Virus record (IMG/VR): IMGVR_UViG_3300044695_002763
Span: 1 to 52,227 of that record
Length of the DNA: 52,227 nt
Strand: one strand, 5' to 3'
Origin: a virus
Part shown: positions 1-52,227 of the stretch, one piece after another
How positions within the stretch are numbered: the first letter of the stretch is position 1
Layout of the letters: the number at the start of each line of letters is the position of its first letter
Position numbers and translations under genes: made by a program
Notes under the pieces: generated by a model
What the model saw: only the letters and a program-made list of their open reading frames with translations
Databases searched by the model: none
Told to the model about the DNA's origin: nothing

Positions 1-26
1 TTTTTAACCCTTTAATACTTTTTAAA

Positions 27-701
27 ATGGCTTTAACAGCACCCGTAGGCGGAACGGCAAACCGCCAAATCGCACCCGAGGGTAGTTACCCTGCGCGCTG
101 CTATCAAATTATCGACCTCGGCACGACAGAACAAGGCGGTATTTATGCAGGCAAAAAACGCAAAGTTCAATTCTTATTCGAGCTACCAACCGAGAAAGCA
201 GTATTCGATGAAAGCAAAGGCGAACAGCCGTACTATGTTCGCAGCATTTACACGCTATCGATGAACGAAAAGGCTTTATTACGCCGCGATGTTTCGGCAT
301 GGCTCGGTAAAAAGTTAACCGATGCCGAAGCCTCAAAGCTCGATATTTTTAAAATGCTTGGTAAAACGTGCATGGTAAATATTGCGCACGTTACCAAAGG
401 CGATAACACGTATGCAAACATTATAAGTTTTGCGCCGCTTATGAAGGGCTACGAATGCCCAGCGCCGATTAACGAGGCGTTTACTTACACCCCGACCGCG
501 CACGACCAACAAGTATTCGCAAAGCTACCCGAGTTTTTACAGGATAAGATTAAGGAATCGGACGAATATAAGGCAATGACAACGGGAAGTTTTAAAAACG
601 ATTTTATACCTAAAACGCAGCCACCTCAGAACTTTGAGGAACTACCCGACATCGACGATATTTTCGGACAAAAAGCGGCTAACGATTTGCCGTGGGATTA
701 A
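27..701 (+). CDS. Putative phage single-stranded DNA-binding protein
   Basis: This 224-aa protein has the look of a phage OB-fold ssDNA-binding protein. The first 150 residues form a beta-rich domain containing a conserved-looking YPARCYQIIDLGT segment and a LGKTCMVNI strand. A linker rich in Pro and Gln follows, and the protein ends in an acidic tail finishing NDLPWD. Such an acidic, aromatic-tipped tail is how SSB proteins recruit partner enzymes (known for the family). It heads the recombination genes (coiled-coil protein, exonuclease), which supports a role in replication and strand annealing. A GC hairpin follows the stop. The near-identical second copy is at 34566-35240. The family call is by pattern only. 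Confidence 0.6.
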   Translation: MALTAPVGGTANRQIAPEGSYPARCYQIIDLGTTEQGGIYAGKKRKVQFLFELPTEKAVFDESKGEQPYYVRSIYTLSMNEKALLRRDVSAWLGKKLTDAEASKLDIFKMLGKTCMVNIAHVTKGDNTYANIISFAPLMKGYECPAPINEAFTYTPTAHDQQVFAKLPEFLQDKIKESDEYKAMTTGSFKNDFIPKTQPPQNFEELPDIDDIFGQKAANDLPWD

Positions 702-709
702 ATAATAAA

Positions 710-728
710 GGGCGGCAAAGCGCCGCCC
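710..728 (+). terminator. Intergenic GC hairpin (weak terminator or mRNA processing/stability element)
   Basis: A perfect 7-bp stem GGGCGGC/GCCGCCC with loop AAAGC lies 9 bases after the SSB-like stop. No T-run follows, so full termination is doubtful. The same hairpin is kept exactly in unit 2 (35249-35267), and related GGGCGG hairpins sit after other small early genes (4608, 34190, 39259). Confidence 0.5.
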
Positions 729-754
729 TCTAACCTACAAATAAATAAACATAC

Positions 755-1426
755 ATGAACACGCTTGCAAAGGTACAAATACCAATCGAAAAAATATACC
801 ACGCGATAAATTCGCCTCAAACCTTAAACGCTCAATCGATAGTAGCACGCAACACGGGCGGCGGCGAAGCGCTCTCGGTTCAAAATGTTAGCGAATACAC
901 CGCAATGAACGCCGCTGTAAAAGACGTAAGCGATGCGGTTAAGGCAATCGAAGCCGCCCGTAAAGAGGTAACCACACCGCTCGAACATTTCAAAAAAGAA
1001 CTTATTAAACTCGAAAAGGATGCCACCGCGCCGCTACTCGATTTTATCGAAGATGCTAAAAAGCGCATGGTCGAATACCACGAACGGCTCGAAGCCGAAC
1101 AGGAAGCAGCCGAAGAGAAGCTAATAGCCGAAGCCGCGCAAAGCATGAAAGAAGCCGAAGCGGTTAGCGATGTAATCGCAGCGTTTACCGATAAACTTTA
1201 CGCCACAACAGTAGAAAATAACCAAACGAAAAACATACGCAGCACAATTAAGGCGCGTGTTAACGGCGAAGTTAACTGGGTGAAGGTGCTTTCGGTTCAA
1301 TTCGCATTTAACAACCTGAAGCCCGAAGATTTACTAAACGGCTTGCCCAAAGCAATGAAGGAGCTGGGCGTTGATAACATCGAAGGTATTGAGCTTTACG
1401 AACATAAAACGCAAGTAATCCGATGA
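755..1426 (+). CDS. Coiled-coil phage protein, recombination-associated (unknown function)
   Basis: This 223-aa protein has a long charged helical section, about residues 45-145, rich in Ala, Glu and Lys with a heptad character. It is flanked by a short N-terminal region and a C-terminal domain (about 155-223). Phage proteins of this shape often sit beside SSB, exonuclease and annealing genes, where they are thought to assist recombination. No catalytic motif is visible, and it does not look like RecT. It shares ATGA with the next gene, so translation is probably coupled. The unit 2 homologue at 35295-35966 is nearly identical, which shows the reading frame is real. Confidence 0.55.
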   Translation: MNTLAKVQIPIEKIYHAINSPQTLNAQSIVARNTGGGEALSVQNVSEYTAMNAAVKDVSDAVKAIEAARKEVTTPLEHFKKELIKLEKDATAPLLDFIEDAKKRMVEYHERLEAEQEAAEEKLIAEAAQSMKEAEAVSDVIAAFTDKLYATTVENNQTKNIRSTIKARVNGEVNWVKVLSVQFAFNNLKPEDLLNGLPKAMKELGVDNIEGIELYEHKTQVIR

Positions 1427-1818
1427 GAATAGACGATAACACAGCAATAGTCGAAGATAGCTTCGGGAATGGTATAATCGTACGCCGTGGGGGTAACACC
1501 CTACGGCTATCGATTCGGCTTGCAAGTCAAAAAAACGAGCGGCAAATTGGAACGATAGATATGCCAACGCGAACACTAACCATAACACGCAACCGAGCAA
1601 AGCACCTATTAAACAAGGGCAAGGCATACGGCTTAAATCATAAGTTAATCGCTGACGCTACGCGCTTCGATACGGTGCGCATCATTGACGATTACGCAAG
1701 CTGGAGCGTACCGCGTGAGTACATACTCGAAAACGGCAAATTTCTTTTATTTGCAAAGCAAGGCTTCGAGCTTCAAATATTTATTTCACTTGAACAAATC
1801 GAAAAATTTAAGCAATGA
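1423..1818 (+). CDS. Hypothetical protein, replaced by an HTH gene in unit 2
   Basis: This is a 131-aa protein of unknown function that I do not recognise. It has an N-terminal region rich in short beta-like segments and no obvious DNA-binding helix-turn-helix. It overlaps the previous stop by ATGA and the next start by ATGA, so it belongs to the same operon. At exactly this place unit 2 has an unrelated helix-turn-helix protein (36011-36358), so this is a swappable locus. A regulatory role would be a guess from position only. Confidence 0.7.
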   Translation: MRIDDNTAIVEDSFGNGIIVRRGGNTLRLSIRLASQKNERQIGTIDMPTRTLTITRNRAKHLLNKGKAYGLNHKLIADATRFDTVRIIDDYASWSVPREYILENGKFLLFAKQGFELQIFISLEQIEKFKQ

Positions 1819-2054
1819 AAAGGCAAACAGTAACCGATTATTTATACAATAAAGTGATGGACGTTTTTGTTAAATACCACGAAGAAGATGTACCAACTAT
1901 CGATTTCGGCGCAGTAATAACCGAGGCGTTTATAACAGCCAAAGCAATGGAAGAACGGCAAATTATCGACGCACACGATAGCGGCTACATTGACGGGCAA
2001 GGGCAAAAAAATATGTCAGCCGAACAATACTACAACGATACTTACGAAGTATGA
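1815..2054 (+). CDS. Small conserved phage protein (YY-motif family, unknown function)
   Basis: This 79-aa protein has the pattern AKAMEERQIIDAH...AEQYYNDTY near its C-terminus. That signature is common in small ORFs of Bacteroidota phages, with no assigned function. ATGA overlaps join it to both neighbours. In unit 2 the C-terminal half is nearly identical while the N-terminal half differs, and a second paralogue follows (36358-36570 and 36560-36769). Confidence 0.65.
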   Translation: MKRQTVTDYLYNKVMDVFVKYHEEDVPTIDFGAVITEAFITAKAMEERQIIDAHDSGYIDGQGQKNMSAEQYYNDTYEV

Positions 2055-2632
2055 CACGAGACGAATACATTAAACACCCAGCCACAAGCGCAAGCCGTAT
2101 AAAACGATTTTACACGGGCGATATAAGCTACGTTCAAAAGGCGCTAACCGAGGGCGCTGCGTTTCATTTCGATTTACTTGAGCAGCCCTATGAGCTTATG
2201 CCACCAAACACGCAAAACGTTTATAATGCGATTCACTCGGTCGAAATGTTAGGCGAACTATTTGATAAGTCAGAACACGAATACATTACCCTAAACACGG
2301 TAACCGTTGGCGGCATAACAGTCGAAGGTAAAGGCATGATGGATTTATGCTGGTTAGAGCGCGGTATTATTGCCGATGTTAAAACAACGAGCGCAAAGAA
2401 TATAAAAGCATTCGCCACTGATATGGTAGCACATTGCAATCATGTGCAAGCGGTTTGGTATTCGCTTTTGATGGGCTTTGACCCTCGGCAGTTTTACTAT
2501 ATCGGAGTGCCGCCAAAGGTTAAAAAGTCGGGTAAGTTTACCGACCTCTATTTGTACCGTCATAACGAAGAAGAAATTGCAAGCGCAACGGATTTAATAA
2601 TTAACTACCTGAACCATGAAGGAACGCGTTAA
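2051..2632 (+). CDS. PD-(D/E)XK exonuclease, RecE/lambda-exonuclease-like
   Basis: This 193-aa protein carries the signature of RecB-family phage exonucleases: a His in the early AFHFDLL segment (residue 39), Asp98 in GKGMMDLCW, Asp109-x-Lys111 in IIADVKTT, and Gln133/Tyr137 in VQAVWYSLL. These residues form the metal-binding and active site in PD-(D/E)XK nucleases. Such enzymes resect double-stranded ends for single-strand annealing, so it probably works with the SSB-like protein at 27. The size is short but adequate for the catalytic core (RecE-type nucleases of the DUF3799 kind). The next gene starts inside its end by 17 bases. Unit 2 copy: 36766-37347. Confidence 0.8.
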   Translation: MTRDEYIKHPATSASRIKRFYTGDISYVQKALTEGAAFHFDLLEQPYELMPPNTQNVYNAIHSVEMLGELFDKSEHEYITLNTVTVGGITVEGKGMMDLCWLERGIIADVKTTSAKNIKAFATDMVAHCNHVQAVWYSLLMGFDPRQFYYIGVPPKVKKSGKFTDLYLYRHNEEEIASATDLIINYLNHEGTR

Positions 2633-2867
2633 ACAAACGAAATTCGATTACCTAAAGCTAATTAGTCAACTCGATAGGCTGATTAAATGGATGCCTGAAA
2701 CGGGTGTCGGGTATCAAAAAAAGTTAACCAAGTGCGCGGAATTTTGGTGGCTGCATAAGGGAACGATACCAGCGAGTACAATAGCAATACTTTTAAAAGT
2801 TGAACGAACCGATTTAATAAACTTACTCAATGCGCAAATCATCGAAAGAGGCACTTACATACGCTAA
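2616..2867 (+). CDS. Small basic hypothetical protein
   Basis: This 83-aa basic, helix-rich protein has a Trp pair (EFWWLHKG) in its middle. No domain is recognised. The start overlaps the exonuclease end by 17 bases and the stop lies inside the next gene, as in a tightly packed operon. The protein is almost unchanged in unit 2 (37331-37582) despite many silent DNA changes, which supports real coding. Confidence 0.65.
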   Translation: MKERVKQTKFDYLKLISQLDRLIKWMPETGVGYQKKLTKCAEFWWLHKGTIPASTIAILLKVERTDLINLLNAQIIERGTYIR

Positions 2868-3093
2868 CGACCTCGGCGACCTAACAGAGTTTATCGGACA
2901 CACTTACAAAAACGTAGCCGCTTATCTTTTATCATGCGGCTTCGAATACCTCGAGTGCTGTTTTAAGTATCGTAAGGTGTTTAACGACCACGAAAACAAT
3001 CGAAGTATATTAATAGACCTATACGACGAAACAACCGAGCTTAAGGGGCGCGTTGAATACATGATAGTTTGTAATAGTATTTACAAACGATGA
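2830..3093 (+). CDS. Small hypothetical protein
   Basis: This 87-aa protein of unknown function has a Cys pair in the segment LSCGFEYLECC. It overlaps its upstream neighbour by 38 bases and the VRR-NUC gene by 4 bases (ATGA). The amino acid sequence is identical in unit 2 (37545-37808) while the DNA differs at silent positions. That is good evidence for a conserved protein even though no domain can be named. Confidence 0.68.
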   Translation: MRKSSKEALTYANDLGDLTEFIGHTYKNVAAYLLSCGFEYLECCFKYRKVFNDHENNRSILIDLYDETTELKGRVEYMIVCNSIYKR

Positions 3094-3482
3094 AACGCCG
3101 CCCGCCACGCGAAAGCGATATTTATACTGCCATTGCCCGTTACATGAGCTTAAAGCACCCCGAAATACTTTTTAGGTTTGACTTTAGCGCAGGAACTAAA
3201 ATGAGCATGGGGCAAGCAAGGGTTCACAAAAGCATGAACCCGCATCGAGGCTACCCCGATTTATTTATCGCCGCCCCGCGTGGAAAGTTTAGCGGTTTAT
3301 TCATTGAAATCAAAAAAGGCGATTTTAACCCGTTTAAGCGCGATGGAACGCTAAAGCAAGACGAACACCTTACCGAGCAATTTAAAGTCCTTACGCGGCT
3401 TAAAAAGGCAGGTTTCGAGGCATTGTTTTGCTCGGGGTTAGGTGAGTGTATAGAAACGATTGAAAAGTATTTGAATCAATAA
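3090..3482 (+). CDS. VRR-NUC domain nuclease
   Basis: This 130-aa protein is almost entirely a VRR-NUC domain: RESD at the N-terminus, Gly-Tyr-Pro-Asp57 in GYPDLFI, then Glu73-x-Lys75 in GLFIEIKKG. These are the D...ExK metal-binding residues of the PD-(D/E)XK superfamily. VRR-NUC proteins of phages are structure-specific endonucleases, thought to cut branched DNA during recombination or packaging. It overlaps the previous gene by ATGA. Its stop lies immediately before the promoter of the replication gene. Unit 2 copy: 37805-38197. Confidence 0.85.
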   Translation: MKRRPPRESDIYTAIARYMSLKHPEILFRFDFSAGTKMSMGQARVHKSMNPHRGYPDLFIAAPRGKFSGLFIEIKKGDFNPFKRDGTLKQDEHLTEQFKVLTRLKKAGFEALFCSGLGECIETIEKYLNQ

Positions 3483-3496
3483 ATTTTGTATATTTG
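3470..3496 (+). promoter_or_regulatory. Bacteroidota-type promoter for the replication gene
   Basis: TTTG (3470-3473) and TATATTTG (3489-3496) are spaced by 15 bases, shorter than the usual 19-21. The same arrangement with the same spacing exists in unit 2 (38185-38211). The structured leader begins a few bases downstream. Confidence 0.6.
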
Positions 3497-3500
3497 AATG

Positions 3501-3615
3501 TTCAGAGGTCGAAGCCTGAATGTAGTTTCAAAAATCTTGAAGCCCTTTGATGGCTGCGAGGCAAGGTTTAACAACCGAGCCGCTTCGACCGCAGCCGCCA
3601 AAGGGCGTTTTTTTT
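3501..3615 (+). ncRNA. Structured leader RNA with pseudoknot and terminator-like end
   Basis: Four helices can be drawn. Hairpin TTCAG/CTGAA (3501-3505/3516-3520) has a loop, GGTCGAAG (3507-3514), that pairs with CTTCGACC (3583-3590), forming a pseudoknot. An outer helix GCCCTTTG/CAAAGGGC (3542-3549/3599-3606) encloses GGCTGC/GCAGCC (3552-3557/3591-3596) and an inner GGC-GGTT/AACC-GCC hairpin (3560-3581). Eight T residues (3608-3615) follow and the ATG comes next. In unit 2 the helices keep pairing with different bases (38216-38317), so the structure is under selection. It could be an attenuator, a riboswitch or an autoregulatory site for the replication protein. I cannot match it to a known class. 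Confidence 0.8.
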
Positions 3616-4302
3616 ATGAAAAAATCATTTGTACTATACTGCGACACTTTTGATACGCTCCAGCATTTAAGCGATGAGCAACTGGGTAAGCTAACCCGAA
3701 TGATATTTGAATATCAAATAAGCGGCATAACACCCGAAACAAATAACCCGTTATTTATTGCCTTTGGCTTTATTAAATCGAGCTTAGATAGGGATTGTGT
3801 AAAGTATGAAGAAAGAGCCGAAAGGTCGCGTGAGAACGGCGTTAAAGGTGGTCGACCAAAGAAGAACCAAGCAGGTAAAAAAGAAACCCAAAAAACCCAA
3901 CGGGTTATTTCAGAACCCAAAAAACCTGATAGTGATAGTGTAAGTGATAGTGTAAGTGATAGTGTAAATGAAAATGTTAAAAAAGAAAATAGGGTTTTTA
4001 AATCAGTTATTGAAATAAGGGGTATGACATTTTTTGAAAAAAGCGAAAAAGTAAACGAAGCCTTTAAAGATTTTTTGATTAATCGAATAACGAACAAAGA
4101 TTATCCGACTACTTTAGGTATTAAATCTTTGATGAAAAAAATGCCTCAAATTTATAAAACAGAACAGGAGGCACTCGATGGAATCGCACGAAGCATTGAG
4201 GGTAACTATAAAGGCTTATTCGAACCAAATAAAAACAACAATCCTAAACAACCTAAAACCTCAACAGTAACACGCGCCTCGATGGGGCTAAAGATGCAGT
4301 AA
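3616..4302 (+). CDS. Replication initiator/organiser-like protein (DUF6291-like N-terminus)
   Basis: This is a 228-aa protein. I chose the ATG at 3616 because it follows the leader RNA directly and the unit 2 protein aligns from here; an upstream reading would run through the RNA. The N-terminal domain (about 1-75) contains LSDEQLGKLTRMIFEYQ and NPLFIAFGFIKSSLDRD, as in DUF6291-type phage proteins, followed by a basic GGRPKKN region. Next is a low-complexity Asp-Ser-Val repeat coded by hexamer DNA repeats (3928-3976). The C-terminal region (about 135-215) resembles replisome organisers (EQEALDGIARSIEGNYKGLF). The position before a DnaB helicase suggests helicase loading or origin binding. The C-terminal domain is swapped in unit 2, but the last 13 residues are shared. 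Confidence 0.7.
   Translation: MKKSFVLYCDTFDTLQHLSDEQLGKLTRMIFEYQISGITPETNNPLFIAFGFIKSSLDRDCVKYEERAERSRENGVKGGRPKKNQAGKKETQKTQRVISEPKKPDSDSVSDSVSDSVNENVKKENRVFKSVIEIRGMTFFEKSEKVNEAFKDFLINRITNKDYPTTLGIKSLMKKMPQIYKTEQEALDGIARSIEGNYKGLFEPNKNNNPKQPKTSTVTRASMGLKMQ
3928..3976 (+). repeat. Hexamer repeats inside the replication gene (possible origin iterons)
   Basis: A run of direct hexamers (alternating GATAGT and GTAAGT) lies within the replication gene, giving a 12-base period. In the protein it is read as Asp-Ser-x-Ser. Unit 2 has a related but not identical run at about 38641-38703. In lambdoid phages the origin lies inside the initiator gene O as iterons, so this is a candidate origin; it may equally be just a linker. 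Confidence 0.4.
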
Positions 4303-4334
4303 GAAAAAATATTTTTAAAATAATTTAGAAAAAG

Positions 4335-4365
4335 TTTGCAGAATCAAAAAAGAGTTGTATGTTTG
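4335..4365 (+). promoter_or_regulatory. Bacteroidota-type promoter
   Basis: TTTG (4335-4338), 19-base spacer, TATGTTTG (4358-4365): an exact match to the expected pattern. It is duplicated base for base in unit 2 (38986-39016) and occurs again before 33982 and 24608. It drives the small gene at 4394 and probably the helicase operon. Confidence 0.85.
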
Positions 4366-4393
4366 CTGCATCAAACTCTTAAACACTTACACA

Positions 4394-4600
4394 ATGACAA
4401 CTTCAATTTTAACTACAAAACTTCGAAACGGTGTAACAGTATTAGCAAAAGCTGATAGGTATGGCATAAACGCCGTAGGTTACTCAAACCTAACACAAGC
4501 TAACGCACGCCAAATTAAACTTTCTTTAGAGGGTATTGATTGCTCGGTATATCGCACACCATGTAATATGTCGGTAACATACATTAAAATAAATAACTAA
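4394..4600 (+). CDS. Small highly conserved early protein (unknown)
   Basis: This is a 68-aa protein. The ATG at 4394 is used because the preceding in-frame sequence is the promoter and its leader. It is rich in short beta-like segments with two Cys residues (DCSVYRTPCN) near the end. No family is recognised. The amino acid sequence is identical in unit 2 (39045-39251), and the DNA hardly differs, which makes it one of the most conserved genes. It has its own strong promoter and a GC hairpin after the stop, so it is likely expressed as an abundant small transcript. Confidence 0.7.
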   Translation: MTTSILTTKLRNGVTVLAKADRYGINAVGYSNLTQANARQIKLSLEGIDCSVYRTPCNMSVTYIKINN

Positions 4601-4607
4601 TCAAAAC

Positions 4608-4626
4608 GGGCGGTTAACAGCCGCCC
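4608..4626 (+). terminator. GC hairpin after small early gene
   Basis: GGGCGG/CCGCCC stem with loop TTAACAG, followed by AACTTTTAAA. The hairpin is conserved at 39259-39277, and a related hairpin is at 34190-34208. It is a weak or partial terminator; genes downstream have no other clear promoter, so read-through seems likely. Confidence 0.55.
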
Positions 4627-4654
4627 AACTTTTAAACCTTTAAACACTCAAAAT

Positions 4655-4798
4655 ATGCTTTACGTTAGAACACCATTACACGGAAATGAATACAAGGTAT
4701 GCGACGAAATTACCGACGAAGTAGTCGCAGTATTCTTTAACCAACAAGACGCTATCGATTACGTCAACTGGAAAACAAATAGGCAAGAAATATTTTAG
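4655..4798 (+). CDS. 47-aa small protein, absent from unit 2
   Basis: The short reading frame starts at the ATG at 4655 (MLYVRTPLHGNEY) and ends at TAG 4796-4798. It has the same kind of leader as its neighbours (TTTAAACCTTTAAACA before the ATG) and is followed by another GGTTAACAGCC motif. No function can be given. In unit 2 an unrelated 63-aa gene occupies the place (39307-39498), so this is another exchangeable slot. Confidence 0.55.
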   Translation: MLYVRTPLHGNEYKVCDEITDEVVAVFFNQQDAIDYVNWKTNRQEIF

Positions 4799-4827
4799 GC
4801 GGTTAACAGCCTCCCAACTTTTACCGC

Positions 4828-6213
4828 ATGAAACCACTACCAAAAATCGAGCAGGCTTTAATATTCCTTTGCCTAAACGCGGACGAAAATTATAAAGAGA
4901 TAATGCCGCAATTAGGCGAACATCTGTTTCAAGATGCCACCGCGCTAAGTTGTTTCAAGCTCATTAAGTCAATTATAAAAGACGAAAAGAAACCGACGCT
5001 CCTAACCATTGCTCAATACAACAAAACCGAAAAAAGCCTAACGCCTCAAAACATTTCGCAGCTTGCAAGCTGGGGCAATGAGTTATCGTACAACGAACCC
5101 GTTAACGATTACATCGCAATATTAAAAGACGAACACATTAAACGCTCCGTTAGCTCAATACTAACCGAGCAAGCGTTAGGTATTGGAACGATGCGCAGCG
5201 GCGTTGAAACAGCAACCGAAATAATTAAACGCCTTAACTCTTTAATTGAAGAGGGTAGCCCGACCGATAATATCATAAACATGGCTCAACTATCCGACGA
5301 AGAAAGGCAAGCATATTACCGCCGAGCCGCTTTGTATCAGTCAGGGCAAACGAGCGGCTTAAACACAGGCTTAACCGCCTTAAATCGTTTTACGGGTGGC
5401 TTTCATCCCGAGCTAATAATCTTAGCTGGTCGCCCGTCGATGGGTAAAACAGCCCTCGCACTATTTCACGCGGTGCAGTTTGGCGAGGCGGGCGTTTATT
5501 TCAACCTCGAAATGAATCGTAGCCAGTTAGCGCAGCGCCTTATATTGCAGCACGGCGAAAGCCTCATTAATAGCGCACGCCTGCGCGATGGTAACCTAAC
5601 GCAACCCGAGTTGCACGCGTTTGAGCAATCGATAGGCAAAACAGAACAGCTCCCTATTTTGATTTATGACAAAGCGCGTTGCGGTGTTCATGAAACGGTA
5701 AGGATATTGCGACGTGAGGTGCGTAAAAATCGTTGTAAGTGGGCTATAATTGATTATTTGCAGTTAATGACTATTGAGGGCTTTAAAGGCGGTAATCGCG
5801 AAGCTGAGGTAGCTGAGATAAGCCGAACGCTAAAAGCCGCGCAAAAGGAGCTTAACATACCGATTATCGCACTTGCTCAATTGAGTAGGCAAGTTGAACA
5901 ACGAGCCGATAAACGACCGATACTTTCAGACCTTCGCGAGTCGGGTAGCATCGAACAGGATGCCGATACCGTGATGTTTGTTTGGCGACCTTCATATTAC
6001 GCGCTTAATGAGGATAACGGAACGCCCTATACGAACGATGTATTTTACTTATTCGAAAAGCATAGGCAAGGCTCAACGGGTGAAGTACGTTTTAAGCATA
6101 ATGAAACGCTAACGCATTTTAGCGATAACGGCGGCAATACTGGCAGCACCTTTTTACCAGTTAAGGAAACCTCAATACTACCTAACGAAACATTTGATTT
6201 TACGCCGTTTTAA
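4828..6213 (+). CDS. dnaB: DnaB-like replicative helicase
   Basis: This 461-aa protein has the full DnaB layout: an alpha-helical N-terminal domain (about 1-110), a linker, and a RecA-like ATPase domain. The ATPase domain shows Walker A AGRPSMGKTA (about residues 200-208), the EMNRSQLAQR segment after it, Walker B IIDYLQLM (about 306-313), and the H4/arginine-finger region ALAQLSRQVEQR with LRESGSIEQDAD. Length and motifs match bacterial and phage DnaB, a ring helicase that unwinds DNA ahead of the replication fork. It follows the replication initiator-like gene, its probable loader or recruiter. The stop overlaps the next ATG. Unit 2 copy: 39499-40884. Confidence 0.95.
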   Translation: MKPLPKIEQALIFLCLNADENYKEIMPQLGEHLFQDATALSCFKLIKSIIKDEKKPTLLTIAQYNKTEKSLTPQNISQLASWGNELSYNEPVNDYIAILKDEHIKRSVSSILTEQALGIGTMRSGVETATEIIKRLNSLIEEGSPTDNIINMAQLSDEERQAYYRRAALYQSGQTSGLNTGLTALNRFTGGFHPELIILAGRPSMGKTALALFHAVQFGEAGVYFNLEMNRSQLAQRLILQHGESLINSARLRDGNLTQPELHAFEQSIGKTEQLPILIYDKARCGVHETVRILRREVRKNRCKWAIIDYLQLMTIEGFKGGNREAEVAEISRTLKAAQKELNIPIIALAQLSRQVEQRADKRPILSDLRESGSIEQDADTVMFVWRPSYYALNEDNGTPYTNDVFYLFEKHRQGSTGEVRFKHNETLTHFSDNGGNTGSTFLPVKETSILPNETFDFTPF

Positions 6214-6452
6214 TGACCACCGAAGAACGCATAATCGATTACATGACAAACTATGAACCCGAGCAAGGCGAATTTAAAGAAGGCGTTACGCATTACACCG
6301 ACACCCTTAAAACACATCGAAGCTATGCAGCGCAATTAATCAGCGCGCCGCGCACCTCGATAGCCTACCGATTGTATTTAAAACGCTCGCTCGATTGGTT
6401 AAAGCTCCTAAAAAAACACGGTATTAATTTGCAAAACATAATCAAAAAATGA
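6213..6452 (+). CDS. Small hypothetical protein
   Basis: This 79-aa helical protein (TTEERIIDYMTNYEPEQGEF...) of unknown function overlaps the helicase stop by one base. In unit 2 (41771-42010) it is nearly identical but is separated from the helicase by an inserted DNA methyltransferase gene. Its end overlaps the next gene by ATGA and carries a promoter-like element. Confidence 0.65.
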   Translation: MTTEERIIDYMTNYEPEQGEFKEGVTHYTDTLKTHRSYAAQLISAPRTSIAYRLYLKRSLDWLKLLKKHGINLQNIIKK

Positions 6453-6676
6453 CTATATTTGCAGCAATGGAAGCAACACCGAAACCGATTTCGAAGCGTG
6501 GTGGTCGCCGTGAGGGTGCTGGGAGGTCTAAGCAATACGGCGAACAAACCGCTACGTTATGCTTTCGCGTACCGCAAACGCACCGCGAAAAAATTACGGC
6601 AATGGTTCGCGCATACCTCGAAGGATTAAAGCTCGAATACAAATCAAAGAAACACGACCCCGAGTATGGATGCTAA
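6449..6676 (+). CDS. Small basic protein, possible ribbon-helix-helix DNA-binding
   Basis: This 75-aa protein has a GGRREGAGR basic N-terminal region followed by LCFRVPQTHREKITAMVRAYLEGL. A beta strand plus two helices of this kind recalls phage/plasmid ribbon-helix-helix proteins. A TATATTTG element lies at 6454-6461, so a shorter, nearly leaderless start at 6467 (MEATPKP) is equally plausible. Unit 2: 42007-42234 with only a few changes. It is a candidate transcriptional regulator of the modification/packaging genes. Confidence 0.6.
   Translation: MTIFAAMEATPKPISKRGGRREGAGRSKQYGEQTATLCFRVPQTHREKITAMVRAYLEGLKLEYKSKKHDPEYGC
6454..6461 (+). promoter_or_regulatory. Internal TAnnTTTG promoter element
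   Basis: TATATTTG lies with a TTTG 22 bases upstream (6428-6431). It is conserved at 42012-42019. The predicted transcription start is close to the ATG at 6467, so the transcript would be nearly leaderless. Confidence 0.5.
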
Positions 6677-7049
6677 ATTGTTAATCATACCGTGTGCGAT
6701 TGAATCGGTAGCCACGCGCCGCGATAAAACGATTAAGGTAACAATCGGAACGCAGGAACTAACGCCCGAACAAACCAGCGCGTTATTTAGTCAATGGATG
6801 GGCGGCGTAGGTGTTATGGCATTTAAGGGCGAACAATTCAATTACAACGACGAACAGCTTTTAAATAACCTTAAACTCGATGCCGCCGAACTCGGAAGCA
6901 AAACACCGAGCCAGCGGTTACGCGCAACGCTTTACGTTCTGTTTGAACACGCGTCCGAAGGTCATAAGGATTTTAACGGCTTTTATGCGGCAATGATGGA
7001 GCGATTTATTGAAATGGTTAAAAAACGAATCGATACTTATAATTTGTAA
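6666..7049 (+). CDS. Conserved phage hypothetical protein
   Basis: This 127-aa protein has an N-terminal beta section and a C-terminal helical section containing PSQRLRATLYVLFEH...FYAAMMERFIEMVKKRI. The C-terminal pattern is seen in uncharacterised phage proteins encoded near terminase genes. It overlaps the previous gene by 11 bases. Unit 2 copy at 42224-42607 has only a few substitutions. No catalytic residues are visible. Confidence 0.6.
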   Translation: MDAKLLIIPCAIESVATRRDKTIKVTIGTQELTPEQTSALFSQWMGGVGVMAFKGEQFNYNDEQLLNNLKLDAAELGSKTPSQRLRATLYVLFEHASEGHKDFNGFYAAMMERFIEMVKKRIDTYNL

Positions 7050-7054
7050 TTTTG
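7047..7054 (+). promoter_or_regulatory. TAnnTTTG promoter element before the modification cassette
   Basis: TAATTTTG in unit 1 and TAAATTTG at 42605-42612 in unit 2 lie 7 bases before the ATG of the 47-aa gene. No clear TTTG upstream box is present. Conservation and position suggest a short-leader promoter for the ParB/modification genes. Confidence 0.45.
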
Positions 7055-7061
7055 TAATACT

Positions 7062-7205
7062 ATGCCACTATTTCAAGGAGATACGCAAACGATTATAAGC
7101 ATGAACATTCGCAAGTTAGTTAGCGAAGGTTATTCAAACGAGCAAGCCGCCGCGATAGCATACGCTGAAGCCGAGAAATACCGCAAAGCAAGAAACAAGA
7201 AATGA
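7062..7205 (+). CDS. 47-aa protein with helical NIRKLxxEGYSxEQAxAIAYAEA motif
   Basis: The short gene starts at 7062 and its stop overlaps the ATG of the ParB-like gene (ATGA). The motif EGYSNEQAAAIAYAEAEK resembles the short helical segment found alone or fused in many phage head and DNA-associated proteins (of the kind GxxxxQAVAIAYxxA). The unit 2 copy (42620-42763) has the same length and keeps the motif while the N-terminus varies. That pattern supports a real protein. Function unknown. Confidence 0.65.
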   Translation: MPLFQGDTQTIISMNIRKLVSEGYSNEQAAAIAYAEAEKYRKARNKK

Positions 7206-7783
7206 GCGTACAACTAATAAACATATCCGAGCTAACGGTTAACCCGAATAACCCACGCATTATTAAGGACGAAAAATTCGATAAGCTGGTGCAATCGATT
7301 AAGGAGTTTCCCGATATGCTAAAATATCGTCCGATAGTTGTGGACGAGAACAACGTTATATTAGGCGGTAATATGCGTTTTAAGGCGTGCAAAGCTGCCA
7401 AGCTAAAGCAAGTGCCAGTTATGAAGGCAAGCGAGCTTACAGAGGCTCAAAAGCGCGAATTTATAATTAAGGATAACGTAAGCGGCGGCGAGTGGGATTG
7501 GGCGGTGCTTCAAAACGAATGGGACACCGAACAGCTCGATGCGTGGGGGGTGGATATACCCGACTTCGAAGATAACATGACAAACAACGAAGATTATGAA
7601 GGGTTAGACCAATTATCTAAATTAGATAAGTTTATGAATGCAGAATTAAAAAGAATGTTTTTGGTTTATGAAAACCAAACATTTGAAAAGGTTGTAAGGT
7701 GGTTTGAAGAAAAACAAACAAAATACAACTGCGAAGACAACAGCACGTTAATTTTAAAACTAATGGAAAATGAAAACATTTGA
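7202..7783 (+). CDS. ParB/sulfiredoxin-domain protein, unit 1 C-terminal type
   Basis: This is a 193-aa protein. Residues 1-95 form a phage-type ParB N-terminal domain, with LTVNPNNPR at the start and the ILGGNMRFKACK motif (about 53-64) that corresponds to the nucleotide-binding G-E-R-R box of ParB. After about residue 116 (DAWGVDIP) the sequence is unrelated to the unit 2 protein; its own C-terminal part is AT-rich. ParB-like proteins of phages and mobile elements often sit beside DNA methyltransferases. Here the partner gene is a TET/JBP-type dioxygenase that overlaps by 14 bases. I infer that the C-terminal part is matched to the enzyme partner. Confidence 0.8.
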   Translation: MSVQLINISELTVNPNNPRIIKDEKFDKLVQSIKEFPDMLKYRPIVVDENNVILGGNMRFKACKAAKLKQVPVMKASELTEAQKREFIIKDNVSGGEWDWAVLQNEWDTEQLDAWGVDIPDFEDNMTNNEDYEGLDQLSKLDKFMNAELKRMFLVYENQTFEKVVRWFEEKQTKYNCEDNSTLILKLMENENI

Positions 7784-8600
7784 GCTTACTAAAATACGTG
7801 ATTGTAGCGAACTAATAAAACAAACGCCATCAAAAATCGGTTACAATACTTTAATTGATAGCGATACTATATTTACAAAAAACGGCAAAAACGTAGGGGT
7901 ATATATAAAAATAAAACACGAATTGATTAACGAAATAAGGAAGGCGGCTTTGGAAACAAAATATGTTAAAACATATAGAACTCGAAGGGCTTTACCTACT
8001 CAATCAAGTGTTTTTGGTTCGCTTCCAAGAATTCCATTAAGAAATGATTATTGTAGGTTTTCTTCACAAACAAAAAACGAAAAGAAAAATACTCAACGTT
8101 TATTTACATTTATGGAAGTGTTAACAGGCATATATAAAAAATACTTGCCCGAACAGTATAACCATGATTTAAAAGTAATAAGCGAAAATGTTAACCAAGA
8201 TTACCTATTAAAAGAAAACCAACCTTTTGCAACCGCAAACATTAATGTAAACCACGCTATAAAGTACCACAAAGATACGGGCAATTTTAGGGGAAACTTA
8301 TCAAATGTATTAATTTTAAAAAGTGGTATTAGCGGCGGGGAACTTGTTTTCCCTGAGTACGGTTTCGCGCTTGAACAAAGCGACAGCTATCTATCAATTT
8401 TTGACGGGCAAAACGAAATACACGGAGTAATGCCAATTGCCAAAACGGGCGAAAACCCATACCGCGCATCAATAGTGTATTACACTTTAGAAAACATGAA
8501 GCATTGTTACCCTTTTAAAATGGAAGTCGAAAGGCTGCAAAAAGTAGCCACTAAAAGAGCTGCAAATAGGGCAAGCAACAAAGACCCAAGGTCAAAATAA
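7770..8600 (+). CDS. TET/JBP-family 2-oxoglutarate/Fe(II) dioxygenase (DNA base oxidation)
   Basis: This is a 276-aa protein. The C-terminal half is a double-stranded beta-helix with the expected ligands: His167-x-Asp169 in YHKDTGN, distal His218 in NEIHGVMPI, and Arg232 in YRASIVYY for 2-oxoglutarate. The stretch SGGELVFPEYGFALEQ between them is typical of the TET/JBP group, which hydroxylates 5-methylcytosine or thymine in DNA. Phage TETs are normally paired with a C5-methyltransferase and glycosyltransferases. No such methyltransferase is visible in unit 1, so thymine or a host-made mark could be the substrate. The gene is more AT-rich than its neighbours, suggesting transfer. Unit 2 has a C5-methyltransferase in its place. 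Confidence 0.8.
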   Translation: MKTFELTKIRDCSELIKQTPSKIGYNTLIDSDTIFTKNGKNVGVYIKIKHELINEIRKAALETKYVKTYRTRRALPTQSSVFGSLPRIPLRNDYCRFSSQTKNEKKNTQRLFTFMEVLTGIYKKYLPEQYNHDLKVISENVNQDYLLKENQPFATANINVNHAIKYHKDTGNFRGNLSNVLILKSGISGGELVFPEYGFALEQSDSYLSIFDGQNEIHGVMPIAKTGENPYRASIVYYTLENMKHCYPFKMEVERLQKVATKRAANRASNKDPRSK

Positions 8601-8618
8601 TACAGCGAAAAAACAGCG

Positions 8619-8933
8619 ATGCCAAAGCCTGAGAACATAGAGCCACATAAATTTAAGAAAGGGCAAACGGGAAACCCTAACGGGAGACCGCGTAAGCTGC
8701 CCGAACTTGATAAGCTATTAGCCGATGTGTTAGGCGAGGAAAAGGACGGCGTAACAGCGGGCGAAGCGATATTAAAAGCAATACGCGCACGCGCCGCTAA
8801 AGGCGATGTAAGGGCTGCGGAGCTATTGTTAGACCGTGCATACGGTAAGCCGAAGCAAAGCATTGATAACACCATCACCACCACCGAGCCGCTTGTTATC
8901 ATTCGCACCGAACCGAGTAAACCAGCCGAATGA
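8619..8933 (+). CDS. terS: Terminase small subunit-like protein (DUF5681 motif)
   Basis: This 104-aa protein has the FKKGQTGNPNGRPRK motif near the N-terminus, as in DUF5681 proteins, and a helical region LADVLGEEKDGVTAGEAILKA with repeated basic residues. These proteins lie directly upstream of large terminase genes and recognise phage DNA for packaging. The next gene starts at 8930, overlapping by ATGA. The shared sequence between units resumes about 20 bases upstream of this start, marking the right edge of the modification-cassette swap. Unit 2 copy: 44342-44656. Confidence 0.75.
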   Translation: MPKPENIEPHKFKKGQTGNPNGRPRKLPELDKLLADVLGEEKDGVTAGEAILKAIRARAAKGDVRAAELLLDRAYGKPKQSIDNTITTTEPLVIIRTEPSKPAE

Positions 8934-10246
8934 ATTTTACACTAACTGAAACACAAACCACAGCCTTCGACATGGCGACCAACGGGGACAAAAGAGTAAT
9001 TGTCTTCGGGGGCGCTATACGATAACCGCCCCCGCTCGAAAGTGTGGGGGCAAAGATTCGCGGCGGTAAAACGTATTGGCTTCTATTAACTCTAACATCA
9101 CTTTGTTTAACATATCCTCGCAGCCGTTGGGCGATTATTCGTAAAAGCCTACCCGATTTAAAGCGTACCACGTTCCCGAGCTTTGCCTCAATAATGATGG
9201 ACGGCGTAAGTAGTTACGTTAAGAATTGGAATAGGGAAACGAACGTTATAACTTTTACAAACGGTTCGGAGCTTATGTTTATGGCAGAATCGTTTGACGA
9301 CGATAAAGACCTTAACCGCTTTCGAGGTTTAGAGATTAACGGCGCGGGCTTAGACGAAGTAAACGAATTACAGGAAGTAACATTCTACAAAGTTCAGGAA
9401 CGTATAGGCTCGTGGAATAAGGCACATGGTAAACCGCCTATCGTTTGCCTCGCAACGTGCAACCCCGCTCAGAACTGGGTTAAGTCAATTATATACAACC
9501 GATACCGCGAAAACACATTGCCCGAACGTTGGGCTTACATACCGAGCCGAATAACGGATAATCCACACATCGCGCCCGAATACCTCGAAGCGCTAAAGGA
9601 ATTACCGCCTATTCAATATGCTCGATTCGTTGAGGGCGATTGGGACGTACTCGATGACGTTGCAAACCCGTTCTTATACGCTTGGAGCGACGAAAAGCAC
9701 ATCGACGATAGCGTAACACATAACGCACACTTACCGACGTTTATAAGCGTCGATTTCAACATTAACCCGTTATGTGCTTTGGTTATTCAAAACGTTGGCA
9801 GCACGGCTACGGTAGTGGATGAAATAAAGATTGAGCGCGGCTCTATAGATGCGTTCTGCGATGCGGTCGAAGCATTGAACATACCAATGGGCTTAATACG
9901 TATAACAGGCGACGCAATGGGCAAAGGCGGCACAATACAGGAGCGCGATAACTCGAGCGCATACATTCAGATTAAACGCCGCCTCAAGTTAGCCGATAAT
10001 CAAATAATAATACCAGCGAACCCGCGCCACGTTAACAGCCGTATTGATTGCAACACGGCACTAAAGAAACTCGATATTCGCGTAAATAGTAAAAACTGCA
10101 AAGGGTTCGTTTTCGATGCTAAGCAAGTACAATGCAACGCGGACGGGCAAATAATAAAGAGCAATAGAAAAAACATTACGGAGCGTGCCGACTTTTTAGA
10201 TTGTTTTCGTTACTTTGTAAACGCAATTCTAAAGCGATACCTATGA
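8930..10246 (+). pseudogene. terL: Terminase large subunit split by a 39-base in-frame insertion with stop (recoded or broken)
   Basis: The frame opens at ATG 8930 and reads MNFTLTETQTTAFD...VIVFGGAIR, then meets TAA at 9023-9025. After 39 extra bases (9023-9061) the same frame continues with GGKTYWLLL to 10246. Unit 2 has GGAIRGGKT uninterrupted (44653-45930), so the insertion lies inside the P-loop. Downstream features are intact: Walker B-like INGAGLDEVNE, and a nuclease domain with ISVDFNINPL and ITGDAMGKGG. Everything else reads open, so the protein may still be made. One route is restart at GTG 9044, which loses the first P-loop Gly; others are ribosome bypassing or read-through. A sequencing or assembly fault is also possible. 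Confidence 0.85.
9008..9061 (+). other. Split-P-loop insertion with competing GC hairpins
   Basis: The segment CGCCCCC at 9027-9033 can pair with GGGGGCG at 9008-9014 (7 bp, loop holding CGA-TAA) or with GGGGGC at 9046-9051 (6 bp), so two hairpins exclude each other. The codon before the stop is CGA and the last inserted codon is CGC; both are read by one Arg tRNA (ICG) in many bacteria. Take-off and landing on such codons is the arrangement known from T4 gene 60 bypassing. This is suggestive only. Confidence 0.5.
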
Positions 10247-10596
10247 GCGTTTGTTCACCTTGCTTCGATTCAGGCATTCAAGTAGCTTACTGTAACGGCG
10301 GTATAGCGTTTGGATTTGTAGAACCCGAAACTAACTACACCATAACGCTAAAACACAACGCAACGAATAAGCTGCAAGTGTTTAACGCCGAATCCGATTT
10401 GGATGGGCTGCTAACCATTACGGGAGCGAAGATAGATAACGGGCAAGGCTACACGCTCGAGTTAGCAGGCTGCAATAAGTTTACGATTTGCGAAGTCGAA
10501 TACGATTGCATTAGCTTTAGCGTGGCTAACATTGAAATAATCAGCGAAGAACCCGAAGTAATTAACTTAATGGAATGCGTAGAATGCAACGGATAA
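10243..10596 (+). CDS. Cys-rich beta protein, hypothetical
   Basis: This is a 117-aa protein. The ATG at 10243 overlaps the terminase stop as ATGA and is preferred over an upstream in-frame start. It begins MSVCSPCFDSGIQVAYCNGG and ends MECVECNG, with about eight Cys residues and beta-rich sequence between. No family is recognised; the position between terminase and tail chaperone suggests a virion or assembly protein. The unit 2 copy (45927-46280) differs by only a few residues and keeps all Cys. Confidence 0.6.
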   Translation: MSVCSPCFDSGIQVAYCNGGIAFGFVEPETNYTITLKHNATNKLQVFNAESDLDGLLTITGAKIDNGQGYTLELAGCNKFTICEVEYDCISFSVANIEIISEEPEVINLMECVECNG

Positions 10597-10793
10597 AATC
10601 AATATTACACGGCTGGTATCTTTGGGTAACATCGAACAAGGAAGCGAACGCGCTAAGTGATACGCGAACACCTATTTGTAACTTATGCCAACATCGCAAC
10701 AAGGCTTTAAACCTTTGTACGGCGTGCGGTTGTTTCTTGCCCGCTAAAACGCGGGTTAAAGATGCTGAATGTCCACACGACTACTGGATATAA
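10575..10793 (+). CDS. Small zinc-ribbon-like protein
   Basis: This 72-aa protein has Cys35-x2-Cys38, Cys48-x2-Cys51-x-Cys53 and Cys66, with GCFLPAKTRVKDAECP. This Cys arrangement and the CFLPAK segment occur in small zinc-ribbon proteins of bacteria and phages. The start overlaps the previous gene by 22 bases; a second Met (10584) gives a 69-aa form. The Cys residues are all kept in unit 2 (46259-46477) although other positions vary, so metal binding is likely. Its role in the phage is unknown. Confidence 0.65.
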   Translation: MRRMQRIKSILHGWYLWVTSNKEANALSDTRTPICNLCQHRNKALNLCTACGCFLPAKTRVKDAECPHDYWI

Positions 10794-10795
10794 AA

Positions 10796-11059
10796 ATGAC
10801 TGGGTTCATCCTCTGCCAAGCGTTCTTGAGTGAATCGCTCGATACCGAGGATGAAACCCTTCGCGAATTAACCGAGCGCGATATTGGGTTCGTAGAGGTG
10901 CTGATAAACGTAAACGATATAAGCCACGTTTTTAGCGGCGAGTATGAAGATTCAATAATTCAACTGCGTAGCGGCAATATCATAAAAGTAAAAAATGACA
11001 TCGACCACATTATCCAACAAATTAGGCGGGCGACTGCGCTCAATATTTTCGCGCAATAA
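10796..11059 (+). CDS. Small hypothetical protein upstream of the tail chaperone
   Basis: This is an 87-aa protein. I use ATG 10796 (MTGFILCQAF), because the bases around it are identical in both units whereas the in-frame sequence before it, from a possible start at 10769, varies. It contains acidic stretches (LDTEDETLRELTERD) and a C-terminal helix. Its end overlaps the chaperone gene by 65 bases. Unit 2 copy: 46480-46743. It could be a tail assembly factor by position; nothing in the sequence proves it. Confidence 0.55.
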   Translation: MTGFILCQAFLSESLDTEDETLRELTERDIGFVEVLINVNDISHVFSGEYEDSIIQLRSGNIIKVKNDIDHIIQQIRRATALNIFAQ

Positions 11060-11657
11060 GGCAAACCCCGAGTTACCTAAATACAACTTAGTCCAGCTAT
11101 TCAGTAAAGACGGCTTTAGCTATTACCGTTTCCCAAAAGAAACCTCGTTACCGCTCGAACGCTTTGCAATGAGTATGAGTTTACTCGAGCGATTAAGTAG
11201 CGGGCTTTCGGGTTCTGAGATGGAAGCAATACTAACTGAAATGGAAAAGGCTTTAGGCGCTGGTTTAACGAACCCGCGCAACGCCGCGTTAGTTGCTACC
11301 TACATACACGTTATTCGTGAAAGGCAAAACACGGTAATACACCGCGACCTATTGTTGAACATTGCCGCAACGTGGGTAATACGCTCGGACGAAAACCCCG
11401 CGATTATAAACCCCGATATTCACGAATCGAAACTAAAACTATTTGAGGCGATGGCAGAGGAGGGGTCGCACGATTTTTTTACAGGTTTGGATATCGAGCC
11501 GCTGAAACCCTTGTTACGTATGTCGCCCGACGAGTTAACGACATTATGGGATTACAACCGAGTCCAAATACAAAAGCTGCACGAAACCTTAGCGGCGTTG
11601 AGTTCTCACCGCGACGACGGGCAAAGCAAGCGCAAGACAAATTTAGGGAGCAAGTGA
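10995..11657 (+). CDS. Tail assembly chaperone, short product (gpG-like)
   Basis: This is a 220-aa, mostly helical protein (LERFAMSMSLLERLSSGLSGSEME...). It lies just upstream of the tape measure gene, where siphophages encode gpG/gpGT-type chaperones that keep the tape measure soluble during tail assembly. A slippery heptamer A AAT TTA at 11639-11645, correctly phased, sits four codons before the stop, so part of the ribosomes shift to the -1 frame. The same site and frame arrangement exist in unit 2 (47323-47329). The family is inferred from context and the frameshift signal, since these proteins diverge fast. Confidence 0.75.
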   Translation: MTSTTLSNKLGGRLRSIFSRNKANPELPKYNLVQLFSKDGFSYYRFPKETSLPLERFAMSMSLLERLSSGLSGSEMEAILTEMEKALGAGLTNPRNAALVATYIHVIRERQNTVIHRDLLLNIAATWVIRSDENPAIINPDIHESKLKLFEAMAEEGSHDFFTGLDIEPLKPLLRMSPDELTTLWDYNRVQIQKLHETLAALSSHRDDGQSKRKTNLGSK

Positions 11658-11767
11658 TGCACATCGCGGGCGGTAACGTTCTCGAGTTTAAAGAATTAAT
11701 GCAATCCGATATTGACGTTTTTTTGATTAAATTTGAGGTGTTCTATAAGCAACACCAAAATGGCTGA
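11639..11767 (+). CDS. Tail assembly chaperone, -1 frameshift extension (gpGT-like)
   Basis: After slippage at AAATTTA (11639-11645) the -1 frame adds 40 residues (REQVMHIAGG...YKQHQNG), making a fusion of about 257 aa. The extension is conserved in unit 2 at the amino acid level, and its stop overlaps the tape measure start (ATG 11760). In lambda, the T part recruits the tail tube to the tape-measure-bound chaperone. The independent reading that begins at 11546 is probably not used as a separate start. Confidence 0.75.
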   Translation, partial: KFREQVMHIAGGNVLEFKELMQSDIDVFLIKFEVFYKQHQNG

Positions 11768-14519
11768 AGTCTTAATCAAATATAAAGCCGACGCGGGCGA
11801 CCTCGAGGCGATTGTAAATAAGATAAACAAGGTTAACGACGATGTAGTTAAAAGCGCAACGGAGTCGAGTAAGCGGGTTGGTGATGAATTTAAAAAAATA
11901 GGAGCGACCGCAGTAAACGCTTTTGCTAACCAACAATTAGCGGGGGCGGTTAAAAACCTCAATACTCAAGTTGCTGGTCTTACAACAGGGTTAAGACTAA
12001 ACGTAGACGCTTTAAAAAAGTTTGATAGCGCAACAGATAATACCACCGATAGCTTAAAAGATTTCGACGAGGAAGTAAAAAAGACTAATAAAATATTAGT
12101 TCAATCGGCTCAAGACGTTGCAAAGTACGAAGATAGGCTACGCGAATTATCGGTCGCAGGGCAGCGCAACACAGACGAGTTCAAAGATATTGCGAAGGCG
12201 GTCGGCGAATATAAGTCGGCTATTATTGCAGCCGATAGGGCTGTTGATTTATACGCTAAGTCAACCGATGCCGCAACGGGTCGAATAGGCGAGCTTGAAG
12301 ATAAACTATACGACTTAGCTTTAGCTGGGAAAGCGAATACCAAAGAGTTTAACGACTTGGTAAAAGAGGTTGCAACGGTTAGGCGCGCTGTAATTGAAAC
12401 CGATGCGCAGGTCGATGCGCTTGCGCAACGCGGCGCTAAGTTAAAAGGCTTCGTTCAAAGCGTTGAATTAGTTGGCGTAGCTTTTCAAGCTGTCGAAGGC
12501 GCAGCCGCTTTAACGGGCAAAGAAAACGAAGAACTGCAAAAGACTTTAGTAAAGTTGCAGGCAATCATGGCTATAACCTCAGCGCTCGAACAAGGGCGCG
12601 TTATTATCATGGAGCAGCTTGCAGCTAAAACGGGTATCGCTGGTTTGGCAATGAAAGCCTATACGTTTGTTACCAACGGCGCTGCAACCGCTACTAAAAT
12701 TTGGCGCGGTTTGTTAGTGGCAAGTGGTATAGGTGCTGTTGTGGCAATACTTGGAACGCTTGCCTCTAAATTCTTGGATAACAAGGAAGCGACAAACGAA
12801 GCAGCCGAAGCAGCAAAGGAGTACCAAAAAGCTATTGACGACTTAAATAGAACGGCTGCGCAATCAGCAGTTAAAGCGGGTAACGCTCAAATAGAATTAT
12901 TACAAAAGCAAGGTAAAATAACCGAGGAACAGGCTAAACGCTTAATAGTTTTTAATGAATTGCAAACGGGCTTATCCGATGCCGCTGTTAGCGCTAAAGA
13001 CAAAGAAACCGAAGCGCTTAAAAGGCTTGAAGAACAAAAAGCCCTCGATATAAAAACATTTGGTAAAGTTACTAAAGCAACCCAAGAACAATTAGGCAAA
13101 GATTTACTCGCTATTGAAACCGAAAGGAGTAATAAAGAAAAAGAGTTACGAGCGCAAGCCGAAATAGAAATAATAAACATAAGTAACGAGCGAAAAGAAA
13201 AAGAAAAAGAAAACGCAAAGAAAGCCGCTGAAGACTTAGCCAAAGCTCGCGAAAACTTAGCTAACTTAGAACTGGATGCCCTACAAGCATCTTTAGATGA
13301 ACGCGAATCTATACTTAATGAAAGCAATAATAAAATTGCAGAACTTGAAAAGGCGTTTATTGATAGCAAGTTTAAGAAAGGAAGTGACGAAGAAATAAAA
13401 CTACAAAACGCAATACAATCTATTAAGGAAGACGCGACAAAGCAAATTGCAGCTATTGACCAAAAGGCTTTAGAAGAAAAGATTGCAAAAGAAAAGGAAG
13501 CCGCCGAAAAGATTGCCGAAGAACAAAGAGCCGCCGCCGAATCGTCAATAAATACCCAAATTAATTTAGTTAAGGAATTAGAAATTGAACTGGGTAGTTC
13601 TTTGGAGCGCCGCGTTGAGTTAATTAATTTAGAAGCCGACCAGCGTAAGTTGTCTGCTACAAATAGTATTAAAGACGAAAAGGAACGAGCAAGTGCAATC
13701 GAGTTAATCAATGCGGAAACTCAGCAAAAAATAAGGGATGAACAAAAGAAAACAACCGACCAAGCGGTCAATGATGCTTTCGAGATTGCCGATGCGGTTG
13801 CAAATACTTTAGGCGCTATTGTAGAATTACAGGGCGCACAATCACAGGCGCGCATCGATGAAATAAATAATACAGCAACTTTAGAACAGGAAGCGATTAA
13901 TAAGAGCTTAGAAAGCGAAGCCGATAAGCAGCGTAAACTCGATGCTTTACGCTTGCGCACAAGCCGACAAATAGCAGCCGAAAAGACAAAGCAGGCTAAA
14001 TCAGAAAGGGCGTTAAACGTGTTTAAGGCGGTAATTGATACCGCAGCCTCGATAACTAAAACGGGTGCGCAGCTCGGTTATCCTGCGGCTATTCCTTTTC
14101 AAGTTGCGGCGGGTGTTATCGGTGCTACTCAAATCGCTACCATATTAGCGCAGCCGTTACCTAAGTTTAAAAAAGGGGGTATCGTAGGGGGTCGAAGCCA
14201 CGACGCGGGCGGTACTATAATCGAAGCCGAGCGCGGTGAATTTGTAGTTAACCGCAACGCAGTAACGCGCCACCGTTCCGAACTCGACGCTTTAAACACA
14301 TCGAGCGCGGCGTTTAAGCGTTTAATAGATGAGCGATATGTACGCCCTGCTTTAAATTACTACATGGGCAAAAAGGAGCGCGCTATTAACGTCAATGCTT
14401 CATTAAACAGTAAAGGCATGGAGAAAGAAATTAAAGGCATGAGGCGCGACCTAAAGCGTAATAAAACGATTGTAAATATTAACGGAAATGATTCGCGGTA
14501 CGCATGGCATCTGAATTAA
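11760..14519 (+). CDS. Tape measure protein
   Basis: This is a 919-aa protein; ATG 11760 is chosen because it overlaps the frameshift extension stop and gives MAEVLIKYKADAG, shared with unit 2. Long Ala/Glu/Lys-rich coiled coils (about 60-240 and 390-730) flank a hydrophobic membrane-like section (about 285-340, GLLVASGIGAVVAILGTLAS). A Gly-rich end with PKFKKGGIVGG and an ERGEFVVNRNAV motif is typical of tape measures. It sets tail length and is ejected into the cell. The length implies a siphovirus tail of moderate size. The middle differs strongly from unit 2 while both ends are conserved. It overlaps the next gene by 16 bases. Confidence 0.92.
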   Translation: MAEVLIKYKADAGDLEAIVNKINKVNDDVVKSATESSKRVGDEFKKIGATAVNAFANQQLAGAVKNLNTQVAGLTTGLRLNVDALKKFDSATDNTTDSLKDFDEEVKKTNKILVQSAQDVAKYEDRLRELSVAGQRNTDEFKDIAKAVGEYKSAIIAADRAVDLYAKSTDAATGRIGELEDKLYDLALAGKANTKEFNDLVKEVATVRRAVIETDAQVDALAQRGAKLKGFVQSVELVGVAFQAVEGAAALTGKENEELQKTLVKLQAIMAITSALEQGRVIIMEQLAAKTGIAGLAMKAYTFVTNGAATATKIWRGLLVASGIGAVVAILGTLASKFLDNKEATNEAAEAAKEYQKAIDDLNRTAAQSAVKAGNAQIELLQKQGKITEEQAKRLIVFNELQTGLSDAAVSAKDKETEALKRLEEQKALDIKTFGKVTKATQEQLGKDLLAIETERSNKEKELRAQAEIEIINISNERKEKEKENAKKAAEDLAKARENLANLELDALQASLDERESILNESNNKIAELEKAFIDSKFKKGSDEEIKLQNAIQSIKEDATKQIAAIDQKALEEKIAKEKEAAEKIAEEQRAAAESSINTQINLVKELEIELGSSLERRVELINLEADQRKLSATNSIKDEKERASAIELINAETQQKIRDEQKKTTDQAVNDAFEIADAVANTLGAIVELQGAQSQARIDEINNTATLEQEAINKSLESEADKQRKLDALRLRTSRQIAAEKTKQAKSERALNVFKAVIDTAASITKTGAQLGYPAAIPFQVAAGVIGATQIATILAQPLPKFKKGGIVGGRSHDAGGTIIEAERGEFVVNRNAVTRHRSELDALNTSSAAFKRLIDERYVRPALNYYMGKKERAINVNASLNSKGMEKEIKGMRRDLKRNKTIVNINGNDSRYAWHLN

Positions 14520-16465
14520 AGTTTTTAATCGATAACCTCGATAGGGGGCAACCATTAAACCCCGAGGACTTTGGTATAACAATAAACGAGGACGAAACAA
14601 TAGGGGCGCGAATAGTTTCGTTTGATAATGAGCTAACGTTTGGCGGTGATGTGTTCGGCTACCTTTACGCTAAACTCGAAACCTCGGGATACTGCGAACT
14701 GGTTCGCGTAGAGGTGCAATACCTTTGCGAATCTAATGGCGTTTGGGAACGTTTAGTAGATGGTTATATAATTGCAACGGAGTCTAACTTTTTGCTCGAT
14801 AGGTGTCAGGTTAAGACAAAGGTTTACGACGAAACGTTTAGCACAAAGATTAACAATAACAAGTCAATACCATTTTCGCTACGCCTTACAACATCGAAGA
14901 ACGGTACGCCAATAACGCCACCAACTATTCGACGGCTCGATATATTCGACCCTGCGATGGGTACATGGTATCCTAATTTTACTTATGGGTATGGAGTTTA
15001 CGATGTGTTCGCGCATTTAGTAAACTGCATGAGCGACGGGCTGGTAGATTTTGCCTCTAACCTTTTTGATTATACCGACCCGACAAACGACATACCAGTA
15101 TACACGCAGGGCAATATGTTACGAACGCGCACCGATATTGAAATCTCGGCTACGTTTGAACAGTTGTATTTAACTTTAAAACAAAAGTTAAACCTCGGTA
15201 TGGGTTTCGAAAGGCAAGCAAACGGGCGACCTTTATTGCGGATTGAACCCGTTAGCTATTTCCAACAATCAACAGCGTCGGTTAATCTTTACGACCAGCC
15301 CGAAATCGAAATGAAGTTCGATGTATCGAGGCTTTACGCTTCGGTTAATTTTGGTTCGTCGCCTTATTTATTCCCGAACGAGTGCAACGGGGGCGACGGC
15401 TTTTGTTTATTTCCGCAACCAGTATTTCAGGGCTTTCGTGATGAATCTTTTGGCTTCGTTGGTGAGTGCAATACATCGAATGTATTAAACTTAAAAACGA
15501 GCGACGTAGTGTTCGACCATAACGTTATCGAAGATATATTAAGGTTTCAAAGTCAAGACCACGAATTAACCCCTATAATAATTCAAAGCGATTACCGTAG
15601 CCGATTTGCGCCTAATTCATTTAGTGCGCGGGTTTATAATCTAACGGGGCTAACGATTCCATTTTACAACCTTAACTATTCTAACGAGGGCGTTTCGAGT
15701 AATTGGTTAAATGGCTTTCCTAATTCTTTGCAAGGTTTCTTTAATCAAGGAGACCCATTGTTAACGCCGTTTTTAGCGCGTGTAATAAACGCACCTACGC
15801 TACCTTCATGGGAAATTATAAATACTACATCAACTTCGTATAGTGAATATAGCGGCGACTTTATCCCGTTTAATAATGAGATTATAGACACGGGAAATAA
15901 CTTTAACGTTCGAAGGTATCGCGTGCCGTTCTCGGGTATTTATACTTTTAACCTTTCTTTAGTTTCTTTACCAAGTGTAGGCAACAGAACTTTGATAGGA
16001 ATTATAAAACGTTTAGATGGTTTGGGCAATGTTCAACAAGAGGTACAAGGTACACCCGTGAGCGGTGGCATTGCATTGAACACAACCGCAGCCGCTACCT
16101 TTTATTGTAATGAAGGGGATTTAGTTGTAGCTGATATTACAGGCGCTTCGAGCGTTGGACCTCAAATCGAAACTATTCAAATAAACGTGCTTTCGTTTTT
16201 TGAAGGCGAAGGCACAAACTTTCAAAGCCCCGATTTACAGCCCGTAGATATTAACGACGTGCAAGCCTATCTATACAAGTTTAAGCGCCCGTTAAGCATG
16301 GCAGAGATAAACGCGATAACAAGCGAAACATCGAAGCCTATTTTATTAGGGCGCAAAGATGATAGCCTCGCGGTTACGCCTACCTACATTAAAAACATTC
16401 AAATAGAATCAGTAATGCGCAAGGGCGCACAATTCGAGCTACGTTCTAACAAACTACTTCCATGA
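14504..16465 (+). CDS. Distal tail/baseplate protein
   Basis: This is a 653-aa beta-rich protein with few Cys, directly after the tape measure, where siphophages encode distal tail and tail-associated hub proteins. The N-terminal region (about 1-120) reads like a beta-sandwich: GARIVSFDNELTFGGDVFGY. The C-terminal third contains a jelly-roll-like segment around YRVPFSGIYTFNLSL that resembles a C1q/TNF-like or carbohydrate-binding fold. No protease or lysozyme motif is visible. It overlaps both neighbours. Unit 2 copy (50131-52089) is one residue shorter, with clustered changes near residues 350-360. The exact role is inferred from position. Confidence 0.65.
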   Translation: MASELKFLIDNLDRGQPLNPEDFGITINEDETIGARIVSFDNELTFGGDVFGYLYAKLETSGYCELVRVEVQYLCESNGVWERLVDGYIIATESNFLLDRCQVKTKVYDETFSTKINNNKSIPFSLRLTTSKNGTPITPPTIRRLDIFDPAMGTWYPNFTYGYGVYDVFAHLVNCMSDGLVDFASNLFDYTDPTNDIPVYTQGNMLRTRTDIEISATFEQLYLTLKQKLNLGMGFERQANGRPLLRIEPVSYFQQSTASVNLYDQPEIEMKFDVSRLYASVNFGSSPYLFPNECNGGDGFCLFPQPVFQGFRDESFGFVGECNTSNVLNLKTSDVVFDHNVIEDILRFQSQDHELTPIIIQSDYRSRFAPNSFSARVYNLTGLTIPFYNLNYSNEGVSSNWLNGFPNSLQGFFNQGDPLLTPFLARVINAPTLPSWEIINTTSTSYSEYSGDFIPFNNEIIDTGNNFNVRRYRVPFSGIYTFNLSLVSLPSVGNRTLIGIIKRLDGLGNVQQEVQGTPVSGGIALNTTAAATFYCNEGDLVVADITGASSVGPQIETIQINVLSFFEGEGTNFQSPDLQPVDINDVQAYLYKFKRPLSMAEINAITSETSKPILLGRKDDSLAVTPTYIKNIQIESVMRKGAQFELRSNKLLP

Positions 16466-18108
16466 GTTACACATCCATACCAAATCAACCAATATTATTT
16501 AACAGCGTTTTACCCGAGCAATGTGAGGGCTGTAATAGTAATTTTGCGCAGCTTGCCGATTTTAATGACCAATTATTTTGGCAGCTCGAAGCGGGGCAAT
16601 GTGGCGAGGTTGAGTTCTTTGGCGAAACATTGGTCGAACCTTGGACACAGGACGGCAGCACGATTACGGGCGGTGGCACAAGCACAGGCGGCTACATTGC
16701 AAGCTACTTGCGTTATGATGTGGTGCAAAATTTTATCGTTACCATAACCGTAAGCGATATTGTAGGCGTGCTAAGGGTAACAATAAACGGCGGCTCGTTT
16801 CTCGATGTATCAACACAAGGCACACACACGCTATATTTAACAACCTCTGACTTAACAAGCAATGCAGTTTTAATAGGCTTTAGCAATGGCACGCAGCCCT
16901 TCGATGGTTCATTCATTATCGACAGCGTTGTGCCAGTTCCAAACGGCGGCTTATTCGCTGGCATTGTGGATGCCGAAACGCTTGCAGTTGTTCAAGTGTT
17001 AGACCCTGTTATTACAACGAGCCAACAATATTTAACGGCTGCAATTAATTTAAGCGATTACGATATTGAGGCGGGCTGCTATCGATTAGCGATTGCGGAC
17101 TATTGCGAGAATACTTGCGGGCAATACTTCATATACAATCCTTACTTTAATGGAGACCCTTTATGTATTGATTGCTTGCCTATCGGTTGGACTTCCGTTC
17201 CAACAGTAGGCTCGGATGATTGGGTCGTTGATGGTGGCGAAGCAACGATTAATTTAACCGCCTTAGGCAATTCGGCGAACCTTGTTTCAATTACTGAGCT
17301 TTGCGAGGATACGGATTACTATGTCGAAATAGAAGTCGAATCGATAAGCAATGCAAGATTGAGGTTTGCCGTTGATGGTATAGGCTACGGCTCTTTTATA
17401 ACTACGGCGGGAACGTATAGCTTTACAATTACTGTAACAAGTGGCGGCGCGGTTAGTTTAGCAGGCTCGCAACTTGGGGCTTCACTCGATGGGGATATAG
17501 TTGTTAAGCGTGTAACGGTTCGAGCCGATAAGAATTGGGCTAAGTACGATAAGTATAGCGACCTTATAAGCATTGGAGATTATTCGGACGATTGCAGATT
17601 TTTTAAGATAGAAGGGTGCAACGGCGAAAACCAATTTGGATTAGGTTTTTATGGCACTTCGTTTTTAGCTGGTATTCGATTAGAGGGGCGACGATTCCAA
17701 CCGCAATACGATACCGATACCGATTTATTTAGATATGCTTCGGGGCGTTGGCAGGCAAGTTATGTAGACCGCAAAAAGAAATTGAGCTATTATTTTGGGC
17801 GCTTGCCCGAATACGTTTTAGATTTTCTTTCGATTGTTTTCTACTTCGATAATTGTTACATAAACGGCGACTTAGTTTTCCCAGCCGATAATGAGTTCCC
17901 TACAATCGAATATGATAATGCAGACGATTTAGGCGCGTTAACGATAGACTTGTATAATAAGCGCGATAAGGTGCGTAAAACGGTTTGTGTTGGCGTGGAT
18001 GCTAATTGCCTACCATCGATATTAGATAACGACTCAGAGCCGTTTATATTAACGCAGGATAGCGAGCGTTTAATTACGCAAGATGTGATTAACTTATATC
18101 AAGAATAA
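16462..18108 (+). CDS. Tail protein with two beta-sandwich (CBM-like) domains, receptor-binding candidate
   Basis: This is a 548-aa protein that starts at ATGA with the previous stop. The N-terminal part is Cys-containing (EQCEGCNSNFAQLADFNDQLFWQ). Two similar beta-sandwich segments follow, about residues 75-155 (FIVTITVSDIVG...) and 265-350 (YYVEIEVESISNARLRFAV...), both ending in a DG-x-I-V/I-x-x-V strand. They look like carbohydrate-binding or Ig-like domains used by phages of Bacteroidota to touch host glycans. The C-terminus ends with a LTQDSERLITQD motif. Host recognition is an inference. The unit 2 homologue begins at 52086 and is cut by the window end. Confidence 0.6.
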   Translation: MSYTSIPNQPILFNSVLPEQCEGCNSNFAQLADFNDQLFWQLEAGQCGEVEFFGETLVEPWTQDGSTITGGGTSTGGYIASYLRYDVVQNFIVTITVSDIVGVLRVTINGGSFLDVSTQGTHTLYLTTSDLTSNAVLIGFSNGTQPFDGSFIIDSVVPVPNGGLFAGIVDAETLAVVQVLDPVITTSQQYLTAAINLSDYDIEAGCYRLAIADYCENTCGQYFIYNPYFNGDPLCIDCLPIGWTSVPTVGSDDWVVDGGEATINLTALGNSANLVSITELCEDTDYYVEIEVESISNARLRFAVDGIGYGSFITTAGTYSFTITVTSGGAVSLAGSQLGASLDGDIVVKRVTVRADKNWAKYDKYSDLISIGDYSDDCRFFKIEGCNGENQFGLGFYGTSFLAGIRLEGRRFQPQYDTDTDLFRYASGRWQASYVDRKKKLSYYFGRLPEYVLDFLSIVFYFDNCYINGDLVFPADNEFPTIEYDNADDLGALTIDLYNKRDKVRKTVCVGVDANCLPSILDNDSEPFILTQDSERLITQDVINLYQE

Positions 18109-18113
18109 TTTTG

Positions 18114-18121
18114 TAAATTTG
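18114..18121 (+). promoter_or_regulatory. TAnnTTTG promoter element of the 18204 gene
   Basis: TAAATTTG begins 6 bases after the tail gene stop. No clear TTTG upstream box is seen at the right distance. An 82-base leader follows, long compared with other transcripts here, and it can fold. Confidence 0.55.
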
Positions 18122-18144
18122 TGTAACATTTGAGCAATCCATTT

Positions 18145-18195
18145 TAGGTGTCAGGCTTACGACCTATCAAACCGAAGCCGAAACAATAAACACCT
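18145..18195 (+). ncRNA. Pseudoknot leader of the tail-tube-like gene
   Basis: Hairpin TAGGT/ACCTA (18145-18149/18162-18166) has GGCTT (18154-18158) in its loop, which pairs with AAGCC (18175-18179): an H-type pseudoknot. Alternatively AGGTGT (18146-18151) pairs with ACACCT (18190-18195), which would replace the hairpin. A leader with the same plan precedes the capsid gene (25372-25431). No covariation test is possible because unit 2 ends before this place. Confidence 0.5.
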
Positions 18196-18203
18196 TTTAA
18201 ATT

Positions 18204-18743
18204 ATGGGATGCGTTTCCTATTGCGATGTATCGCTACTCGAACATAATTTGGTGGACTGTAACGAGTACAAACTCGGCGGTGTTTCAGCGGTAATCGTTG
18301 GCGCTTGTAATGTAACCGTAGCCGACCCGTCGGACGCGGTAGAAATTGCAGCGTTGTTAGCGAGCGGTGAAGCCCGTTTGATTGAAGACATTCGTTTCGC
18401 TCTGCCTGCTGGTTCGCCTGTAACGGTAGATTCACCTATCGGCTGCGGTACGCCGATTCGTATTAATGAAGACCGCACCGCCACGCTATACGATGCCAAC
18501 GTAACAGATGAGAATAACCTCTTTTGGAACGATGTAAACAACCGCCGTGTCGGTTGGATTATGGCTTATATGTGTGATAGCGGTAAGATTATTTTTATCG
18601 ACCCGCCAGTTGGAATTACAACGAGCGCTAACTTTATTTTGCCTGAGCAGAATAACGAATTGCAGCGCTACGAAGTAACGTTCTCATGGCGCGATAAAGA
18701 TATCCCAACTCAGTACAATGCACCAGTTGGAATCTTCAGCTAA
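18204..18743 (+). CDS. Putative major tail tube protein
   Basis: This 179-aa protein starts MGCVSYCDVSLLEHN and ends in YEVTFSWRDKDIPTQYNAPVGIF. The final strand pattern (YxVTFxWKDK...APVGIF) is similar to tail tube proteins of Bacteroidota siphophages, and the size fits. It has its own promoter, a structured leader and a strong terminator just after its stop (18760-18795), as expected for an abundant structural protein. Its place after the baseplate genes and not before the chaperone is unusual. Another highly expressed virion protein is the alternative. Confidence 0.55.
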   Translation: MGCVSYCDVSLLEHNLVDCNEYKLGGVSAVIVGACNVTVADPSDAVEIAALLASGEARLIEDIRFALPAGSPVTVDSPIGCGTPIRINEDRTATLYDANVTDENNLFWNDVNNRRVGWIMAYMCDSGKIIFIDPPVGITTSANFILPEQNNELQRYEVTFSWRDKDIPTQYNAPVGIFS

Positions 18744-19686
18744 TTTATTGAACCAACAGAAGCACGCCCCGTCAAATGTCGGGGTTGTGCTTTTTGCGTT
18801 TGGTAAACCGCACTATTACGGCGCGGCTTATAACTTAGCGTTTTCTATTAAGCGTTTCAATAGCGAGCTTAAAATTGCCCTTTTCGTTGACGATACCGAT
18901 AAGGTTTATGGCTACGCTCACGGGGTTGCGGATTACGTCGATTCAATAAATAAGATTAATCCCGAACACTTAACAACGGGCGGCAAGTTAGACCCCGCCA
19001 AACTTAAAATTAATCTTTACGATTATCTACCCTTTGAGCATAACATTTACCTCGATGTTGATGCCGTAGCGCTAAAGGATTTAGAGCCTATGGTTAACGA
19101 ATTGATTAACGCGGGTAAACACTACATAAGCCATACCGTAGGCTATCACACCATACAGCAAGGGCGTGCAATACCTTCCATGCAATGGGCGTGGGCAGAT
19201 GATATATGGCAGCATTTCGAATTAAGCGATACGGCTGTATTACCAGCGATTAATAGCTCGATTCAATACATATACAAGGGCGAAGCCTCTAAACGTTTAT
19301 ACGACACGGCTAAAGAGCTTTACTATAATAATCCTTTGCCCGTTAATAAGCTGCGCATGAAATGGGGCGGCGGGCAACCCGATGAGCTTTACATGAATAT
19401 CGCGATGGCTAAGTTAGAAATAGACCCCGCGATTATTAGCGTAGGTCATACCGACGGAAGCGAAAACGGTTATATTCATTTTGCAATGCAGCGCCGTTTA
19501 TCGTTCGAACAAATAACAGAGCGATTCTATTTACAATCGTATTACGGCGGGCAAGGATTTACACCCTTGTTTTACGTTGAGTGGCTCGATAGACTTTTAA
19601 AAAAATGGTTTGCCGAAAGTGGCAAGCAGCACATTCACTTCATAAACCGAATAACATCGAATAAGTATGCGGGAAACAAAAAGTAA
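18718..19686 (+). CDS. GT-A type glycosyltransferase
   Basis: This 322-aa protein begins in the end of the previous gene (26-base overlap). The first strand VGVVLFAFGKPHY and the metal-binding Asp113-x-Asp115 in IYLDVDAVALK are typical of GT-A glycosyltransferases (GT8-like), which use nucleotide sugars. A C-terminal GGGQPDELYMNIA segment fits acceptor or product binding. The codons for residues 15-25 also form an intrinsic terminator, so expression is probably low compared with the upstream gene. Together with the methyltransferase next to it, it could decorate virion proteins or host surface glycans; DNA glucosylation is less likely given its location. Confidence 0.72.
   Translation: MHQLESSANLLNQQKHAPSNVGVVLFAFGKPHYYGAAYNLAFSIKRFNSELKIALFVDDTDKVYGYAHGVADYVDSINKINPEHLTTGGKLDPAKLKINLYDYLPFEHNIYLDVDAVALKDLEPMVNELINAGKHYISHTVGYHTIQQGRAIPSMQWAWADDIWQHFELSDTAVLPAINSSIQYIYKGEASKRLYDTAKELYYNNPLPVNKLRMKWGGGQPDELYMNIAMAKLEIDPAIISVGHTDGSENGYIHFAMQRRLSFEQITERFYLQSYYGGQGFTPLFYVEWLDRLLKKWFAESGKQHIHFINRITSNKYAGNKK
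18760..18795 (+). terminator. Intrinsic terminator inside the glycosyltransferase 5' coding region
   Basis: AAGCAC/GTGCTT (18760-18765/18787-18792) and CCCCG/CGGGG (18767-18771/18780-18784) form a long interrupted stem with an 8-base loop, followed by TTTTT (18791-18795). It ends transcripts of the tail-tube-like gene while also coding for the next protein. Confidence 0.75.
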
Positions 19687-20278
19687 AAAGGTAGTCGCAG
19701 CCAAAGCCGAAAAGCATATCGAAATTTACGGGCTTGAGCCACTACCCGAAAAGGTTTTAGTAACTACCGAAACATTTAGCGAAGTACCGCGCCACGGGTG
19801 GAATAGTGAAGCTGATGTGTGCGAGTTTATCGGTTCGTTGATTAAGATGCAAGGCGCTAAAGCCGTTTTAGAAATTGGTGTTTTTGAGGGTGAAACTTCT
19901 GTTAAAATGATTGAGGCGCTACCGATAGGCGGCTATTATGCAGGCATCGATATTAACGACCACCGCAAACATAAGTTAGAACGCAGCGGCATTGCTGTTG
20001 ATTTTATTTTAGGGCAATCGATACCCGTGATAAAATCAATGCCAGCAAACCATTTCGATTTTATATTCGTTGACGGCGACCATAGTTGGGCTAACATTCT
20101 ACCCGAGTTTAAAGAGCTTGAGCGCGTAATTGCAAACGGCGGTATAATTGCCTACCATGATACGCTACACATTACCGACGTAAGCGAGTTAATGCGCTAC
20201 GTTAACCATTTTAACTATAACGTAGTTACGCTCAATACTTCCGAGGGGCGTGGCTTATCAATATTGCAGAAACTATGA
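19667..20278 (+). CDS. Class I SAM-dependent methyltransferase (Methyltransf_24 type)
   Basis: This 203-aa protein has motif I VLEIGVFEGETS (about 67-78), an acidic binding segment AGIDINDH, FIFVDGDHSW, and GGIIAYHDT. That order is typical of small-molecule or sugar O-methyltransferases of the Methyltransf_24 group. No DNA-methylase motif (NPPY or PCQ) is present. It overlaps the glycosyltransferase by 20 bases, so the two are co-translated and likely act on the same product, for example a methylated glycan on the capsid or tail. The stop overlaps a 26-aa frame. Confidence 0.78.
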   Translation: MRETKSKKVVAAKAEKHIEIYGLEPLPEKVLVTTETFSEVPRHGWNSEADVCEFIGSLIKMQGAKAVLEIGVFEGETSVKMIEALPIGGYYAGIDINDHRKHKLERSGIAVDFILGQSIPVIKSMPANHFDFIFVDGDHSWANILPEFKELERVIANGGIIAYHDTLHITDVSELMRYVNHFNYNVVTLNTSEGRGLSILQKL

Positions 20279-20355
20279 AAGCACTAAACTTTTGCCGTTC
20301 TAAGTCGTGCGGTTCGCACGTTATCGTTAACCCAACTTCTAAAGCAGTCGCGTAA
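20275..20355 (+). CDS. 26-aa micro-ORF
   Basis: The frame MKALNFCRSKSCGSHVIVNP... of 26 codons starts at ATGA with the methyltransferase stop and ends at TAATG with the portal start. Perfect packing suggests it is at least translated as a coupling link. The Cys-x5-Cys and basic character might bind metal. No relative is known to me. Confidence 0.45.
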   Translation: MKALNFCRSKSCGSHVIVNPTSKAVA

Positions 20356-22265
20356 TGGCATTAACACCCGAGGAAATCGACAAAGTAGTAAATCGTTTTG
20401 CGGCTAAGTTTAGGGGCTGGAGCGAAGCGAGTCGCAGTTCGCCGTTAAACCCAATAACAAAACAGCGACAAGGCGTAAGCCAGTACCCCGAGTATTGGGA
20501 TGGGTATAACTACGCGGCTAAAATGTACGATAGTATTTTACCGCATACACGCCCCGACATTTATCCCGAACATTTGCTTAGTGTTCGCGCCCCGAATCAA
20601 ACCGACGTACAAGCGCAATACATAAAGGCTAATTATAAGCCCACTACCTTAAGCGTATTTGAGGATTTTAAAGCAACGGTAAGCCGTGCTTTCGCCGACC
20701 AAAATTGGAGTATTAAATACTACCCTGAGTTAGACGAACGTTTTGGCGAAGATAGTTTCCAGCGGTTCGTTAACGAGGAAATAAAGAAATTTGGCAGCGT
20801 TGAGGCGTTTGTTAAAACGATGCTACCGACTTTAAAACTTGTAGACCCGAACGGCATTATCGCCATTGAACCCGAGGACGTAGAAACAGTTTCAAGCAAA
20901 AACGACGACAGCGAAGTTATAAGCAATGAGCTTTTAAAACCAATGCCGCATTACTATTCGTGTAAGTCGATTGTAGGGCAAAGATTTGGAGAATACTACT
21001 TAGTTATTACCGACGATTACAGCAATGTAAAAAGCGGTTCTAAGATGGAGAAAAGCGGTATCGTTTTAGAGCTTTACGACGATACCAATATATGGAAGAT
21101 TTACCAAACGGGTAAAAAAGCCGATATGGAATTTAGCGAACCCGTGCTTTACTTTCAGCACAATTTAGGGTACGTTCCATGCCATAAGCTAATGGGTACG
21201 CCTCAGCTAATTAATGATGAAATAGCGTTTCAATCCCCGTTTATTACCGCCGTGCCTTTCTTAGACCAAGTGGTACTGGATGAAAGTTATTTACAAATAA
21301 GCAAAGCGACAAGCGCATTCCCGTTTATGGTGGCGTTGGGTGAGGTTTGCGACTTTATCGACCGCGAAGGTAATAAGTGCGTAGACGGGCAATTGTTCGA
21401 CCCTATTAACGGCGGTTATCGTACTTGCCCTTCCTGTAGCGGTGGCGGTTTAAAGTCGCGTTTTAGCCCTACGGGTATGCTTTTAATCAAGCCTAAGACC
21501 TCAGTAAGCGAAGGCGATAGCGGTATAAGTGGCGAATACTTAAAGTTCGTTTCGCCGCCTATGGATACGCTCAACTTTTTGCGCGTTGAAATAGATAACC
21601 AAATGAAAAAAGCCCGCGCTATTTTACACCTACCAACGAGCGATAGTTTGGCAGGCGTTGGCGAGGGCGTAACGGCTACGGGTAGCTTAAATAAGATGCG
21701 CAGCTTATATGCGTTTTTAAAGCCTATTTCAGACCAGTTATTCAGCTTGTATGAGTTTATACTTGTAACAACGGGGAAAATGCGTTACGGCGACTTATTC
21801 GGGGGTGTTACGTTGGTATATCCTACGACCTTTGATGTAAGCACACCGAGCGATTATTTAGCGGTAATAGGTGAAGGTATCGCGGCGGGTGTACCGCCTT
21901 CGGTTACGTTTTCAAACGTTTACAATTACATTAAGGCAATCCACTATACCGACGAGGAAACGAGCGCGGTTTATGATTTGATTATAAACGCCGACGAACT
22001 TTTATTAATGAGTAGCGCCGATATTGCGGCGCGGGTTGCGAATGGTACGGTAGAAAAATGGCAGGATGTGTTACACTTTAGCGCCCCTCAGTTAGTAATG
22101 GAATTAATCCGTAACTATATTCCAACAGAGGAAGCCCCGAGGTTTACCGATTTACCGCAACAGGAGCAAGTCGTAGCGCTGCGTAACATTGCAGCCTCGA
22201 AGGTACGCGAGCAATTAGACCCAATACAAACCGCGCAACGCGATTTATTAAATGGCATCGCTTGA
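20355..22265 (+). CDS. Portal protein
   Basis: This is a 636-aa protein. It precedes a MuF-like gene and scaffold, the usual position of the portal, the dodecameric ring through which DNA is packaged and which nucleates the head. The N-terminal region has YWDGYNYAAKMYDS and SVFEDFKATVSRAFADQNW, the middle has an acidic region, and a zinc-ribbon-like insertion (CDFIDREGNKC ... CPSCSGGG) lies near residues 330-370. This insertion is known from portal proteins of Bacteroidota phages. The C-terminal helical part (LFSLYEFILVTTGKMRYG) fits the stem/crown. It overlaps the next gene by 14 bases. Confidence 0.8.
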   Translation: MALTPEEIDKVVNRFAAKFRGWSEASRSSPLNPITKQRQGVSQYPEYWDGYNYAAKMYDSILPHTRPDIYPEHLLSVRAPNQTDVQAQYIKANYKPTTLSVFEDFKATVSRAFADQNWSIKYYPELDERFGEDSFQRFVNEEIKKFGSVEAFVKTMLPTLKLVDPNGIIAIEPEDVETVSSKNDDSEVISNELLKPMPHYYSCKSIVGQRFGEYYLVITDDYSNVKSGSKMEKSGIVLELYDDTNIWKIYQTGKKADMEFSEPVLYFQHNLGYVPCHKLMGTPQLINDEIAFQSPFITAVPFLDQVVLDESYLQISKATSAFPFMVALGEVCDFIDREGNKCVDGQLFDPINGGYRTCPSCSGGGLKSRFSPTGMLLIKPKTSVSEGDSGISGEYLKFVSPPMDTLNFLRVEIDNQMKKARAILHLPTSDSLAGVGEGVTATGSLNKMRSLYAFLKPISDQLFSLYEFILVTTGKMRYGDLFGGVTLVYPTTFDVSTPSDYLAVIGEGIAAGVPPSVTFSNVYNYIKAIHYTDEETSAVYDLIINADELLLMSSADIAARVANGTVEKWQDVLHFSAPQLVMELIRNYIPTEEAPRFTDLPQQEQVVALRNIAASKVREQLDPIQTAQRDLLNGIA

Positions 22266-23163
22266 CGAACTGATTAAAAAAAAGATTCGGTTATTCGAAC
22301 AGATACCGAAGGATATGGCAACGAGCGCGGAACGTGCGCAGCTTGACGCGTGGCGAACCGTTGAGCCGTTGCTTCGCGATATGGACGTAGATAGCGACGG
22401 GAATATAACTCAAACGGATGCCAACATAAACCGAATCGGATTAATAGCCGACGAACTCAATAAGGTTTTAGCGGGTGGCGAATACAAAGACGCCGTTTCA
22501 AAGTTCCTAACTCAGATTCAAGAGGGCGTAAACCTATCAACTGAAATAGCGCAAAAGTTTGAGGCTGGTTTTGAGCCTACCGAAGCGCAGCGGCGTTTAG
22601 TTCAAATAAGCCAACAGAACGCGATTAATTCTTTTTTTGGTACTGGATTAAGGGAGCGTGTTACACAACCGTTTTTAGAGCAGCTAACGGCTAATGTAGC
22701 GGCACGCGCACCGCTTAACCAAGCCGTAAAAGCATTAAGCGCAACGATAATCGGTAACAATAACATCGACGGTAATTTATTAGGTCATATCAAAACAACC
22801 GCCTCAACAGCGCAAGCGATAGCCGACCGTAGTTTCAGCGCAGCCGTTAACGAGGAAGTGGGTATACAATGGTTTCAATACTTAGGGGGCGAAATACCTA
22901 CGACGCGCCCGTTCTGCGAACATAGGCAAGGGCAAATATTCCACAGAAAAGAAATTGAGGCTTGGGGCAACGGTCAAAACAGCGCTGGCATAAATGATAT
23001 TAGAAATGGAACTTGGGCGGGGCAAATAGACGGAACGGATAGCCGCACTATTTTTACGTTTGTTGGCGGTTGGAATTGCCGACATGATTTAGTACCGTAC
23101 CCGCCTTCTAAAGTACCCGAAACGGTTAAGGCTCGCGCAAGGGCTGAGGGTTATATTGATTAA
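22252..23163 (+). CDS. MuF-like minor head protein
   Basis: This is a 303-aa protein with a helical N-terminal two-thirds and a C-terminal MuF-type domain: PTTRPFCEHRQGQIF followed by IDGTDSRTIFTFVGGWNCRHDLVPY. The Cys/His pattern (C...H...C-R-H) is the signature of phage head morphogenesis proteins related to Mu gpF and SPP1 gp7. These bind the portal during head assembly and may be ejected. No toxin domain is attached. Confidence 0.88.
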   Translation: MASLDELIKKKIRLFEQIPKDMATSAERAQLDAWRTVEPLLRDMDVDSDGNITQTDANINRIGLIADELNKVLAGGEYKDAVSKFLTQIQEGVNLSTEIAQKFEAGFEPTEAQRRLVQISQQNAINSFFGTGLRERVTQPFLEQLTANVAARAPLNQAVKALSATIIGNNNIDGNLLGHIKTTASTAQAIADRSFSAAVNEEVGIQWFQYLGGEIPTTRPFCEHRQGQIFHRKEIEAWGNGQNSAGINDIRNGTWAGQIDGTDSRTIFTFVGGWNCRHDLVPYPPSKVPETVKARARAEGYID

Positions 23164-23167
23164 TTGT

Positions 23168-23194
23168 TTTGCAATTTCAAATTAACTATCTTTG
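23168..23194 (+). promoter_or_regulatory. Promoter before the small gene and scaffold
   Basis: TTTG (23168-23171) and TATCTTTG (23187-23194) are spaced by 15 bases. The ATG of the next gene is 6 bases downstream, so the transcript would have almost no leader. Confidence 0.6.
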
Positions 23195-23200
23195 TGCTAA

Positions 23201-23458
23201 ATGAAATACTTACTACTAACTGACGGCAAGATTATACACGCATCCGACGTTGTGGCAAGTAATCTAATGACACGCGGTGCGCGTGAATTGAAATTAAAAC
23301 AAATAGAAACCCCTATAATTTATGGCAATGAAACCCGAGGAGGCGATGGAGTTAATCAAATTCCTAAACCTCGACGAAGCCGAAAGCCTCGAAACGGCGA
23401 AGGAGAAATTCCAAACGAATTGGATAGACCAAAAAGAACACGCCGCGACGCTCGGTAA
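23201..23458 (+). CDS. Small protein overlapping the scaffold gene
   Basis: The 85-aa frame starts directly after a promoter. Residues 1-40 (MKYLLLTDGKIIHASDVVAS...) look like a normal small beta/helix protein. The remaining 45 residues are Arg/Pro-rich and overlap the scaffold gene in another frame for 137 bases, so they may be a tolerated tail. It could be a head-assembly accessory protein. I cannot exclude that only the first part is meaningful. Confidence 0.5.
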   Translation: MKYLLLTDGKIIHASDVVASNLMTRGARELKLKQIETPIIYGNETRGGDGVNQIPKPRRSRKPRNGEGEIPNELDRPKRTRRDAR

Positions 23459-24146
23459 ACTTAACGGCTCAATAGCGAATGTTGTAAAGCGTGCATTTGA
23501 ACCGTTTGGCGTTACGTTAACAGACGAAGATTTTAAAGAGCAAAAGAGCTTAGACGTAATTCGTAACGCAGCCGAACGCGCTAAAAGCGAATACGAAAAG
23601 CAGCGCGAGGAATGGGAAAAGAAATCGTCATCGAATGGCGCGGCTGAGTTAGTAGCTGAATGGGAGAAAAAACATAAAACACTTGAGCGTAAATACAGCG
23701 AAGTTGAGCAAGCGCGGCAAGAAGCGTTAACGCAGTTTGAAAGCTACAAAACGCAAGCCGCTGAAGAACAAAAAGCGATTAAGGTAAGCAGCGTATTTGA
23801 GCGCGAACTTGGTGCTTTGAAGTTAGACCCAACCGTGAATGAATACACGATTAAAGGCTTTAAATCGGCTATAAACGAAAAGTTTATTATAGACTTAGAA
23901 GATGATGGGAGCGCGTTTGTAAAAGACCGTAAGACGGGCGAACGCTTAAAATCCAAAGATAAGGCAGGCGCGTTTTTAGGTGTTAACGATGTGTTGATAG
24001 CCGAAGCAACGGCAGCGGGTATCATTCAAAAAAACCCACACGCGGGCAAGCCATTAAACAGGCAGGGCGCGGCTATCTTACCGCCGCTTGAGTTACAATC
24101 CGAGAAAAGAATTAAAGGCGTTAACCCTCGTTTTTTTGTTAAGTAG
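23322..24146 (+). CDS. Capsid scaffolding protein
   Basis: This 274-aa protein is strongly charged with a central coiled coil (about 85-150, REEWEKK...KTLERKYSEVEQARQE). A C-terminal domain (about 155-245) has KLDPTVNEYTIKGFKSAINEKF and a basic tail. This is the build of phage scaffold proteins (minor structural GP20 type), which direct capsid assembly and then leave. The position between the MuF-like gene and the capsid gene agrees. The second Met (23328) is an alternative start. Confidence 0.82.
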   Translation: MAMKPEEAMELIKFLNLDEAESLETAKEKFQTNWIDQKEHAATLGKLNGSIANVVKRAFEPFGVTLTDEDFKEQKSLDVIRNAAERAKSEYEKQREEWEKKSSSNGAAELVAEWEKKHKTLERKYSEVEQARQEALTQFESYKTQAAEEQKAIKVSSVFERELGALKLDPTVNEYTIKGFKSAINEKFIIDLEDDGSAFVKDRKTGERLKSKDKAGAFLGVNDVLIAEATAAGIIQKNPHAGKPLNRQGAAILPPLELQSEKRIKGVNPRFFVK

Positions 24147-24148
24147 CC

Positions 24149-24421
24149 ATGCCAATATACGAAGGTTATAACGTAACGGCATCCGACCGCGAGGGCAAGA
24201 AATACAAAGCCGTTGACGCTGAAGGAAACGAGGTGCATTTTGGCGCGTCGGGTTATCGAATAAAGGTAGGCACGGATGCGGGTAATAATTATTGCGCCCG
24301 TAGTAACGGCATCCCTTCGCCGCGTTTTTCTGCTAATTGGTGGGCGCGTCAACTATGGAGCTGCGAGGGTAATCGTTCGGTAAGCGATAAACCTTTTTTT
24401 GGTAAAATCGATTTACCTTAA
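24149..24421 (+). CDS. Small conserved protein (DUF5754-like pattern)
   Basis: This 90-aa protein contains VHFGASGYRIKVGT and YCARSNGI followed by a Trp-rich region (NWWARQLWSC). The pattern HFGxxGYxxxxGTxxGxxYCAR is reminiscent of small proteins of phages and large viruses placed in DUF5754, of unknown role. It follows the scaffold by two bases and is followed by a terminator, so it closes the head operon. Confidence 0.6.
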   Translation: MPIYEGYNVTASDREGKKYKAVDAEGNEVHFGASGYRIKVGTDAGNNYCARSNGIPSPRFSANWWARQLWSCEGNRSVSDKPFFGKIDLP

Positions 24422-24466
24422 TACCTTTGTAACGTTCATAACGTGATTAGTATTAGGGTAATTAGA

Positions 24467-24496
24467 AAGGGCTGGTTTCGCTTCCAGTCCTTTTTT
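24467..24496 (+). terminator. Intrinsic terminator closing the head operon
   Basis: Stem AAGGGCTGG/CCAGTCCTT (24467-24475/24484-24492; one G-T pair), loop TTTCGCTT, followed by six T. Confidence 0.85.
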
Positions 24497-24548
24497 ATGC
24501 TGTAAATTAAGCAGTTACAAAAAAAGTTTAAATAATTGTATGAAATAG

Positions 24549-24579
24549 TTTGCAGATTCAAATAATGTTTGTATGTTTG
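24549..24579 (+). promoter_or_regulatory. Bacteroidota-type promoter
   Basis: TTTG (24549-24552), 19-base spacer, TATGTTTG (24572-24579). The same boxes occur before 4394, 33982 and 39045, which suggests coordinated (early) expression of these small genes. Confidence 0.85.
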
Positions 24580-24607
24580 CAGAGTTAAACATTTAAACAT
24601 TCACACT

Positions 24608-24814
24608 ATGAACACAGCAAACCTAATAAACGAAAACAACGTAGCACAATTTAAGTGCAAAGTTTTAACGCTTGTATGCCCTGCATACGGAACGGCTAAC
24701 TTGTTAAACGAAATTGAAACTGCAATGAGTATGTTTCAATATGAAAACGAAAGCGTTGAAACAATTGTTTTCGATTACTGCTTTTCTTGGCATCAAGATA
24801 AATATTCGATATAA
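24608..24814 (+). CDS. 68-aa small protein with its own promoter and terminator
   Basis: The start at 24608 is preferred; the upstream in-frame sequence is promoter and leader. The protein (MNTANLINENNVAQFKC...) has three Cys and an acidic C-terminal half. It stands alone between a promoter (24549-24579) and a terminator (24839-24868) within the late region, but its promoter matches those of the early genes 4394 and 33982. It is therefore probably an early or constitutively made accessory protein. Function unknown. Confidence 0.65.
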   Translation: MNTANLINENNVAQFKCKVLTLVCPAYGTANLLNEIETAMSMFQYENESVETIVFDYCFSWHQDKYSI

Positions 24815-24838
24815 GTTTTAGCTTTAACCTAACCTTCG

Positions 24839-24867
24839 AGCCTACCTAACAAGTAGGCTTTTTTTTA
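24839..24867 (+). terminator. Intrinsic terminator
   Basis: AGCCTAC/GTAGGCT stem (24839-24845/24853-24859), loop CTAACAA, then a run of nine T. Confidence 0.9.
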
Positions 24868-24875
24868 TTTAATGT

Positions 24876-24904
24876 TTTGCGTTTTCAAAAAATTATTATA
24901 TTTG
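24876..24904 (+). promoter_or_regulatory. Promoter of the noncoding RNA region
   Basis: TTTG (24876-24879) and TATATTTG (24897-24904), spacer 17 bases. No coding frame follows for over 500 bases, so this promoter appears to serve an RNA. Confidence 0.7.
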
Positions 24905-24909
24905 CAACA

Positions 24910-24999
24910 GATAGTTGGGGGCTATCGTATAGAGCTTGGATATTACGTTTCGATATATCTGCCCTTAAATAGACCCCCCGCTATTTAGGGGCTTTTTTG
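24910..24999 (+). ncRNA. Attenuator-like small RNA (terminator with competing helix)
   Basis: The RNA begins with hairpin GATAG/CTATC (24910-24914/24922-24926), loop TTGGGGG. It ends with a terminator of 12 bp (24961-24972/24981-24992), loop ACCCCCCG, and T-run 24993-24998. GGGGGCTAT (24917-24925) can instead pair with ATAG-A-CCCCC (24970-24978), which would break both hairpins. The two loops can also kiss. This is either a 90-base small RNA or a switch that controls read-through into the RNA downstream. Confidence 0.65.
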
Positions 25000-25319
25000 T
25001 TCCTAACAGGCTGATGAACCGACCAGTTCAGCCGTGAGCATAGGCGAGGAATCGCAATCAAAAGCAGTCGTTAAAGAACTTATAAACTAAGGTATGCGTA
25101 GGTGCGCTGCAAACTCGAGGGGGGCAACACCGACCAAGTGCAAGGGGCTAAAGGCTCAAGTATACCGAGGGGGTTTGTTGAAATAGTTAGCGCGATTGAA
25201 AAGAAGGGACGAGCGGTTAACAACCTCAAATAAAAAAAAGGGGTACACGGGCAATGAATCTTTTAAGTACGATTAAAAATCGTTTAACTTCCTTGCACGG
25301 GAGAACCCCCTCGCTATGC
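25000..25319 (+). ncRNA. Large structured noncoding RNA candidate before the capsid gene
   Basis: This is a gene-free stretch with long-range pairings. GTGCAAGG (25138-25145) pairs with CCTTGCAC (25291-25298), and CGAGGGGGTT (25166-25175) pairs with AACCCCCTCG (25304-25313). Because the strands interleave, the two helices form a pseudoknot. Local hairpins are GGCTGA/TCAGCC (25009-25014/25028-25033), GCGA-GGAA-TCGC (25044-25055) and ACGAT/ATCGT (25269-25283). G-runs are frequent, unlike in the neighbouring genes. I cannot match it to GOLLD, ROOL, tmRNA, RNase P RNA or a group I intron. Its role could be in packaging, capsid expression or counter-defence; this is unknown. Confidence 0.6.
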
Positions 25320-25350
25320 TTTGAAATGAAAAAAACATTTCGTAAATTTA
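25320..25350 (+). promoter_or_regulatory. Promoter of the capsid gene
   Basis: TTTG (25320-25323), 19-base spacer, TAAATTTA (25343-25350; last base differs from TAnnTTTG). It lies directly after the structured RNA candidate and leads into the capsid leader. Confidence 0.65.
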
Positions 25351-25371
25351 CAGCGCTCAAATGACAAATTA

Positions 25372-25431
25372 TTTTTAGGCGTGAATGTTTGCCGCCTGTT
25401 AAGTGCAAACGTTAAATTTAAAACCTAAAAA
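25372..25431 (+). ncRNA. Pseudoknot leader of the capsid gene
   Basis: Hairpin AGGCG/CGCCT (25377-25381/25393-25397) carries GTTTGC (25387-25392) in the loop, which pairs exactly with GCAAAC (25405-25410). A competing outer helix TTTTTAGG/CCTAAAAA (25372-25379/25424-25431) shares AGG with the first hairpin. The layout repeats that of the leader at 18145-18195. It ends four bases before the capsid ATG, so it may tune mRNA stability or translation. Confidence 0.6.
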
Positions 25432-25435
25432 CAAA

Positions 25436-26482
25436 ATGTCAATTTCTCGCATTTTATCCGAATGCCCGAATGTGCAAATGAGCCTTTCGGAGCTTTTTAT
25501 CGAAGTAGGTCAGCGCGAACAGCTACCTTTCCTCGAGTTCCTTAATTCACCTGAAAACGTAAAGCTAATCCGTCAAGAGGTTTCGACTGGAAACGGCAAG
25601 CTAAAAACCGTTGAGGCTCGTTGGATTCAGCGTTTACCTGAAACAGAAGTAGAAGAAGGTGGTAACATCTTAACTTGTACGGCTACCAACACCTACGGCG
25701 ATAGCACCACTACGTACACGCTTGAAACGACCGACACGTATATCGCTGAACAATTGATTCAGGCTGATGCAATCGCCCGTCATTGTCAAGAAAACAGCCG
25801 TTACGTTCTCGAGTCTATCATGCGTTTAATGGACGTAATGGATAGAAAAGTAGCAAGCGCCGCAGCTACTCAAGCCGTTGCCTCTATCGGCAAATGGGGT
25901 ACTGAGGTTAGCGGTTACTACACCGTATCGGGCGACTGCTTGCGCATTGCAACACGTCAAACAGGCGGGCAAGCATTGAACGAGTTTGCTTTGGCTGACA
26001 TCCTTCAAGCTACGCGCATGGCTAACTACCCAGCTGCACCCGTTGTATTTGGTGGCGCTGAAATGCAGCGTTATGCTAATGCGGTGCAAGCTGGTTGCTG
26101 CACGCAATTCGGTATCGACTTGTTAGCGATTTCGCAGCAGAACGGTTTCGGATTCGCTTACGATGCACGTTTAGCAGCCGCTCAAGGTTCGCAGCTAAAG
26201 AACTTAGCAACGACCGCAGGCGCGATGCAATGGTTATCGTTCAATATGGCAGAATGGAACGCAGGTGTTACACCTGTGGCGGGTAGCAATTACAGCAAAA
26301 CAATTGCTTTTACTCCTGCGGGTTTGCCTGTTGATTTAACCATGAAAGACGATTGCGGTAATTTGTCAATCGTATTGACGCATACTGGTAAACTCGTTAC
26401 ATTACCTGACGATATTTACGAAGCAGGCGACAAATACGCAGGCGTAAATTACGTAAACTGTATTGAGATTGCAAACCCGTAG
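25436..26482 (+). CDS. Major capsid protein
   Basis: This 348-aa protein starts at ATG 25436, after its leader; an earlier start would begin inside the RNA structure. Evidence is context (after scaffold, before connectors), its own promoter and structured leader, and HK97-like composition. An N-terminal region with VEARWIQRLPETE is followed by a helix-rich section (ESIMRLMDVMDRKVASAAATQAV, spine-helix-like) and a beta/Ala-rich C-terminal part with VVFGGAEMQRYANAV. Fold assignment is inferred. A slippery AAACCCG followed by a 12-bp stem-loop ends the gene, so a longer minor form is likely. Confidence 0.8.
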   Translation: MSISRILSECPNVQMSLSELFIEVGQREQLPFLEFLNSPENVKLIRQEVSTGNGKLKTVEARWIQRLPETEVEEGGNILTCTATNTYGDSTTTYTLETTDTYIAEQLIQADAIARHCQENSRYVLESIMRLMDVMDRKVASAAATQAVASIGKWGTEVSGYYTVSGDCLRIATRQTGGQALNEFALADILQATRMANYPAAPVVFGGAEMQRYANAVQAGCCTQFGIDLLAISQQNGFGFAYDARLAAAQGSQLKNLATTAGAMQWLSFNMAEWNAGVTPVAGSNYSKTIAFTPAGLPVDLTMKDDCGNLSIVLTHTGKLVTLPDDIYEAGDKYAGVNYVNCIEIANP

Positions 26483-26562
26483 CCGCGTCAGTAGGTTTAT
26501 TATCGCAAGCCGATGAAGACCTATTGACGCAAAATGGATTTGATAATCTTGTAACTGAATAA
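26473..26562 (+). CDS. Capsid -1 frameshift extension (minor capsid form)
   Basis: The heptamer A AAC CCG (26473-26479) is in the capsid frame just before TAG (26480-26482). After a 5-base spacer comes a 12-bp stem (26485-26496/26519-26530, one G-T pair). The -1 frame is open for 27 codons (VAASVGLLSQADEDLLTQNG...) to TAA 26560-26562, where the terminator starts. The product would be about 375 aa. This is the layout of T7 gp10A/10B-type frameshifting. A base error in the sequence that hides a single longer gene is the alternative. Confidence 0.6.
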   Translation, partial: KPVAASVGLLSQADEDLLTQNGFDNLVTE

Positions 26563-26590
26563 GAGGGGTTTATTGCCCCTCTTTTTTTTT
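26562..26590 (+). terminator. Intrinsic terminator after the capsid gene
   Basis: AGAGGGG/CCCCTCT stem (26562-26568/26576-26582), loop TTTATTG, then nine T. It begins exactly at the stop of the frameshift extension. The T-run merges into the next promoter. Confidence 0.88.
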
Positions 26591-26597
26591 ATCTTTG
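26590..26597 (+). promoter_or_regulatory. TAnnTTTG element before the connector gene
   Basis: TATCTTTG lies 5 bases before ATG 26603. The upstream box falls in the terminator and is not clear. It would give a leaderless or nearly leaderless transcript. Confidence 0.45.
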
Positions 26598-26602
26598 TGC
26601 TT

Positions 26603-27631
26603 ATGTGCTACGAATCACTTTTAGGCTTACGCGATTGCAACGTCGCAGAACCTACGACGGGATTATATATCGACGAACTCGGTATAAACAATACCTTTTT
26701 AGGGCAACTAATAACCGACCAATATAACAACGGCGTTGAGTTGTTTGAGGATAAACGCGCCTTTGCTTGGAAAAAATTAAGCAGCGATGTTTTAACGCGG
26801 CTTAGTCCAATGATGAAAGCCGATACTATAATCGAATCGAAACGGGTCGGGCAAGTTGTTACCGATTACAGTAACATTCAAACCGCTTTAGGCGCTGGTA
26901 ATTACGGCGGCATTCGTGTAAAGATAAGCCCGAACACGTTAAGCTATCTAAACCTATTTATAAGCGATTTAACGCTTGCAATTGACTCAAGCAATACCAA
27001 TGTACCGATATTAGTTTTCGATATGACTACGCTTCAGCTTATCGATACAATAACGTACACGGCGGGCGGCATCGAATATTATATCGGTAAGGAGTTCGCA
27101 GCAAAGCGCCGCAAGTTGGATTTAGCTTTCGTTTATGAATCAACTATGGACACGGTTAAGTTCATTCCAAAAAAGGGTAGTTGCTATGATTGCGGCGGTT
27201 CGGTTCGTGAGGCGCATATTTGCCCGTTCGTGGACGCAATAGGCATTAACCTAACGACCGACGGCATAAGCGTGTTAAGTAGTTCGAACAATAAATACAC
27301 AACGGGAATGAGTTTAAATTACTCGGTAAGCTGCGACCGTCGGGGCTGGTTGTGTTCGATAGGTAATCAAATGAGTTTAGCGTTAGCCTACGCTACGGCG
27401 GTTGAAATATATAATTACGCGCTAACGGTTAGCCCTAACCAAAGGGCAAACACAAGCGTAATCGTTAACAAGGGCGCAAAGGATTTAGGCGGCATTACAA
27501 CCGCTCGCGATATTGCAGCCGACCAATACAATAATGAGTTAACGGCGATGCTTCAAAATATGCGACTGCCCGACGATAATCATTGTTTCGATTGCCGTAA
27601 AAACATTAAATACGTTACGGCGTTACCATGA
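26603..27631 (+). CDS. Head/neck structural protein, Cys-rich (unknown)
   Basis: This is a 342-aa protein. I choose ATG 26603, since the in-frame sequence before it is terminator and promoter. It has CxxC pairs: CYDCGG (about 190), CDRRGWLC (about 240) and CFDCRKN near the C-terminus. The sequence between is mixed alpha/beta (LYIDELGINNTFLGQLITDQ). The position directly after the capsid and before a neck protein suggests a head-completion or connector protein. I recognise no family. The Cys pairs could bind zinc or form disulfides. Confidence 0.55.
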   Translation: MCYESLLGLRDCNVAEPTTGLYIDELGINNTFLGQLITDQYNNGVELFEDKRAFAWKKLSSDVLTRLSPMMKADTIIESKRVGQVVTDYSNIQTALGAGNYGGIRVKISPNTLSYLNLFISDLTLAIDSSNTNVPILVFDMTTLQLIDTITYTAGGIEYYIGKEFAAKRRKLDLAFVYESTMDTVKFIPKKGSCYDCGGSVREAHICPFVDAIGINLTTDGISVLSSSNNKYTTGMSLNYSVSCDRRGWLCSIGNQMSLALAYATAVEIYNYALTVSPNQRANTSVIVNKGAKDLGGITTARDIAADQYNNELTAMLQNMRLPDDNHCFDCRKNIKYVTALP

Positions 27632-28134
27632 CACCCGAGGAAATTAAAAAGCGAACCGACGCAATTTATAATGAATGGCTATCAGACTTTACGCCACTTT
27701 ATGAAGCACTTGAAGAATTAAAAAGGTTAATGCGTATTAGAATCTTTGAAACTTCGGGCGGTAACCTTAACACGGCGGGCGAAAAAATTCCATTACCCGC
27801 AAGGCGTGGCGGCAATTACAGTACGCCTTATTCACCCGCTTACACAAAAATAAAACAGCGCCGACCTATCCCACTTGAGTTAACGGGCTTTTTACGGCGT
27901 AATTTTTCAACCGAGCCGATACTCGAGCAAGGGTTAGCCGCTGCATTAATGCTTAATGATTTAGAATACGCAAAGGCGCAAGGCTTACAATTTGGTAGAG
28001 AGGTAAACCCGCGTTACACTTTCTTTAGAGGTTACGGTATTATATTTATACCAACTGAGGAAGAAGAAAAAGAATTTTTACGCATACACACACAGTTAAT
28101 AACTGAGCAAATTAATAAACAACTGGGAGCATGA
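27628..28134 (+). CDS. Neck/tail completion-like protein
   Basis: This 168-aa protein has an N-terminal helix, a GEKIPLPARRGGNYSTPYSPAYTKIKQRR segment broken by basic residues, and PLELTGFLRRNF, as in small neck or tail-completion proteins of siphophages (HK97 gp10-like or tail terminator). It overlaps both neighbours by ATGA. It is expected to seal the head or join it to the tail. The assignment rests on size, position and this weak pattern. Confidence 0.5.
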   Translation: MTPEEIKKRTDAIYNEWLSDFTPLYEALEELKRLMRIRIFETSGGNLNTAGEKIPLPARRGGNYSTPYSPAYTKIKQRRPIPLELTGFLRRNFSTEPILEQGLAAALMLNDLEYAKAQGLQFGREVNPRYTFFRGYGIIFIPTEEEEKEFLRIHTQLITEQINKQLGA

Positions 28135-30659
28135 TTTTAAAAACCATTATAGACCGTTTAAACCAACGAGTAGAAGTAAGTAATATATTCGACCGCATTT
28201 ACGGTTTATGTGAGCTTACAGGCGATAAGGGATGGATTTATTATATAGGCGACGGGCAAGCGCTACCCGTTACGGATTACGATGCTAAAGTAGGTACGCT
28301 ATTTTGGGCGAAGCGCGGCAAAGTAAATATTTCAAAAGTTGAAAATTTAAGGGTAAGCGGATGCAAACAAATGTATTCGACGAAATTTAACCTTTCAGCT
28401 TATGCCGTAGTTCGTAAAAACAATTTACCATGCGATAGCGAGGATGCGGGCGACTGGGTAGCCTCTCGCGTTTTTAAGTTGGTTAGCGGTCGCGATTATG
28501 GTTTTAAAGATATTATCGACGTTGTAAGCTACGAAGTAATCCCGAACGGGTACACGGTAGGCGACAAAACATTACCGCCTAACTTTGAGTTTGCAACGGT
28601 TGTAATCGAGGTTGAGGTTGAAATAGTAAGCGGTTCGGAAGATACTTGTTACGATATTTGCGATACGGGCGACATACCATTACCGCCCGACTTTTTGCCG
28701 TGTAACCCTTGCTTAACCGAGGTTGCTGTTGACGGCATTACAATAATCGGAAACGGTACGCCCGCCGACCCGTTGATTGCAATTGGTGGCGGTACATTAA
28801 TAGCCTTGCCGTTTACGACCGACCATTTAAGCGCAACGGGTAACGCTTACGCGATTGGTAACATCGTTTGGTACAATGGGAACGTTTATCGCTGCATCGC
28901 TGCGAATGATTCAATATTGCCAACTAATACAAGCTATTGGGTTAATCTTGGCGCAGGATTTCCAACGGTTCAACAACCTTCAGATTGGAACTCAACGAGC
29001 GGAAATAATCAAATATTGAACAAGCCAACAATTCCGGTTTTGCCTGCGACAATAGTTGAGGACGTAACCGCAACCGCGCCACTAAGTTCAAGCGGTGGAG
29101 CTACGCCCGACATAAGCATAACGCAAGCGGATAGCACAACAGACGGATACCTTAGCAGCGCAGATTGGAATACCTTCGATGGCAAGTTTGATGTGCCAAC
29201 GGGAACAAACTCGGACTACTTAGATGGAACAGGCGCACCTCAGCCATTCCCAACGCTTACAAATGGCACGGTTACATCGGTTGCGGCAACAGTACCTAAC
29301 CCGACAAACCCAGCATTCAGCGTTGCAGTTCCGAACTCAACCACTACGCCAAGCATTGACATAACTGCAAACGGAGTTGTAAGCCAGTACGTTCGAGGCG
29401 ATGGCTCTTTAGCTAACTTCCCTTTGGGGGGTGGCGGTGGCGCATCGGTTAACTATTACCTCAACGGCTCAATAAGTCAAGGCACGATAGGGGGTAATGC
29501 TTATTTCCAAATGAGCCGCACTCCAGTGCTCGGAGCTGGCACGGACTTTACACGCACAAACGCGCAAGGCAATGGCTATATCGCTCAATTCATAACGGAT
29601 GCAGGCGACCCAAGCCTTTTGGCAATCCCTTCAGGCAATTGGAACTTCGAGACCTATTTTAACGCATCGAGTGGCGGCGGCAATCCGAGCTTTTACATGG
29701 AGCTTTACAAGTACGATGGCGCAACCTTTACGCTAATTTCAACAGGGTCTACAAATCCCGAAGCGATTACAGGCGGCACGGTAGTCGATTTGTACGTTAG
29801 TGCACTTGCAGTACCTTCGACAACTTTGCTTGCAACTGATAGGCTCGCAGTACGCATTTTCGTAACTACATCGGGGCGTAACATTACGCTGCACACTGAG
29901 GACAACAACCTCTGCCAAGTAATCACAACCTTCACCACAGGGCTTAACGCGTTGAACGGATTGACCGCGCAAGTGCAAAACTTTGCAACGGGTACAAGTG
30001 GAACGGATTTCGGGATTACATCGGCAAGTGATACTCACACATTCAACCTACCAACTGCAAGCGCAAGCAATAGAGGCGCATTAAGCACAGCCGATTGGAG
30101 TACCTTCAACGGCAAGTTTAACACACCAAGCGGCACGACTGCGCAATATGTGCGAGGCGATGGAACGCTCGCAACATTCCCGACCTTGCCTACAATATTT
30201 AAGACTACAACAGATAGCGCAGGATTTACAAATAACTCAAACAATGTAGTATATACTCAACTGATTGCAGCAAACACCTTTGCAGCAGGCGATGTTATTC
30301 GCGTTAATTATCGCACAAGAAAAACTGGTACAGCAGGTAATCAAACATTAAGAATATATGTAAATTCCACGGCAGATTTAAGTGGTTCGCCTATATTAGT
30401 TGGTGGTTATCAGAATGCAGGAGCGAATATTTTTTTGACAAATCAAATTTTAAGACATTTGGTTATTAAGACAAGCACAAATAATACTGAGGTTATAATT
30501 GCTAACGCCGTTAGTACTGCATTTGATTATGGATTACAAGGAAGCGTTACAACTTGCGCTATAAATTGGACGCTTGCTCGCTACTTTGTTTTTGCAATTC
30601 AAAACACTCTTTCAACAGATACTAATTTTGGCTCAATGTACTTAATCGAAAAGCTATGA
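28131..30659 (+). CDS. Neck-domain plus fibre fusion protein
   Basis: This is an 842-aa protein. Residues 1-165 (TIIDRLNQRVEVSNIFDRIYG...) look like a small connector or tail-terminator domain. A CDTGDIPLPPDFLPCNPC hinge follows, then fibre-type sequence with repeats: ADWNTFDGKF and ADWSTFNGKF, and QYVRGDGSLANFP and QYVRGDGTLATFP. These repeats are typical of trimeric phage fibres. C-terminal beta-rich domains (about 440-600 and 690-842) would be the binding heads. An attached connector domain suggests a neck (collar) fibre and not a tail-tip fibre. The last 400 bases are more AT-rich, so the tip may be acquired. Confidence 0.6.
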   Translation: MILKTIIDRLNQRVEVSNIFDRIYGLCELTGDKGWIYYIGDGQALPVTDYDAKVGTLFWAKRGKVNISKVENLRVSGCKQMYSTKFNLSAYAVVRKNNLPCDSEDAGDWVASRVFKLVSGRDYGFKDIIDVVSYEVIPNGYTVGDKTLPPNFEFATVVIEVEVEIVSGSEDTCYDICDTGDIPLPPDFLPCNPCLTEVAVDGITIIGNGTPADPLIAIGGGTLIALPFTTDHLSATGNAYAIGNIVWYNGNVYRCIAANDSILPTNTSYWVNLGAGFPTVQQPSDWNSTSGNNQILNKPTIPVLPATIVEDVTATAPLSSSGGATPDISITQADSTTDGYLSSADWNTFDGKFDVPTGTNSDYLDGTGAPQPFPTLTNGTVTSVAATVPNPTNPAFSVAVPNSTTTPSIDITANGVVSQYVRGDGSLANFPLGGGGGASVNYYLNGSISQGTIGGNAYFQMSRTPVLGAGTDFTRTNAQGNGYIAQFITDAGDPSLLAIPSGNWNFETYFNASSGGGNPSFYMELYKYDGATFTLISTGSTNPEAITGGTVVDLYVSALAVPSTTLLATDRLAVRIFVTTSGRNITLHTEDNNLCQVITTFTTGLNALNGLTAQVQNFATGTSGTDFGITSASDTHTFNLPTASASNRGALSTADWSTFNGKFNTPSGTTAQYVRGDGTLATFPTLPTIFKTTTDSAGFTNNSNNVVYTQLIAANTFAAGDVIRVNYRTRKTGTAGNQTLRIYVNSTADLSGSPILVGGYQNAGANIFLTNQILRHLVIKTSTNNTEVIIANAVSTAFDYGLQGSVTTCAINWTLARYFVFAIQNTLSTDTNFGSMYLIEKL

Positions 30660-30883
30660 CAAACGTAAACATCACATCAAAGGCTATTCAGTTTTTTTCA
30701 TCCGTTGCGGATGGCGAAATCGATGCGCAACTAATCGCTCCAAATTGGGAGATAGTGGACGAACAAAGTTTGCATATTACTTGTGAGTCAGGCGTGTACT
30801 GCTTTGCAACCACAAGCACCACATTCAACGAGCAACAATTTGATAATTCAGAAGACGCCATTTCGTATCTGAATAATTTGTAA
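30656..30883 (+). CDS. Small protein after the fibre gene (chaperone candidate)
   Basis: This 75-aa acidic protein (MTNVNITSKAIQFFSS...) overlaps the fibre stop by ATGA. Small genes directly after fibres often encode fibre assembly chaperones, but no motif shows this here. It contains two Cys (ITCESGVYCF). Function unknown. Confidence 0.55.
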   Translation: MTNVNITSKAIQFFSSVADGEIDAQLIAPNWEIVDEQSLHITCESGVYCFATTSTTFNEQQFDNSEDAISYLNNL

Positions 30884-30906
30884 ATTAGTGGGCAAATTTT
30901 ACAACT

Positions 30907-31407
30907 ATGGCAGGCGTTAAAGTAACCGATTTACCAGCATTAGGCACGGCAGCCGCAACGGATATTTTGTATATTGTGGATGCCGCTACTGACCAATCAA
31001 AACAGATTGAGGTGCAAGATATCTATTCAGGTATGCCGCAGTTTGAAAGTGGTACATTCACCCCTGTTCCATCAGGCGAAAACGATTGCACAGTTAGTAT
31101 TGTTGGTGATTGCATTTATAGTCGTGTCAATAACGTAGTAACAATATCGTATTATTTAAGCGTCCTAATGGATGGCGGTATAAATACTGGCACATTCAAT
31201 ATGTCAATGCCAGTTGCATCTAATTTCGCAAATGCTCGACAAGCTTTTGGTGTACTTACACCACTAACTAACTCATTCAGCGAATTGGATTATTATATTA
31301 TTGCAGCCGATACATCATTTGACCAAATTACATTTCAAGTCGATATTATAACAGCAGGCAATTCAATTGACTTTGTTGCCAACATTCAATACATCATCAT
31401 ACCATAA
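30907..31407 (+). CDS. Short fibre/head-decoration-like protein
   Basis: This is a 166-aa protein. The N-terminus VKVTDLPALGTAAATDILYIVD...QIEVQDI is the short attachment module found at the start of many phage fibres. It is followed by FESGTFTPV and SRVNNVVTISYYLSV, typical of a trimeric beta head domain. It could be an accessory fibre tip that binds host glycans or a head fibre. The stop overlaps the lysozyme start. Confidence 0.6.
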   Translation: MAGVKVTDLPALGTAAATDILYIVDAATDQSKQIEVQDIYSGMPQFESGTFTPVPSGENDCTVSIVGDCIYSRVNNVVTISYYLSVLMDGGINTGTFNMSMPVASNFANARQAFGVLTPLTNSFSELDYYIIAADTSFDQITFQVDIITAGNSIDFVANIQYIIIP

Positions 31408-31865
31408 TGCGCAGCACCTCACTTCTCGGTCTAAACCTGATTAAGAAGTATGAAGGCTTGCGCTTGAGCTCCTACCTTTGCCCTGCTGGTGTGCCGACAA
31501 TTGGCTACGGCTCGACACACTACCCGAACGGCAAAAAGATTATTTTAGGCGAAAAGCTCGCAAACGAAAAGGAAGCAACGCAATTGCTACTTGCTACCCT
31601 TGAGCCATTCGAAGCGGCGGTAAATAAGCACCTACCGAATATCAATCAATGCCAGTTCGATGCTTTGGTATGCTTTGCGTATAATGTAGGCACGGGTGCA
31701 TTAATCAAATCCACGCTGCTTAAGAAAGCCAAAGCGAACCACGCAGACCCAAGCATCTTGGACGAGTTCCTAAGATGGAACAAGGCAGGCGGCAAGGTGC
31801 TTGCAGGGCTTACCAATCGCAGACGCGAAGAGGCAAATTTGTATTTCTCACTTTGTAAAGTTTAG
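31407..31865 (+). CDS. GH24 lysozyme (endolysin)
   Basis: This 152-aa protein has the phage lysozyme catalytic arrangement Glu16-x8-Cys25-x5-Thr31 (KKYEGLRLSSYLCPAGVPTIGYG region). The middle residue is Cys in place of the T4 Asp, as in some lambdoid lysozymes. Further features are the DALVCFAYNVGTGA segment and the C-terminal LTNRRREEANLY, both typical of GH24. It hydrolyses peptidoglycan at lysis. There is no signal peptide or SAR segment, so it needs the holin encoded next. Confidence 0.93.
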   Translation: MRSTSLLGLNLIKKYEGLRLSSYLCPAGVPTIGYGSTHYPNGKKIILGEKLANEKEATQLLLATLEPFEAAVNKHLPNINQCQFDALVCFAYNVGTGALIKSTLLKKAKANHADPSILDEFLRWNKAGGKVLAGLTNRRREEANLYFSLCKV

Positions 31866-31911
31866 GGCCTAATTGCCCCAACACAGACAATGCTTTCGCG
31901 TATTTTAAATC

Positions 31912-32118
31912 ATGCGAAAACGTGCTACTAAACCAAGGCGAATCATAGACATCATTGTCAAGCATTGGCGTAGCACAATAGGAAGCCTTATGATATTAGT
32001 TTCAATCTTTTTGCTAATCTTTAAAGTGATATCAACTGAAACACTCGCGGCAATTGTAGCAACGCTAATAGCCGCTGGGTACATTCCAAAAGCCAAAGAC
32101 GATGCAGCAAGTTCGTAG
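31912..32118 (+). CDS. Holin-like small membrane protein
   Basis: This 68-aa protein has a basic N-terminus (MRKRATKPRR), a hydrophobic segment at about 24-42 (IGSLMILVSIFLLIFKV), a second weaker one at about 46-59 (LAAIVATLIAAGYI), and a charged tail. Size, two membrane segments and its place after the lysozyme fit a class II-type holin that releases the endolysin. It overlaps the next gene by 17 bases. Confidence 0.72.
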   Translation: MRKRATKPRRIIDIIVKHWRSTIGSLMILVSIFLLIFKVISTETLAAIVATLIAAGYIPKAKDDAASS

Positions 32119-32497
32119 AGATACCGTAAAGATTGCACGCCACAATAAGCTCAATGTGGACACTATGAGCTATGAGGTCGACACTACTTTCGTGCAGGCT
32201 AACAAAGAATCGTATCAGGCGGTGATTTCAGGGGCTTATGTTCACCCAAAGCCCGAAGTAGTTTTAACTGCATTCGATACAATTAGCCCGTGCGATTTGT
32301 CATTATACCCACAGCCAACAGCCTACACGCTCAAAAGTCAACCCGTAAGAAATACCCAAGATTTTGAAACGCCTATGAATTACGATATACTTTTAAACGG
32401 AGTTGTATTTAGCTTTACCCTTTGGCTTTCGGCAAAGTATTTAATCGGGTGCGGCGCTGCGTGGCGCTCGCTTTTTACTGATTTGAGAAACGTATAA
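32102..32497 (+). CDS. Lysis-region protein with C-terminal membrane segment
   Basis: This 131-aa protein is soluble for about the first 95 residues. A single hydrophobic stretch (about 100-122, LLNGVVFSFTLWLSAKYLIG) lies near the C-terminus. It is encoded between the holin and the PAS-HisKA gene, overlapping the holin gene by 17 bases. It could be a lysis regulator (antiholin) or envelope protein. No family recognised. Confidence 0.5.
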   Translation: MQQVRRDTVKIARHNKLNVDTMSYEVDTTFVQANKESYQAVISGAYVHPKPEVVLTAFDTISPCDLSLYPQPTAYTLKSQPVRNTQDFETPMNYDILLNGVVFSFTLWLSAKYLIGCGAAWRSLFTDLRNV

Positions 32498-32525
32498 ACA
32501 TTTAGTATAATTTAACACTATTGCT

Positions 32526-32533
32526 TATTTTTG
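32526..32533 (+). promoter_or_regulatory. TAnnTTTG element before the PAS-HisKA gene
   Basis: TATTTTTG with a TTTA 21 bases upstream (32501-32504). The coding start (GTG 32538) lies 4 bases downstream, which implies a leaderless transcript. Confidence 0.5.
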
Positions 32534-32537
32534 CAAT

Positions 32538-33104
32538 GTGTCTACCGTTTACATTTTAGAAAATTCTTTAGACCTTTTTTACGTTGTTACCGAAACGGAC
32601 GGTACCATAGTAAGCGCCAACGAACTTTTTAAGCATTACGCGAGCCATATTAAGCCGAAAAACATCGTTGACATAGTTAGCAGCCCCGATGACAAAGAAA
32701 CGTTAATAGAAGCCGTTAAAAGGGCTAAGGATAAACAGCCCGAACCCTCGCGAGTTTACGCCCGAACTAAGCAAAAGAATTTATCCGAGCGTTTTAACGT
32801 TTGGAATATCTACACAATTATGGGCGCGGTGCATTTCATCGGCTTTCAATTAGTCGATGTAACCAGCATAACGGCGCACGAACACGAACGCCAACGGGTA
32901 TTACTTGAGGAATTTAGATTTATGCTTTCGCATGAATTACGGCAGCCCCTAACCTCGGTTAGTGGTTTGGTTAAGTTGATAAGCACGAACAAAGCGATTT
33001 CAGAAAGCGAACGCGCCGACCTTTTGCGAATGTTAGAGGAATCGGTTGTAAATTTGGACGAAGCCGTAAGGGTATTAGTTAAAAAAGCAACACGTCAAAT
33101 ATGA
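32538..33104 (+). CDS. PAS-HisKA protein lacking a kinase ATPase domain
   Basis: This is a 188-aa protein. Residues 1-110 look like a PAS sensor domain (LFYVVTETDGTIVSANELF). Residues about 115-188 form a HisKA dimerisation and phosphotransfer helix pair with the H-box EFRFMLSHELRQPLTSVSG, phospho-acceptor His132. The HATPase domain that normally follows is absent, and the next gene starts at ATGA. It could form heterodimers with host kinases or take phosphate from them, altering host signalling at lysis timing. The start codon GTG 32538 is chosen because it is next to the promoter. Such a phage gene is unusual; the domain call is by motif. Confidence 0.75.
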   Translation: MSTVYILENSLDLFYVVTETDGTIVSANELFKHYASHIKPKNIVDIVSSPDDKETLIEAVKRAKDKQPEPSRVYARTKQKNLSERFNVWNIYTIMGAVHFIGFQLVDVTSITAHEHERQRVLLEEFRFMLSHELRQPLTSVSGLVKLISTNKAISESERADLLRMLEESVVNLDEAVRVLVKKATRQI

Positions 33105-33259
33105 ATGATAAGCAAATTGATAAGCGGCTGATTAAAGTTCTAAAGATTTACCTAACCGAACGCGAAATGCCGCCCAACGTTGCAAAAGCAATACTAAACG
33201 AACAAGCTAAATGCCGTGAAAGAATCGACCAATACATCTCCAAGCTACGTTTGGGCTGA
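33101..33259 (+). CDS. 52-aa small basic protein
   Basis: The frame MNDKQIDKRLIKVLKIYLTE... starts at ATGA with the PAS-HisKA stop and ends at TGA 33257-33259, overlapping the next gene by 44 bases. It is helical and basic, with one Cys. No function recognised. The stop-start packing supports translation. Confidence 0.5.
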   Translation: MNDKQIDKRLIKVLKIYLTEREMPPNVAKAILNEQAKCRERIDQYISKLRLG

Positions 33260-33860
33260 AAGATTGCTATTTTTAGCCGTTTTAAGCCTCTTATTCGTGC
33301 GTTCGTGCAACGAACAAGCGCAAACCACACTAGCAGAACAAAAGTTCGTTAAAACGCGTCTAAACGATTCGATAACGATATACACTCAGGCGCAACAAAT
33401 CACAGAACTTAAGGACTTAACCGAAAAACTGCGTATTGATAAGCCAAAAGCAGCGGTAGAGGTCGTTACGCGCACCGTTTATAAGACTAAAATAGCGTTA
33501 GGCGAACCGATTTATATACATGACACCGTTCCCGCGCTTGTTTTGCCGCGTGAGTTTCAAAAGTTTGAGCGCTGGTTTTCGATTACGGGCAAAATTAACC
33601 GCCTCGGATACCTTCAAATCGATAGTTTAAGCATACCCGCGACTATTTCGGTAGGCATTGGCGACACTTTACGCGGTGTTTTCCCGTTTCGTAAGCGCGA
33701 AAGCGTAATAAGGGTTGCAATTGATAACCCGAACATGGTAGCGGTAGGGCTGCGCAGCTTTGTAATCGAGCAACCGCGCAAAAAATGGTACGAAACAACG
33801 GCGGCGAAGGTCGGTTTCGGGGCGCTTATCGGTTTCGGTATCGCACGAGCGCAAAATTAG
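33216..33860 (+). CDS. Membrane-anchored spanin-like protein (DUF6808-like)
   Basis: This is a 214-aa protein. An N-terminal membrane segment (about 14-30, RLLFLAVLSLLFVRSC) is followed by a periplasmic coiled region (TQAQQITELKDLTEKL) and a beta-rich domain. A C-terminal Gly-rich hydrophobic end (VGFGALIGFGIARAQN) follows. This plan is common for proteins at the end of lysis cassettes in Bacteroidota phages (DUF6808 kind), thought to replace spanins. The start GTG 33216 is the likely one since the membrane helix follows soon. The Cys after the helix is not in a good lipobox. Confidence 0.6.
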   Translation: MKESTNTSPSYVWAERLLFLAVLSLLFVRSCNEQAQTTLAEQKFVKTRLNDSITIYTQAQQITELKDLTEKLRIDKPKAAVEVVTRTVYKTKIALGEPIYIHDTVPALVLPREFQKFERWFSITGKINRLGYLQIDSLSIPATISVGIGDTLRGVFPFRKRESVIRVAIDNPNMVAVGLRSFVIEQPRKKWYETTAAKVGFGALIGFGIARAQN

Positions 33861-33914
33861 GCGCGTTCAAAATCAACACTTTATAAATTATTTTGCATTT
33901 ATTTTTGTAAAAGT

Positions 33915-33945
33915 ATTGCAATTTCAAAAAAGTGTTGTATGTTTG
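33915..33945 (+). promoter_or_regulatory. Early promoter feeding the genes of unit 2
   Basis: ATTG (33915-33918; one base off TTTG), 19-base spacer, TATGTTTG (33938-33945). The 120 bases around it are the only gap between lysis and early genes, so this is probably the main early promoter of the genome unit. Confidence 0.75.
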
Positions 33946-33981
33946 CAGTGTTAAACAATTACACACTTAAACATTCACGCC

Positions 33982-34182
33982 ATGACAACAGAATTTTCAG
34001 AAATGGGTTTCAGAATTAACCCAACAATCAAAGCGGAAATCGCAAAACGTTTAGCTATTTTAGACAAAATGCACGAGCAGTCTTTTTGGACTAAAGAAAT
34101 GGAAGCGATAGAAGTCGCATTACAAAACGAATTAAACGATTTACTTGCAGCCGCCGACGCTTACGACGCTTGCTTTAACTAA
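33982..34182 (+). CDS. Small early protein (unknown)
   Basis: This 66-aa helical protein (MTTEFSEMGFRINPTIK...) is acidic in its second half. It is the first gene after the early promoter, with a GC hairpin behind it. No counterpart before unit 1 is visible because the window starts later. No family recognised. Confidence 0.65.
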   Translation: MTTEFSEMGFRINPTIKAEIAKRLAILDKMHEQSFWTKEMEAIEVALQNELNDLLAAADAYDACFN

Positions 34183-34189
34183 CCCTCAC

Positions 34190-34208
34190 GGGCGGCTAAT
34201 AACCGCCC
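34190..34208 (+). terminator. GC hairpin with T-rich tail
   Basis: GGGCGG/CCGCCC stem (34190-34195/34203-34208), loop CTAATAA, then TTTCTTTTT. It is related to hairpins at 4608 and 39259. It probably gives partial termination within the early operon. Confidence 0.6.
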
Positions 34209-34239
34209 TTTCTTTTTAAACCTTTAAACAATCATACAC

Positions 34240-34539
34240 ATGGACACAGTTACAATTTTCCGCAATTACCAAAACACAGAATTTTATTTTTACGACCATC
34301 TCAGCGGCGTTATGACAATGCTTGTTAATGACGGCTGCATGAAAGGAATTTACACGCGCTGCGATTCAGGCGCGGCAAACATTTCGCGTAAGTTTCACCG
34401 CGAGCAAGTCGAAGGCGTACCAGTTGAACACCGACTATTTGAACCGCTTGAGCGCAACAAATTCAGCGAACTATTTATCGAGGTTATTGACGGTATTAAC
34501 CGCAACTTAGTACACTCGTTCGAATCTGAGAATCTTTAA
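34240..34539 (+). CDS. Early hypothetical protein
   Basis: This 99-aa protein (MDTVTIFRNYQNTEFYF...) has Cys residues in GCMKGIYTRCDSG and an acidic C-terminus. It sits between the early promoter gene and the SSB-like gene, with the leader motif TTTTTAAACCTTTAAACA before the ATG. Function unknown. Its stop is the last base before the second genome unit as defined here. Confidence 0.65.
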   Translation: MDTVTIFRNYQNTEFYFYDHLSGVMTMLVNDGCMKGIYTRCDSGAANISRKFHREQVEGVPVEHRLFEPLERNKFSELFIEVIDGINRNLVHSFESENL

Positions 34540-34565
34540 TTTTTAACCCTTTAATACTTTTTAAA

Positions 34566-35240
34566 ATGGCTTTAACAGCACCCGTAGGCGGAACGGCAAA
34601 CCGCCAAATCGCACCCGAGGGTAGTTACCCTGCGCGCTGCTATCAAATTATCGACCTCGGTACGACCGAACAAGGCGGTATTTATGCAGGCAAAAAACGC
34701 AAAGTTCAATTCCTATTCGAACTGCCAACCGAGAAAGCGGTATTCGATGAAAGCAAAGGCGAACAGCCGTACTACGTTCGCAGCATTTACACGCTATCGA
34801 TGAACGAAAAGGCTTTATTACGTCGCGATGTTTCGGCATGGCTCGGCAAAAAGTTAACTGATTCTGAAGCCTCAAAGCTCGATATTTTTAAGATGCTTGG
34901 GAAAACGTGCATGGTAAATATTGCGCACGTTACCAAAGGTGAAAACACCTATGCAAACATTATAAGTTTTGCGCCGCTTATGAAAGGCTACGAATGCCCC
35001 GCACCGATTAACGAGGCGTTTACCTACACCCCGACCGCGCACGAACAAGAAGTATTCGCAAAACTGCCCGAGTTTTTACAGGATAAGATTAAGGAATCGG
35101 ACGAATACAAAGCAATGACAACGGCAAGTTTTAAAAACGATTTTACACCTAAAACGCAGCCACCTCAGAACTTTGAAGACCTACCCGACATCGACGATAT
35201 TTTCGGACAAAAGGCGGCTAATGACTTACCGTGGGATTAA
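34566..35240 (+). CDS. Putative ssDNA-binding protein (unit 2)
   Basis: This is the second-unit homologue of the gene at 27-701, also 224 aa. I see only about eight amino acid changes, mostly conservative and in the linker after residue 155 (for example FEELPD to FEDLPD). The acidic tail ending NDLPWD is kept. The DNA carries many more silent changes than amino acid changes, which shows selection on the protein. Confidence 0.6.
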   Translation: MALTAPVGGTANRQIAPEGSYPARCYQIIDLGTTEQGGIYAGKKRKVQFLFELPTEKAVFDESKGEQPYYVRSIYTLSMNEKALLRRDVSAWLGKKLTDSEASKLDIFKMLGKTCMVNIAHVTKGENTYANIISFAPLMKGYECPAPINEAFTYTPTAHEQEVFAKLPEFLQDKIKESDEYKAMTTASFKNDFTPKTQPPQNFEDLPDIDDIFGQKAANDLPWD

Positions 35241-35248
35241 ATGATAAA

Positions 35249-35267
35249 GGGCGGCAAAGCGCCGCCC
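35249..35267 (+). terminator. Intergenic GC hairpin (unit 2)
   Basis: Identical GGGCGGC-AAAGC-GCCGCCC hairpin as at 710-728, kept despite divergence of the flanking bases. Confidence 0.5.
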
Positions 35268-35294
35268 TCTAACTTACCAAATAAATAAACATAC

Positions 35295-35966
35295 ATGAAC
35301 ACACTTGCAAAGGTACAAATACCAATCGAAAAAATATACCACGCGATAAATTCGCCTCAAACGTTAAACGCGCAATCGATAGTAGCGCGTAACACGGGCG
35401 GCGGCGAAGCGCTCTCGATTCAAAACGTAAGCGAATATACAGCAATGAACGCCGCTGTAAAAGACGTAAGCGATGCGGTTAAGGCAATCGAAGCAGCCCG
35501 TAAAGAGGTAACCACACCGCTCGAGCATTTCAAAAAGGAACTTATTAAGCTCGAAAAGGATGCCACAGCGCCGCTACTCGATTTTATCGAAGATGCTAAA
35601 AAGCGAATGGTAGAATATCACGAACGCCTCGAAGCCGAACAAGAAGCCGCCGAAGCGAAGCTAATAGCCGAAGCTGCTCAAAGCATCAAAGAAGCCGAAG
35701 CGGTTAGCGATGTAATCGCAGCGTTTACCGATAAGCTCTATGCCACCACAGTAGAGAATAGCCAAACGAAAAACATACGCAGCACCATTAAGGCGCGCGT
35801 TAACGGAGAGGTTAACTGGGTAAAGGTGCTTTCGGTTCAATTCGCATTTAACAACTTAAAGCCCGAAGATTTACTAAACGGCTTAGCCAAAGCAATGAAG
35901 GATTTAGGCGTTGATAGCATCGAAGGCATTGAGCTTTACGAACACAAAACCCAAGTAATCCGATGA
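35295..35966 (+). CDS. Coiled-coil phage protein (unit 2)
   Basis: This 223-aa homologue of 755-1426 has a few substitutions (for example EEKL to EAKL in the coiled coil, LPKAMKELGVDN to LAKAMKDLGVDS near the end). The start of the next gene here is different, marking the left edge of a swapped block. Confidence 0.55.
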   Translation: MNTLAKVQIPIEKIYHAINSPQTLNAQSIVARNTGGGEALSIQNVSEYTAMNAAVKDVSDAVKAIEAARKEVTTPLEHFKKELIKLEKDATAPLLDFIEDAKKRMVEYHERLEAEQEAAEAKLIAEAAQSIKEAEAVSDVIAAFTDKLYATTVENSQTKNIRSTIKARVNGEVNWVKVLSVQFAFNNLKPEDLLNGLAKAMKDLGVDSIEGIELYEHKTQVIR

Positions 35967-36010
35967 ACAATTACACCAATACAATAACAAACATTAAACA
36001 CTTAAAACCT

Positions 36011-36358
36011 ATGTACACTTTCACACAATTAACGCATAGTGAAATATGCGAACGAATCGAAACGGCACGCAAGCGCCACAAATTAACTAAAGCGGAGTTT
36101 AGCCGAATGGCTGGTTATACCTCATGCGCTCTAAACAAATGGCTAATTAATACAAGATTTAGCTCGGTATCTTATAACCGCGTAATGGATGTAATCAAAA
36201 AGCTCGATAATTCGCCCGAACAAATCGAAATTAAGTTTACCCCTAAGCCAGTTGAAAAGCAAACCTACGGCGTTTTAAGCATCGAAACTGCTATAAAAAT
36301 GCTAAAGGATGCAGGGTATAAGATTTCTAAACGAGTTGAAAAATGGGAGGAAATCTAA
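36011..36358 (+). CDS. Helix-turn-helix (XRE-like) regulator, unit 2 only
   Basis: This 115-aa protein is read from MYTFTQLTHSE; a 16-residue longer form from 35963 (ATGA overlap) is possible, but that segment looks like a leader. The helix-turn-helix runs about residues 12-45 (RIETARKRHKLTKAEFSRMAGYTS...LNKWL), typical of XRE/Cro-type DNA-binding proteins. The C-terminal part contains a second helical motif (IETAIKMLKDAGYKI). It replaces the unknown gene 1423-1818 of unit 1. A role in early-gene control or superinfection response is plausible. Confidence 0.75.
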   Translation: MYTFTQLTHSEICERIETARKRHKLTKAEFSRMAGYTSCALNKWLINTRFSSVSYNRVMDVIKKLDNSPEQIEIKFTPKPVEKQTYGVLSIETAIKMLKDAGYKISKRVEKWEEI

Positions 36359-36570
36359 TGCAAAACAAAATAACAGCCGTTGAATGGTTAGCCGTTCAAC
36401 TTGAAAAGTATTACGGAAATCAAAAAATTACAGATACCGAGGCGTTTATAACCGCCAAAGCAATGGAAGAACTGCAAATAATCGACGCGCACGATAGCGG
36501 ATACATTGACGGGCAAGGGCAAAAAAGTATATCAGCCGAACAATATTACACCGAAACCTATGGAGAATAG
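36358..36570 (+). CDS. Small YY-motif phage protein, paralogue A (unit 2)
   Basis: This 70-aa protein is read from ATG 36358, which overlaps the HTH stop (TAATG) and has a rare clear Shine-Dalgarno GGGAGG upstream. The C-terminal half (AFITAKAMEELQIIDAHDSGYIDGQG...) matches the unit 1 gene at 1815-2054, while the N-terminal half differs and begins TAVEWLAVQLEK. Function unknown. Confidence 0.65.
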   Translation: MQNKITAVEWLAVQLEKYYGNQKITDTEAFITAKAMEELQIIDAHDSGYIDGQGQKSISAEQYYTETYGE

Positions 36571-36769
36571 ACAAACAGCAGTTGAGTGGTATCATACAAA
36601 ATTAGCAGAGCCAACAACTCAAGCAAAAGATGTAAATACAATATTCCTATTAGCCAAAGCAATGGAGAAGGAGCAGATAGTTGATGCTTTTGATAATGGT
36701 GCTGAAGAATGGACACCGATTGAATATTCAGATGGGCAACATTACTACAATCACAATTTCGAATCATGA
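36560..36769 (+). CDS. Small YY-motif phage protein, paralogue B (unit 2)
   Basis: This 69-aa protein is read from ATG 36560. It is a diverged paralogue of the preceding gene: TAVEWYHTKLAEP, LLAKAMEKEQIVDAFDNG and YYNHNF line up with its neighbour. The tandem duplication exists only in unit 2. It overlaps both neighbours. Confidence 0.65.
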   Translation: MENRQTAVEWYHTKLAEPTTQAKDVNTIFLLAKAMEKEQIVDAFDNGAEEWTPIEYSDGQHYYNHNFES

Positions 36770-37347
36770 CACGCGAAGAATACATTAAACATCCAGCCAT
36801 AAGCGCAAGCCGTATAAAACGATTTTACACGGGCGACATAAGTTACGCGCAAACTGCGTTAGATGCAGGCGCGGCGTTCCATTTCGATTTACTTGAGCAG
36901 CCTTATGAAAGTATGCCACCAAACACGCAAAACGTTTATAATGCGATTCACGCGGTCGAAATGTTAGGCGAACTATTCGATAAATCGCATCACGAATACA
37001 TTACCCTAAACACGGTAACCGTTGGCGGCATAACGGTCGAAGGTAAAGGAATGATGGATTTATGCTGGCTTGAGCGCGGTATAATTGCCGACGTTAAAAC
37101 AACAAGCGCAAAGAATATAAAAGCCTTCGCCGCTGATATGGTAGCGCATTGTAACCATGTGCAAGCGGTTTGGTATTCGCTTTTGATGGGCTTTGACCCT
37201 CGGCAGTTTTACTATATAGGAGTACCGCCAAAGGTTAAAAAGTCGGGTAAGTTTAGCGACTTGTATTTGTACCGCCATAACGAGGATGAAATCGCAAGCG
37301 CAACGGATTTAATAATTAACTATTTGAACCATGAAGGAACGCGTTAA
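36766..37347 (+). CDS. PD-(D/E)XK exonuclease, RecE-like (unit 2)
   Basis: This 193-aa homologue of 2051-2632 keeps the catalytic residues (His39, Asp98, Asp109-x-Lys111, Gln133). Substitutions cluster near residues 25-35 (ISYAQTALDAGAAFHF). It has the same 17-base overlap with the next gene. Confidence 0.8.
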   Translation: MTREEYIKHPAISASRIKRFYTGDISYAQTALDAGAAFHFDLLEQPYESMPPNTQNVYNAIHAVEMLGELFDKSHHEYITLNTVTVGGITVEGKGMMDLCWLERGIIADVKTTSAKNIKAFAADMVAHCNHVQAVWYSLLMGFDPRQFYYIGVPPKVKKSGKFSDLYLYRHNEDEIASATDLIINYLNHEGTR

Positions 37348-37582
37348 ACAAACGAAATTTGATTACCTAAAGCTAATTAGCCAACTCGATAGGCTCATTA
37401 AATGGATGCCTGACACGGGTGTCGGGTATCAAAAAAAGTTAACCAAGTGCGCCGAGTTTTGGTGGCTGCATAAAGGAACCATACCAGCGAACACGATTGC
37501 AATACTTTTAAAAGTTGAAAGAACCGATTTAATAAACTTACTCAATGCGCAAATCATCGAAAGAGGCACTTACATACGCTAA
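37331..37582 (+). CDS. Small basic hypothetical protein (unit 2)
   Basis: This 83-aa homologue of 2616-2867 has two visible amino acid changes (METG to MPDTG region, PAST to PANT), against more silent changes. Confidence 0.65.
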   Translation: MKERVKQTKFDYLKLISQLDRLIKWMPDTGVGYQKKLTKCAEFWWLHKGTIPANTIAILLKVERTDLINLLNAQIIERGTYIR

Positions 37583-37808
37583 CGACCTCGGCGACCTAAC
37601 AGAGTTTATAGGACATACTTACAAAAACGTAGCTGCATATCTTTTATCTTGCGGCTTCGAATATTTAGAGTGCTGTTTTAAGTATCGTAAAGTTTTTAAC
37701 GACCACGAAAACAATCGAAGCATTTTAATAGACCTTTACGACGAAACAACCGAGCTAAAGGGGCGCGTTGAATACATGATAGTTTGTAATAGTATTTACA
37801 AACGATGA
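37545..37808 (+). CDS. Small hypothetical protein (unit 2)
   Basis: This 87-aa protein is identical to that of 2830-3093, although the DNA differs at silent positions. Strong conservation, unknown role. Confidence 0.68.
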   Translation: MRKSSKEALTYANDLGDLTEFIGHTYKNVAAYLLSCGFEYLECCFKYRKVFNDHENNRSILIDLYDETTELKGRVEYMIVCNSIYKR

Positions 37809-38197
37809 AAAGCCGCCAGCCACGCGAAAGCGATATTTATTCAGCCATTGCACGTTACATGAGTTTAAAGCACCCCGAAATACTTTTTAGGTTTGACTTT
37901 AGCGCAGGAACTAAAATGAGCATGGGGCAAGCAAGGGTACATAAAAGCATGAACCCGCAAAGAGGTTACCCCGATTTATTTATCGCTGCGCCGCGTGGAA
38001 ACTTTAGCGGTTTATTCATTGAAATCAAAAAAGGCGATTTTAAGCCGTTTAAACGCGATGGAACGCTAAAGCAAGATGAACACCTTACCGAACAATTTGA
38101 AGTCCTTACGCGGCTTAAAAACGCAGGTTTTGAGGCTTTGTTTTGCTCGGGCTTAGATGAGTGCATTGAAACGATTGAAAAGTATTTGAATAAATAA
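37805..38197 (+). CDS. VRR-NUC domain nuclease (unit 2)
   Basis: This 130-aa homologue of 3090-3482 has the catalytic set Asp57, Glu73-x-Lys75 intact. Changes such as HRGYPD to QRGYPD and GKFSGL to GNFSGL lie next to the active-site strands but not in them. Confidence 0.85.
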   Translation: MKSRQPRESDIYSAIARYMSLKHPEILFRFDFSAGTKMSMGQARVHKSMNPQRGYPDLFIAAPRGNFSGLFIEIKKGDFKPFKRDGTLKQDEHLTEQFEVLTRLKNAGFEALFCSGLDECIETIEKYLNK

Positions 38198-38211
38198 ATT
38201 TTGTAAATTTG
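38185..38211 (+). promoter_or_regulatory. Promoter of the replication gene (unit 2)
   Basis: TTTG (38185-38188), 15-base spacer, TAAATTTG (38204-38211), as in unit 1. Confidence 0.6.
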
Positions 38212-38215
38212 AAAC

Positions 38216-38327
38216 GTTTAGAGGTGGAATCCTAAACGAAACGAAATTAACTTATCGCCCTTTGGGTTTACGAGGCAAGGTGTATCCGAGCCGATTCCAC
38301 CGTAAATTTCAAGGGGCTTTCTATTTT
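38216..38327 (+). ncRNA. Structured leader RNA (unit 2, covarying copy)
   Basis: The fold is the same as at 3501-3615 with changed bases. GTTTAG/CTAAAC (38216-38221/38232-38237) replaces TTCAG/CTGAA. Loop GGTGGAAT (38223-38230) pairs with ATTCCACC (38294-38301). GGTTTAC pairs with GTAAATT (38265-38271/38302-38308). GCCCTTTG pairs with CAAGGGGC (38257-38264/38310-38317). The inner AGGCAAGG...CCGAGCC hairpin is unchanged. The T-run is weaker (TTTCTATTTT), which argues that termination may not be its only task. Confidence 0.8.
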
Positions 38328-38954
38328 ATGAAAAAATCGTTTGTACTTTATACGGATAACTGGGTAACATTAAAGCACCTTTCTAATGAGCAACTCGGAG
38401 AATTAATGCGAATGCTTTTTGAATATCAAATCGAAGGTGCAACGCCTGAACCGTCAAACCCTCTATTTATTGCTTTCGGGTTTATTCGCTCCGCTATGGA
38501 TAGAGATTTAGAAAAATGGAACGAACGAGCTGAACGTGCGAGGGTTAATGGTTTAAAAGGTGGACGACCAAAAGAAAACCAAGATGGTTTACAAGAAACC
38601 CAAAAAACCCAGTCGGTTAAATCAAAACCCAAAAAACCTGTTAATGTAAGTGTAAGTGTTAATGATAGTGTAAGTGTTAATGTAAATGCAAATGCTAACG
38701 CTAACTTTAAAAAGTGGAGCGAGCAAGATTTGATTGAAGCTATGACACCTTACAAGGATAGATACCCTAAAGAACTTTTAAACGCTTTCTTTAACTATTG
38801 GACTGAGCCGCTCGCAAACGGTAAAATACGTTTGACCTCTCAAGACGCTTGGGATACTGGTCGAAGGTTGGTAACATGGAATAAACGCGACACCGATAAA
38901 CAACCTAAAAACTCAACAGTAACACGCGCCTCGATGGGGCTAAAGATGCAATGA
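38328..38954 (+). CDS. Replication initiator/organiser-like protein (unit 2, other C-terminus)
   Basis: This is a 208-aa protein. The N-terminal domain aligns with 3616-4302 (KSFVLY, LSNEQLGELMRMLFEYQ, GGRPKEN). The linker is a Val/Asn/Ser repeat, and the C-terminal domain (about 125-195, LIEAMTPYKDRYPKELLNAFFNYWTEP) is unrelated to that of unit 1. The final residues STVTRASMGLKMQ are again shared. An exchange of the C-terminal domain suggests a different origin or helicase contact, although the DnaB proteins are nearly identical. Confidence 0.7.
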   Translation: MKKSFVLYTDNWVTLKHLSNEQLGELMRMLFEYQIEGATPEPSNPLFIAFGFIRSAMDRDLEKWNERAERARVNGLKGGRPKENQDGLQETQKTQSVKSKPKKPVNVSVSVNDSVSVNVNANANANFKKWSEQDLIEAMTPYKDRYPKELLNAFFNYWTEPLANGKIRLTSQDAWDTGRRLVTWNKRDTDKQPKNSTVTRASMGLKMQ

Positions 38955-38985
38955 CAAAAATATTTTTAAAATAATTTAGAAAAAG

Positions 38986-39016
38986 TTTGCAGAATCAAAA
39001 AAGAGTTGTATGTTTG
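38986..39016 (+). promoter_or_regulatory. Bacteroidota-type promoter (unit 2)
   Basis: TTTG (38986-38989), 19-base spacer, TATGTTTG (39009-39016), the same as 4335-4365. Confidence 0.85.
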
Positions 39017-39044
39017 CCTCATCAAACTCTTAAACACTTACACA

Positions 39045-39251
39045 ATGACAACTTCAATTTTAACTACAAAACTTCGCAACGGTGTAACAGTATTAGCAAA
39101 AGCTGATAGGTATGGCATAAACGCCGTAGGTTACTCAAACCTAACACAAGCTAACGCACGTCAAATTAAACTTTCTTTAGAGGGTATTGATTGCTCGGTA
39201 TATCGCACACCATGTAATATGTCGGTAACCTACATTAAAATAAATAACTAA
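39045..39251 (+). CDS. Small highly conserved early protein (unit 2)
   Basis: This 68-aa protein is identical to that of 4394-4600. Only about three bases differ over the gene, far fewer than elsewhere, so the RNA or DNA itself may also be constrained or recently exchanged. Confidence 0.7.
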   Translation: MTTSILTTKLRNGVTVLAKADRYGINAVGYSNLTQANARQIKLSLEGIDCSVYRTPCNMSVTYIKINN

Positions 39252-39258
39252 TCAAAAC

Positions 39259-39277
39259 GGGCGGTTAACAGCCGCCC
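39259..39277 (+). terminator. GC hairpin (unit 2)
   Basis: GGGCGG-TTAACAG-CCGCCC followed by AACTTTTT, as at 4608-4626. Confidence 0.55.
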
Positions 39278-39306
39278 AACTTTTTAAATCTTTAATATTT
39301 TATACT

Positions 39307-39498
39307 ATGGAACGCAAAACAGTCAAAACAGAATTTGAAATAACAACAACATCAGAGGGTAAAATATTTGCAAAAGTTGGCGATATAATAATTATTTCAA
39401 ACCGCGATTCAGAGCATTACAATGTACATAAAGTGAATGATACTAAAATATTTTCGCGGTGGATGCGTAAAGGATGGATTAACGCAAAATGTAACTAA
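39307..39498 (+). CDS. 63-aa small protein, unit 2 only
   Basis: This small basic protein (MERKTVKTEFEITTT...) is predicted beta-rich with a C-terminal SRWMRKGWINAKCN. It occupies the slot that holds an unrelated 47-aa gene in unit 1 (4655-4798). It ends directly before the helicase ATG. Function unknown. Confidence 0.6.
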   Translation: MERKTVKTEFEITTTSEGKIFAKVGDIIIISNRDSEHYNVHKVNDTKIFSRWMRKGWINAKCN

Positions 39499-40884
39499 AT
39501 GAAACCACTACCAAAAATCGAGCAGGCTTTAATATTCCTTTGCCTAAACGCGGACGAAAATTATAAAGAGATAATGCCGCAACTCGGAGAACACTTATTT
39601 CAAGATGCCACCGCCCTAAGTTGTTTTAAGCTCATTAAGACAATCATAAAAGACGAAAAGCAACCGACGCTCCTAACCATTGCCCAATATAACAAAACCG
39701 AAAAAAGCCTAACGCCGCAAAACATTTCGGAGCTTGCAAGCTGGGGCAATGAGTTATCGTATAACGAACCCGTTAACGATTACATCGCAATTCTAAAAGA
39801 CGAACACATTAAACGCTCAGTTAGTTCAATACTTACCGAGCAAGCGTTAGGAATTGGAACCATGCGCAGCGGCATTGAAACCGCAACCGAAATAATAAAA
39901 CGCCTTAACTCTTTAATCGAGGACGGTAGCCCGACCGATAATATCATAAACATGGCTCAACTATCCGACGAAGAACGGCAAGCATATTACCGCCGCGCCG
40001 CTTTGTTTCAGTCGGGTAAAACGAGCGGATTAAACACGGGCTTAAGCGCCTTAAATCGTTTTACGGGTGGCTTTCATCCCGAACTAATAATCTTAGCGGG
40101 TCGCCCGTCGATGGGTAAAACCGCCCTCGCACTATTTCACGCGGTGCAATTTGGCGAGGCGGGTGTTTATTTTAACCTCGAAATGAATCGAAGCCAGTTA
40201 GCGCAGCGCCTTATTTTACAGCACGGCGAAAGCCTAATTAATAGCGCACGCCTTCGCGATGGTAACCTAACACAACCCGAACTACACGCGTTCGAGCAAT
40301 CGATAGGTAAAACAGAAAAGTTACCTATTTTGATTTACGATAAGGCTCGATGCGGCGTTCATGAAGCCGTTAGGATATTGCGCCGAGAGGTTCGTAAAAA
40401 TCATTGTAAGTGGGCTATAATCGATTATTTGCAGTTAATGACGATAGAAGGCTTTAAAGGCGGTAATCGCGAAGCTGAGGTAGCTGAGATAAGCCGCACA
40501 TTAAAAGCCGCGCAAAAGGAACTAAATATACCGATTATCGCACTTGCGCAATTGAGCAGACAAGTTGAACAACGCGCCGATAAAAGACCGATACTTTCAG
40601 ACCTTCGCGAGTCGGGTAGCATCGAACAGGATGCCGATACCGTTATGTTCGTTTGGCGACCTTCATACTATGCGCTTAATGAGGATAACGGCACGCCATA
40701 TACAAACGACGTTTTTTACTTATTCGAGAAACATCGGCAAGGCTCAACGGGCGAGGTAAGGTTTAAGCACAATGAAACGCTAACCCACTTTACAGATAAC
40801 GGCGGCAATACGGGTAGCACCTTTTTACCAGTTAAGGAAACGGCAATACTACCTAACGAAACATTTGATTTTACACCGTTTTGA
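39499..40884 (+). CDS. dnaB: DnaB-like replicative helicase (unit 2)
   Basis: This 461-aa homologue of 4828-6213 keeps all ATPase motifs (AGRPSMGKTA, IIDYLQLM, LRESGSIEQDAD). Around ten scattered substitutions are visible. In this unit the gene is followed by a methyltransferase gene and not by the 79-aa gene. Confidence 0.95.
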   Translation: MKPLPKIEQALIFLCLNADENYKEIMPQLGEHLFQDATALSCFKLIKTIIKDEKQPTLLTIAQYNKTEKSLTPQNISELASWGNELSYNEPVNDYIAILKDEHIKRSVSSILTEQALGIGTMRSGIETATEIIKRLNSLIEDGSPTDNIINMAQLSDEERQAYYRRAALFQSGKTSGLNTGLSALNRFTGGFHPELIILAGRPSMGKTALALFHAVQFGEAGVYFNLEMNRSQLAQRLILQHGESLINSARLRDGNLTQPELHAFEQSIGKTEKLPILIYDKARCGVHEAVRILRREVRKNHCKWAIIDYLQLMTIEGFKGGNREAEVAEISRTLKAAQKELNIPIIALAQLSRQVEQRADKRPILSDLRESGSIEQDADTVMFVWRPSYYALNEDNGTPYTNDVFYLFEKHRQGSTGEVRFKHNETLTHFTDNGGNTGSTFLPVKETAILPNETFDFTPF

Positions 40885-40895
40885 TTTTTAATTTT

Positions 40896-41756
40896 ATGAA
40901 TGTACTGAGTTTATTTGATGGCATGAGTTGTGGGCAAATCGCACTTAATAATTTAGGTTTTAAAATCGAAAATTATTTTGCAAGTGAGATAAAAAAACAC
41001 GCTATACAATGCACTTTAGATAATTTCCCAAATACTAAACATATTGGGGATGTAACAAAAGTAAAAGGTGTTGATTTGCCTAAAATTGATTTATTAATAG
41101 GTGGTAGCCCATGTCAAGATTTTAGTAGGGCAAATAGTGTAAGAGACGGGTTAAAAGGAATGAAATCAATGTTGTTTTATGAATATATAAGATTGCTTGA
41201 GGAAACAAAACCTACTTACTATTTACTTGAAAACGTAATTATGGACGATTTAGGATATAATACAATAAGCGATTTATTAGGAACTGAGCCAGTAAGATTA
41301 TGCGGTAGCAGAGTAAGCGGAGCATTAAGAGATAGATTATTTTGGACTAATATAGGGCCTGAGTATAGGGATTTATTTGGCAACAGAAAGAGCGCGATAC
41401 CACAACCAAAAGATAAAAAGATAATGTTAAACGATATATTAGAATATGGTTATTCAGATAAGAAAAAACATACTTGTTTAAATACAAGTTGTGGGCGAGA
41501 TGCAAATCAAAGATATATGTTGCATAGATATGCAACGACAGGAATGACAACCATAATTTATACAGATAAAACAATGGACGAAAAAAAGGGGGTACGGTAT
41601 TGCACACAAACAGAGATTGAAAGATTGCATAATATACCCGAAGGATATACACGAAACTTAAATAAAGCACAAGCTGGCAACTTAATTGGTGATGGGTGGA
41701 CTGTTGGAATAGTTGAACATATCTTTTCTTTTTTGAATGGTTTTGAAAAAAAATAA
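40896..41756 (+). CDS. DNA cytosine-C5 methyltransferase A, unit 2 only
   Basis: This 286-aa protein is read from ATG 40896 (MNVLSLFDGMSCGQ). The C5-methylase motifs are in order: I (LSLFDGMSCGQIAL), IV with catalytic Cys73 (GGSPCQDFS), VI (YYLLENV), VIII (RDRLFWTNI), and X (AGNLIGDGWTVGIVEHI). It methylates cytosine at C5 in a sequence set by the short region between VIII and IX. The type resembles Dnmt3-like phage methylases. The gene is clearly AT-rich and inserted between helicase and the 79-aa gene, so it is an acquired cassette. No matching restriction enzyme is present; genome protection from host restriction is likely. Confidence 0.93.
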   Translation: MNVLSLFDGMSCGQIALNNLGFKIENYFASEIKKHAIQCTLDNFPNTKHIGDVTKVKGVDLPKIDLLIGGSPCQDFSRANSVRDGLKGMKSMLFYEYIRLLEETKPTYYLLENVIMDDLGYNTISDLLGTEPVRLCGSRVSGALRDRLFWTNIGPEYRDLFGNRKSAIPQPKDKKIMLNDILEYGYSDKKKHTCLNTSCGRDANQRYMLHRYATTGMTTIIYTDKTMDEKKGVRYCTQTEIERLHNIPEGYTRNLNKAQAGNLIGDGWTVGIVEHIFSFLNGFEKK

Positions 41757-41770
41757 ATTTTGTTTAAAAC

Positions 41771-42010
41771 ATGACCACCGAAGAACGAATAATAGATTAC
41801 ATGACAAACTATGAACCCGAGCAAGGCGAATTTAAAGAGGGCGTTACGCATTACACCGATACCCTTAAAACGCATCGAAGCTATGCAGCGCAATTAACGA
41901 GCGCGCCGCGCACCTCGATAGCCTACCGATTGTATTTAAACCGCTCGCTCGATTGGTTGAAGCTGCTAAAAAAACACGGCATTAATTTGCAAAACGTAAT
42001 CAAAAAATGA
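41771..42010 (+). CDS. Small hypothetical protein (unit 2)
   Basis: This 79-aa homologue of 6213-6452 has three or four changes. It now has a separate upstream space after the inserted methyltransferase. Confidence 0.65.
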   Translation: MTTEERIIDYMTNYEPEQGEFKEGVTHYTDTLKTHRSYAAQLTSAPRTSIAYRLYLNRSLDWLKLLKKHGINLQNVIKK

Positions 42011-42234
42011 GTATATTTGCAGCAATGGAAGCAACACCGAAACCGATTTCGAAGCGTGGCGGTCGCCGTGAGGGTGCTGGTAGGTCGAAGCAATACGGCG
42101 AACAAACCTCGACGTTATGCTTTCGCGTACCGCAAACGCACCGCGAAAAGATTACCTCAATGGTTCGCGCATACCTCGAAGGATTAAAGCTCGAATACAA
42201 ATCAAAGAAACACGACCCCGAGTATGGATGCTAA
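42007..42234 (+). CDS. Small basic protein, possible ribbon-helix-helix (unit 2)
   Basis: This 75-aa homologue of 6449-6676 has identical GRREGAGR and helix regions, with three changes (for example TATLCF to TSTLCF). The TATATTTG element inside its start is conserved (42012-42019). Confidence 0.6.
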   Translation: MSIFAAMEATPKPISKRGGRREGAGRSKQYGEQTSTLCFRVPQTHREKITSMVRAYLEGLKLEYKSKKHDPEYGC

Positions 42235-42607
42235 ACTATTAACCATACCGTGTGCGATTGAATCAGTAGCCACACGCCGCGATAAAACGATTAAGGTAAC
42301 AATCGGAACGCAGGAACTAACACCCGAACAAACGAGCGCGCTATTTAATCAATGGATGGGTGGCGTAGGTGTTATGGCATTTAAAGGCGAACAATTCAAT
42401 TACAACGATGAACAGCTTTTAAATAATCTTAAACTCGATGCCGCCGAACTTGGAAGCAAAACACCGAGCCAGCGCCTACGCGCTACCCTGTACGTTCTAT
42501 TCGAACACGCGCCCGAAGGTCATAAGGATTTCAACAGCTTTTACGCGGCAATGATGGAGCGCTTTATTGAAATGGTTAAGAAACGAATCGACACTTATAA
42601 TTTGTAA
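42224..42607 (+). CDS. Conserved phage hypothetical protein (unit 2)
   Basis: This 127-aa homologue of 6666-7049 has about four changes (for example FSQWMG to FNQWMG, EHASEG to EHAPEG). Confidence 0.6.
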   Translation: MDAKLLTIPCAIESVATRRDKTIKVTIGTQELTPEQTSALFNQWMGGVGVMAFKGEQFNYNDEQLLNNLKLDAAELGSKTPSQRLRATLYVLFEHAPEGHKDFNSFYAAMMERFIEMVKKRIDTYNL

Positions 42608-42619
42608 ATTTGTAATACT

Positions 42620-42763
42620 ATGCCACTATTTAACGGCGACACGCCCGAAGTAATACAGATGAACATTCGCAAGCTAATAGGCGAAGGTTACTCAAACGAG
42701 CAAGCGATAGCGATAGCATACGCGGAGGCTGAGAAATACCGCAAAGCAAGAAACAAGAAATGA
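42620..42763 (+). CDS. 47-aa helical-motif protein (unit 2)
   Basis: This is the homologue of 7062-7205. MPLFNGDTPEVIQ differs at the N-terminus, while GEGYSNEQAIAIAYAEA is kept. The stop overlaps the ParB-like start by ATGA. Confidence 0.65.
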   Translation: MPLFNGDTPEVIQMNIRKLIGEGYSNEQAIAIAYAEAEKYRKARNKK

Positions 42764-43299
42764 GCGTACAACTAATAAACATATCCGAGCTAACGGTTAA
42801 CCCGAACAACCCGCGCATTATTAAGGACGAAAAGTTCGATAAGCTGGTGCAATCGATTAAGGAGTTTCCCGATATGCTAAAGTATCGCCCGATAGTAGTG
42901 GACGAGAATAACGTTATTTTAGGCGGTAATATGCGTTTTAAAGCGTGCAAAGCTGCCAAGCTAAAGCAAGTACCCATTATGAAGGCAAGCGAGCTTACAG
43001 AGGCTCAAAAGCGCGAATTTATAATTAAGGATAATGTAAGCGGCGGCGAGTGGGATTGGGCGATGTTGCAAAACGAATGGGATACTGAACAGCTCGATGC
43101 GTGGGGCCTAGATGTGCCGAGTTTTGAAACACAAGACTATTCAGATAAAAACGAAGAAATTGATATAGATTCTTTAGATTTTGAAATGATTATAAAACTT
43201 AAATATACCGAAGAAGAGTATAATTTAGTTCGTAATCAATTAAGTAAAATAGCTTCAACACCTGAGCAAGCGGTTTGGAAATTATTAGGCAATGAGTAA
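42760..43299 (+). CDS. ParB/sulfiredoxin-domain protein, unit 2 C-terminal type
   Basis: This is a 179-aa protein. Residues 1-115 match the unit 1 protein with only three or four changes, including the NNVILGGNMRFKACK motif. The C-terminal 60 residues are different (DYSDKNEEIDIDSLDFEMII...YTEEEYNLVRNQL). This acidic segment plus small alpha/beta tail is frequently seen in phage ParB-like proteins paired with DNA methylases. The gene overlaps a C5-methyltransferase by 8 bases. The boundary of the swap lies within this gene. Confidence 0.8.
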   Translation: MSVQLINISELTVNPNNPRIIKDEKFDKLVQSIKEFPDMLKYRPIVVDENNVILGGNMRFKACKAAKLKQVPIMKASELTEAQKREFIIKDNVSGGEWDWAMLQNEWDTEQLDAWGLDVPSFETQDYSDKNEEIDIDSLDFEMIIKLKYTEEEYNLVRNQLSKIASTPEQAVWKLLGNE

Positions 43300-44323
43300 A
43301 TATAGGTTTCCATATAAGTGGTATTTAAAAGACGGCTATCCTCAAAGCAATGGCTTAAAAGTGTTCGGCACTTTTATTTGTGGGGGTGGCTCAACTATGG
43401 GCTATAAATTAGCTGGCTTTGAGCATTTAGGAGGCGTTGAAATAGACCCACCAATAGCAGACGTTTATAAAACTAATCACAACCCAAAATATTTGTTTGT
43501 TGAAGATATTCGAGATTTTGCGAATAGACTAGACTTTCCTGAAGATTTATACAACCTTGATATTTTAGATGGTTCGCCGCCTTGCAGTTCGTTTAGTATG
43601 GCAGGCAATCGTGAAAAAGACTGGGGCAAAACAAAAGTATTTAGGGAGGGGCAAGCAGAACAGCGATTAGATGATTTATTTTTTGATTACATACGACTTG
43701 CAAAAAAGTTACAGCCAAAAGTTGTTATAGCTGAAAATGTAAAAGGATTAATTCAAGGCAATGCAAAGGCATACGTTCACAGGATAAAAAAAGAGTTTGA
43801 AGCTGCAGGATATAAAGTTCAATTGTTTTTGCTTAATGCTGCGAGTATGGGCGTACCTCAAAAACGCGAAAGGGTATTTTTTATTTGTCAAAGAAACGAT
43901 TTAAACTTTCCTAAATTAGAATTAAATTTTAATGAAGAGTCAATAAAATTAGGTGAATTCATAGATAGCTCAAAAGGATTAAATTTATCAAAAGACGGAA
44001 AGTTATATTCAGATTGGTTACAAAGAATAGAAACAGATAAAAATTTTGGAGATATTTGTTTAAGAACAGAAAAAAAACAAAAAAGCTTTGGAAGAGTTTT
44101 GATTAAAAAAAATGATTATGCTCCGACAATTGTAAGCGGAAATCAATATATTTATTTTGATGAATTTAAAGAAATATCAAATCAAGATATTCAACAAATA
44201 GGTAGCTATCCTCTTGATTACAACTTTAAAAAGATTGAGCCAAAGTATTTAATAGGTATGTCAGTTCCTCCTGTTATGACCGCACAGATAGCAACTGAAA
44301 TTTATAATCAATGGTTTAAGTAA
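43292..44323 (+). CDS. DNA cytosine-C5 methyltransferase B, unit 2 only
   Basis: This 343-aa protein has motifs I (FGTFICGGGSTMGYKLAGF), II (GGVEID), IV with Cys98 (DGSPPCSSFSMAG), VI (VIAENVKGL), VIII (QKRERVFFIC), and a motif X-like end (GMSVPPVMTAQIATEI). It is a complete C5-methylase, clearly different from enzyme A. It stands exactly where unit 1 has the TET/JBP dioxygenase, and is AT-rich like it. The substrate would be phage DNA; the recognition site cannot be read from the sequence. With enzyme A, two cytosine marks are possible in unit 2 phage DNA. Confidence 0.93.
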   Translation: MSKYRFPYKWYLKDGYPQSNGLKVFGTFICGGGSTMGYKLAGFEHLGGVEIDPPIADVYKTNHNPKYLFVEDIRDFANRLDFPEDLYNLDILDGSPPCSSFSMAGNREKDWGKTKVFREGQAEQRLDDLFFDYIRLAKKLQPKVVIAENVKGLIQGNAKAYVHRIKKEFEAAGYKVQLFLLNAASMGVPQKRERVFFICQRNDLNFPKLELNFNEESIKLGEFIDSSKGLNLSKDGKLYSDWLQRIETDKNFGDICLRTEKKQKSFGRVLIKKNDYAPTIVSGNQYIYFDEFKEISNQDIQQIGSYPLDYNFKKIEPKYLIGMSVPPVMTAQIATEIYNQWFK

Positions 44324-44341
44324 TACAGCGAAAAAACAGCG

Positions 44342-44656
44342 ATGCCAAAGCCAGAAAACATAGAGCCACATAAATTCAAGAAAGGGCAAACGGGAAACCC
44401 TAACGGGCGACCCCGCAAGCTGCCCGAACTTGATAAGCTGTTAGCCGATGTATTAGGCGAAGAAAAGGACGGCGTAACTGCGGGCGAAGCGATATTGAAA
44501 GCAATTCGCGCACGCGCAGCTAAAGGCGATGTAAGGGCTGCGGAATTATTATTAGACCGTGCCTATGGTAAACCGAAGCAAAGCATTGACAATAATATAA
44601 CAACAACTGAGCCGCTTGTTATCATACGCACCGAACCGAGCAAACCGAATGAATGA
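44342..44656 (+). CDS. terS: Terminase small subunit-like protein (unit 2)
   Basis: This 104-aa homologue of 8619-8933 is almost identical; the last residues differ (SKPNE in place of SKPAE). Confidence 0.75.
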   Translation: MPKPENIEPHKFKKGQTGNPNGRPRKLPELDKLLADVLGEEKDGVTAGEAILKAIRARAAKGDVRAAELLLDRAYGKPKQSIDNNITTTEPLVIIRTEPSKPNE

Positions 44657-45930
44657 ATTTTACGCTAACCGAAACACAAACGACCGCGTTCGATTACGCC
44701 GTTAATGGCAGTAAACGCGTTATTGTTTTCGGGGGCGCGATTCGAGGCGGCAAAACGTATTGGCTTCTATTAACTCTAACATCGCTTTGTTTAACATACC
44801 CGCGTTCGAGGTGGGCGATTATTCGTAAAAGCCTACCCGATTTAAAGCGTACCACTTTCCCGAGCTTTGCCTCAATAATGATGGACGGGGTAAGTAGTTA
44901 CGTTAAGAACTGGAATAGGGAAACGAACGTTATCACTTTTACAAACGGCTCGGAGCTTATCTTCATGGCTGAAAGTTTCGACGACGATAAAGACCTTAAC
45001 CGCTTTAGAGGTTTAGAGATTAACGGCGCGGGCTTAGATGAAGTAAACGAATTGCAGGAAGTAACATTCTACAAAGTTCAGGAACGTATAGGCAGTTGGA
45101 ATAAAGCGCATGGTAAGCCGCCTATCGTTTGCCTCGCAACGTGCAACCCCGCTCAAAACTGGGTTAAGTCGATTATTTACAACCGTTACCGCGAAAACAC
45201 ATTACCCGAGCGTTGGGCGTACATACCGAGCCGAATAACCGATAACCCACACATCGCGCCCGAATACTTAGATGCACTAAAAGAATTGCCGCCTATTCAA
45301 TACGCCCGTTTCGTTGAGGGCGACTGGGATGTATTAGACGACGTTGCTAACCCGTTCTTATACGCTTGGAGCGACGAAAAGCACATCGACGATAGTGTAA
45401 CGCACAACGCGCATTTACCTACGTTTATAAGCGTCGATTTCAACATTAACCCGTTATGCGCTTTGGTTATTCAAAACGTTGGCAGCTCGGCTATGGTAGT
45501 GGATGAAATAAAGATAGAGCGCGGCTCGATAGATGCGTTCTGCGATGCGGTCGAAGCATTGAACATACCAACGGGCTTAATACGCATAACAGGCGACGCA
45601 ATGGGCAAAGGTGGTACAATACAGGAACGCGATAACTCGAGCGCTTACATTCAGATTAAACGCCGCCTTAAGTTAGCCGATAACCAAATAATTATACCAG
45701 CGAACCCGCGACACGTTAACAGCCGTATCGATTGCAATACCGCGCTCAAGAAACTCGATATACGCGTTAATAGTAAAAATTGCAAAGGCTTTGTTTTCGA
45801 TGCTAAGCAAGTGCAATGCAACGCGGACGGGCAAATAATAAAAAGCAATCGAAAAAACATTTCTGAGCGTGCTGACTTTTTAGATTGTTTTCGTTACTTT
45901 GTGAACGCAATTCTAAAGCGATACTTATGA
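44653..45930 (+). CDS. terL: Terminase large subunit, intact (unit 2)
   Basis: This is a 425-aa protein. The P-loop GGAIRGGKT (about residues 27-35) is continuous, in contrast to unit 1. Walker B-like segment INGAGLDEVNE, coupling motif region VCLATCNPAQNW, and nuclease-domain acidic strands (FISVDFNINPL, ITGDAMGKGG, ADFLDCFRYF) complete the ATPase-nuclease architecture. The enzyme pumps DNA into the prohead and cuts concatemers. Overlap with the small subunit is ATGA-like. This copy is the reference for reading the broken unit 1 gene. Confidence 0.93.
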   Translation: MNFTLTETQTTAFDYAVNGSKRVIVFGGAIRGGKTYWLLLTLTSLCLTYPRSRWAIIRKSLPDLKRTTFPSFASIMMDGVSSYVKNWNRETNVITFTNGSELIFMAESFDDDKDLNRFRGLEINGAGLDEVNELQEVTFYKVQERIGSWNKAHGKPPIVCLATCNPAQNWVKSIIYNRYRENTLPERWAYIPSRITDNPHIAPEYLDALKELPPIQYARFVEGDWDVLDDVANPFLYAWSDEKHIDDSVTHNAHLPTFISVDFNINPLCALVIQNVGSSAMVVDEIKIERGSIDAFCDAVEALNIPTGLIRITGDAMGKGGTIQERDNSSAYIQIKRRLKLADNQIIIPANPRHVNSRIDCNTALKKLDIRVNSKNCKGFVFDAKQVQCNADGQIIKSNRKNISERADFLDCFRYFVNAILKRYL

Positions 45931-46280
45931 GCGTTTGTACACCTTGCTTCGATTCAGGCATTCAAGTAGCTTACTGTAACGGCGGTATAGCGTTCGGATT
46001 TGTAGAACCCGAAACTAACTACACGATAACGCTAAAGCACAACGCAACGAATAAGGTTCAAGTGTTTAACGCCGAATCCGATTTAGATGGGCTGCTAACC
46101 ATTACGGGAGCGAAGATAGATAACGGGCAAGGCTACACGATTGAGTTAGCAGGCTGCAACAAGTTTACGATTTGTGAAGTCGAATACGATTGCATTAGCT
46201 TTAGCGTGGCGAACATTGAAATAATCAGCGAAGAACCCGAAGTAATTAACTTAATGGAATGCGTAGTATGCAACGGATAA
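45927..46280 (+). CDS. Cys-rich beta protein, hypothetical (unit 2)
   Basis: This 117-aa homologue of 10243-10596 has all Cys kept; a few conservative changes (KLQVF to KVQVF, ECNG end to VCNG). Confidence 0.6.
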   Translation: MSVCTPCFDSGIQVAYCNGGIAFGFVEPETNYTITLKHNATNKVQVFNAESDLDGLLTITGAKIDNGQGYTIELAGCNKFTICEVEYDCISFSVANIEIISEEPEVINLMECVVCNG

Positions 46281-46477
46281 AATCAATATTACACGGCTGG
46301 TATCTTTGGGTAACATCGAACAAGGAAGCGAACGCGCTAAGTGATACGCGAACGCCTATTTGCCAATTATGTCAGCATCGCAATAAGTTGTTAAACGTTT
46401 GTAATGAGTGCGGTTGTTTCTTGCCCGCTAAAACGCGTGTACAAGATGCGCAATGCCCGCACGACTATTGGAGCTAA
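46259..46477 (+). CDS. Small zinc-ribbon-like protein (unit 2)
   Basis: This 72-aa homologue of 10575-10793 has the Cys ligands unchanged, while positions between them vary (CQLCQHRNKLLNVCNECGC). That pattern supports metal binding. Confidence 0.65.
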   Translation: MRSMQRIKSILHGWYLWVTSNKEANALSDTRTPICQLCQHRNKLLNVCNECGCFLPAKTRVQDAQCPHDYWS

Positions 46478-46479
46478 AA

Positions 46480-46743
46480 ATGACTGGGTTCATCCTCTGC
46501 CAAGCGTTCCTGACCGAGTCGCTCGATACCGAGGATGAAACCCTTCGCGAACTAAGCGAGCGCGATATTGGGTTCGTTGAGGTGCTAATAAACGTAAACG
46601 ATATAAGCCATGTGTTTAGCGGCGAAACTGAAGATTCAATAATTCAATTGCGTAGCGGCAATATCATAAAAGTAAAAAATGACATCGACCACATTATTCA
46701 GCAAATTAGGCGTGCGACTGCGATTAATATTTTCGCGCAATAA
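46480..46743 (+). CDS. Small hypothetical protein upstream of the tail chaperone (unit 2)
   Basis: This 87-aa homologue of 10796-11059 has few changes. The shared ATG context supports the chosen start. Confidence 0.55.
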   Translation: MTGFILCQAFLTESLDTEDETLRELSERDIGFVEVLINVNDISHVFSGETEDSIIQLRSGNIIKVKNDIDHIIQQIRRATAINIFAQ

Positions 46744-47341
46744 GGCGAACCCCGAACTACCTAAATACAACTTAGTTCAGCTATTCAGTAAAGAAGGCTT
46801 TAGCTATTACCGATTCCCAAAAGAAACTTCATTACCGCTCGAACGCTTTGCCATGAGTATGAGTTTGCTCGAGCGCTTAAGTAGCGGGCTTTCGGGTTCT
46901 GAAATGGAAGCAATACTAACCGAAATGGAAAAGGCTTTAGGCGCTGGTTTAACGAACCCACGCAACGCCGCGTTAGTTGCTACCTATATACACGTTATTA
47001 GAGAAAGGCAAAACACGGTAATACATCGCGACCTATTGTTGAACATTGCCGCAACGTGGGTAATACGCTCGGATGAAAACCCAGCGATTATAAACCCCGA
47101 CATTCACGAAGCTAAACTAAAACTATTTGAGGCGATGGCAGAGGAGGGGTCGCACGATTTTTTTACAGGTTTGGATATCGAGCCGCTGAAACCCTTGTTA
47201 CATATGTCGCCCGAAGAGTTAACGACATTATGGGACTACAACCGAGTTCAAATTCAAAAGCTACACGAAACGTTAGCGGCGTTGAGTTCTCACCGCGACG
47301 AAGGGCAAAGCAAGCGCAAGACAAATTTAGGGAGCAAGTGA
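46679..47341 (+). CDS. Tail assembly chaperone, short product (unit 2)
   Basis: This 220-aa homologue of 10995-11657 has the slippery site AAATTTA at 47323-47329 in the same phase and distance from the stop. Confidence 0.75.
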   Translation: MTSTTLFSKLGVRLRLIFSRNKANPELPKYNLVQLFSKEGFSYYRFPKETSLPLERFAMSMSLLERLSSGLSGSEMEAILTEMEKALGAGLTNPRNAALVATYIHVIRERQNTVIHRDLLLNIAATWVIRSDENPAIINPDIHEAKLKLFEAMAEEGSHDFFTGLDIEPLKPLLHMSPEELTTLWDYNRVQIQKLHETLAALSSHRDEGQSKRKTNLGSK

Positions 47342-47451
47342 TGCACATCGCGGGCGGTAATGTTCTCGAGTTTAAAGAATTGATGCAGTCCGATATTGAC
47401 GTTTTTTTGATTAAATTTGAGGTGTTCTATAAGCAACACCAAAATGGCTGA
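47323..47451 (+). CDS. Tail assembly chaperone, -1 frameshift extension (unit 2)
   Basis: The 40-residue extension after slippage is identical in amino acid sequence to that of unit 1, with silent DNA changes, so the -1 frame is under protein-level selection. Confidence 0.75.
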   Translation, partial: KFREQVMHIAGGNVLEFKELMQSDIDVFLIKFEVFYKQHQNG

Positions 47452-50146
47452 AGTTTTAATTAAGTACAAAGCCGACGCGGGCGACCTCGAAGCAACGGTT
47501 AACAAGATTAACGAAGTAAATAACGAGGCGGTTAAGTCGGCTCAAAAGACTTCGGATAGGGTAGCCACCGAGTTTAAGAAAATGGGTAGCTCTGCCGTTA
47601 ACGCTTTTGCAAATCAGCAGCTTAAGGGCGCTATTAATAACTTAAATACCGAGGTTAATACTTTAACCAATAGCGTAAAAAAGTTTGATGCTGAAGCGCA
47701 AAAGACTAATAAGGTATTAGTTCAATCGGCTCAAGACGTTGCTAAGTACGAAGATAGGTTACGCGAATTGTCGGTAGCTGGTCAAAGGGCAACGCAAGAA
47801 TTTGAAGATATAGCGAAAGCGGTCGGTGAATACAAGTCGGCTATTATTGCCGCTGATAGGGCTGTTGATTTATACGCTAAGTCAACCGATGCCGCAACGG
47901 GTCGAATAGGCGAGCTTGAAGATAAGCTATACGATTTATCTTTAGCAGGGAAATCCAATACGCAAGAGTTCAAGGACTTGGTTCGCGAGGTTGCTAATGT
48001 TAAACGTGCGATAGTTGAAACCGATAAGCAAGTCGATTCGTTCGTTGAACGCTCGAGGGGCTTTGGTACGGTAGTGCAAAACATTGAGTTAGTCGGGAAC
48101 GCATTTCAAGTAGTCGAAGGTGCGGCGGCATTGTTCGGAGATGAAAACGAGGAACTACAAAAGACGCTCGTTAAGTTGCAAGCCATTACAGCTATTACCT
48201 CGGGTATTGAGCAAGCGCGTTTAATATTAATCGACCAAACGGCTCAAAAGACGGGAATCGCAGCGGTGGCGCAAAGGGCTTACGGGTTAGCGGTTGGTCA
48301 ATCAACGGGAGCGTTAAAGATATTTAGAATCGCATTGTTAGCTACGGGAGTTGGAGCTTTAGCCCTCGGATTAGTTGCTTTGATTAATAATTTTGATAAG
48401 GTTAAAGCCGCTTTACAAAATTCAATACCAGGATTTAAAACCGTTAGCAACGCAATTGGAAATGTAGTCGACACTATTAAAGAATGGGTAGGCGCATCCG
48501 ATGATGCAGAGCGCGCGGGGGCTGCATTTGAAAACGCGTCTAAAAAGCAAAAGGCGGCTTCGGATGCAACAGTTAAAAATATTGAGCGGCAAATAGCTTT
48601 AGCCGAATCGGCAGGGCGTTCAACCGTTGAGCTTGAGATACAACGCGAGCAAGCAATCATAAAAGCTAACCAAGCAATTATAGCCGACTATGTTAAAAAG
48701 GCAGGAACATTAAGCCAATTAAGCGATGAAGAAAAGGCAAAAGCTAAAGAGGTAAACGACGCAGCGGTTCAGGCTGTATTTGACGCGAGCGCTGAAATAA
48801 CTATTATAAGAAACAAAGCGTCCCAAGAAGCAAACGACAAAGCTAAAGAGGACGCAAAGAAAAGAGCCGATGCCGAAAAGAAAGCTGCTGAAGATTTAGA
48901 GAAAGAACAAAAAGAGCTCCTCGATAAGCGAATTAAAAACCAACAAGCCGCTAACGATTCAATCGCGGCATCGCGCGAAGCCGACTTACAAGAAGAACTC
49001 GCAGCCGTTGCGGTTGCTGACGATGCGAGCTTTCAGTTACGCATCGAAAGTTTAGAAAAGCAAAAGGCAATCGAGATAGCCGCCGCCGAAGAAGCGGGGC
49101 TATTAACTTACGAAATCGAAAAGAAATATACCGAGCAAATAGCCGCTTTAAAAGCCGCGCAAGCGCAAAGCGAAATAAACACGCGTATAAATACCCTTAA
49201 GCAATTAGAAGCCGCCGAGGGTAGCACGTTAGAGCGCCGCATTCAATTAATCGAAGAACAAGCCAACGCTCAAAAGCTACAAATAACCAACAGCATAAAA
49301 GACGAAAAGGAACGCGCGAGCGCGATTCTATTGCTTGAAACCGAAACGCAAAACGCGATACGCGAGGAACGTAAGAAAACAAACCAGCAAACAATAGATT
49401 ACGCTTTTGAGGTTGCTGATGCGGTTGCAAATACTTTGGGCGCTATTGTAGAATTACAGGGCGCGCAATCTCAGGCGCGTATTGATGAAATAAACAATAC
49501 AGCAACTTTAGAACAGGAAGCCATTAATAAGAGTTTAGAAAGCGAAGCCGATAAGCAACGTAAACTCGATGCTTTACGCTTGCGCACAAGCCGACAAATA
49601 GCAGCTGAAAAGACAAAGCAAGCTAAATCCGAGCGGGCGTTAAACGTGTTTAAGGCGGTAATTGATACCGCAGCCTCGATAACTAAAACGGGTGCGCAGC
49701 TCGGTTATCCTGCGGCTATTCCTTTTCAAGTTGCGGCTGGTGTAATTGGTGCTACTCAAATCGCTGCCATATTAGCGCAGCCGCTGCCTAAGTTTAAGAA
49801 AGGGGGTATTGTAGGAGGTCGAAGCCATGAAGCGGGCGGTACTATAATCGAAGCCGAGCGCGGCGAATTTGTAGTTAACCGCAACGCAGTAACGCGCCAC
49901 CGTTCTGAACTCGATGCCTTAAACACATCGAGCGCGGCGTTTAGGCGTTTAATAGATGAGCGTTACGTTCGCCCCGCATTAAATTACTACATGGGCAAAA
50001 AGGAGCGCGCTATTAACGTCAATGCTTCATTAAACAGTAAAGGCATGGAGAAAGAAATTAAAGGCATGAGACGCGACCTAAAGCGTAATAAAACGATTGT
50101 AAATATTAACGGCAACGATTCGCGGTACGCATGGCATCTGAATTAA
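47444..50146 (+). CDS. Tape measure protein (unit 2)
   Basis: This 900-aa homologue of 11760-14519 is 19 residues shorter. The first residues (MAEVLIKYKADAGDLEA), the SAQDVAKYEDRLRELSVAGQR block and the last 230 residues match, whereas the centre is diverged, including the hydrophobic section (here LLATGVGALALGLVALINNF). The difference would change tail length only slightly. Confidence 0.92.
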   Translation: MAEVLIKYKADAGDLEATVNKINEVNNEAVKSAQKTSDRVATEFKKMGSSAVNAFANQQLKGAINNLNTEVNTLTNSVKKFDAEAQKTNKVLVQSAQDVAKYEDRLRELSVAGQRATQEFEDIAKAVGEYKSAIIAADRAVDLYAKSTDAATGRIGELEDKLYDLSLAGKSNTQEFKDLVREVANVKRAIVETDKQVDSFVERSRGFGTVVQNIELVGNAFQVVEGAAALFGDENEELQKTLVKLQAITAITSGIEQARLILIDQTAQKTGIAAVAQRAYGLAVGQSTGALKIFRIALLATGVGALALGLVALINNFDKVKAALQNSIPGFKTVSNAIGNVVDTIKEWVGASDDAERAGAAFENASKKQKAASDATVKNIERQIALAESAGRSTVELEIQREQAIIKANQAIIADYVKKAGTLSQLSDEEKAKAKEVNDAAVQAVFDASAEITIIRNKASQEANDKAKEDAKKRADAEKKAAEDLEKEQKELLDKRIKNQQAANDSIAASREADLQEELAAVAVADDASFQLRIESLEKQKAIEIAAAEEAGLLTYEIEKKYTEQIAALKAAQAQSEINTRINTLKQLEAAEGSTLERRIQLIEEQANAQKLQITNSIKDEKERASAILLLETETQNAIREERKKTNQQTIDYAFEVADAVANTLGAIVELQGAQSQARIDEINNTATLEQEAINKSLESEADKQRKLDALRLRTSRQIAAEKTKQAKSERALNVFKAVIDTAASITKTGAQLGYPAAIPFQVAAGVIGATQIAAILAQPLPKFKKGGIVGGRSHEAGGTIIEAERGEFVVNRNAVTRHRSELDALNTSSAAFRRLIDERYVRPALNYYMGKKERAINVNASLNSKGMEKEIKGMRRDLKRNKTIVNINGNDSRYAWHLN

Positions 50147-52089
50147 AATTTTTAATTGATAGCCTCGATAGGGGTCAACCATTAAACCCCGAGGACTTTG
50201 GTATAACAATAAACGAGGACGAAACAATTGGAGCGCGCATAGTTTCATTCGATAATGAGCTAACGTTTGGCGGTGATGTGTTCGGATACCTTTACGCTAA
50301 ACTTGAAACGTCGGGCTATTGTGAATTGGTTCGTGTAGAGGTGCAATACCTTTGCGCCTCGGGAACTTGGGAGCGTTTAGTTGATGGCTATATAATTGCA
50401 ACGGAGTCTAACTTTTTGCTCGATAAGTGTCAAGTTAAAACAAAGGTTTACGACGAAACTTTTAGCACAAAGATTAACAATAATAAGTCGATACCGTTTT
50501 CGCTACGCCTTACAACCTCAAAGAACGGTACACCAATAACGCCGCCAACTATTCGACGCCTCGATATATTCGACCCTGCGATGGGTACATGGTATACTAA
50601 TTTTACTTATGGCTACGGCGTTTACGATGTGTTCGCGCATTTAGTAAACTGCATGAGCGACGGGCTTGTAGATTTTGCCTCTAACCTTTTTGATTATACC
50701 GACCCGACAAACGACATACCAGTATATACGCAGGGCAATATGTTACGAACCCGCACCGATATTGAAATCTCGGCGACGTTTGAGCAATTGTATTTAACTT
50801 TAAAACAAAAGTTAAACCTCGGTATGGGTTTTGAAAGGCAAGCGAACGGGCGACCATTATTGCGTATTGAACCCGTTAGCTATTTCCAACAATCAACAGC
50901 CTCGGTTAATCTTTACGACCAGCCCGAAATCGAAATGAAGTTCGATGTATCGCGGCTTTACGCGTCTGTTAACTTTGGTTCGTCGCCTTATTTATTCCCG
51001 AACGAGTGCAACGGGGGCGACGGCTTTTGCTTATTTCCGCAGCCAGTATTTCAAGGCTTTCGTGATGAATCTTTTGGCTTTGTTGGTGAATGCAATACTT
51101 CGAACGTATTAAACCTAAAAACGAGCGACGTTGTGTTCGACCATAACGTTATTGAAGATATTTTACGATACAATAGCGAAGCCTACGAATTAAGCCCTAT
51201 AATAATTCAAAGCGATTACCGTAGCCGTTTCGCTCCTAATTCATTTAGTGCGCGGGTTTATAATCTAACGGGGCTAACGATTCCATTTTACAACCTCAAC
51301 TATTCTAACGAGGGTGTTTCGAGTAATTGGTTAAATGGTTTTCCTAATTCTTTGCAAGGGTTCTTTAATCAGGGCGACGCATTGTTAACCCCATTTTTAG
51401 CGCGAGTAATAAACGCCCCAACGCTACCATCGTGGGAAATTATAAATACTACATCAACTTCGTATAGTGAATATAGCGGCGACTTTATCCCTTTTAACAA
51501 TGAGATTATAGACGCAGGAAATAATTTTAACGTTCGAAGGTATCGCGTGCCGTTCTCGGGTATTTATACTTTTAACCTTTCTTTAGTTTCTTTACCAAGT
51601 GTAGGCAACAGAACTTTAATAGGAATAATAAAACGTTTAGACGGTTTAGGCAATGTTCAACAAGAGGTGCAAGGTACACCCGTGAGCGGTGGGGTTGCGT
51701 TGCTTACAACCGCTACGGCTACTTTTTATTGTAATGAAGGCGATTTTGTAGTAGCCGATATTACAGGCGCTTCGAGCGTTGGAACTCAAATCGAAACAAT
51801 ACAAATAAACGCGCTTTCGTTTTTTGAAGGCGAAGGCACAAACTTTCAAAGCCCCGATTTGCAACCCGTCGATATTAACGACGTGCAAGCCTACCTATAC
51901 AAGTTTAAACGCCCGTTAAGTATGGCAGAAATAAACGCGATAACAAGCGAAACATCGAAGCCTATTTTATTAGGGCGCAAAGAGGATAGCCTCGCGGTTA
52001 CGCCGACCTACATTAAAAACATTCAAATAGAATCAGTAATGCGCAAGGGCGCACAATTCGAGTTACGTTCTAACAAACTACTTCCATGA
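50131..52089 (+). CDS. Distal tail/baseplate protein (unit 2)
   Basis: This 652-aa homologue of 14504-16465 has a one-residue deletion near residue 78 (CESNGVW to CASGTW) and clustered changes at RYNSEAYELS. The rest is nearly identical. Confidence 0.65.
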   Translation: MASELKFLIDSLDRGQPLNPEDFGITINEDETIGARIVSFDNELTFGGDVFGYLYAKLETSGYCELVRVEVQYLCASGTWERLVDGYIIATESNFLLDKCQVKTKVYDETFSTKINNNKSIPFSLRLTTSKNGTPITPPTIRRLDIFDPAMGTWYTNFTYGYGVYDVFAHLVNCMSDGLVDFASNLFDYTDPTNDIPVYTQGNMLRTRTDIEISATFEQLYLTLKQKLNLGMGFERQANGRPLLRIEPVSYFQQSTASVNLYDQPEIEMKFDVSRLYASVNFGSSPYLFPNECNGGDGFCLFPQPVFQGFRDESFGFVGECNTSNVLNLKTSDVVFDHNVIEDILRYNSEAYELSPIIIQSDYRSRFAPNSFSARVYNLTGLTIPFYNLNYSNEGVSSNWLNGFPNSLQGFFNQGDALLTPFLARVINAPTLPSWEIINTTSTSYSEYSGDFIPFNNEIIDAGNNFNVRRYRVPFSGIYTFNLSLVSLPSVGNRTLIGIIKRLDGLGNVQQEVQGTPVSGGVALLTTATATFYCNEGDFVVADITGASSVGTQIETIQINALSFFEGEGTNFQSPDLQPVDINDVQAYLYKFKRPLSMAEINAITSETSKPILLGRKEDSLAVTPTYIKNIQIESVMRKGAQFELRSNKLLP

Positions 52090-52227
52090 GTTACACATCC
52101 ATACCAAACCAACCAATATTATTTAACAGCGTTTTACCCGAGCAATGCGAGGGCTGTAATAGCACCTTTGCGCAGCTTGCCGACTTTAACGACCAACTAT
52201 TTTGGCAGCTCGAAGCGGGGCAATGTG
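52086..52227 (+). CDS. Receptor-binding candidate tail protein, 5' part only (unit 2)
   Basis: The gene starts at ATGA with the previous stop and is cut by the window end after 47 codons. The visible part matches the N-terminus of 16462-18108 (YTSIPNQPILFNSVLPEQCE). Confidence 0.9.
   Translation, partial: MSYTSIPNQPILFNSVLPEQCEGCNSTFAQLADFNDQLFWQLEAGQC

What the first reader, a model, noticed from the sequence alone, without database searches (positions are those of the whole stretch)
3501..3615. Covarying double-helix pseudoknot leader RNA before the replication gene
Unit 1 and unit 2 (38216-38327) leaders differ in sequence but keep four helices through compensatory changes: TTCAG/CTGAA versus GTTTAG/CTAAAC; GGTCGAAG/CTTCGACC versus GGTGGAAT/ATTCCACC; GGCTGC/GCAGCC versus GGTTTAC/GTAAATT; GCCCTTTG/CAAAGGGC versus GCCCTTTG/CAAGGGGC. 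The inner AGGCAAGG...CCGAGCC core is invariant. The last helix plus T-run forms a terminator that ends at the start codon. This suggests a ligand- or protein-controlled switch of phage replication.
Basis: seen in the sequence. Interest (0 to 1): 0.85.

Follow-up and report, generated by a model that had tools for sequence, protein, structure and literature searches.

The report
Pseudoknotted leader before phage replication genes
A group of uncultured viruses of (probably) Bacteroidota bacteria carries a short, tightly folded RNA that starts at a promoter and ends in a transcription stop signal directly before their DNA-replication genes, so it probably works as a gate on viral replication; the RNA family is in no public library that I could search.

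Summary
Both leaders (3499-3615; 38215-38327) fold as described. The loop of a 5' hairpin pairs with an 8-nt strand inside a long terminator-like hairpin, just before its 3' arm. I found 75 distinct relatives in uncultured viral contigs, one copy per phage. The pseudoknot helix is kept in 75/75 sequences with every Watson-Crick type at one pair. Eight pairs covary significantly on a tree-based null; no off-structure pair does. The 'invariant core' is not invariant: the inner hairpin varies, and only a GA linker is fixed. Most leaders begin at a Bacteroidota-type promoter (TAnnTTTG) and all end in a T-rich tract before the first gene of a replication module, either DUF6291-DnaB or helicase-VapE-like primase. 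A few very divergent leaders keep the same plan with different sequence. Rfam has no match. Best reading: a transcription attenuator of the phage replication operon whose terminator is built into a kissing pseudoknot. Termination, the signal and the direction of control are inferred. No antiterminator, antisense promoter or sizeable conserved unpaired pocket was found, which argues against a classical metabolite riboswitch or repZ/pT181-type antisense control. New RNA family, mechanism open.

The parts
3489..3496 (+). Promoter -7 box TATATTTG, Bacteroidota type (TAnnTTTG)
   Evidence: Sequence; exact TAnnTTTG upstream of H1 in 55/63 relatives (3 of these only at another offset, with a near match here), near match in most others; consensus from PMC7366714
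3499..3522 (+). H1 hairpin (3499-3505 / 3516-3522); loop carries the pseudoknot strand
   Evidence: 5-7 bp, all 7 pairs with both-side changes; col 9/23 E=0.047
3508..3515 (+). Pseudoknot helix A, 5' strand GTCGAAGC in the H1 loop
   Evidence: 8/8 pairs kept in 75/75 sequences
3582..3589 (+). Pseudoknot helix A, 3' strand GCTTCGAC, between P3 and B3'
   Evidence: As above; four A pairs with E from 8.8e-8 to 0.006
3542..3549 (+). Terminator stem T, 5' arm GCCCTTTG
   Evidence: Covarying
3552..3557 (+). Helix B, 5' arm GGCTGC
   Evidence: Both-side changes at A6 cols 59, 60, 62, 63, 100% paired; no single pair significant
3558..3559 (+). Fixed GA linker between B and P3, presumed to cross the deep groove of helix A
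   Evidence: G and A in 63/63; geometry is inference
3560..3581 (+). Inner hairpin P3, internal loop AA/GA in this copy
   Evidence: col 68/99 E=6e-4; loop variable or absent in relatives
3591..3606 (+). 3' arms of B (3591-3596) and T (3599-3606)
3608..3615 (+). T8 tract, end of predicted intrinsic terminator
   Evidence: At least 7 T (median 8) in the first 10 nt after the stem in all A5 members
3616..4302 (+). First gene: DUF6291 protein with similarity to primosomal / O-like initiators
   Evidence: Pfam PF19808 E=3.5e-26; PHROGs 6451, 678
4828..6213 (+). DnaB-like replicative helicase
   Evidence: Pfam DnaB_C E=4.6e-78
38204..38211 (+). Unit 2 promoter -7 box TAAATTTG
38215..38327 (+). Unit 2 leader: H1 38215-38221/38232-38238; A 38224-38231/38293-38300; T 38257-38264/38310-38317; B 38265-38271/38302-38308; P3 38274-38292; tail 38318-38327
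38328..38954 (+). Unit 2 DUF6291 protein gene
   Evidence: 57% identical to the unit 1 protein

Best explanation
It is a cis-acting leader RNA that attenuates transcription of the phage replication operon. Transcription starts at the promoter directly 5' of H1. The nascent RNA folds H1; P3 and strand A3' follow; the H1 loop then kisses A3'; the 3' arms of B and T close the hairpin and, with the T-tract, form an intrinsic terminator ending just before the first replication gene. Part of the polymerases stop and release an RNA of about 110-120 nt; the rest read through and make the replication mRNA. The pseudoknot most likely sets or regulates that fraction, by holding the terminator in a fixed fold or by presenting a protein-binding surface. 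Shown by sequence comparison: promoter box, fold, covariation, T-tract, position. Inferred: termination, partial read-through, regulation, its direction and its signal.
For: Fold and covariation. Helix A was not in the covariance model, and most members were collected without asking for A complementarity, yet all keep it. G+C-rich stem (hairpin MFE median -33.8 kcal/mol) directly followed by a T-rich tract in every A5 member, also where the ATG lies further away, so the tract is not merely part of the start site. Promoter box right before H1 in most members. In the loci inspected it stands before a replication module, of two unrelated kinds: DUF6291 + DnaB, or SF2 helicase + BT4734-N/VapE-like primase, so the RNA follows the operon and not one protein. 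Single copy per record. A scan for this architecture alone found hits in 91 of 263 viral loci (most of them fetched for this RNA), against 1 hit in shuffled DNA and 0 in 119 bacterial control loci. Divergent L351/L352 and L355 keep the plan with different sequence (shuffled-loop P 0.003 and 0.0006); L354 is only weakly significant (P 0.04).
Against: No RNA data: neither the start nor termination has been measured. No conserved antiterminator: helix A and the terminator do not overlap, and T5' pairs upstream in only 3/75 pre-terminator MFE folds, so no visible two-state switch. Unit 2's T-tract is interrupted. The first gene varies from phage to phage.
Confidence: 0.55

Rival explanations
1. 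It is a self-standing phage small RNA with its own promoter and terminator that acts in trans; the replication genes downstream are reached by read-through or from other promoters.
For: Compact from 5' end to 3' terminator; a start site plus intrinsic terminator is the feature used for intergenic sRNAs in Bacteroides (PMC7366714); position between modules is constant.
Against: The only loop presented (A) is sequestered and its sequence varies freely: 17 types. Little fixed sequence is left for one trans target. The terminator ends at or near the ATG of a replication gene, so it must affect that gene anyway.
Confidence: 0.2
2. The pseudoknot controls translation or stability of the replication mRNA, as the repZ pseudoknot of IncI-alpha plasmids does, rather than transcription.
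For: Replication initiator-like gene directly downstream; loop-to-downstream pseudoknot; stem ends about 9 nt before the ATG in the window.
Against: The T-rich tail is kept even where the ATG is about 20 nt further; antisense TAnnTTTG boxes are nearly absent (1/63 against 10 expected), so the antisense half of repZ control is not seen.
Confidence: 0.12
3. It is a metabolite riboswitch that controls phage replication.
Against: Only G and A of the linker are fixed unpaired positions outside the tail; the P3 internal loop is variable or missing; no antiterminator; no Rfam match.
Confidence: 0.05
4. It is a replication-origin RNA (primer, or transcription through the origin) rather than a regulator of gene expression.
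For: Lies directly before the initiator-like gene, which carries 12-bp tandem repeats (3931-3971), as initiator genes with internal origins do.
Against: It also leads modules without DUF6291; an origin does not need a conserved terminator; no clear GC-skew turn at the site.
Confidence: 0.05

Closest known systems
pT181 repC leader (countertranscript-driven transcriptional attenuator; Novick 1989, listed in PMC10724649)
   Same: Leader of a replication initiator gene with a terminator just before the gene
   Different: pT181 uses an antisense RNA and alternative pairing; no antisense promoter box and no alternative pairing found here; details of pT181 beyond the cited title are from general knowledge
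IncI-alpha ColIb-P9 repZ leader pseudoknot (Asano and Mizobuchi 1998, listed in PMC10724649)
   Same: Loop of a 5' hairpin pairs with a downstream strand before a replication initiator gene
   Different: repZ control is translational and antisense-driven (general knowledge; the papers were not held); here the partner strand lies inside a terminator hairpin and no antisense promoter box is present
Pistol ribozyme (from general knowledge)
   Same: A 5' hairpin loop pairs with a strand in the internal region of a second hairpin
   Different: Order of the inner hairpin and the pseudoknot strand is reversed; no conserved catalytic core; no Rfam match
HK022 put leader RNAs (from general knowledge)
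   Same: Structured RNA at the start of phage early transcripts
   Different: put RNAs prevent termination and do not end in a terminator; no sequence relation tested

Membership tests
Any Rfam 15 family | Covariance-model score at or above gathering | tested here: not met
   0 matches in the window and in 13 loci with divergent members; only weak matches far below gathering at E<=10
Conserved structured RNA | Significant covariation in several helices on a phylogenetic null | tested here: met
   8 of 34 pairs E<0.05, 0 off-structure (own R-scape-like code); tool counts
Intrinsic-terminator attenuator | G+C-rich stem directly followed by a T-tract between promoter and gene | tested here: met
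Intrinsic-terminator attenuator | Measured termination that changes with a signal | not testable with these tools
   Needs transcript 3' ends or in-vitro transcription
Intrinsic-terminator attenuator (switch type) | Mutually exclusive antiterminator pairing | tested here: not met
   T5' paired upstream in 3/75 folds of the pre-terminator RNA; a protein-dependent antiterminator is not excluded
Metabolite riboswitch | Conserved unpaired ligand-binding pocket | tested here: not met
   Fixed unpaired core is GA only
Metabolite riboswitch | Ligand binding | not testable with these tools
   Needs probing with ligands
repZ/pT181-type replication control | Antisense RNA promoter over the leader | tested here: not met
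   Canonical Bacteroidota box on the opposite strand in 1/63 members, 10 expected by shuffling; non-canonical promoters not excluded
Pistol / HDV-like ribozyme | Family strand order and covariance-model match | tested here: not met
   Strand order is H1(A5')-T5'-B5'-P3-A3'-B3'-T3'; no Rfam match; self-cleavage itself not tested

The most novel reading that the evidence does not exclude
A new class of RNA device: the loop-terminator kissing pseudoknot itself gates termination and is a general replication gate that phages place before unrelated replication modules. The freely varying 8-nt kissing sequence (17 types) may give related phages separate specificities, so that the released RNA acts on the leaders of its own type only.
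Probability: 0.12. Interest if true: 0.85.

Novelty: new variant of a known kind. Interest (0 to 1): 0.6.

Why it matters
It adds a well-supported RNA family to Bacteroidota phages and places it before the genes that start DNA replication. Because it sits before two unrelated replication modules, it points to RNA-level control of the replication operon as a shared strategy. The compensatory variants found here also suggest which paired changes to test when asking how a pseudoknot inside a terminator affects termination.

Tried and rejected
Metabolite riboswitch with an invariant core: rejected as the leading idea because P3 varies and little unpaired sequence is fixed. Antisense-RNA control: no antisense promoter box. 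HDV-like or pistol ribozyme: wrong strand order, no Rfam match. tRNA/tmRNA: none. Multiple copies per phage: no; the minus-strand matches only echo the near-palindromic hairpin. Search of 395 Bacteroidota genomes: two weak matches that read as plain terminators. BLASTN of isolate phages: only short chance matches. Literature: nothing found that describes it. The alifold of the pre-terminator part gave no alternative helix for T5'.

Full report
What is there. The leader at 3499-3615 and its counterpart at 38215-38327 each lie between a small nuclease-like gene and a DUF6291 gene, followed by a DnaB-like helicase. Each begins 2-4 nt after a TAnnTTTG box, the Bacteroidota -7 promoter element (PMC7366714), and ends in a T-rich tract directly before the ATG. 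Order 5'-3': hairpin H1; an A+T-rich linker of 14-19 nt; 5' arms of T and B; linker GA; hairpin P3; strand A3'; one C; 3' arms of B and T; T-tract. The H1 loop holds A5', which pairs with A3'.

Relatives. A pattern on the P3 core gave 114 stretches in IMG/VR; 37 places passed a first filter for A complementarity, one of them a chance hit. Fifteen sequences were used for covariance model R1 (nested helices only). R1 and then R2, applied to loci fetched through DUF6291, through a second pattern that does not ask for P3 or A, and through a helicase and a DnaB protein, gave 75 distinct sequences in alignment A6. Of the contigs searched whole, each with a match holds one true copy.

Is the structure real? 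In A6, helix A is complete in 75 of 75 sequences (8 of 8 pairs); one of its pairs occurs as GC, UA, AU and CG. Nearly all whole-structure measures exceed every one of 500 shuffles and all slid versions. A tree-based null that I coded (FastTree tree, parsimony-matched simulation, G-test with APC; not R-scape itself) gives 8 significant pairs, all in the structure, and none outside; helix A columns changed up to 16 times on the tree (a smaller alignment gave the same picture). Helix B has no single significant pair but changes on both sides and is 100% paired. Helix A was not part of the covariance model, so its support is not produced by the alignment step; the first 15 sequences had been filtered for A, most of the rest had not.

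The inner core is not invariant: P3 ranges from GGCAAGG..CCGAGCC to GGGTAAA/TTTACCC, GGTTT/AAACC and GGA..TCC. The only fixed unpaired positions outside the tail are the GA linker. This is unlike metabolite riboswitches as I know them.

Deeper relatives. Upstream of homologues of the L345 helicase gene, L355 (CM score 80.8) and L351/L352 and L354 (scores 23-25) hold leaders of the same plan with very different sequence. Shuffled-loop tests give P of 0.0006, 0.003 and 0.04, so L354 is weak evidence. An architecture-only scan found hits in 91 of 263 viral loci, 1 hit in shuffled DNA and 0 in 119 bacterial loci; most viral loci had been fetched for the RNA, so this shows specificity of the plan and not its spread.

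Context. The RNA precedes DUF6291-DnaB modules, sometimes with a small ORF in between, and also SF2 helicase plus BT4734-N/VapE-like primase modules and nuclease-led variants. Identical leaders stand before different first genes (L013 and L014), so modules appear to recombine at the leader. The promoter box, the BT4734-N domain and DUF6291 relatives in Flavobacterium, Riemerella and Cellulophaga phages suggest Bacteroidota hosts; no host was identified.

How it most likely works. Promoter, a fully structured leader and a terminator directly before the operon make transcription attenuation the simplest reading: anything transcribing the replication genes from this promoter must pass the terminator. 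That termination happens, how much, and what changes it are not shown. Two usual solutions were looked for and not seen: an antiterminator (T5' pairs upstream in 3 of 75 pre-terminator folds) and an antisense promoter (1 of 63 against 10 expected). The linker lengths around helix A are nearly constant, which suggests that A, B and P3 exist together; I infer that GA crosses the deep groove of A as in H-type pseudoknots. A protein or polymerase contact, or simply a fixed read-through fraction, then remains.

Known or new. No Rfam family matches, isolate phages show no match by BLASTN, 395 Bacteroidota genomes show none that I accept, and literature searches found no description. These searches are limited: the literature library holds open-licence papers only, and the genomes are a sample. 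I call it a new RNA family that works like a leader attenuator, hence a new variant of a known kind.

Noticed in passing
1-16603 and 34540-52227: The contig holds one and a half related phage genomes in the same order (78-97% nucleotide identity in blocks), about 34.5 kb apart: tandem prophages, or a joined assembly of two strains.
   Followed up: partly
4296-4397, 24511-24611, 38948-39048: A repeated stretch of about 100 bp with a strong TTTG ... TATGTTTG promoter-like pair, each before a small ORF; possibly a shared promoter.
   Followed up: partly
3931-3971: 12-bp tandem repeats inside the DUF6291 gene (AGTGATAGTGTA, 3.4 copies), possible origin iterons.
   Followed up: no
40881-41753: Unit 2 has an ORF matching part of a C-5 cytosine methylase between DnaB and the next gene, absent from unit 1.
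   Followed up: partly
L013:2206-2329, L014:963-1086: Identical leaders stand before different first genes, so replication modules seem to recombine at the leader.
   Followed up: partly
L331:5986-6204, L086 downstream of 9867: Two kinds of small ORF (64-99 aa, no Pfam match where tested) sit between the leader and the replication gene in some phages.
   Followed up: no

What the first reader, a model, noticed from the sequence alone, without database searches (positions are those of the whole stretch)
9008..9061. 39-base stop-containing insertion inside the terminase P-loop
Compared with unit 2, unit 1 has 39 extra in-frame bases between GGAIR and GGKT, with a stop codon first. CGA before the stop and CGC at the end of the insert are read by one Arg tRNA, and GC hairpins surround the stop, which recalls ribosome bypassing (T4 gene 60) or byp elements. 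Upstream coding is still conserved (FGGAIR), and the rest of the gene is intact. Insertion in a conserved P-loop is also the typical place for inteins and introns, so a remnant is possible. If the phage is alive, an unusual decoding or a GTG restart at 9044 must supply the enzyme.
Basis: partly seen in the sequence, partly recalled or inferred. Interest (0 to 1): 0.75.

Follow-up and report, generated by a model that had tools for sequence, protein, structure and literature searches.

The report
Ribosome-jump cassette in phage packaging gene
Many related phages carry a short, structured, stop-containing insert in the ATP-binding loop of their essential DNA-packaging enzyme, and comparative evidence says ribosomes must jump over it, in a DNA-cutting-enzyme-linked mobile arrangement like the one textbook case in phage T4.

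Summary
In IMG/VR, 45 distinct relatives of this terminase (TerL) carry an insert at the same Walker-A site. It comes in three lengths (39, 40 and 41 nt, so all three frames), against 96 insert-free relatives. The rest of the gene is intact and under strong purifying selection (dN/dS about 0.04). The insert always follows ATA-CGA and ends in a CGA, CGC or CGU codon, all read by one inosine tRNA-Arg. It contains a covarying 9-bp hairpin with a GNRA tetraloop. Just upstream, reaching the CGA codon, a long coding-region stem-loop is found only in insert-bearing genes. In 20 of 25 41-nt alleles a stop codon directly precedes the landing codon, so neither frameshifting nor restart can supply the protein. 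Half of the insert-bearing phages, and none of 93 insert-free ones, have an HNH homing-endonuclease gene between the small and large terminase genes. The best explanation is programmed ribosome bypassing, probably spread as the resistance part of a homing-endonuclease cassette, as with T4 mobA and gene 60. Bypassing itself is inferred, not shown. The window's unit 1 is an allele without the endonuclease.

The parts
8619..8933 (+). upstream gene, probable small terminase subunit (DUF5681); in other phages the HNH gene sits between this gene and TerL
   Evidence: Pfam PF18932 on the unit-2 homologue, E=1.3e-17; role inferred from its place directly before TerL
8930..9022 (+). TerL ORF1: codons 1-31 (MNFTLTETQTTAFDMATNGDKRVIVFGGAIR) ending in the take-off codon
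8967..9022 (+). 5' stem-loop in the coding RNA, running to and including the take-off codon
   Evidence: same fold in all insert-bearing genes and not in insert-free ones; covariation and slide controls; far more stable than synonymous recodings
9020..9022 (+). take-off codon CGA
   Evidence: ATACGA in 45/45 insert-bearing vs 4/96 insert-free genes
9023..9058 (+). non-coding gap (36 nt up to the landing codon), starting with stop TAA
9029..9050 (+). gap hairpin: 9-bp stem (one U-U mismatch in this copy) with GAAA (GNRA) tetraloop
   Evidence: 98.5% of cells paired over 29 distinct sequences, 4 of 9 pairs with two-sided changes; folds
9059..9061 (+). landing codon CGC (CGA, CGT or CGC in relatives)
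   Evidence: 20 CGA, 14 CGT, 11 CGC, never AGR or CGG
9062..10246 (+). TerL ORF2 (GGKTYWLLL... to stop), the rest of the large terminase
   Evidence: intact, dN/dS 0.036; Pfam Terminase_6N and PHROG TerL on the unit-2 homologue
44653..45930 (+). insert-free TerL allele in unit 2, for comparison

Best explanation
It is a programmed translational bypassing element. The ribosome reads TerL codons 1-31 and stops with CGA in the P site. There the tRNA-Arg (anticodon ICG) is held by a weak I-A wobble pair, and a stable GNRA hairpin begins three bases beyond the A-site codon. The peptidyl-tRNA lets go and the mRNA slides. The lower half of the 5' stem-loop, including the CGA codon itself, can then zip up behind the ribosome, which would pull it forward and bar return. 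The tRNA re-pairs with a CGA, CGC or CGU codon 36-38 nt beyond the take-off codon, and decoding resumes at GGN, giving the unbroken Walker A motif GGAIRGGKT. The cassette most likely spread with, and confers resistance to, an HNH homing endonuclease encoded just upstream; unit 1 has lost or never had that gene. Shown by comparison: site, codons, structures, selection, and HNH linkage. Inferred: the jump itself, the order of its steps, and the role in resistance. I put bypassing at about 0.87 and the homing/resistance origin at about 0.75.
For: (1) Three insert lengths (19 of 39 nt, 1 of 40, 25 of 41) at one site, all restoring GGAIR|GGKT if bypassed. (2) Downstream ORF dN/dS 0.036-0.041, as in insert-free genes at 0.042, and a single TerL in each insert-bearing genome checked outside the window record. 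(3) Take-off context ATACGA in 45/45 vs 4/96; landing always CGA/CGC/CGT. (4) In 20 of 25 41-nt alleles TAA directly precedes the landing codon in its frame; 23 of 45 alleles have no start codon between the last in-frame stop and the landing codon. (5) Gap hairpin and 5' stem-loop covary: 54 two-sided cells vs 16.8 shuffled, slid structures 0-7; with more sequences 67 vs 23.7, slid 1-9. (6) 5' stem-loop beats synonymous recoding, mean z -3.4 vs -0.6 in insert-free genes. (7) An HNH_3/NUMOD4 gene overlapping the TerL start in 21/43 insert-bearing and 0/93 insert-free genes. (8) The same layout (5' SL, take-off, A-site SL, landing, endonuclease) is described for T4 gene 60 (PMC11194080, PMC5009743).
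Against: No protein, RNA or reporter data were available. In most alleles the codon after take-off is UGG or GGN, not a stop as in T4. No KKYK-like nascent-peptide signal was tested. Insert-bearing sequences are related, so Fisher values and shuffle counts overstate independence. The landing codon would be an Arg codon anyway; absence of AGR there (0/45 vs 9/96) is only suggestive. An unknown RNA-level excision is not excluded by sequence alone.
Confidence: 0.85

Rival explanations
1. The insert is removed from the RNA (a very small intron or endonucleolytic excision and rejoining), and translation is ordinary.
For: Would also restore GGAIRGGKT in all three length classes; HNH endonucleases often accompany introns.
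Against: 39-41 nt is far below any known self-splicing intron (established knowledge); no Rfam match near the site; invariant CGA take-off with freely varying CGA/CGC/CGU landing, and a stem-loop in the upstream coding sequence, are expected for bypassing and not for splicing.
Confidence: 0.06
2. Translation restarts after the gap (GTG at 9044 in unit 1), giving a truncated or two-piece terminase.
For: 17 of 19 39-nt alleles and 5 of 25 41-nt alleles have an in-frame start codon before the landing codon.
Against: 20 of 25 41-nt alleles have a stop directly before the landing codon and the next start codon lies 7 or more codons past it, beyond GGKT; the conserved N-terminal part would be detached.
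Confidence: 0.03
3. Readthrough or frameshifting through the gap, adding about 13 residues to the P-loop.
For: The 39-nt alleles are in frame; five 41-nt alleles (L067 type) are open in the landing frame across the gap.
Against: Closed by stops in the 40-nt allele and 20 of the 41-nt alleles; extra residues would sit inside Walker A.
Confidence: 0.02
4. The insert-bearing genes are dead or decoy alleles, or an assembly artefact.
For: Insert-free alleles coexist in every subclade; the window record itself joins two strains.
Against: dN/dS of about 0.04; single TerL copy in phage-length contigs; many independent contigs; insert linked to its own upstream sequence.
Confidence: 0.02

Closest known systems
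Phage T4 gene 60 bypassing element (with mobA homing endonuclease)
   Same: Non-coding gap inside an essential phage gene; take-off and landing codons read by one tRNA; hairpin at the A site; 5' stem-loop upstream in coding sequence; free-standing HNH endonuclease upstream; insert proposed to protect against a nuclease.
   Different: Terminase, not topoisomerase; Arg CGA to CGN, not Gly GGA to GGA; 39-41 nt in three frames, not 50; A-site codon often not a stop; the 5' stem-loop runs into the take-off codon; inferred Bacteroidota hosts; many natural variants.
byp elements of Magnusiomyces (Saprochaete) mitochondria
   Same: Short inserts skipped by ribosomes, patchy distribution, mobility.
   Different: 81 sites across many mitochondrial genes, said to be largely independent of mRNA context (PMC5009743); here one gene, one site, with dedicated flanking structure, in phages.
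Streptomyces phage Hau3 terminase, proposed bypassing
   Same: Terminase gene, phage.
   Different: Much shorter gap, UUA codon, no such cassette described (PMC5009743); not known to be homologous.
Prevotella loescheii 29-nt translational hop in an adhesin gene
   Same: Bacteroidota, hop over a short stretch.
   Different: Host gene, single case without follow-up (PMC5009743); no cassette.
Homing introns and inteins in conserved P-loops
   Same: Target an essential, conserved motif; endonuclease-linked.
   Different: No ribozyme or splicing domain; the insert is 39-41 nt and the endonuclease gene lies outside the interrupted gene body.

Membership tests
Programmed translational bypassing (T4 gene 60 type) | Non-coding gap between two parts of one conserved protein, rest of gene functional | tested here: met
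Programmed translational bypassing (T4 gene 60 type) | Take-off and landing codons pair with the same tRNA | tested here: met
   CGA to CGA/CGC/CGT in 45/45; reading by one ICG tRNA is established knowledge, host tRNAs not examined
Programmed translational bypassing (T4 gene 60 type) | Stop codon directly after take-off (a T4 feature, not universal to bypassing) | tested here: inconclusive
   Met in unit 1 and 15 of 45 genes in all; not met in the other 30, which have UGG, UGU or GGN
Programmed translational bypassing (T4 gene 60 type) | Hairpin at the A site and a 5' stem-loop upstream of take-off | tested here: met
Programmed translational bypassing (T4 gene 60 type) | Nascent-peptide signal | not testable with these tools
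   Upstream peptide is conserved in most insert-bearing genes but not in L245; needs translation assays
Programmed translational bypassing (T4 gene 60 type) | Single joined protein made from uncut mRNA | not testable with these tools
   needs reporter, mass spectrometry and RNA reads
Homing-endonuclease/bypass mobile cassette (T4 mobA-gene 60 type) | Free-standing HNH endonuclease gene adjacent, on the 5' side | tested here: met
   21/43 insert-bearing, 0/93 insert-free; absent from the window's own unit 1
Homing-endonuclease/bypass mobile cassette (T4 mobA-gene 60 type) | Patchy, mobile inheritance as a unit | tested here: met
   at least 19 changes forced by supported branches; upstream segment co-inherited with insert
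Homing-endonuclease/bypass mobile cassette (T4 mobA-gene 60 type) | Nuclease cuts insert-free but not insert-bearing target | not testable with these tools
   needs nicking assay
Group I/II intron or intein | Ribozyme core or protein-splicing domain in the insert | tested here: not met
   39-41 nt insert; no Rfam match

The most novel reading that the evidence does not exclude
Beside self-splicing introns and inteins there is a third general way for homing endonucleases to live off essential genes: a ribosome-bypass cassette. T4 gene 60 would not be a curiosity but one case of a recurrent kind that arose independently here and is still spreading among terminase alleles.
Probability: 0.65. Interest if true: 0.93.

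Novelty: new variant of a known kind. Interest (0 to 1): 0.9.

Why it matters
T4 gene 60 has been the one well-established bacterial or phage case of long ribosome bypassing, so what is essential and what is accidental could not be separated by comparison. Here nature supplies at least 25 distinct gap sequences and 29 distinct element sequences in three lengths, with covarying structures and matched insert-free controls in close relatives. It makes three questions directly testable: what makes a ribosome let go, what guides landing, and whether bypass elements are nuclease-resistance alleles. It also means that essential phage genes like this one are likely annotated as broken.

Tried and rejected
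GTG restart, readthrough and frameshifting: rejected by the landing-frame stops and the three length classes. Known RNA families: none near the site. Element in other genes: pattern scans without gene context gave, besides TerL, only scattered hits that look like chance. Simple excision or phase variation of one allele: rejected because the upstream 57 nt differ too (third-position identity 0.34 vs 0.81 in the rest of the gene). HNH in unit 1: none found. Host: only distant relatives in bacterial genomes (Fibrisoma montanum, 30%) and in Flavobacterium/Polaribacter phages (28-32%), so Bacteroidota is an inference. No isolate phage matches at DNA level. Landing-codon avoidance of AGR was considered as proof of tRNA re-pairing and judged too weak alone. 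Transfer of the HNH gene between far clades: HNH identity (0.67) is no higher than TerL identity (0.71), so recent long-range transfer of HNH itself is not shown. No solved structure matched TerL by sequence.

Full report
Observation. Aligning the two units of the window shows that unit 1 has 39 extra nt in terL, placed exactly between the Arg and the second Gly pair of GGAIRGGKT, the Walker A motif. The first codon of the insert is TAA and its last is CGC. Unit 2 is uninterrupted. The window is a virus record of 52,227 nt.

It recurs. A search of viral contigs for the terminase found many relatives. Tblastn matches of 1,275 nt mark insert-free genes, and matches of 1,314-1,316 nt mark genes with an insert at the same place. 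Pattern scans and a profile search added more. After removing duplicates there are 45 insert-bearing and 96 insert-free genes. Insert lengths are 39 (19 genes), 40 (1) and 41 (25), so the downstream frame is 0, +1 or +2. Because some scans used the element itself, the share of insert-bearing genes is not a frequency estimate.

The gene is functional. Downstream of the insert, dN/dS is 0.036-0.041 within the three insert-bearing groups, against 0.042 in insert-free genes. Of fourteen insert-bearing records searched besides the window's own, thirteen show one TerL; the fourteenth shows the two halves of one gene at the contig ends. An essential packaging ATPase must therefore be made from these genes.

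How decoding must go. Joining ORF1 after CGA to ORF2 after the last CGN gives GGAIRGGKT in every case. In 20 of the 25 41-nt genes a TAA touches the landing codon in its own frame. In 23 of 45 genes no start codon lies between the last in-frame stop and the landing codon, and the next start lies 7 or more codons downstream, past GGKT. Frameshifting, readthrough and restart cannot serve the family as a whole. That leaves bypassing, or precise removal at the RNA level.

Codons. The dicodon before the insert is ATACGA in 45 of 45, against 4 of 96 insert-free genes (Fisher 1e-32, not corrected for relatedness). The landing codon is CGA (20), CGT (14) or CGC (11). In bacteria these three are read by one tRNA-Arg with inosine at the wobble position, and CGA gives the weakest pair (established knowledge). 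CGA is also the P-site codon of a known bacterial frameshift, CGA AAG in B. subtilis cdd (cited in PMC5009743). A fixed weak take-off codon and a freely varying landing codon within one tRNA's range fit bypassing.

Structures. The gap hairpin has a 9-bp stem and a GAAA or GCAA loop, both GNRA, and starts six nt after the take-off codon. In the 60 nt before the gap, all insert-bearing genes can fold a long stem-loop whose base includes the CGA codon; the insert-free genes do not show this fold. On 22 sequences, 97.4% of cells pair and 54 cells show two-sided changes, against a shuffled mean of 16.8 and 0-7 for slid structures. With 29 sequences the figures are 95.6%, 67, 23.7 and 1-9. One pair joins the first base of an Asp/Asn/Tyr codon to the third base of a Val codon, and goes G-C, A-U, U-A as the amino acid changes. 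The stem-loop is more stable than synonymous recodings of the same peptide (mean z -3.4, against -0.6 for insert-free genes; one insert-free gene reached -4.2). L245 keeps a comparable stem-loop on a very different sequence.

Proposed mechanics (inference). With CGA in the P site, the top of the 5' stem-loop would be at the mRNA exit and the gap hairpin at the entry. This is the geometry described for T4 gene 60, where an A-site hairpin and a 5' stem-loop drive take-off and forward movement (PMC11194080, PMC5009743). The lower 5' stem, which includes the take-off codon, can close only once the mRNA has moved, so it could act as a ratchet.

Mobile cassette. A tree of the 3' part of terL shows insert and no-insert alleles mixed through every subclade, with at least 19 changes forced by well-supported branches. 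Insert-bearing genes match their nearest insert-free relative at 0.81 of third positions in the body of the gene, but at only 0.34 in the stem-loop segment; nearest insert-bearing pairs match there at 0.98. The segment from stem-loop to landing codon is thus inherited as a block. In 21 of 43 insert-bearing genes with enough upstream sequence, a 174-206 aa ORF with NUMOD4 and HNH_3 domains lies between the small and large terminase genes and overlaps the terL start by about 20 nt. It is in none of 93 insert-free genes (Fisher 4e-13). The HNH genes are under selection themselves (dN/dS about 0.13 on a rough alignment). This mirrors T4, where the review describes a homing endonuclease on the 5' side of gene 60 and the 50-nt insert as possible protection from a nuclease (PMC5009743). 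[quoted passage not shown] not held). The window's unit 1 carries the bypass part without the nuclease.

Novelty. Searches of the open literature found T4 gene 60, yeast mitochondrial byp elements, a proposed short bypass in the Streptomyces phage Hau3 terminase, and an old Prevotella report, but nothing like this family. The library lacks most subscription journals and bioRxiv, so prior description elsewhere is possible. I file it as a new variant of a known kind.

Limits. Everything is comparative. All insert-bearing examples come from one metagenome virus collection; hosts are inferred from distant relatives; sequences are related, so significance values are indicative only.

Noticed in passing
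1-52227: The record is about 1.5 genome lengths: two related units head to tail (unit 2 starts at 34540), while relatives are 34-38 kb. Either a tandem or, more likely, an assembly that ran round a circular genome and switched strain.
   Followed up: partly
7202-8600 and 43292-44323: A variable DNA-modification module just before the small terminase gene: unit 1 has a ParB-like protein and a Tet/JBP-type oxygenase, unit 2 a DNA methyltransferase.
   Followed up: partly
L068, HNH gene upstream of terL: This HNH protein has the N-terminal half of one type and the C-terminal (helix-turn-helix) half of another, as if its DNA-binding part had been swapped.
   Followed up: no
L245, upstream of terL: An insert-bearing gene with a very different upstream peptide (NQATAGTHRVVV) still folds a similar 5' stem-loop, and about 150 nt separate it from the small terminase gene, perhaps a remnant of a lost endonuclease gene.
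   Followed up: partly
L067, L068, L069, L071, L090 terL: In these five 41-nt alleles the landing frame is open across the gap from an ATG overlapping the take-off codon, so a second product is possible there.
   Followed up: no
28131-30659: Large 842-aa protein with a sub-threshold match to a chitin/cellulose-binding module (CBM_5_12).
   Followed up: no
24511-24611: A 100-nt stretch of unit 1 resembles (77%) a region of unit 2 near 38948-39048, a dispersed repeat.
   Followed up: no

What the first reader, a model, noticed from the sequence alone, without database searches (positions are those of the whole stretch)
24905..25315. Large pseudoknotted noncoding RNA candidate upstream of the capsid gene
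A roughly 400-base gene-free region behind a TAnnTTTG promoter contains two interleaved long-range helices (25138-25145/25291-25298 and 25166-25175/25304-25313, 8 and 10 bp perfect) plus several local hairpins and G-runs. Size and complexity are like ornate phage RNAs such as GOLLD or ROOL, but I see no match. It is placed between the scaffold and capsid genes, where a packaging or assembly RNA could act.
Basis: partly seen in the sequence, partly recalled or inferred. Interest (0 to 1): 0.8.

Follow-up and report, generated by a model that had tools for sequence, protein, structure and literature searches.

The report
Swappable pseudoknotted phage RNA cassette
A group of uncultured viruses of bacteria carries, just before the gene thought to make its shell protein, a folded RNA of about 315 letters that makes no protein, and close relatives swap it for two other folded RNAs at the same spot, so it looks like an exchangeable accessory tool and not a fixed part of the virus.

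Summary
The region is a real, conserved, structured RNA, but not quite the one described. Three exact-pattern scans of IMG/VR found it in 11 other contigs, all at the same place in one clade of about 36-kb phages. Twelve aligned sequences support 17 helices: 98.6% of cells pair, and 17 of 98 pairs change on both sides (shuffles 4.8; slid controls 0-3). Departures from the commonest pair are G-U 24 times and A-C once, pointing to a + strand RNA. The second helix is not conserved; its 3' strand pairs instead with 25116-25123. Close relatives carry one of three different RNAs here (A, this one; B and C, on the opposite strand). All share the leader design, and the types are scattered over the capsid tree. 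The slot also holds Mom, DNA methylase, GIY-YIG and GNAT genes. It is an RNA cassette in an accessory hotspot; a packaging role is unlikely. I favour an attenuated, trans-acting counter-defence or takeover RNA; that function is inferred. Nothing in Rfam matches A; C shares one hairpin with HOLDH.

The parts
24876..24904 (+). Promoter: TTTG-type upstream element and TATATTTG (TAnnTTTG) at 24897-24904
   Evidence: Invariant in 12 of 12 carriers for the TATATTTG box and the upstream TTTTG in 11 of 11; the same junction matches 17 Flavobacterium phage records. The consensus itself is recalled.
24910..24926 (+). Leader hairpin LA (stem 24910-24914/24922-24926), loop with GGGGG
   Evidence: 100% of cells paired in 12 sequences
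24961..24998 (+). Intrinsic terminator: 12-bp stem 24961-24972/24981-24992 and T run
   Evidence: Terminator scan; stem invariant in 12 of 12
24917..24979 (+). Loop-loop pairing of the leader: 24917-24921 with 24975-24979
   Evidence: All 5 pairs form in 12 of 12, 2 pairs with changes on both sides; the same design in B/C leaders
25004..25319 (+). Large pseudoknotted RNA, class A
   Evidence: 12-sequence covariation, strand bias of G-U over A-C, 12 carriers
25009..25033 (+). Hairpin H0 (25009-25014/25028-25033)
   Evidence: Invariant stem in 12 of 12: conserved, but no covariation
25038..25319 (+). Closing helix P1 (25038-25043/25314-25319)
   Evidence: 97.2% of cells paired
25044..25055 (+). 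Hairpin P2 (25044-25047/25052-25055)
   Evidence: 3 pairs with changes on both sides
25078..25268 (+). Long-range helix P3 (25078-25082/25264-25268)
   Evidence: 3 pairs with changes on both sides, all in L069
25091..25166 (+). Helix P4 (25091-25095/25162-25166) with inner P4a (25101-25104/25128-25131) and P5 (25145-25149/25153-25157)
   Evidence: One compensatory pair in each
25116..25313 (+). Pseudoknot helix PK1 (25116-25123/25306-25313)
25138..25298 (+).
   Evidence: Invariant in 12 of 12
25174..25258 (+). Helix P8 (25174-25180/25252-25258) with P9 (25186-25191/25216-25221) and P10 (25224-25227/25240-25243)
   Evidence: P9 has 2 and P10 has 1 compensatory pairs; P8 varies on one side only, 95.2% paired
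25269..25283 (+). Hairpin P11 (25269-25272/25280-25283)
   Evidence: 2 pairs with changes on both sides
25320..25360 (+). Likely promoter of the capsid gene (TAAATTTA, TAAATTTG in some relatives), kept whichever cassette is present
   Evidence: Sequence and relatives; activity inferred
25436..26482 (+). Putative major capsid gene
   Evidence: Gene order after portal; no family match of its own

Best explanation
This is an accessory RNA cassette in a phage hotspot. Shown by comparison: a leader (promoter, hairpin, intrinsic terminator, loop-loop pairing) is followed by a roughly 315-nt pseudoknotted RNA, conserved as RNA on the + strand, and other phages of the clade carry one of two other structured RNAs at the same place. 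Inferred: RNA polymerase starts a few bases after 24904. The leader can fold either as separate hairpins, which terminate, or as a long duplex between them, which reads through, so the leader meters how much large RNA is made. The large RNA, closed by P1, works in trans as a counter-defence or host-takeover factor. Different phages carry different alleles because hosts or rival phages select for change, as is plausible for the DNA-modification genes in the same slot.
For: 17 helices with 17 compensatory pairs and the G-U/A-C bias show an RNA. The leader motif was found at this slot only: 21 hits in 83 sources, both strands; its loop pairing covaries; the two leader folds are near equal in energy in the window (-26.1 and -26.0). 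Three alternative RNAs occur, B and C also with compensatory helices. Exchange on the capsid tree: 11 label changes against 13.1 for shuffles. Slot neighbours in relatives are Mom, GIY-YIG, DNA methylase and GNAT.
Against: No transcript has been seen. No partner or target is known. The counter-defence role rests only on neighbours and on exchange. There is no terminator after 25319, so in class A the RNA may be joined to the capsid mRNA. In several class A leaders the hairpin fold is clearly favoured over the duplex, which would mean mostly a short RNA.
Confidence: 0.42

Rival explanations
1. The RNA is a cis-acting 5' region of the capsid transcript that tunes capsid expression or mRNA stability.
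For: Class A is co-directional with the capsid gene and no terminator lies between them.
Against: Classes B and C are encoded on the opposite strand at the same place; L003 and most relatives have no RNA; the capsid gene keeps its own promoter-like box.
Confidence: 0.15
2. It is an assembly or packaging RNA, working like the phi29 pRNA.
For: Place next to head genes; loop-loop pairs could also form between molecules, as in ring-forming RNAs.
Against: Absent from, or replaced in, close relatives with 91-99% identical capsids, so not a fixed part of the head machinery.
Confidence: 0.06
3. The large RNAs belong to mobile elements (homing-type, RNA plus endonuclease as in HEARO/OMEGA arrangements); class A is a form that lost its protein.
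For: Class C RNA is followed by a GIY-YIG ORF in L013 and L061; the cassette types move between phages.
Against: In L063 the same RNA is followed by Mom instead; class A and B have no ORF; A matches no intron or HEARO model.
Confidence: 0.15
4. The leader and large RNA form a superinfection-control system: the short terminated RNA acts in trans on leaders with matching loops, as antisense immunity RNAs do.
For: Loop letters vary between phages but always match within a leader.
Against: Trans action is untested; the large RNA would need a separate role.
Confidence: 0.12
5. It is a structured DNA element (recombination, replication or packaging site), and the repeats are not an RNA.
For: Intergenic, exchangeable, full of inverted repeats.
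Against: Departures from the commonest pair are G-U 24 times and A-C once, a strand bias expected for RNA; dedicated promoter and terminator.
Confidence: 0.04

Closest known systems
GOLLD and ROOL ornate large RNAs
   Same: Large pseudoknotted phage RNAs of unknown function; kissing loops matter in their cages (PMC12286853, passages)
   Different: No Rfam match; about 315 nt against 659 nt for the ROOL studied and over 800 for many GOLLD; no tRNA genes in the window
HOLDH RNA (RF02997)
   Same: Class C, the alternative at this slot, shares the first hairpin with HOLDH at 21-23 bits
   Different: Far below the 319-bit cut-off; class A shows no match
phi29 pRNA (recalled)
   Same: Phage RNA with complementary loops near head functions
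   Different: Not universal in the clade, exchangeable, ends in an intrinsic terminator
HEARO / OMEGA RNAs (recalled)
   Same: Structured RNA upstream of a nuclease ORF, in class C
   Different: No ORF with class A; nuclease is a lone GIY-YIG domain; no model match
RNA-based anti-CRISPRs, Racr (PMC10651486, listing and start of abstract)
   Same: Phage-encoded non-coding RNA as a counter-defence agent is a known idea
   Different: Racrs mimic CRISPR repeats; here a large pseudoknotted RNA, and repeat mimicry was not tested
P4 CI immunity RNA and plasmid antisense attenuators (recalled)
   Same: A small RNA with complementary loops and a terminator, loop letters varying between relatives
   Different: Complementarity here lies within one leader; no trans action shown

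Membership tests
GOLLD, ROOL, HOLDH, HEARO, group I intron or any Rfam 15 family | Match to the family covariance model at its gathering score | tested here: not met
   0 matches in the window; none of these at E up to 5 in 24400-25500; 0 matches in 14 related loci
Ornate large phage RNA (as a kind) | Long non-coding RNA with many conserved helices and a pseudoknot | tested here: met
   17 helices, 17 compensatory pairs, PK1 and PK2 crossing P3 and P4
Ornate large phage RNA (as a kind) | Assembles into multimers or cages | not testable with these tools
   Needs gel, light scattering or cryo-EM
phi29-type packaging RNA | Present in every genome that uses the packaging motor | tested here: not met
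   Absent or replaced in close relatives
HEARO / OMEGA RNA | Adjacent guide-using nuclease (HNH/RuvC type) | tested here: not met
   No ORF in class A; class C has GIY-YIG or Mom
Transcription attenuator | Intrinsic terminator upstream of the cargo, with a mutually exclusive pairing | tested here: met
   Terminator; loop pairing covaries; both folds computed
Transcription attenuator | Read-through that responds to a signal | not testable with these tools
   Needs transcription assays
Moron (accessory cassette with own promoter) | Present in some and missing or replaced in close relatives, with its own promoter | tested here: met
Counter-defence factor | Protects the phage from a host defence system | not testable with these tools
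   Neighbourhood only: Mom and DNA methylase in the same slot of relatives

The most novel reading that the evidence does not exclude
An allelic series of unrelated, non-coding 'effector RNAs' exchanged at one phage locus. They sit behind a common leader design whose hypervariable, self-complementary loops mark kinship, so that the terminated leader RNA of one phage acts in trans on the leader of another (RNA-based superinfection control), while the large RNA disarms a host system.
Probability: 0.12. Interest if true: 0.93.

Novelty: new variant of a known kind. Interest (0 to 1): 0.75.

Why it matters
The functions of GOLLD and ROOL, the best-studied ornate phage RNAs, remain poorly understood (PMC12286853, passages). 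Here natural allele exchange gives a genetic handle: phages with nearly the same capsid differ by which structured RNA they carry, in a slot that also takes DNA-modification genes. That makes the question 'what are large phage RNAs for?' testable by swapping or deleting one small cassette. The covarying loop-terminator leader would be a new regulatory element.

Tried and rejected
Known RNA families: rejected for class A. Cultured phages: blastn found, for class A, the promoter/terminator junction in 17 Flavobacterium phage records and short matches in microviruses; tblastn of the capsid found nothing. Plasmids gave one 26-base chance match. Bacterial genomes: three exact-pattern hits in Microvirga, a Chloroflexi MAG and an alphaproteobacterial MAG, judged chance from a single 21-base match each and not examined further. 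The extra hit of the third viral pattern, L138, was chance. The remaining hits of the 16-base pattern showed no extended match by blastn. A group I intron or OMEGA-type RNA was considered because class C has a GIY-YIG ORF, but no model matched. Capsid structure prediction failed (mean pLDDT 31.6) and the PDB sequence search gave only a chance row (E 0.65). Literature searches for such RNAs or leaders (open-licence PMC papers only) listed no description of this RNA.

Rows left out: one search skipped duplicate loci and L086-L117, leaving 83 sources; it missed carriers L020, L056, L061, L063 and L069, whose stems or promoter deviate from the strict rule. One search used 9 of 15 class B/C leaders (near copies L007, L012, L015, L016, L061 and the later-found L056 were left out); its outer pair fails in L002 and L018. 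The tree leaves out L084, whose capsid is partial. A first structure script had helices off by one base; one search replaced it.

Full report
What was checked. The interval 24905-25315 has no ORF of 60 aa or more on the + strand, and its promoter TATATTTG lies at 24897-24904. Rfam gives nothing. From the window alone the case was modest: folding z -2.1 with 2 of 100 shuffles as good, 5 perfect long-range 8-mer helices against 1.1 expected, and one 10-mer helix against 0.063.

Relatives. The protein of 25436-26482 has 205 relatives among the IMG/VR candidates, of which the best 80 were kept. Blastn found RNA A in 9 of these 80 (L004, L008, L011, L014, L017, L029, L030, L069, L072). Pattern scans added L084 and L118 and no other real carrier. 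All 12 sequences, window included, have the RNA at the same place before the capsid gene.

Structure of class A. On the alignment of 12 I searched all helices of at least 4 pairs and assembled 17 that can coexist. In the count 98.6% of 1172 cells pair, 17 of 98 pairs have a change on both sides (shuffles 4.8, 0 of 500 as high), and sliding the partner by 1 to 3 columns gives 0 to 3. The structure was derived on the same alignment, so the paired percentage is partly by construction; the counts of double changes are the firmer evidence, though the helices were also picked with them in view. Some support hangs on one sequence: all three double changes of P3 are in L069. Departures from the commonest pair are G-U 24 times and A-C once, as expected if the + strand is the folded molecule. 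Gaps of 1, 2, 3 and 9 alignment columns across the RNA speak against a reading frame.

The pseudoknot. P3 (25078-25082/25264-25268) and P4 (25091-25095/25162-25166) have compensatory support, and both are crossed by PK1 (25116-25123/25306-25313) and PK2 (25138-25144/25292-25298).

The leader. Between promoter and large RNA lie a hairpin, a small stem, and an intrinsic terminator. The loop of the first hairpin is complementary to the terminator loop, and both change together: in class A all 5 pairs form in 12 of 12 sequences, with 2 compensatory pairs. A strict scan for this motif in 83 sources gave 21 hits, all at this slot, on the + strand for class A and on the - strand for classes B and C; it missed five carriers whose stems or promoter deviate. 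In nine distinct B/C leaders six of seven loop pairs form in all nine and four pairs are compensatory; shuffling the 3' loops among sequences never reached the observed pairing in 2000 trials. The terminator stem in B/C also covaries. Separate hairpins and the long duplex are nearly equal in energy in the window; in most B/C leaders the duplex is favoured, and in several class A leaders (L014, L017, L029, L030, L069) the hairpins are. An attenuator is the simplest reading; it is not shown.

Three RNAs, one slot. Of the 80 capsid loci, 9 carry A, 7 carry B and 7 carry C; the other 57 gave no match, some because the contig ends too early. Among the 19 loci with capsids of 91% identity or more (L002-L020), 17 have a readable slot (L010 and L019 are cut): 5 carry A, 6 B, 5 C and one (L003) none. 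B and C are encoded on the - strand. Both have compensatory helices, three changed pairs in the best helix of each. On a tree of 30 capsid genes the four labels need 11 changes against 13.1 for shuffled labels, as low in 17 of 200: the cassettes are exchanged almost freely. Some rows are near copies (L013, L015 and L016; L005 and L007; L012 and L018).

What else sits there. Class C RNAs are followed on their strand by a GIY-YIG protein (L013; L061) or, in L063, by a Mom DNA-modification protein (Pfam Mom 6e-25; PHROG Mom-like 1e-31). Relatives without RNA have a DNA methylase (L053) or a GNAT protein (L051) in the slot. The first hairpin of class C matches positions 7-61 of HOLDH at 21-23 bits, with E-values of 1e-5 to 6e-5 per record in 3 of 12 records, far below the 319-bit cut-off; one of 14 control genomes also gave a sub-threshold match. 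It also matches Betaproteobacteria-1 at 26 bits, below its cut-off of 49.4.

Interpretation. A fixed packaging or assembly part would not be missing from most relatives or traded for unrelated RNAs on the other strand. A cis element of the capsid mRNA fits class A only. The shared leader design, the exchange, and the neighbours that modify or cut DNA point to an accessory, trans-acting RNA, most likely against host defences or in host takeover. That last step is inference from the company it keeps.

Known relatives by kind. GOLLD and ROOL are phage-borne RNAs of unknown function that form cages through kissing loops and other contacts (passages read in PMC12286853). HOLDH is known here only from passages on its kink-turn (PMC8191799). 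Class A matches none of them and is smaller than GOLLD and ROOL. I rate it a new RNA family of a known kind, with a new arrangement: a covarying loop-terminator leader and natural replacement by other structured RNAs.

Confidence. That this is a conserved structured RNA: about 0.95. That it is an exchangeable accessory cassette: about 0.9. That the leader attenuates: about 0.5. That the large RNA is a counter-defence or takeover factor: about 0.45. The single figure given for the best explanation covers its functional core (an accessory, trans-acting counter-defence or takeover RNA); rival figures overlap with it, since superinfection control by the leader and a mobile origin could also be true.

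Noticed in passing
window 34540-52227 against 1-16603: The window holds one phage-length unit and then about half of a second, related one (78-97% identical in pieces totalling about 14 kb): tandem related prophages or an assembly join of two phages.
   Followed up: partly
L013:4430-4766 (- strand) and L006, L009, L061, L063: Class C RNA: structured (compensatory helices), first hairpin like HOLDH and Betaproteobacteria-1 below cut-off, followed by GIY-YIG or Mom.
   Followed up: partly
L018:4470-4768 (- strand) and L002, L005, L020, L056, L128: Class B RNA: structured, with a first hairpin whose arms are exchanged by compensation in L056 and a loop of two G5 runs; no Rfam match.
   Followed up: partly
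window 24570-24860: A 68-aa ORF (24608-24814) with its own promoter-like box and terminator lies just before the RNA: a protein cassette of the same kind; other relatives carry other small ORFs there.
   Followed up: no
window 25004-25140: ACCGACC occurs twice in parts left unpaired or nearly so by the model (H0 loop and at the end of P4a), almost invariant in 12 sequences; a possible binding motif.
   Followed up: no

What the first reader, a model, noticed from the sequence alone, without database searches (positions are those of the whole stretch)
26473..26562. Programmed -1 frameshift at the end of the major capsid gene
A AAC CCG is in frame directly before the TAG stop. A 5-base spacer and a 12-bp stem-loop (26485-26530) follow. 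The -1 frame is open for 27 sensible codons and ends exactly at the terminator. The arrangement mirrors phage T7 10A/10B, predicting a minor capsid form of about 375 aa whose extra tail might present a decoration or binding peptide.
Basis: partly seen in the sequence, partly recalled or inferred. Interest (0 to 1): 0.75.

Follow-up and report, generated by a model that had tools for sequence, protein, structure and literature searches.

The report
Frameshift-made long form of phage capsid
In a family of uncultured phages of probable Bacteroidota hosts, the gene for the main shell protein carries a conserved RNA signal that should make some ribosomes slip back one base at its very end and add a 27-residue tail to a minority of shell subunits, as in phage T7 but with a different slip site and a different tail.

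Summary
A_AAC_CCG (26473-26479) sits in frame before the TAG of the major capsid gene, a stable hairpin (26485-26530) follows after 5 nt, and the -1 frame is open for 27 codons up to the terminator. Of 118 distinct IMG/VR capsid-gene ends, 97 keep the extension and 94 of those keep the heptamer; of the 21 without it only 2-3 have the heptamer, and most encode the same residues with non-slippery codons (Fisher p about 2e-15). The extension frame evolves as protein (dN/dS 0.20, against 1.0 and 1.8 in the other frames). The hairpin is kept by compensatory changes and is deeper than synonymous recodings predict. Slip-to-hairpin distance stays 5-6 nt even when the stop codon moves. Sequencing error, readthrough and independent initiation are excluded or unlikely. 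Best explanation: a programmed -1 ribosomal frameshift making a 375-aa minor capsid form. Such capsid proteins are known (T7, T3, A2, A118/A500; +1 in PSA), so this is a new, independently evolved member. Unusual: the Asn-Pro slip site, repeated gain or loss of the whole cassette, and the extension's resemblance to the C-terminus of the phage's tail protein. Virion incorporation and function are untested.

The parts
25436..26482 (+). Major capsid protein gene, 0 frame (348 aa, stop TAG)
   Evidence: ORF. No PHROG/Pfam/PDB sequence match. Gene order portal - MuF-like - scaffold candidate - this - phrog_8189-like, matching Parabacteroides phage PDS1 where the annotated MCP lies directly before phrog_8189. 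A low-confidence model finds HK97-type capsids first in the viral structure library.
26473..26479 (+). Slippery heptamer A_AAC_CCG (re-pairs as AAA CCC in the -1 frame)
   Evidence: Direct reading; A_AAC_CC[G/A] in 94 of 97 extension-bearing relatives, 2-3 of 21 without.
26480..26482 (+). 0-frame stop codon TAG; first bases of the 5-nt spacer 26480-26484
   Evidence: Direct reading. The stop is one or two codons further down in some relatives while the distance from slip site to stem stays 5-6 nt.
26485..26530 (+). Stimulatory hairpin (14 + 6 bp)
   Evidence: z -5.9; covariation on 38 distinct sequences; deeper than synonymous recodings.
26479..26562 (+). -1 frame extension, 27 codons VAASVGLLSQADEDLLTQNGFDNLVTE, then TAA
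   Evidence: dN/dS 0.20 in this frame, 1.02 and 1.85 in the other two, 57 distinct sequences.
26561..26590 (+). Intrinsic terminator at the end of the extension
18037..18105 (+). C-terminus EPFILTQDSERLITQDVINLYQE of the 548-aa tail-region protein (16462-18108), which resembles the extension
   Evidence: Tail protein found in all 34 relatives searched; this terminus read in 28 of the 30 loci fetched; hhalign with the extension profile p = 1.3e-4.

Best explanation
This is a programmed -1 ribosomal frameshift at the last two sense codons of the major capsid gene. Ribosomes reach A_AAC_CCG with the base of a strong hairpin 5 nt ahead. In a minority of passages tRNA-Asn and tRNA-Pro slip back one base (AAC to AAA, CCG to CCC), the stop codon is missed, and 27 more codons are read to a TAA at the terminator. 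The phage thus makes mostly the 348-aa capsid protein and some 375-aa protein with a C-terminal LLSQ...LLTQ...NLxTE peptide, most likely built into the capsid as a minor form with the peptide exposed. Shown by sequence: heptamer, hairpin, coding constraint, covariation, co-occurrence. Inferred: that slippage occurs, its rate, tandem slippage, incorporation and exposure.
For: 97 of 118 distinct relatives have the extension, 94 of these the in-frame A_AAC_CC[G/A]. The final Val/Ala-Asn-Pro codons are GTA/GCA AAC CCG/CCA there, against GTT AAC CCT, GTA AAT CCT, GTT AAT CCA and similar in most relatives without the extension; from MCP codon usage (GTA 0.31, AAC 0.71, CCR 0.46) about 10% would match by chance, as the extension-less group does (Fisher p 2e-15). 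dN/dS is 0.20 in the -1 frame, 1.02 and 1.85 in the others. Stem: four basal pairs form in 37-38 of 38 distinct sequences with 4-10 double changes each; covariation score 0.383 against 0.217 shuffled (0/500) and at most 0.205 when slid; RNAalifold finds the same stem unaided. Slip-to-stem distance is constant at 5 nt (6 in one clade) even when the 0-frame stop moves a codon downstream (TCATAG, GCATAG). The hairpin is deeper than all 200 synonymous recodings in 13 of 20 sequences. In 52 of 97 sequences a -1-frame stop lies within 5 codons upstream of the first post-shift codon, confining the shift to this site. On an MCP-gene tree the extension changes state at least 9-10 times and the heptamer goes with it in 5-7 of 9 independent pairs, never against.
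Against: No protein or reporter data. CCC is not among the classic strong -1 re-pairing triplets (own knowledge). In three sequences (L141, L145, L155) the codon before CCG is GTC, so tandem slippage is not possible there, and in L119 the site at the right distance is GCC_CCG. L019 and L064 have the heptamer but no extension. The MCP has no family-level match, so its identity rests on synteny and weak fold matches.
Confidence: 0.9

Rival explanations
1. The shift is a single-tRNA slip: only tRNA-Pro re-pairs from CCG/CCA to CCC while it sits in the P site next to the stop codon, and the AAA part is not needed.
For: L141, L145, L155 keep extension and hairpin with C_GTC_CCG_TAA, and L119 has GCC_CCG_TAA at the 5-nt distance. 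C4-C6 of the heptamer are invariant in 38 of 38 aligned sequences. E. coli tRNA-Pro(UGG) is described as shift-prone on CCC-CG, in the + direction (PMC4519876).
Against: 94 of 97 keep the upstream A_AA even though Val could be GTT and Asn AAT. Seven distinct sequences have a sense codon (TCA, GCA, TCT), not a stop, after CCG.
Confidence: 0.25
2. Sequencing or assembly error: in the real genome the extension is in frame with the capsid gene.
For: None beyond the fact that the window is a metagenomic assembly, and a joined one.
Against: 97 distinct sequences, with 67 first-scan records from 55 metagenomes, all out of frame by -1. Of the 98 contigs that encode the tail motif, those read were either already in the set or carry it in the -1 frame behind this gene; no in-frame fusion was seen.
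Confidence: 0.01
3. The extension is a small separate gene translated by its own initiation, coupled to termination of the capsid gene.
For: Termination-reinitiation is common in phage operons (own knowledge), and the frames overlap.
Against: 64 of 97 have no ATG, GTG or TTG in the first 8 codons of the extension, and only 20 have ATG. Heptamer conservation and fixed spacing to the stem are not explained.
Confidence: 0.03
4. The hairpin acts at the mRNA 3' end (stability or processing), and any frameshifting or extension is incidental.
For: The stem lies just before the terminator and is strongly conserved.
Against: dN/dS 0.20 in exactly one frame, and the linked gain or loss of heptamer and extension, would have no reason.
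Confidence: 0.03

Closest known systems
Phage T7 gene 10 (capsid proteins 10A/10B) and phage T3 gene 10
   Same: -1 frameshift at the 3' end of the major coat gene gives two capsid proteins from one gene (review PMC5009743).
   Different: T7 shifts in the context G_GU and depends on a sequence in the terminator over 200 nt downstream; here A_AAC_CC[G/A] with a hairpin 5 nt away. The T3 extension is Ig-like, the T7 one is not; here it is only 27 residues with a repeated LLxQ motif.
Lactobacillus phage A2 major head protein
   Same: -1 frameshift in the transcript of the major head protein makes a second, essential capsid component (Garcia et al. 2004, as cited in PMC5009743; the paper itself was not held).
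   Different: In A2 the extension is an Ig-like domain; here it is much shorter and has no such match. Different phage group.
Listeria phages A118, A500 (-1) and PSA (+1) coat proteins
   Same: Frameshift-extended coat protein; PSA shifts on a proline codon just before a pseudoknot.
   Different: PSA shifts +1 on CCC; here -1 onto CCC from CCG/CCA, before a plain hairpin. Different hosts.
Tail chaperone gpG/gpGT frameshift (lambda and many tailed phages)
   Same: Conserved -1 shift giving short and long forms in a phage structural operon (PMC4493119).
   Different: Different gene; the long form there is an assembly chaperone.

Membership tests
Programmed -1 ribosomal frameshift site | Slippery X_XXY_YYZ-type sequence in the 0 frame, conserved in relatives | tested here: met
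   A_AAC_CC[G/A] in 94 of 97 extension bearers; three use C_GTC_CCG instead.
Programmed -1 ribosomal frameshift site | Stimulatory RNA structure a few nucleotides (about 5-9) downstream, supported by covariation | tested here: met
   distance 5 (6) nt.
Programmed -1 ribosomal frameshift site | Overlapping -1 ORF under protein-level selection | tested here: met
   dN/dS 0.20 against 1.02 and 1.85 in the other frames.
Programmed -1 ribosomal frameshift site | Measured frameshift product | not testable with these tools
   No protein or reporter data for this uncultured phage.
Frameshift-extended major capsid protein (T7 10B / A2 kind) | Shift lies at the 3' end of the major capsid gene | tested here: inconclusive
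   Position is shown. MCP identity rests on synteny with PDS1, portal relatives and weak fold hits to HK97 capsids (best E 0.003 from a model of pLDDT 37); no sequence family match.
Frameshift-extended major capsid protein (T7 10B / A2 kind) | Extended form is incorporated in virions | not testable with these tools
   Needs virions.
Homologues of a described capsid protein with frameshift extension (T7 gene 10 and others) | Sequence homology of the capsid protein | tested here: not met
   tblastn of the MCP against 50,697 annotated phage records finds no match at E 0.01, and no PHROG or Pfam family matches.

The most novel reading that the evidence does not exclude
The frameshift places on a minority of capsid subunits the same short C-terminal adhesion or docking module (LLxQ-x4-LLTQ-xxx-NLxxQ/E) that ends the phage's own tail-region protein. 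One peptide would then be displayed in two places on the virion, and dosed on the head by a recoding cassette that lineages repeatedly gain and lose.
Probability: 0.25. Interest if true: 0.65.

Novelty: new member of a known kind. Interest (0 to 1): 0.5.

Why it matters
It adds an independently evolved case, in uncultured phages of probable Bacteroidota hosts, to the short list of capsid genes with a programmed frameshift. More than one hundred natural variants with and without the cassette show which parts move together. The Asn-Pro slip site re-pairing onto CCC, with natural variants that drop the upstream codon, makes the question of tandem versus single-tRNA slippage directly testable. If the peptide is displayed, it would show what a minor capsid form contributes to the virion surface.

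Tried and rejected
Independent initiation, sequencing error, a +1 shift (the +1 frame is not conserved, dN/dS 1.85) and stop readthrough (the 0 frame holds about 5 stops per sequence) were rejected. Transcriptional slippage was judged unlikely because the A3 and C3 runs are too short (own knowledge). ColabFold with 13 and 40 close relatives gave pLDDT 32 and 37, too poor to place the C-terminus. No relatives were found in genome contigs or in INPHARED phages. hhalign of the MCP against the Polaribacter P12002L and PDS1 capsid proteins was not significant (pairwise BLASTP with PDS1 E 0.045). A first motif pattern was mis-specified and found nothing.

Full report
What is in the sequence. The window is a virus record of 52,227 bases. 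It holds one and a half genome units of two closely related ~34.5-kb phages, so the genes at 27-18,100 recur at 34,566-52,089, but the capsid gene occurs once. The MCP ORF runs from ATG 25436 to TAG 26482 (348 aa). The last codons are GCA AAC CCG TAG, so A_AAC_CCG is in frame at 26473-26479. After five bases a hairpin spans 26485-26530 (-29.8 kcal/mol, z -5.9, 0 of 200 shuffles). The -1 frame then reads VAASVGLLSQADEDLLTQNGFDNLVTE (27 codons) to a TAA at 26560, where the intrinsic terminator starts.

Relatives. Scans of IMG/VR gave 118 distinct capsid-gene ends. In 97 the -1 frame is open and encodes a diverged version of the same peptide (for example VIGSVGLLSQADEDLLTQDGLDNLTTQ, VIGLADLITQNDLELLTQDGIDNLITE, ITSSQNLLSEGSDDLLSEGSDNLLTQ). 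In 94 of these A_AAC_CCG or A_AAC_CCA is kept. The 67 extension-bearing records of the first scan come from 55 metagenomes. A pattern scan for the tail motif found 98 contigs; all of the 80 read that were not already in the set have the motif behind this capsid gene in the -1 frame (one contig starts inside the extension), and no in-frame fusion was seen. A sequencing error is therefore excluded.

The slip site is selected. Twenty-one distinct relatives lack the extension. Most still end the capsid in Ile-Val-Asn-Pro, but with codons that do not slip: GTT AAC CCT, GTA AAT CCT, GTT AAT CCA. By the codon usage of these genes about 10% would show the heptamer by chance; 2-3 of 21 do, against 94 of 97 with extension (Fisher p 2e-15). 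On a tree of 114 capsid genes built without the 3' end, presence of the extension needs at least 9-10 changes, and the heptamer changes with it in 5-7 of 9 independent pairs and never against it (sign test p about 0.03). Slip site, hairpin and extension behave as a cassette between the capsid stop and the terminator.

The extension is protein. Over 57 distinct 27-codon sequences dN/dS is 0.20 in the -1 frame and 1.02 and 1.85 in the other two; the 0 frame holds about five stops per sequence. In 52 of 97 sequences a -1-frame stop lies within five codons upstream, so there the change of frame must happen at the slip site. There is no conserved start codon.

The hairpin is RNA. On 38 distinct sequences the basal pairs (columns 14-57, 15-56, 16-55, 17-54) form in 37-38 of 38, with 10, 9, 4 and 8 double changes: GCGTC/GACGC, GGGTC/GACCC, GGGTT/AACCC, GCACC/GGTGC, GCTCC/GGAGC, GCTC/GAGC, GCCC/GGGT. 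The covariation score is 0.383 against 0.217 in shuffles (0 of 500) and 0.205 at best when slid; RNAalifold finds the same stem. The upper stem is less uniform between clades. The hairpin is also stronger than recodings that keep the peptide, with 0 of 200 as stable in 13 of 20 sequences. The distance from CCC[G/A] to the stem is 5 nt (6 in one clade) even when the stop codon lies one codon later (TCATAG, GCATAG, TCTTAG) or when extra codons were inserted (L119, L141, L145, L155). Spacing is thus tied to the slip site, not to the stop.

How it works. The best reading is tandem slippage of tRNA-Asn and tRNA-Pro from AAC_CCG to AAA_CCC, driven by the hairpin. Three sequences with C_GTC_CCG, and L119 with GCC_CCG, suggest that tRNA-Pro alone can do it, perhaps less well; this is a real rival for the mechanism. 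tRNA-Pro(UGG) with cmo5U34 reads all four proline codons and is known to slip, though the published work is on + shifts (PMC4519876). The long form would be 375 aa. Its rate and its presence in virions are not known.

Is this the major capsid gene? No PHROG, Pfam or PDB sequence match exists. The gene order is portal (phrog_7376, E 3.5e-22), MuF-like, a coiled-coil scaffold candidate, this gene, then a protein that matches phrog_8189 (E 5e-5). Parabacteroides phage PDS1 has portal, capsid-associated protein, annotated major capsid protein, then phrog_8189. The portal's only relatives in INPHARED are phages of Polaribacter, Parabacteroides and Bacteroides. A poor model (pLDDT 37) still has two HK97-type capsid proteins as its best two hits in the viral structure library, E 0.003 and 0.006. 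I take the assignment as likely, about 0.93.

What the extension may do. The 548-aa tail-region protein (16462-18108) was found in all 34 relatives searched, and in 28 of the 30 loci fetched it ends in a version of EPFILxQDxxRLxTQNxINLYQE. The extension profile matches it with hhalign p 1.3e-4. Among 1077 ORFs of the window the extension is the best non-self hit of the tail profile (E 0.07); in the reverse search one chance ORF ranks above the tail protein (E 0.8). This is suggestive, not proof of homology. A shared docking or adhesion peptide is the most interesting reading not excluded.

Comparison. Frameshift-extended coat proteins are known in T7 and T3, Lactobacillus phage A2, Listeria A118 and A500 (-1) and PSA (+1) (PMC5009743). 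This is the same kind of device, evolved separately, with an unusual slip site, a plain hairpin that is itself the coding sequence, and a short unrelated extension. In the papers searched I found no report of such a capsid frameshift in phages of Bacteroidota, but the library is incomplete.

Noticed in passing
27-18100 and 34566-52089: The record holds one and a half units of two closely related phages joined end to end, with a few swapped genes (for example a DNA methyltransferase-like gene at 43292-44323 in place of the gene at 7770-8600, and a cytosine methyltransferase-like gene at 40881-41756).
   Followed up: partly
10769-11657 and 46453-47341: Two overlapping ORFs (96 and 220 aa) directly before the tape-measure gene, laid out like tail chaperones G/GT. 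The overlap, with A_AAA_AAT in frame, is conserved in both units; the second ORF lies in the +1 frame, so a -1 shift at A_AAA_AAT would not reach it.
   Followed up: no
16462-18108: This 548-aa tail-region protein keeps the C-terminus EPFILxQDxxRLxTQNxINLYQE down to 43% overall identity, whether or not the phage has the capsid extension.
   Followed up: partly
26590-26597: TATCTTTG right after the capsid terminator fits the Bacteroidota -7 promoter consensus TAnnTTTG (own knowledge); several relatives keep TATCTTTGT there.
   Followed up: no
L072 and L074: Capsid proteins 99% identical, one with and one without slip site, hairpin and extension: a near-isogenic natural pair for experiments.
   Followed up: no
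24421-25436: About 1 kb with little clear coding capacity between the scaffold region and the capsid start.
   Followed up: no
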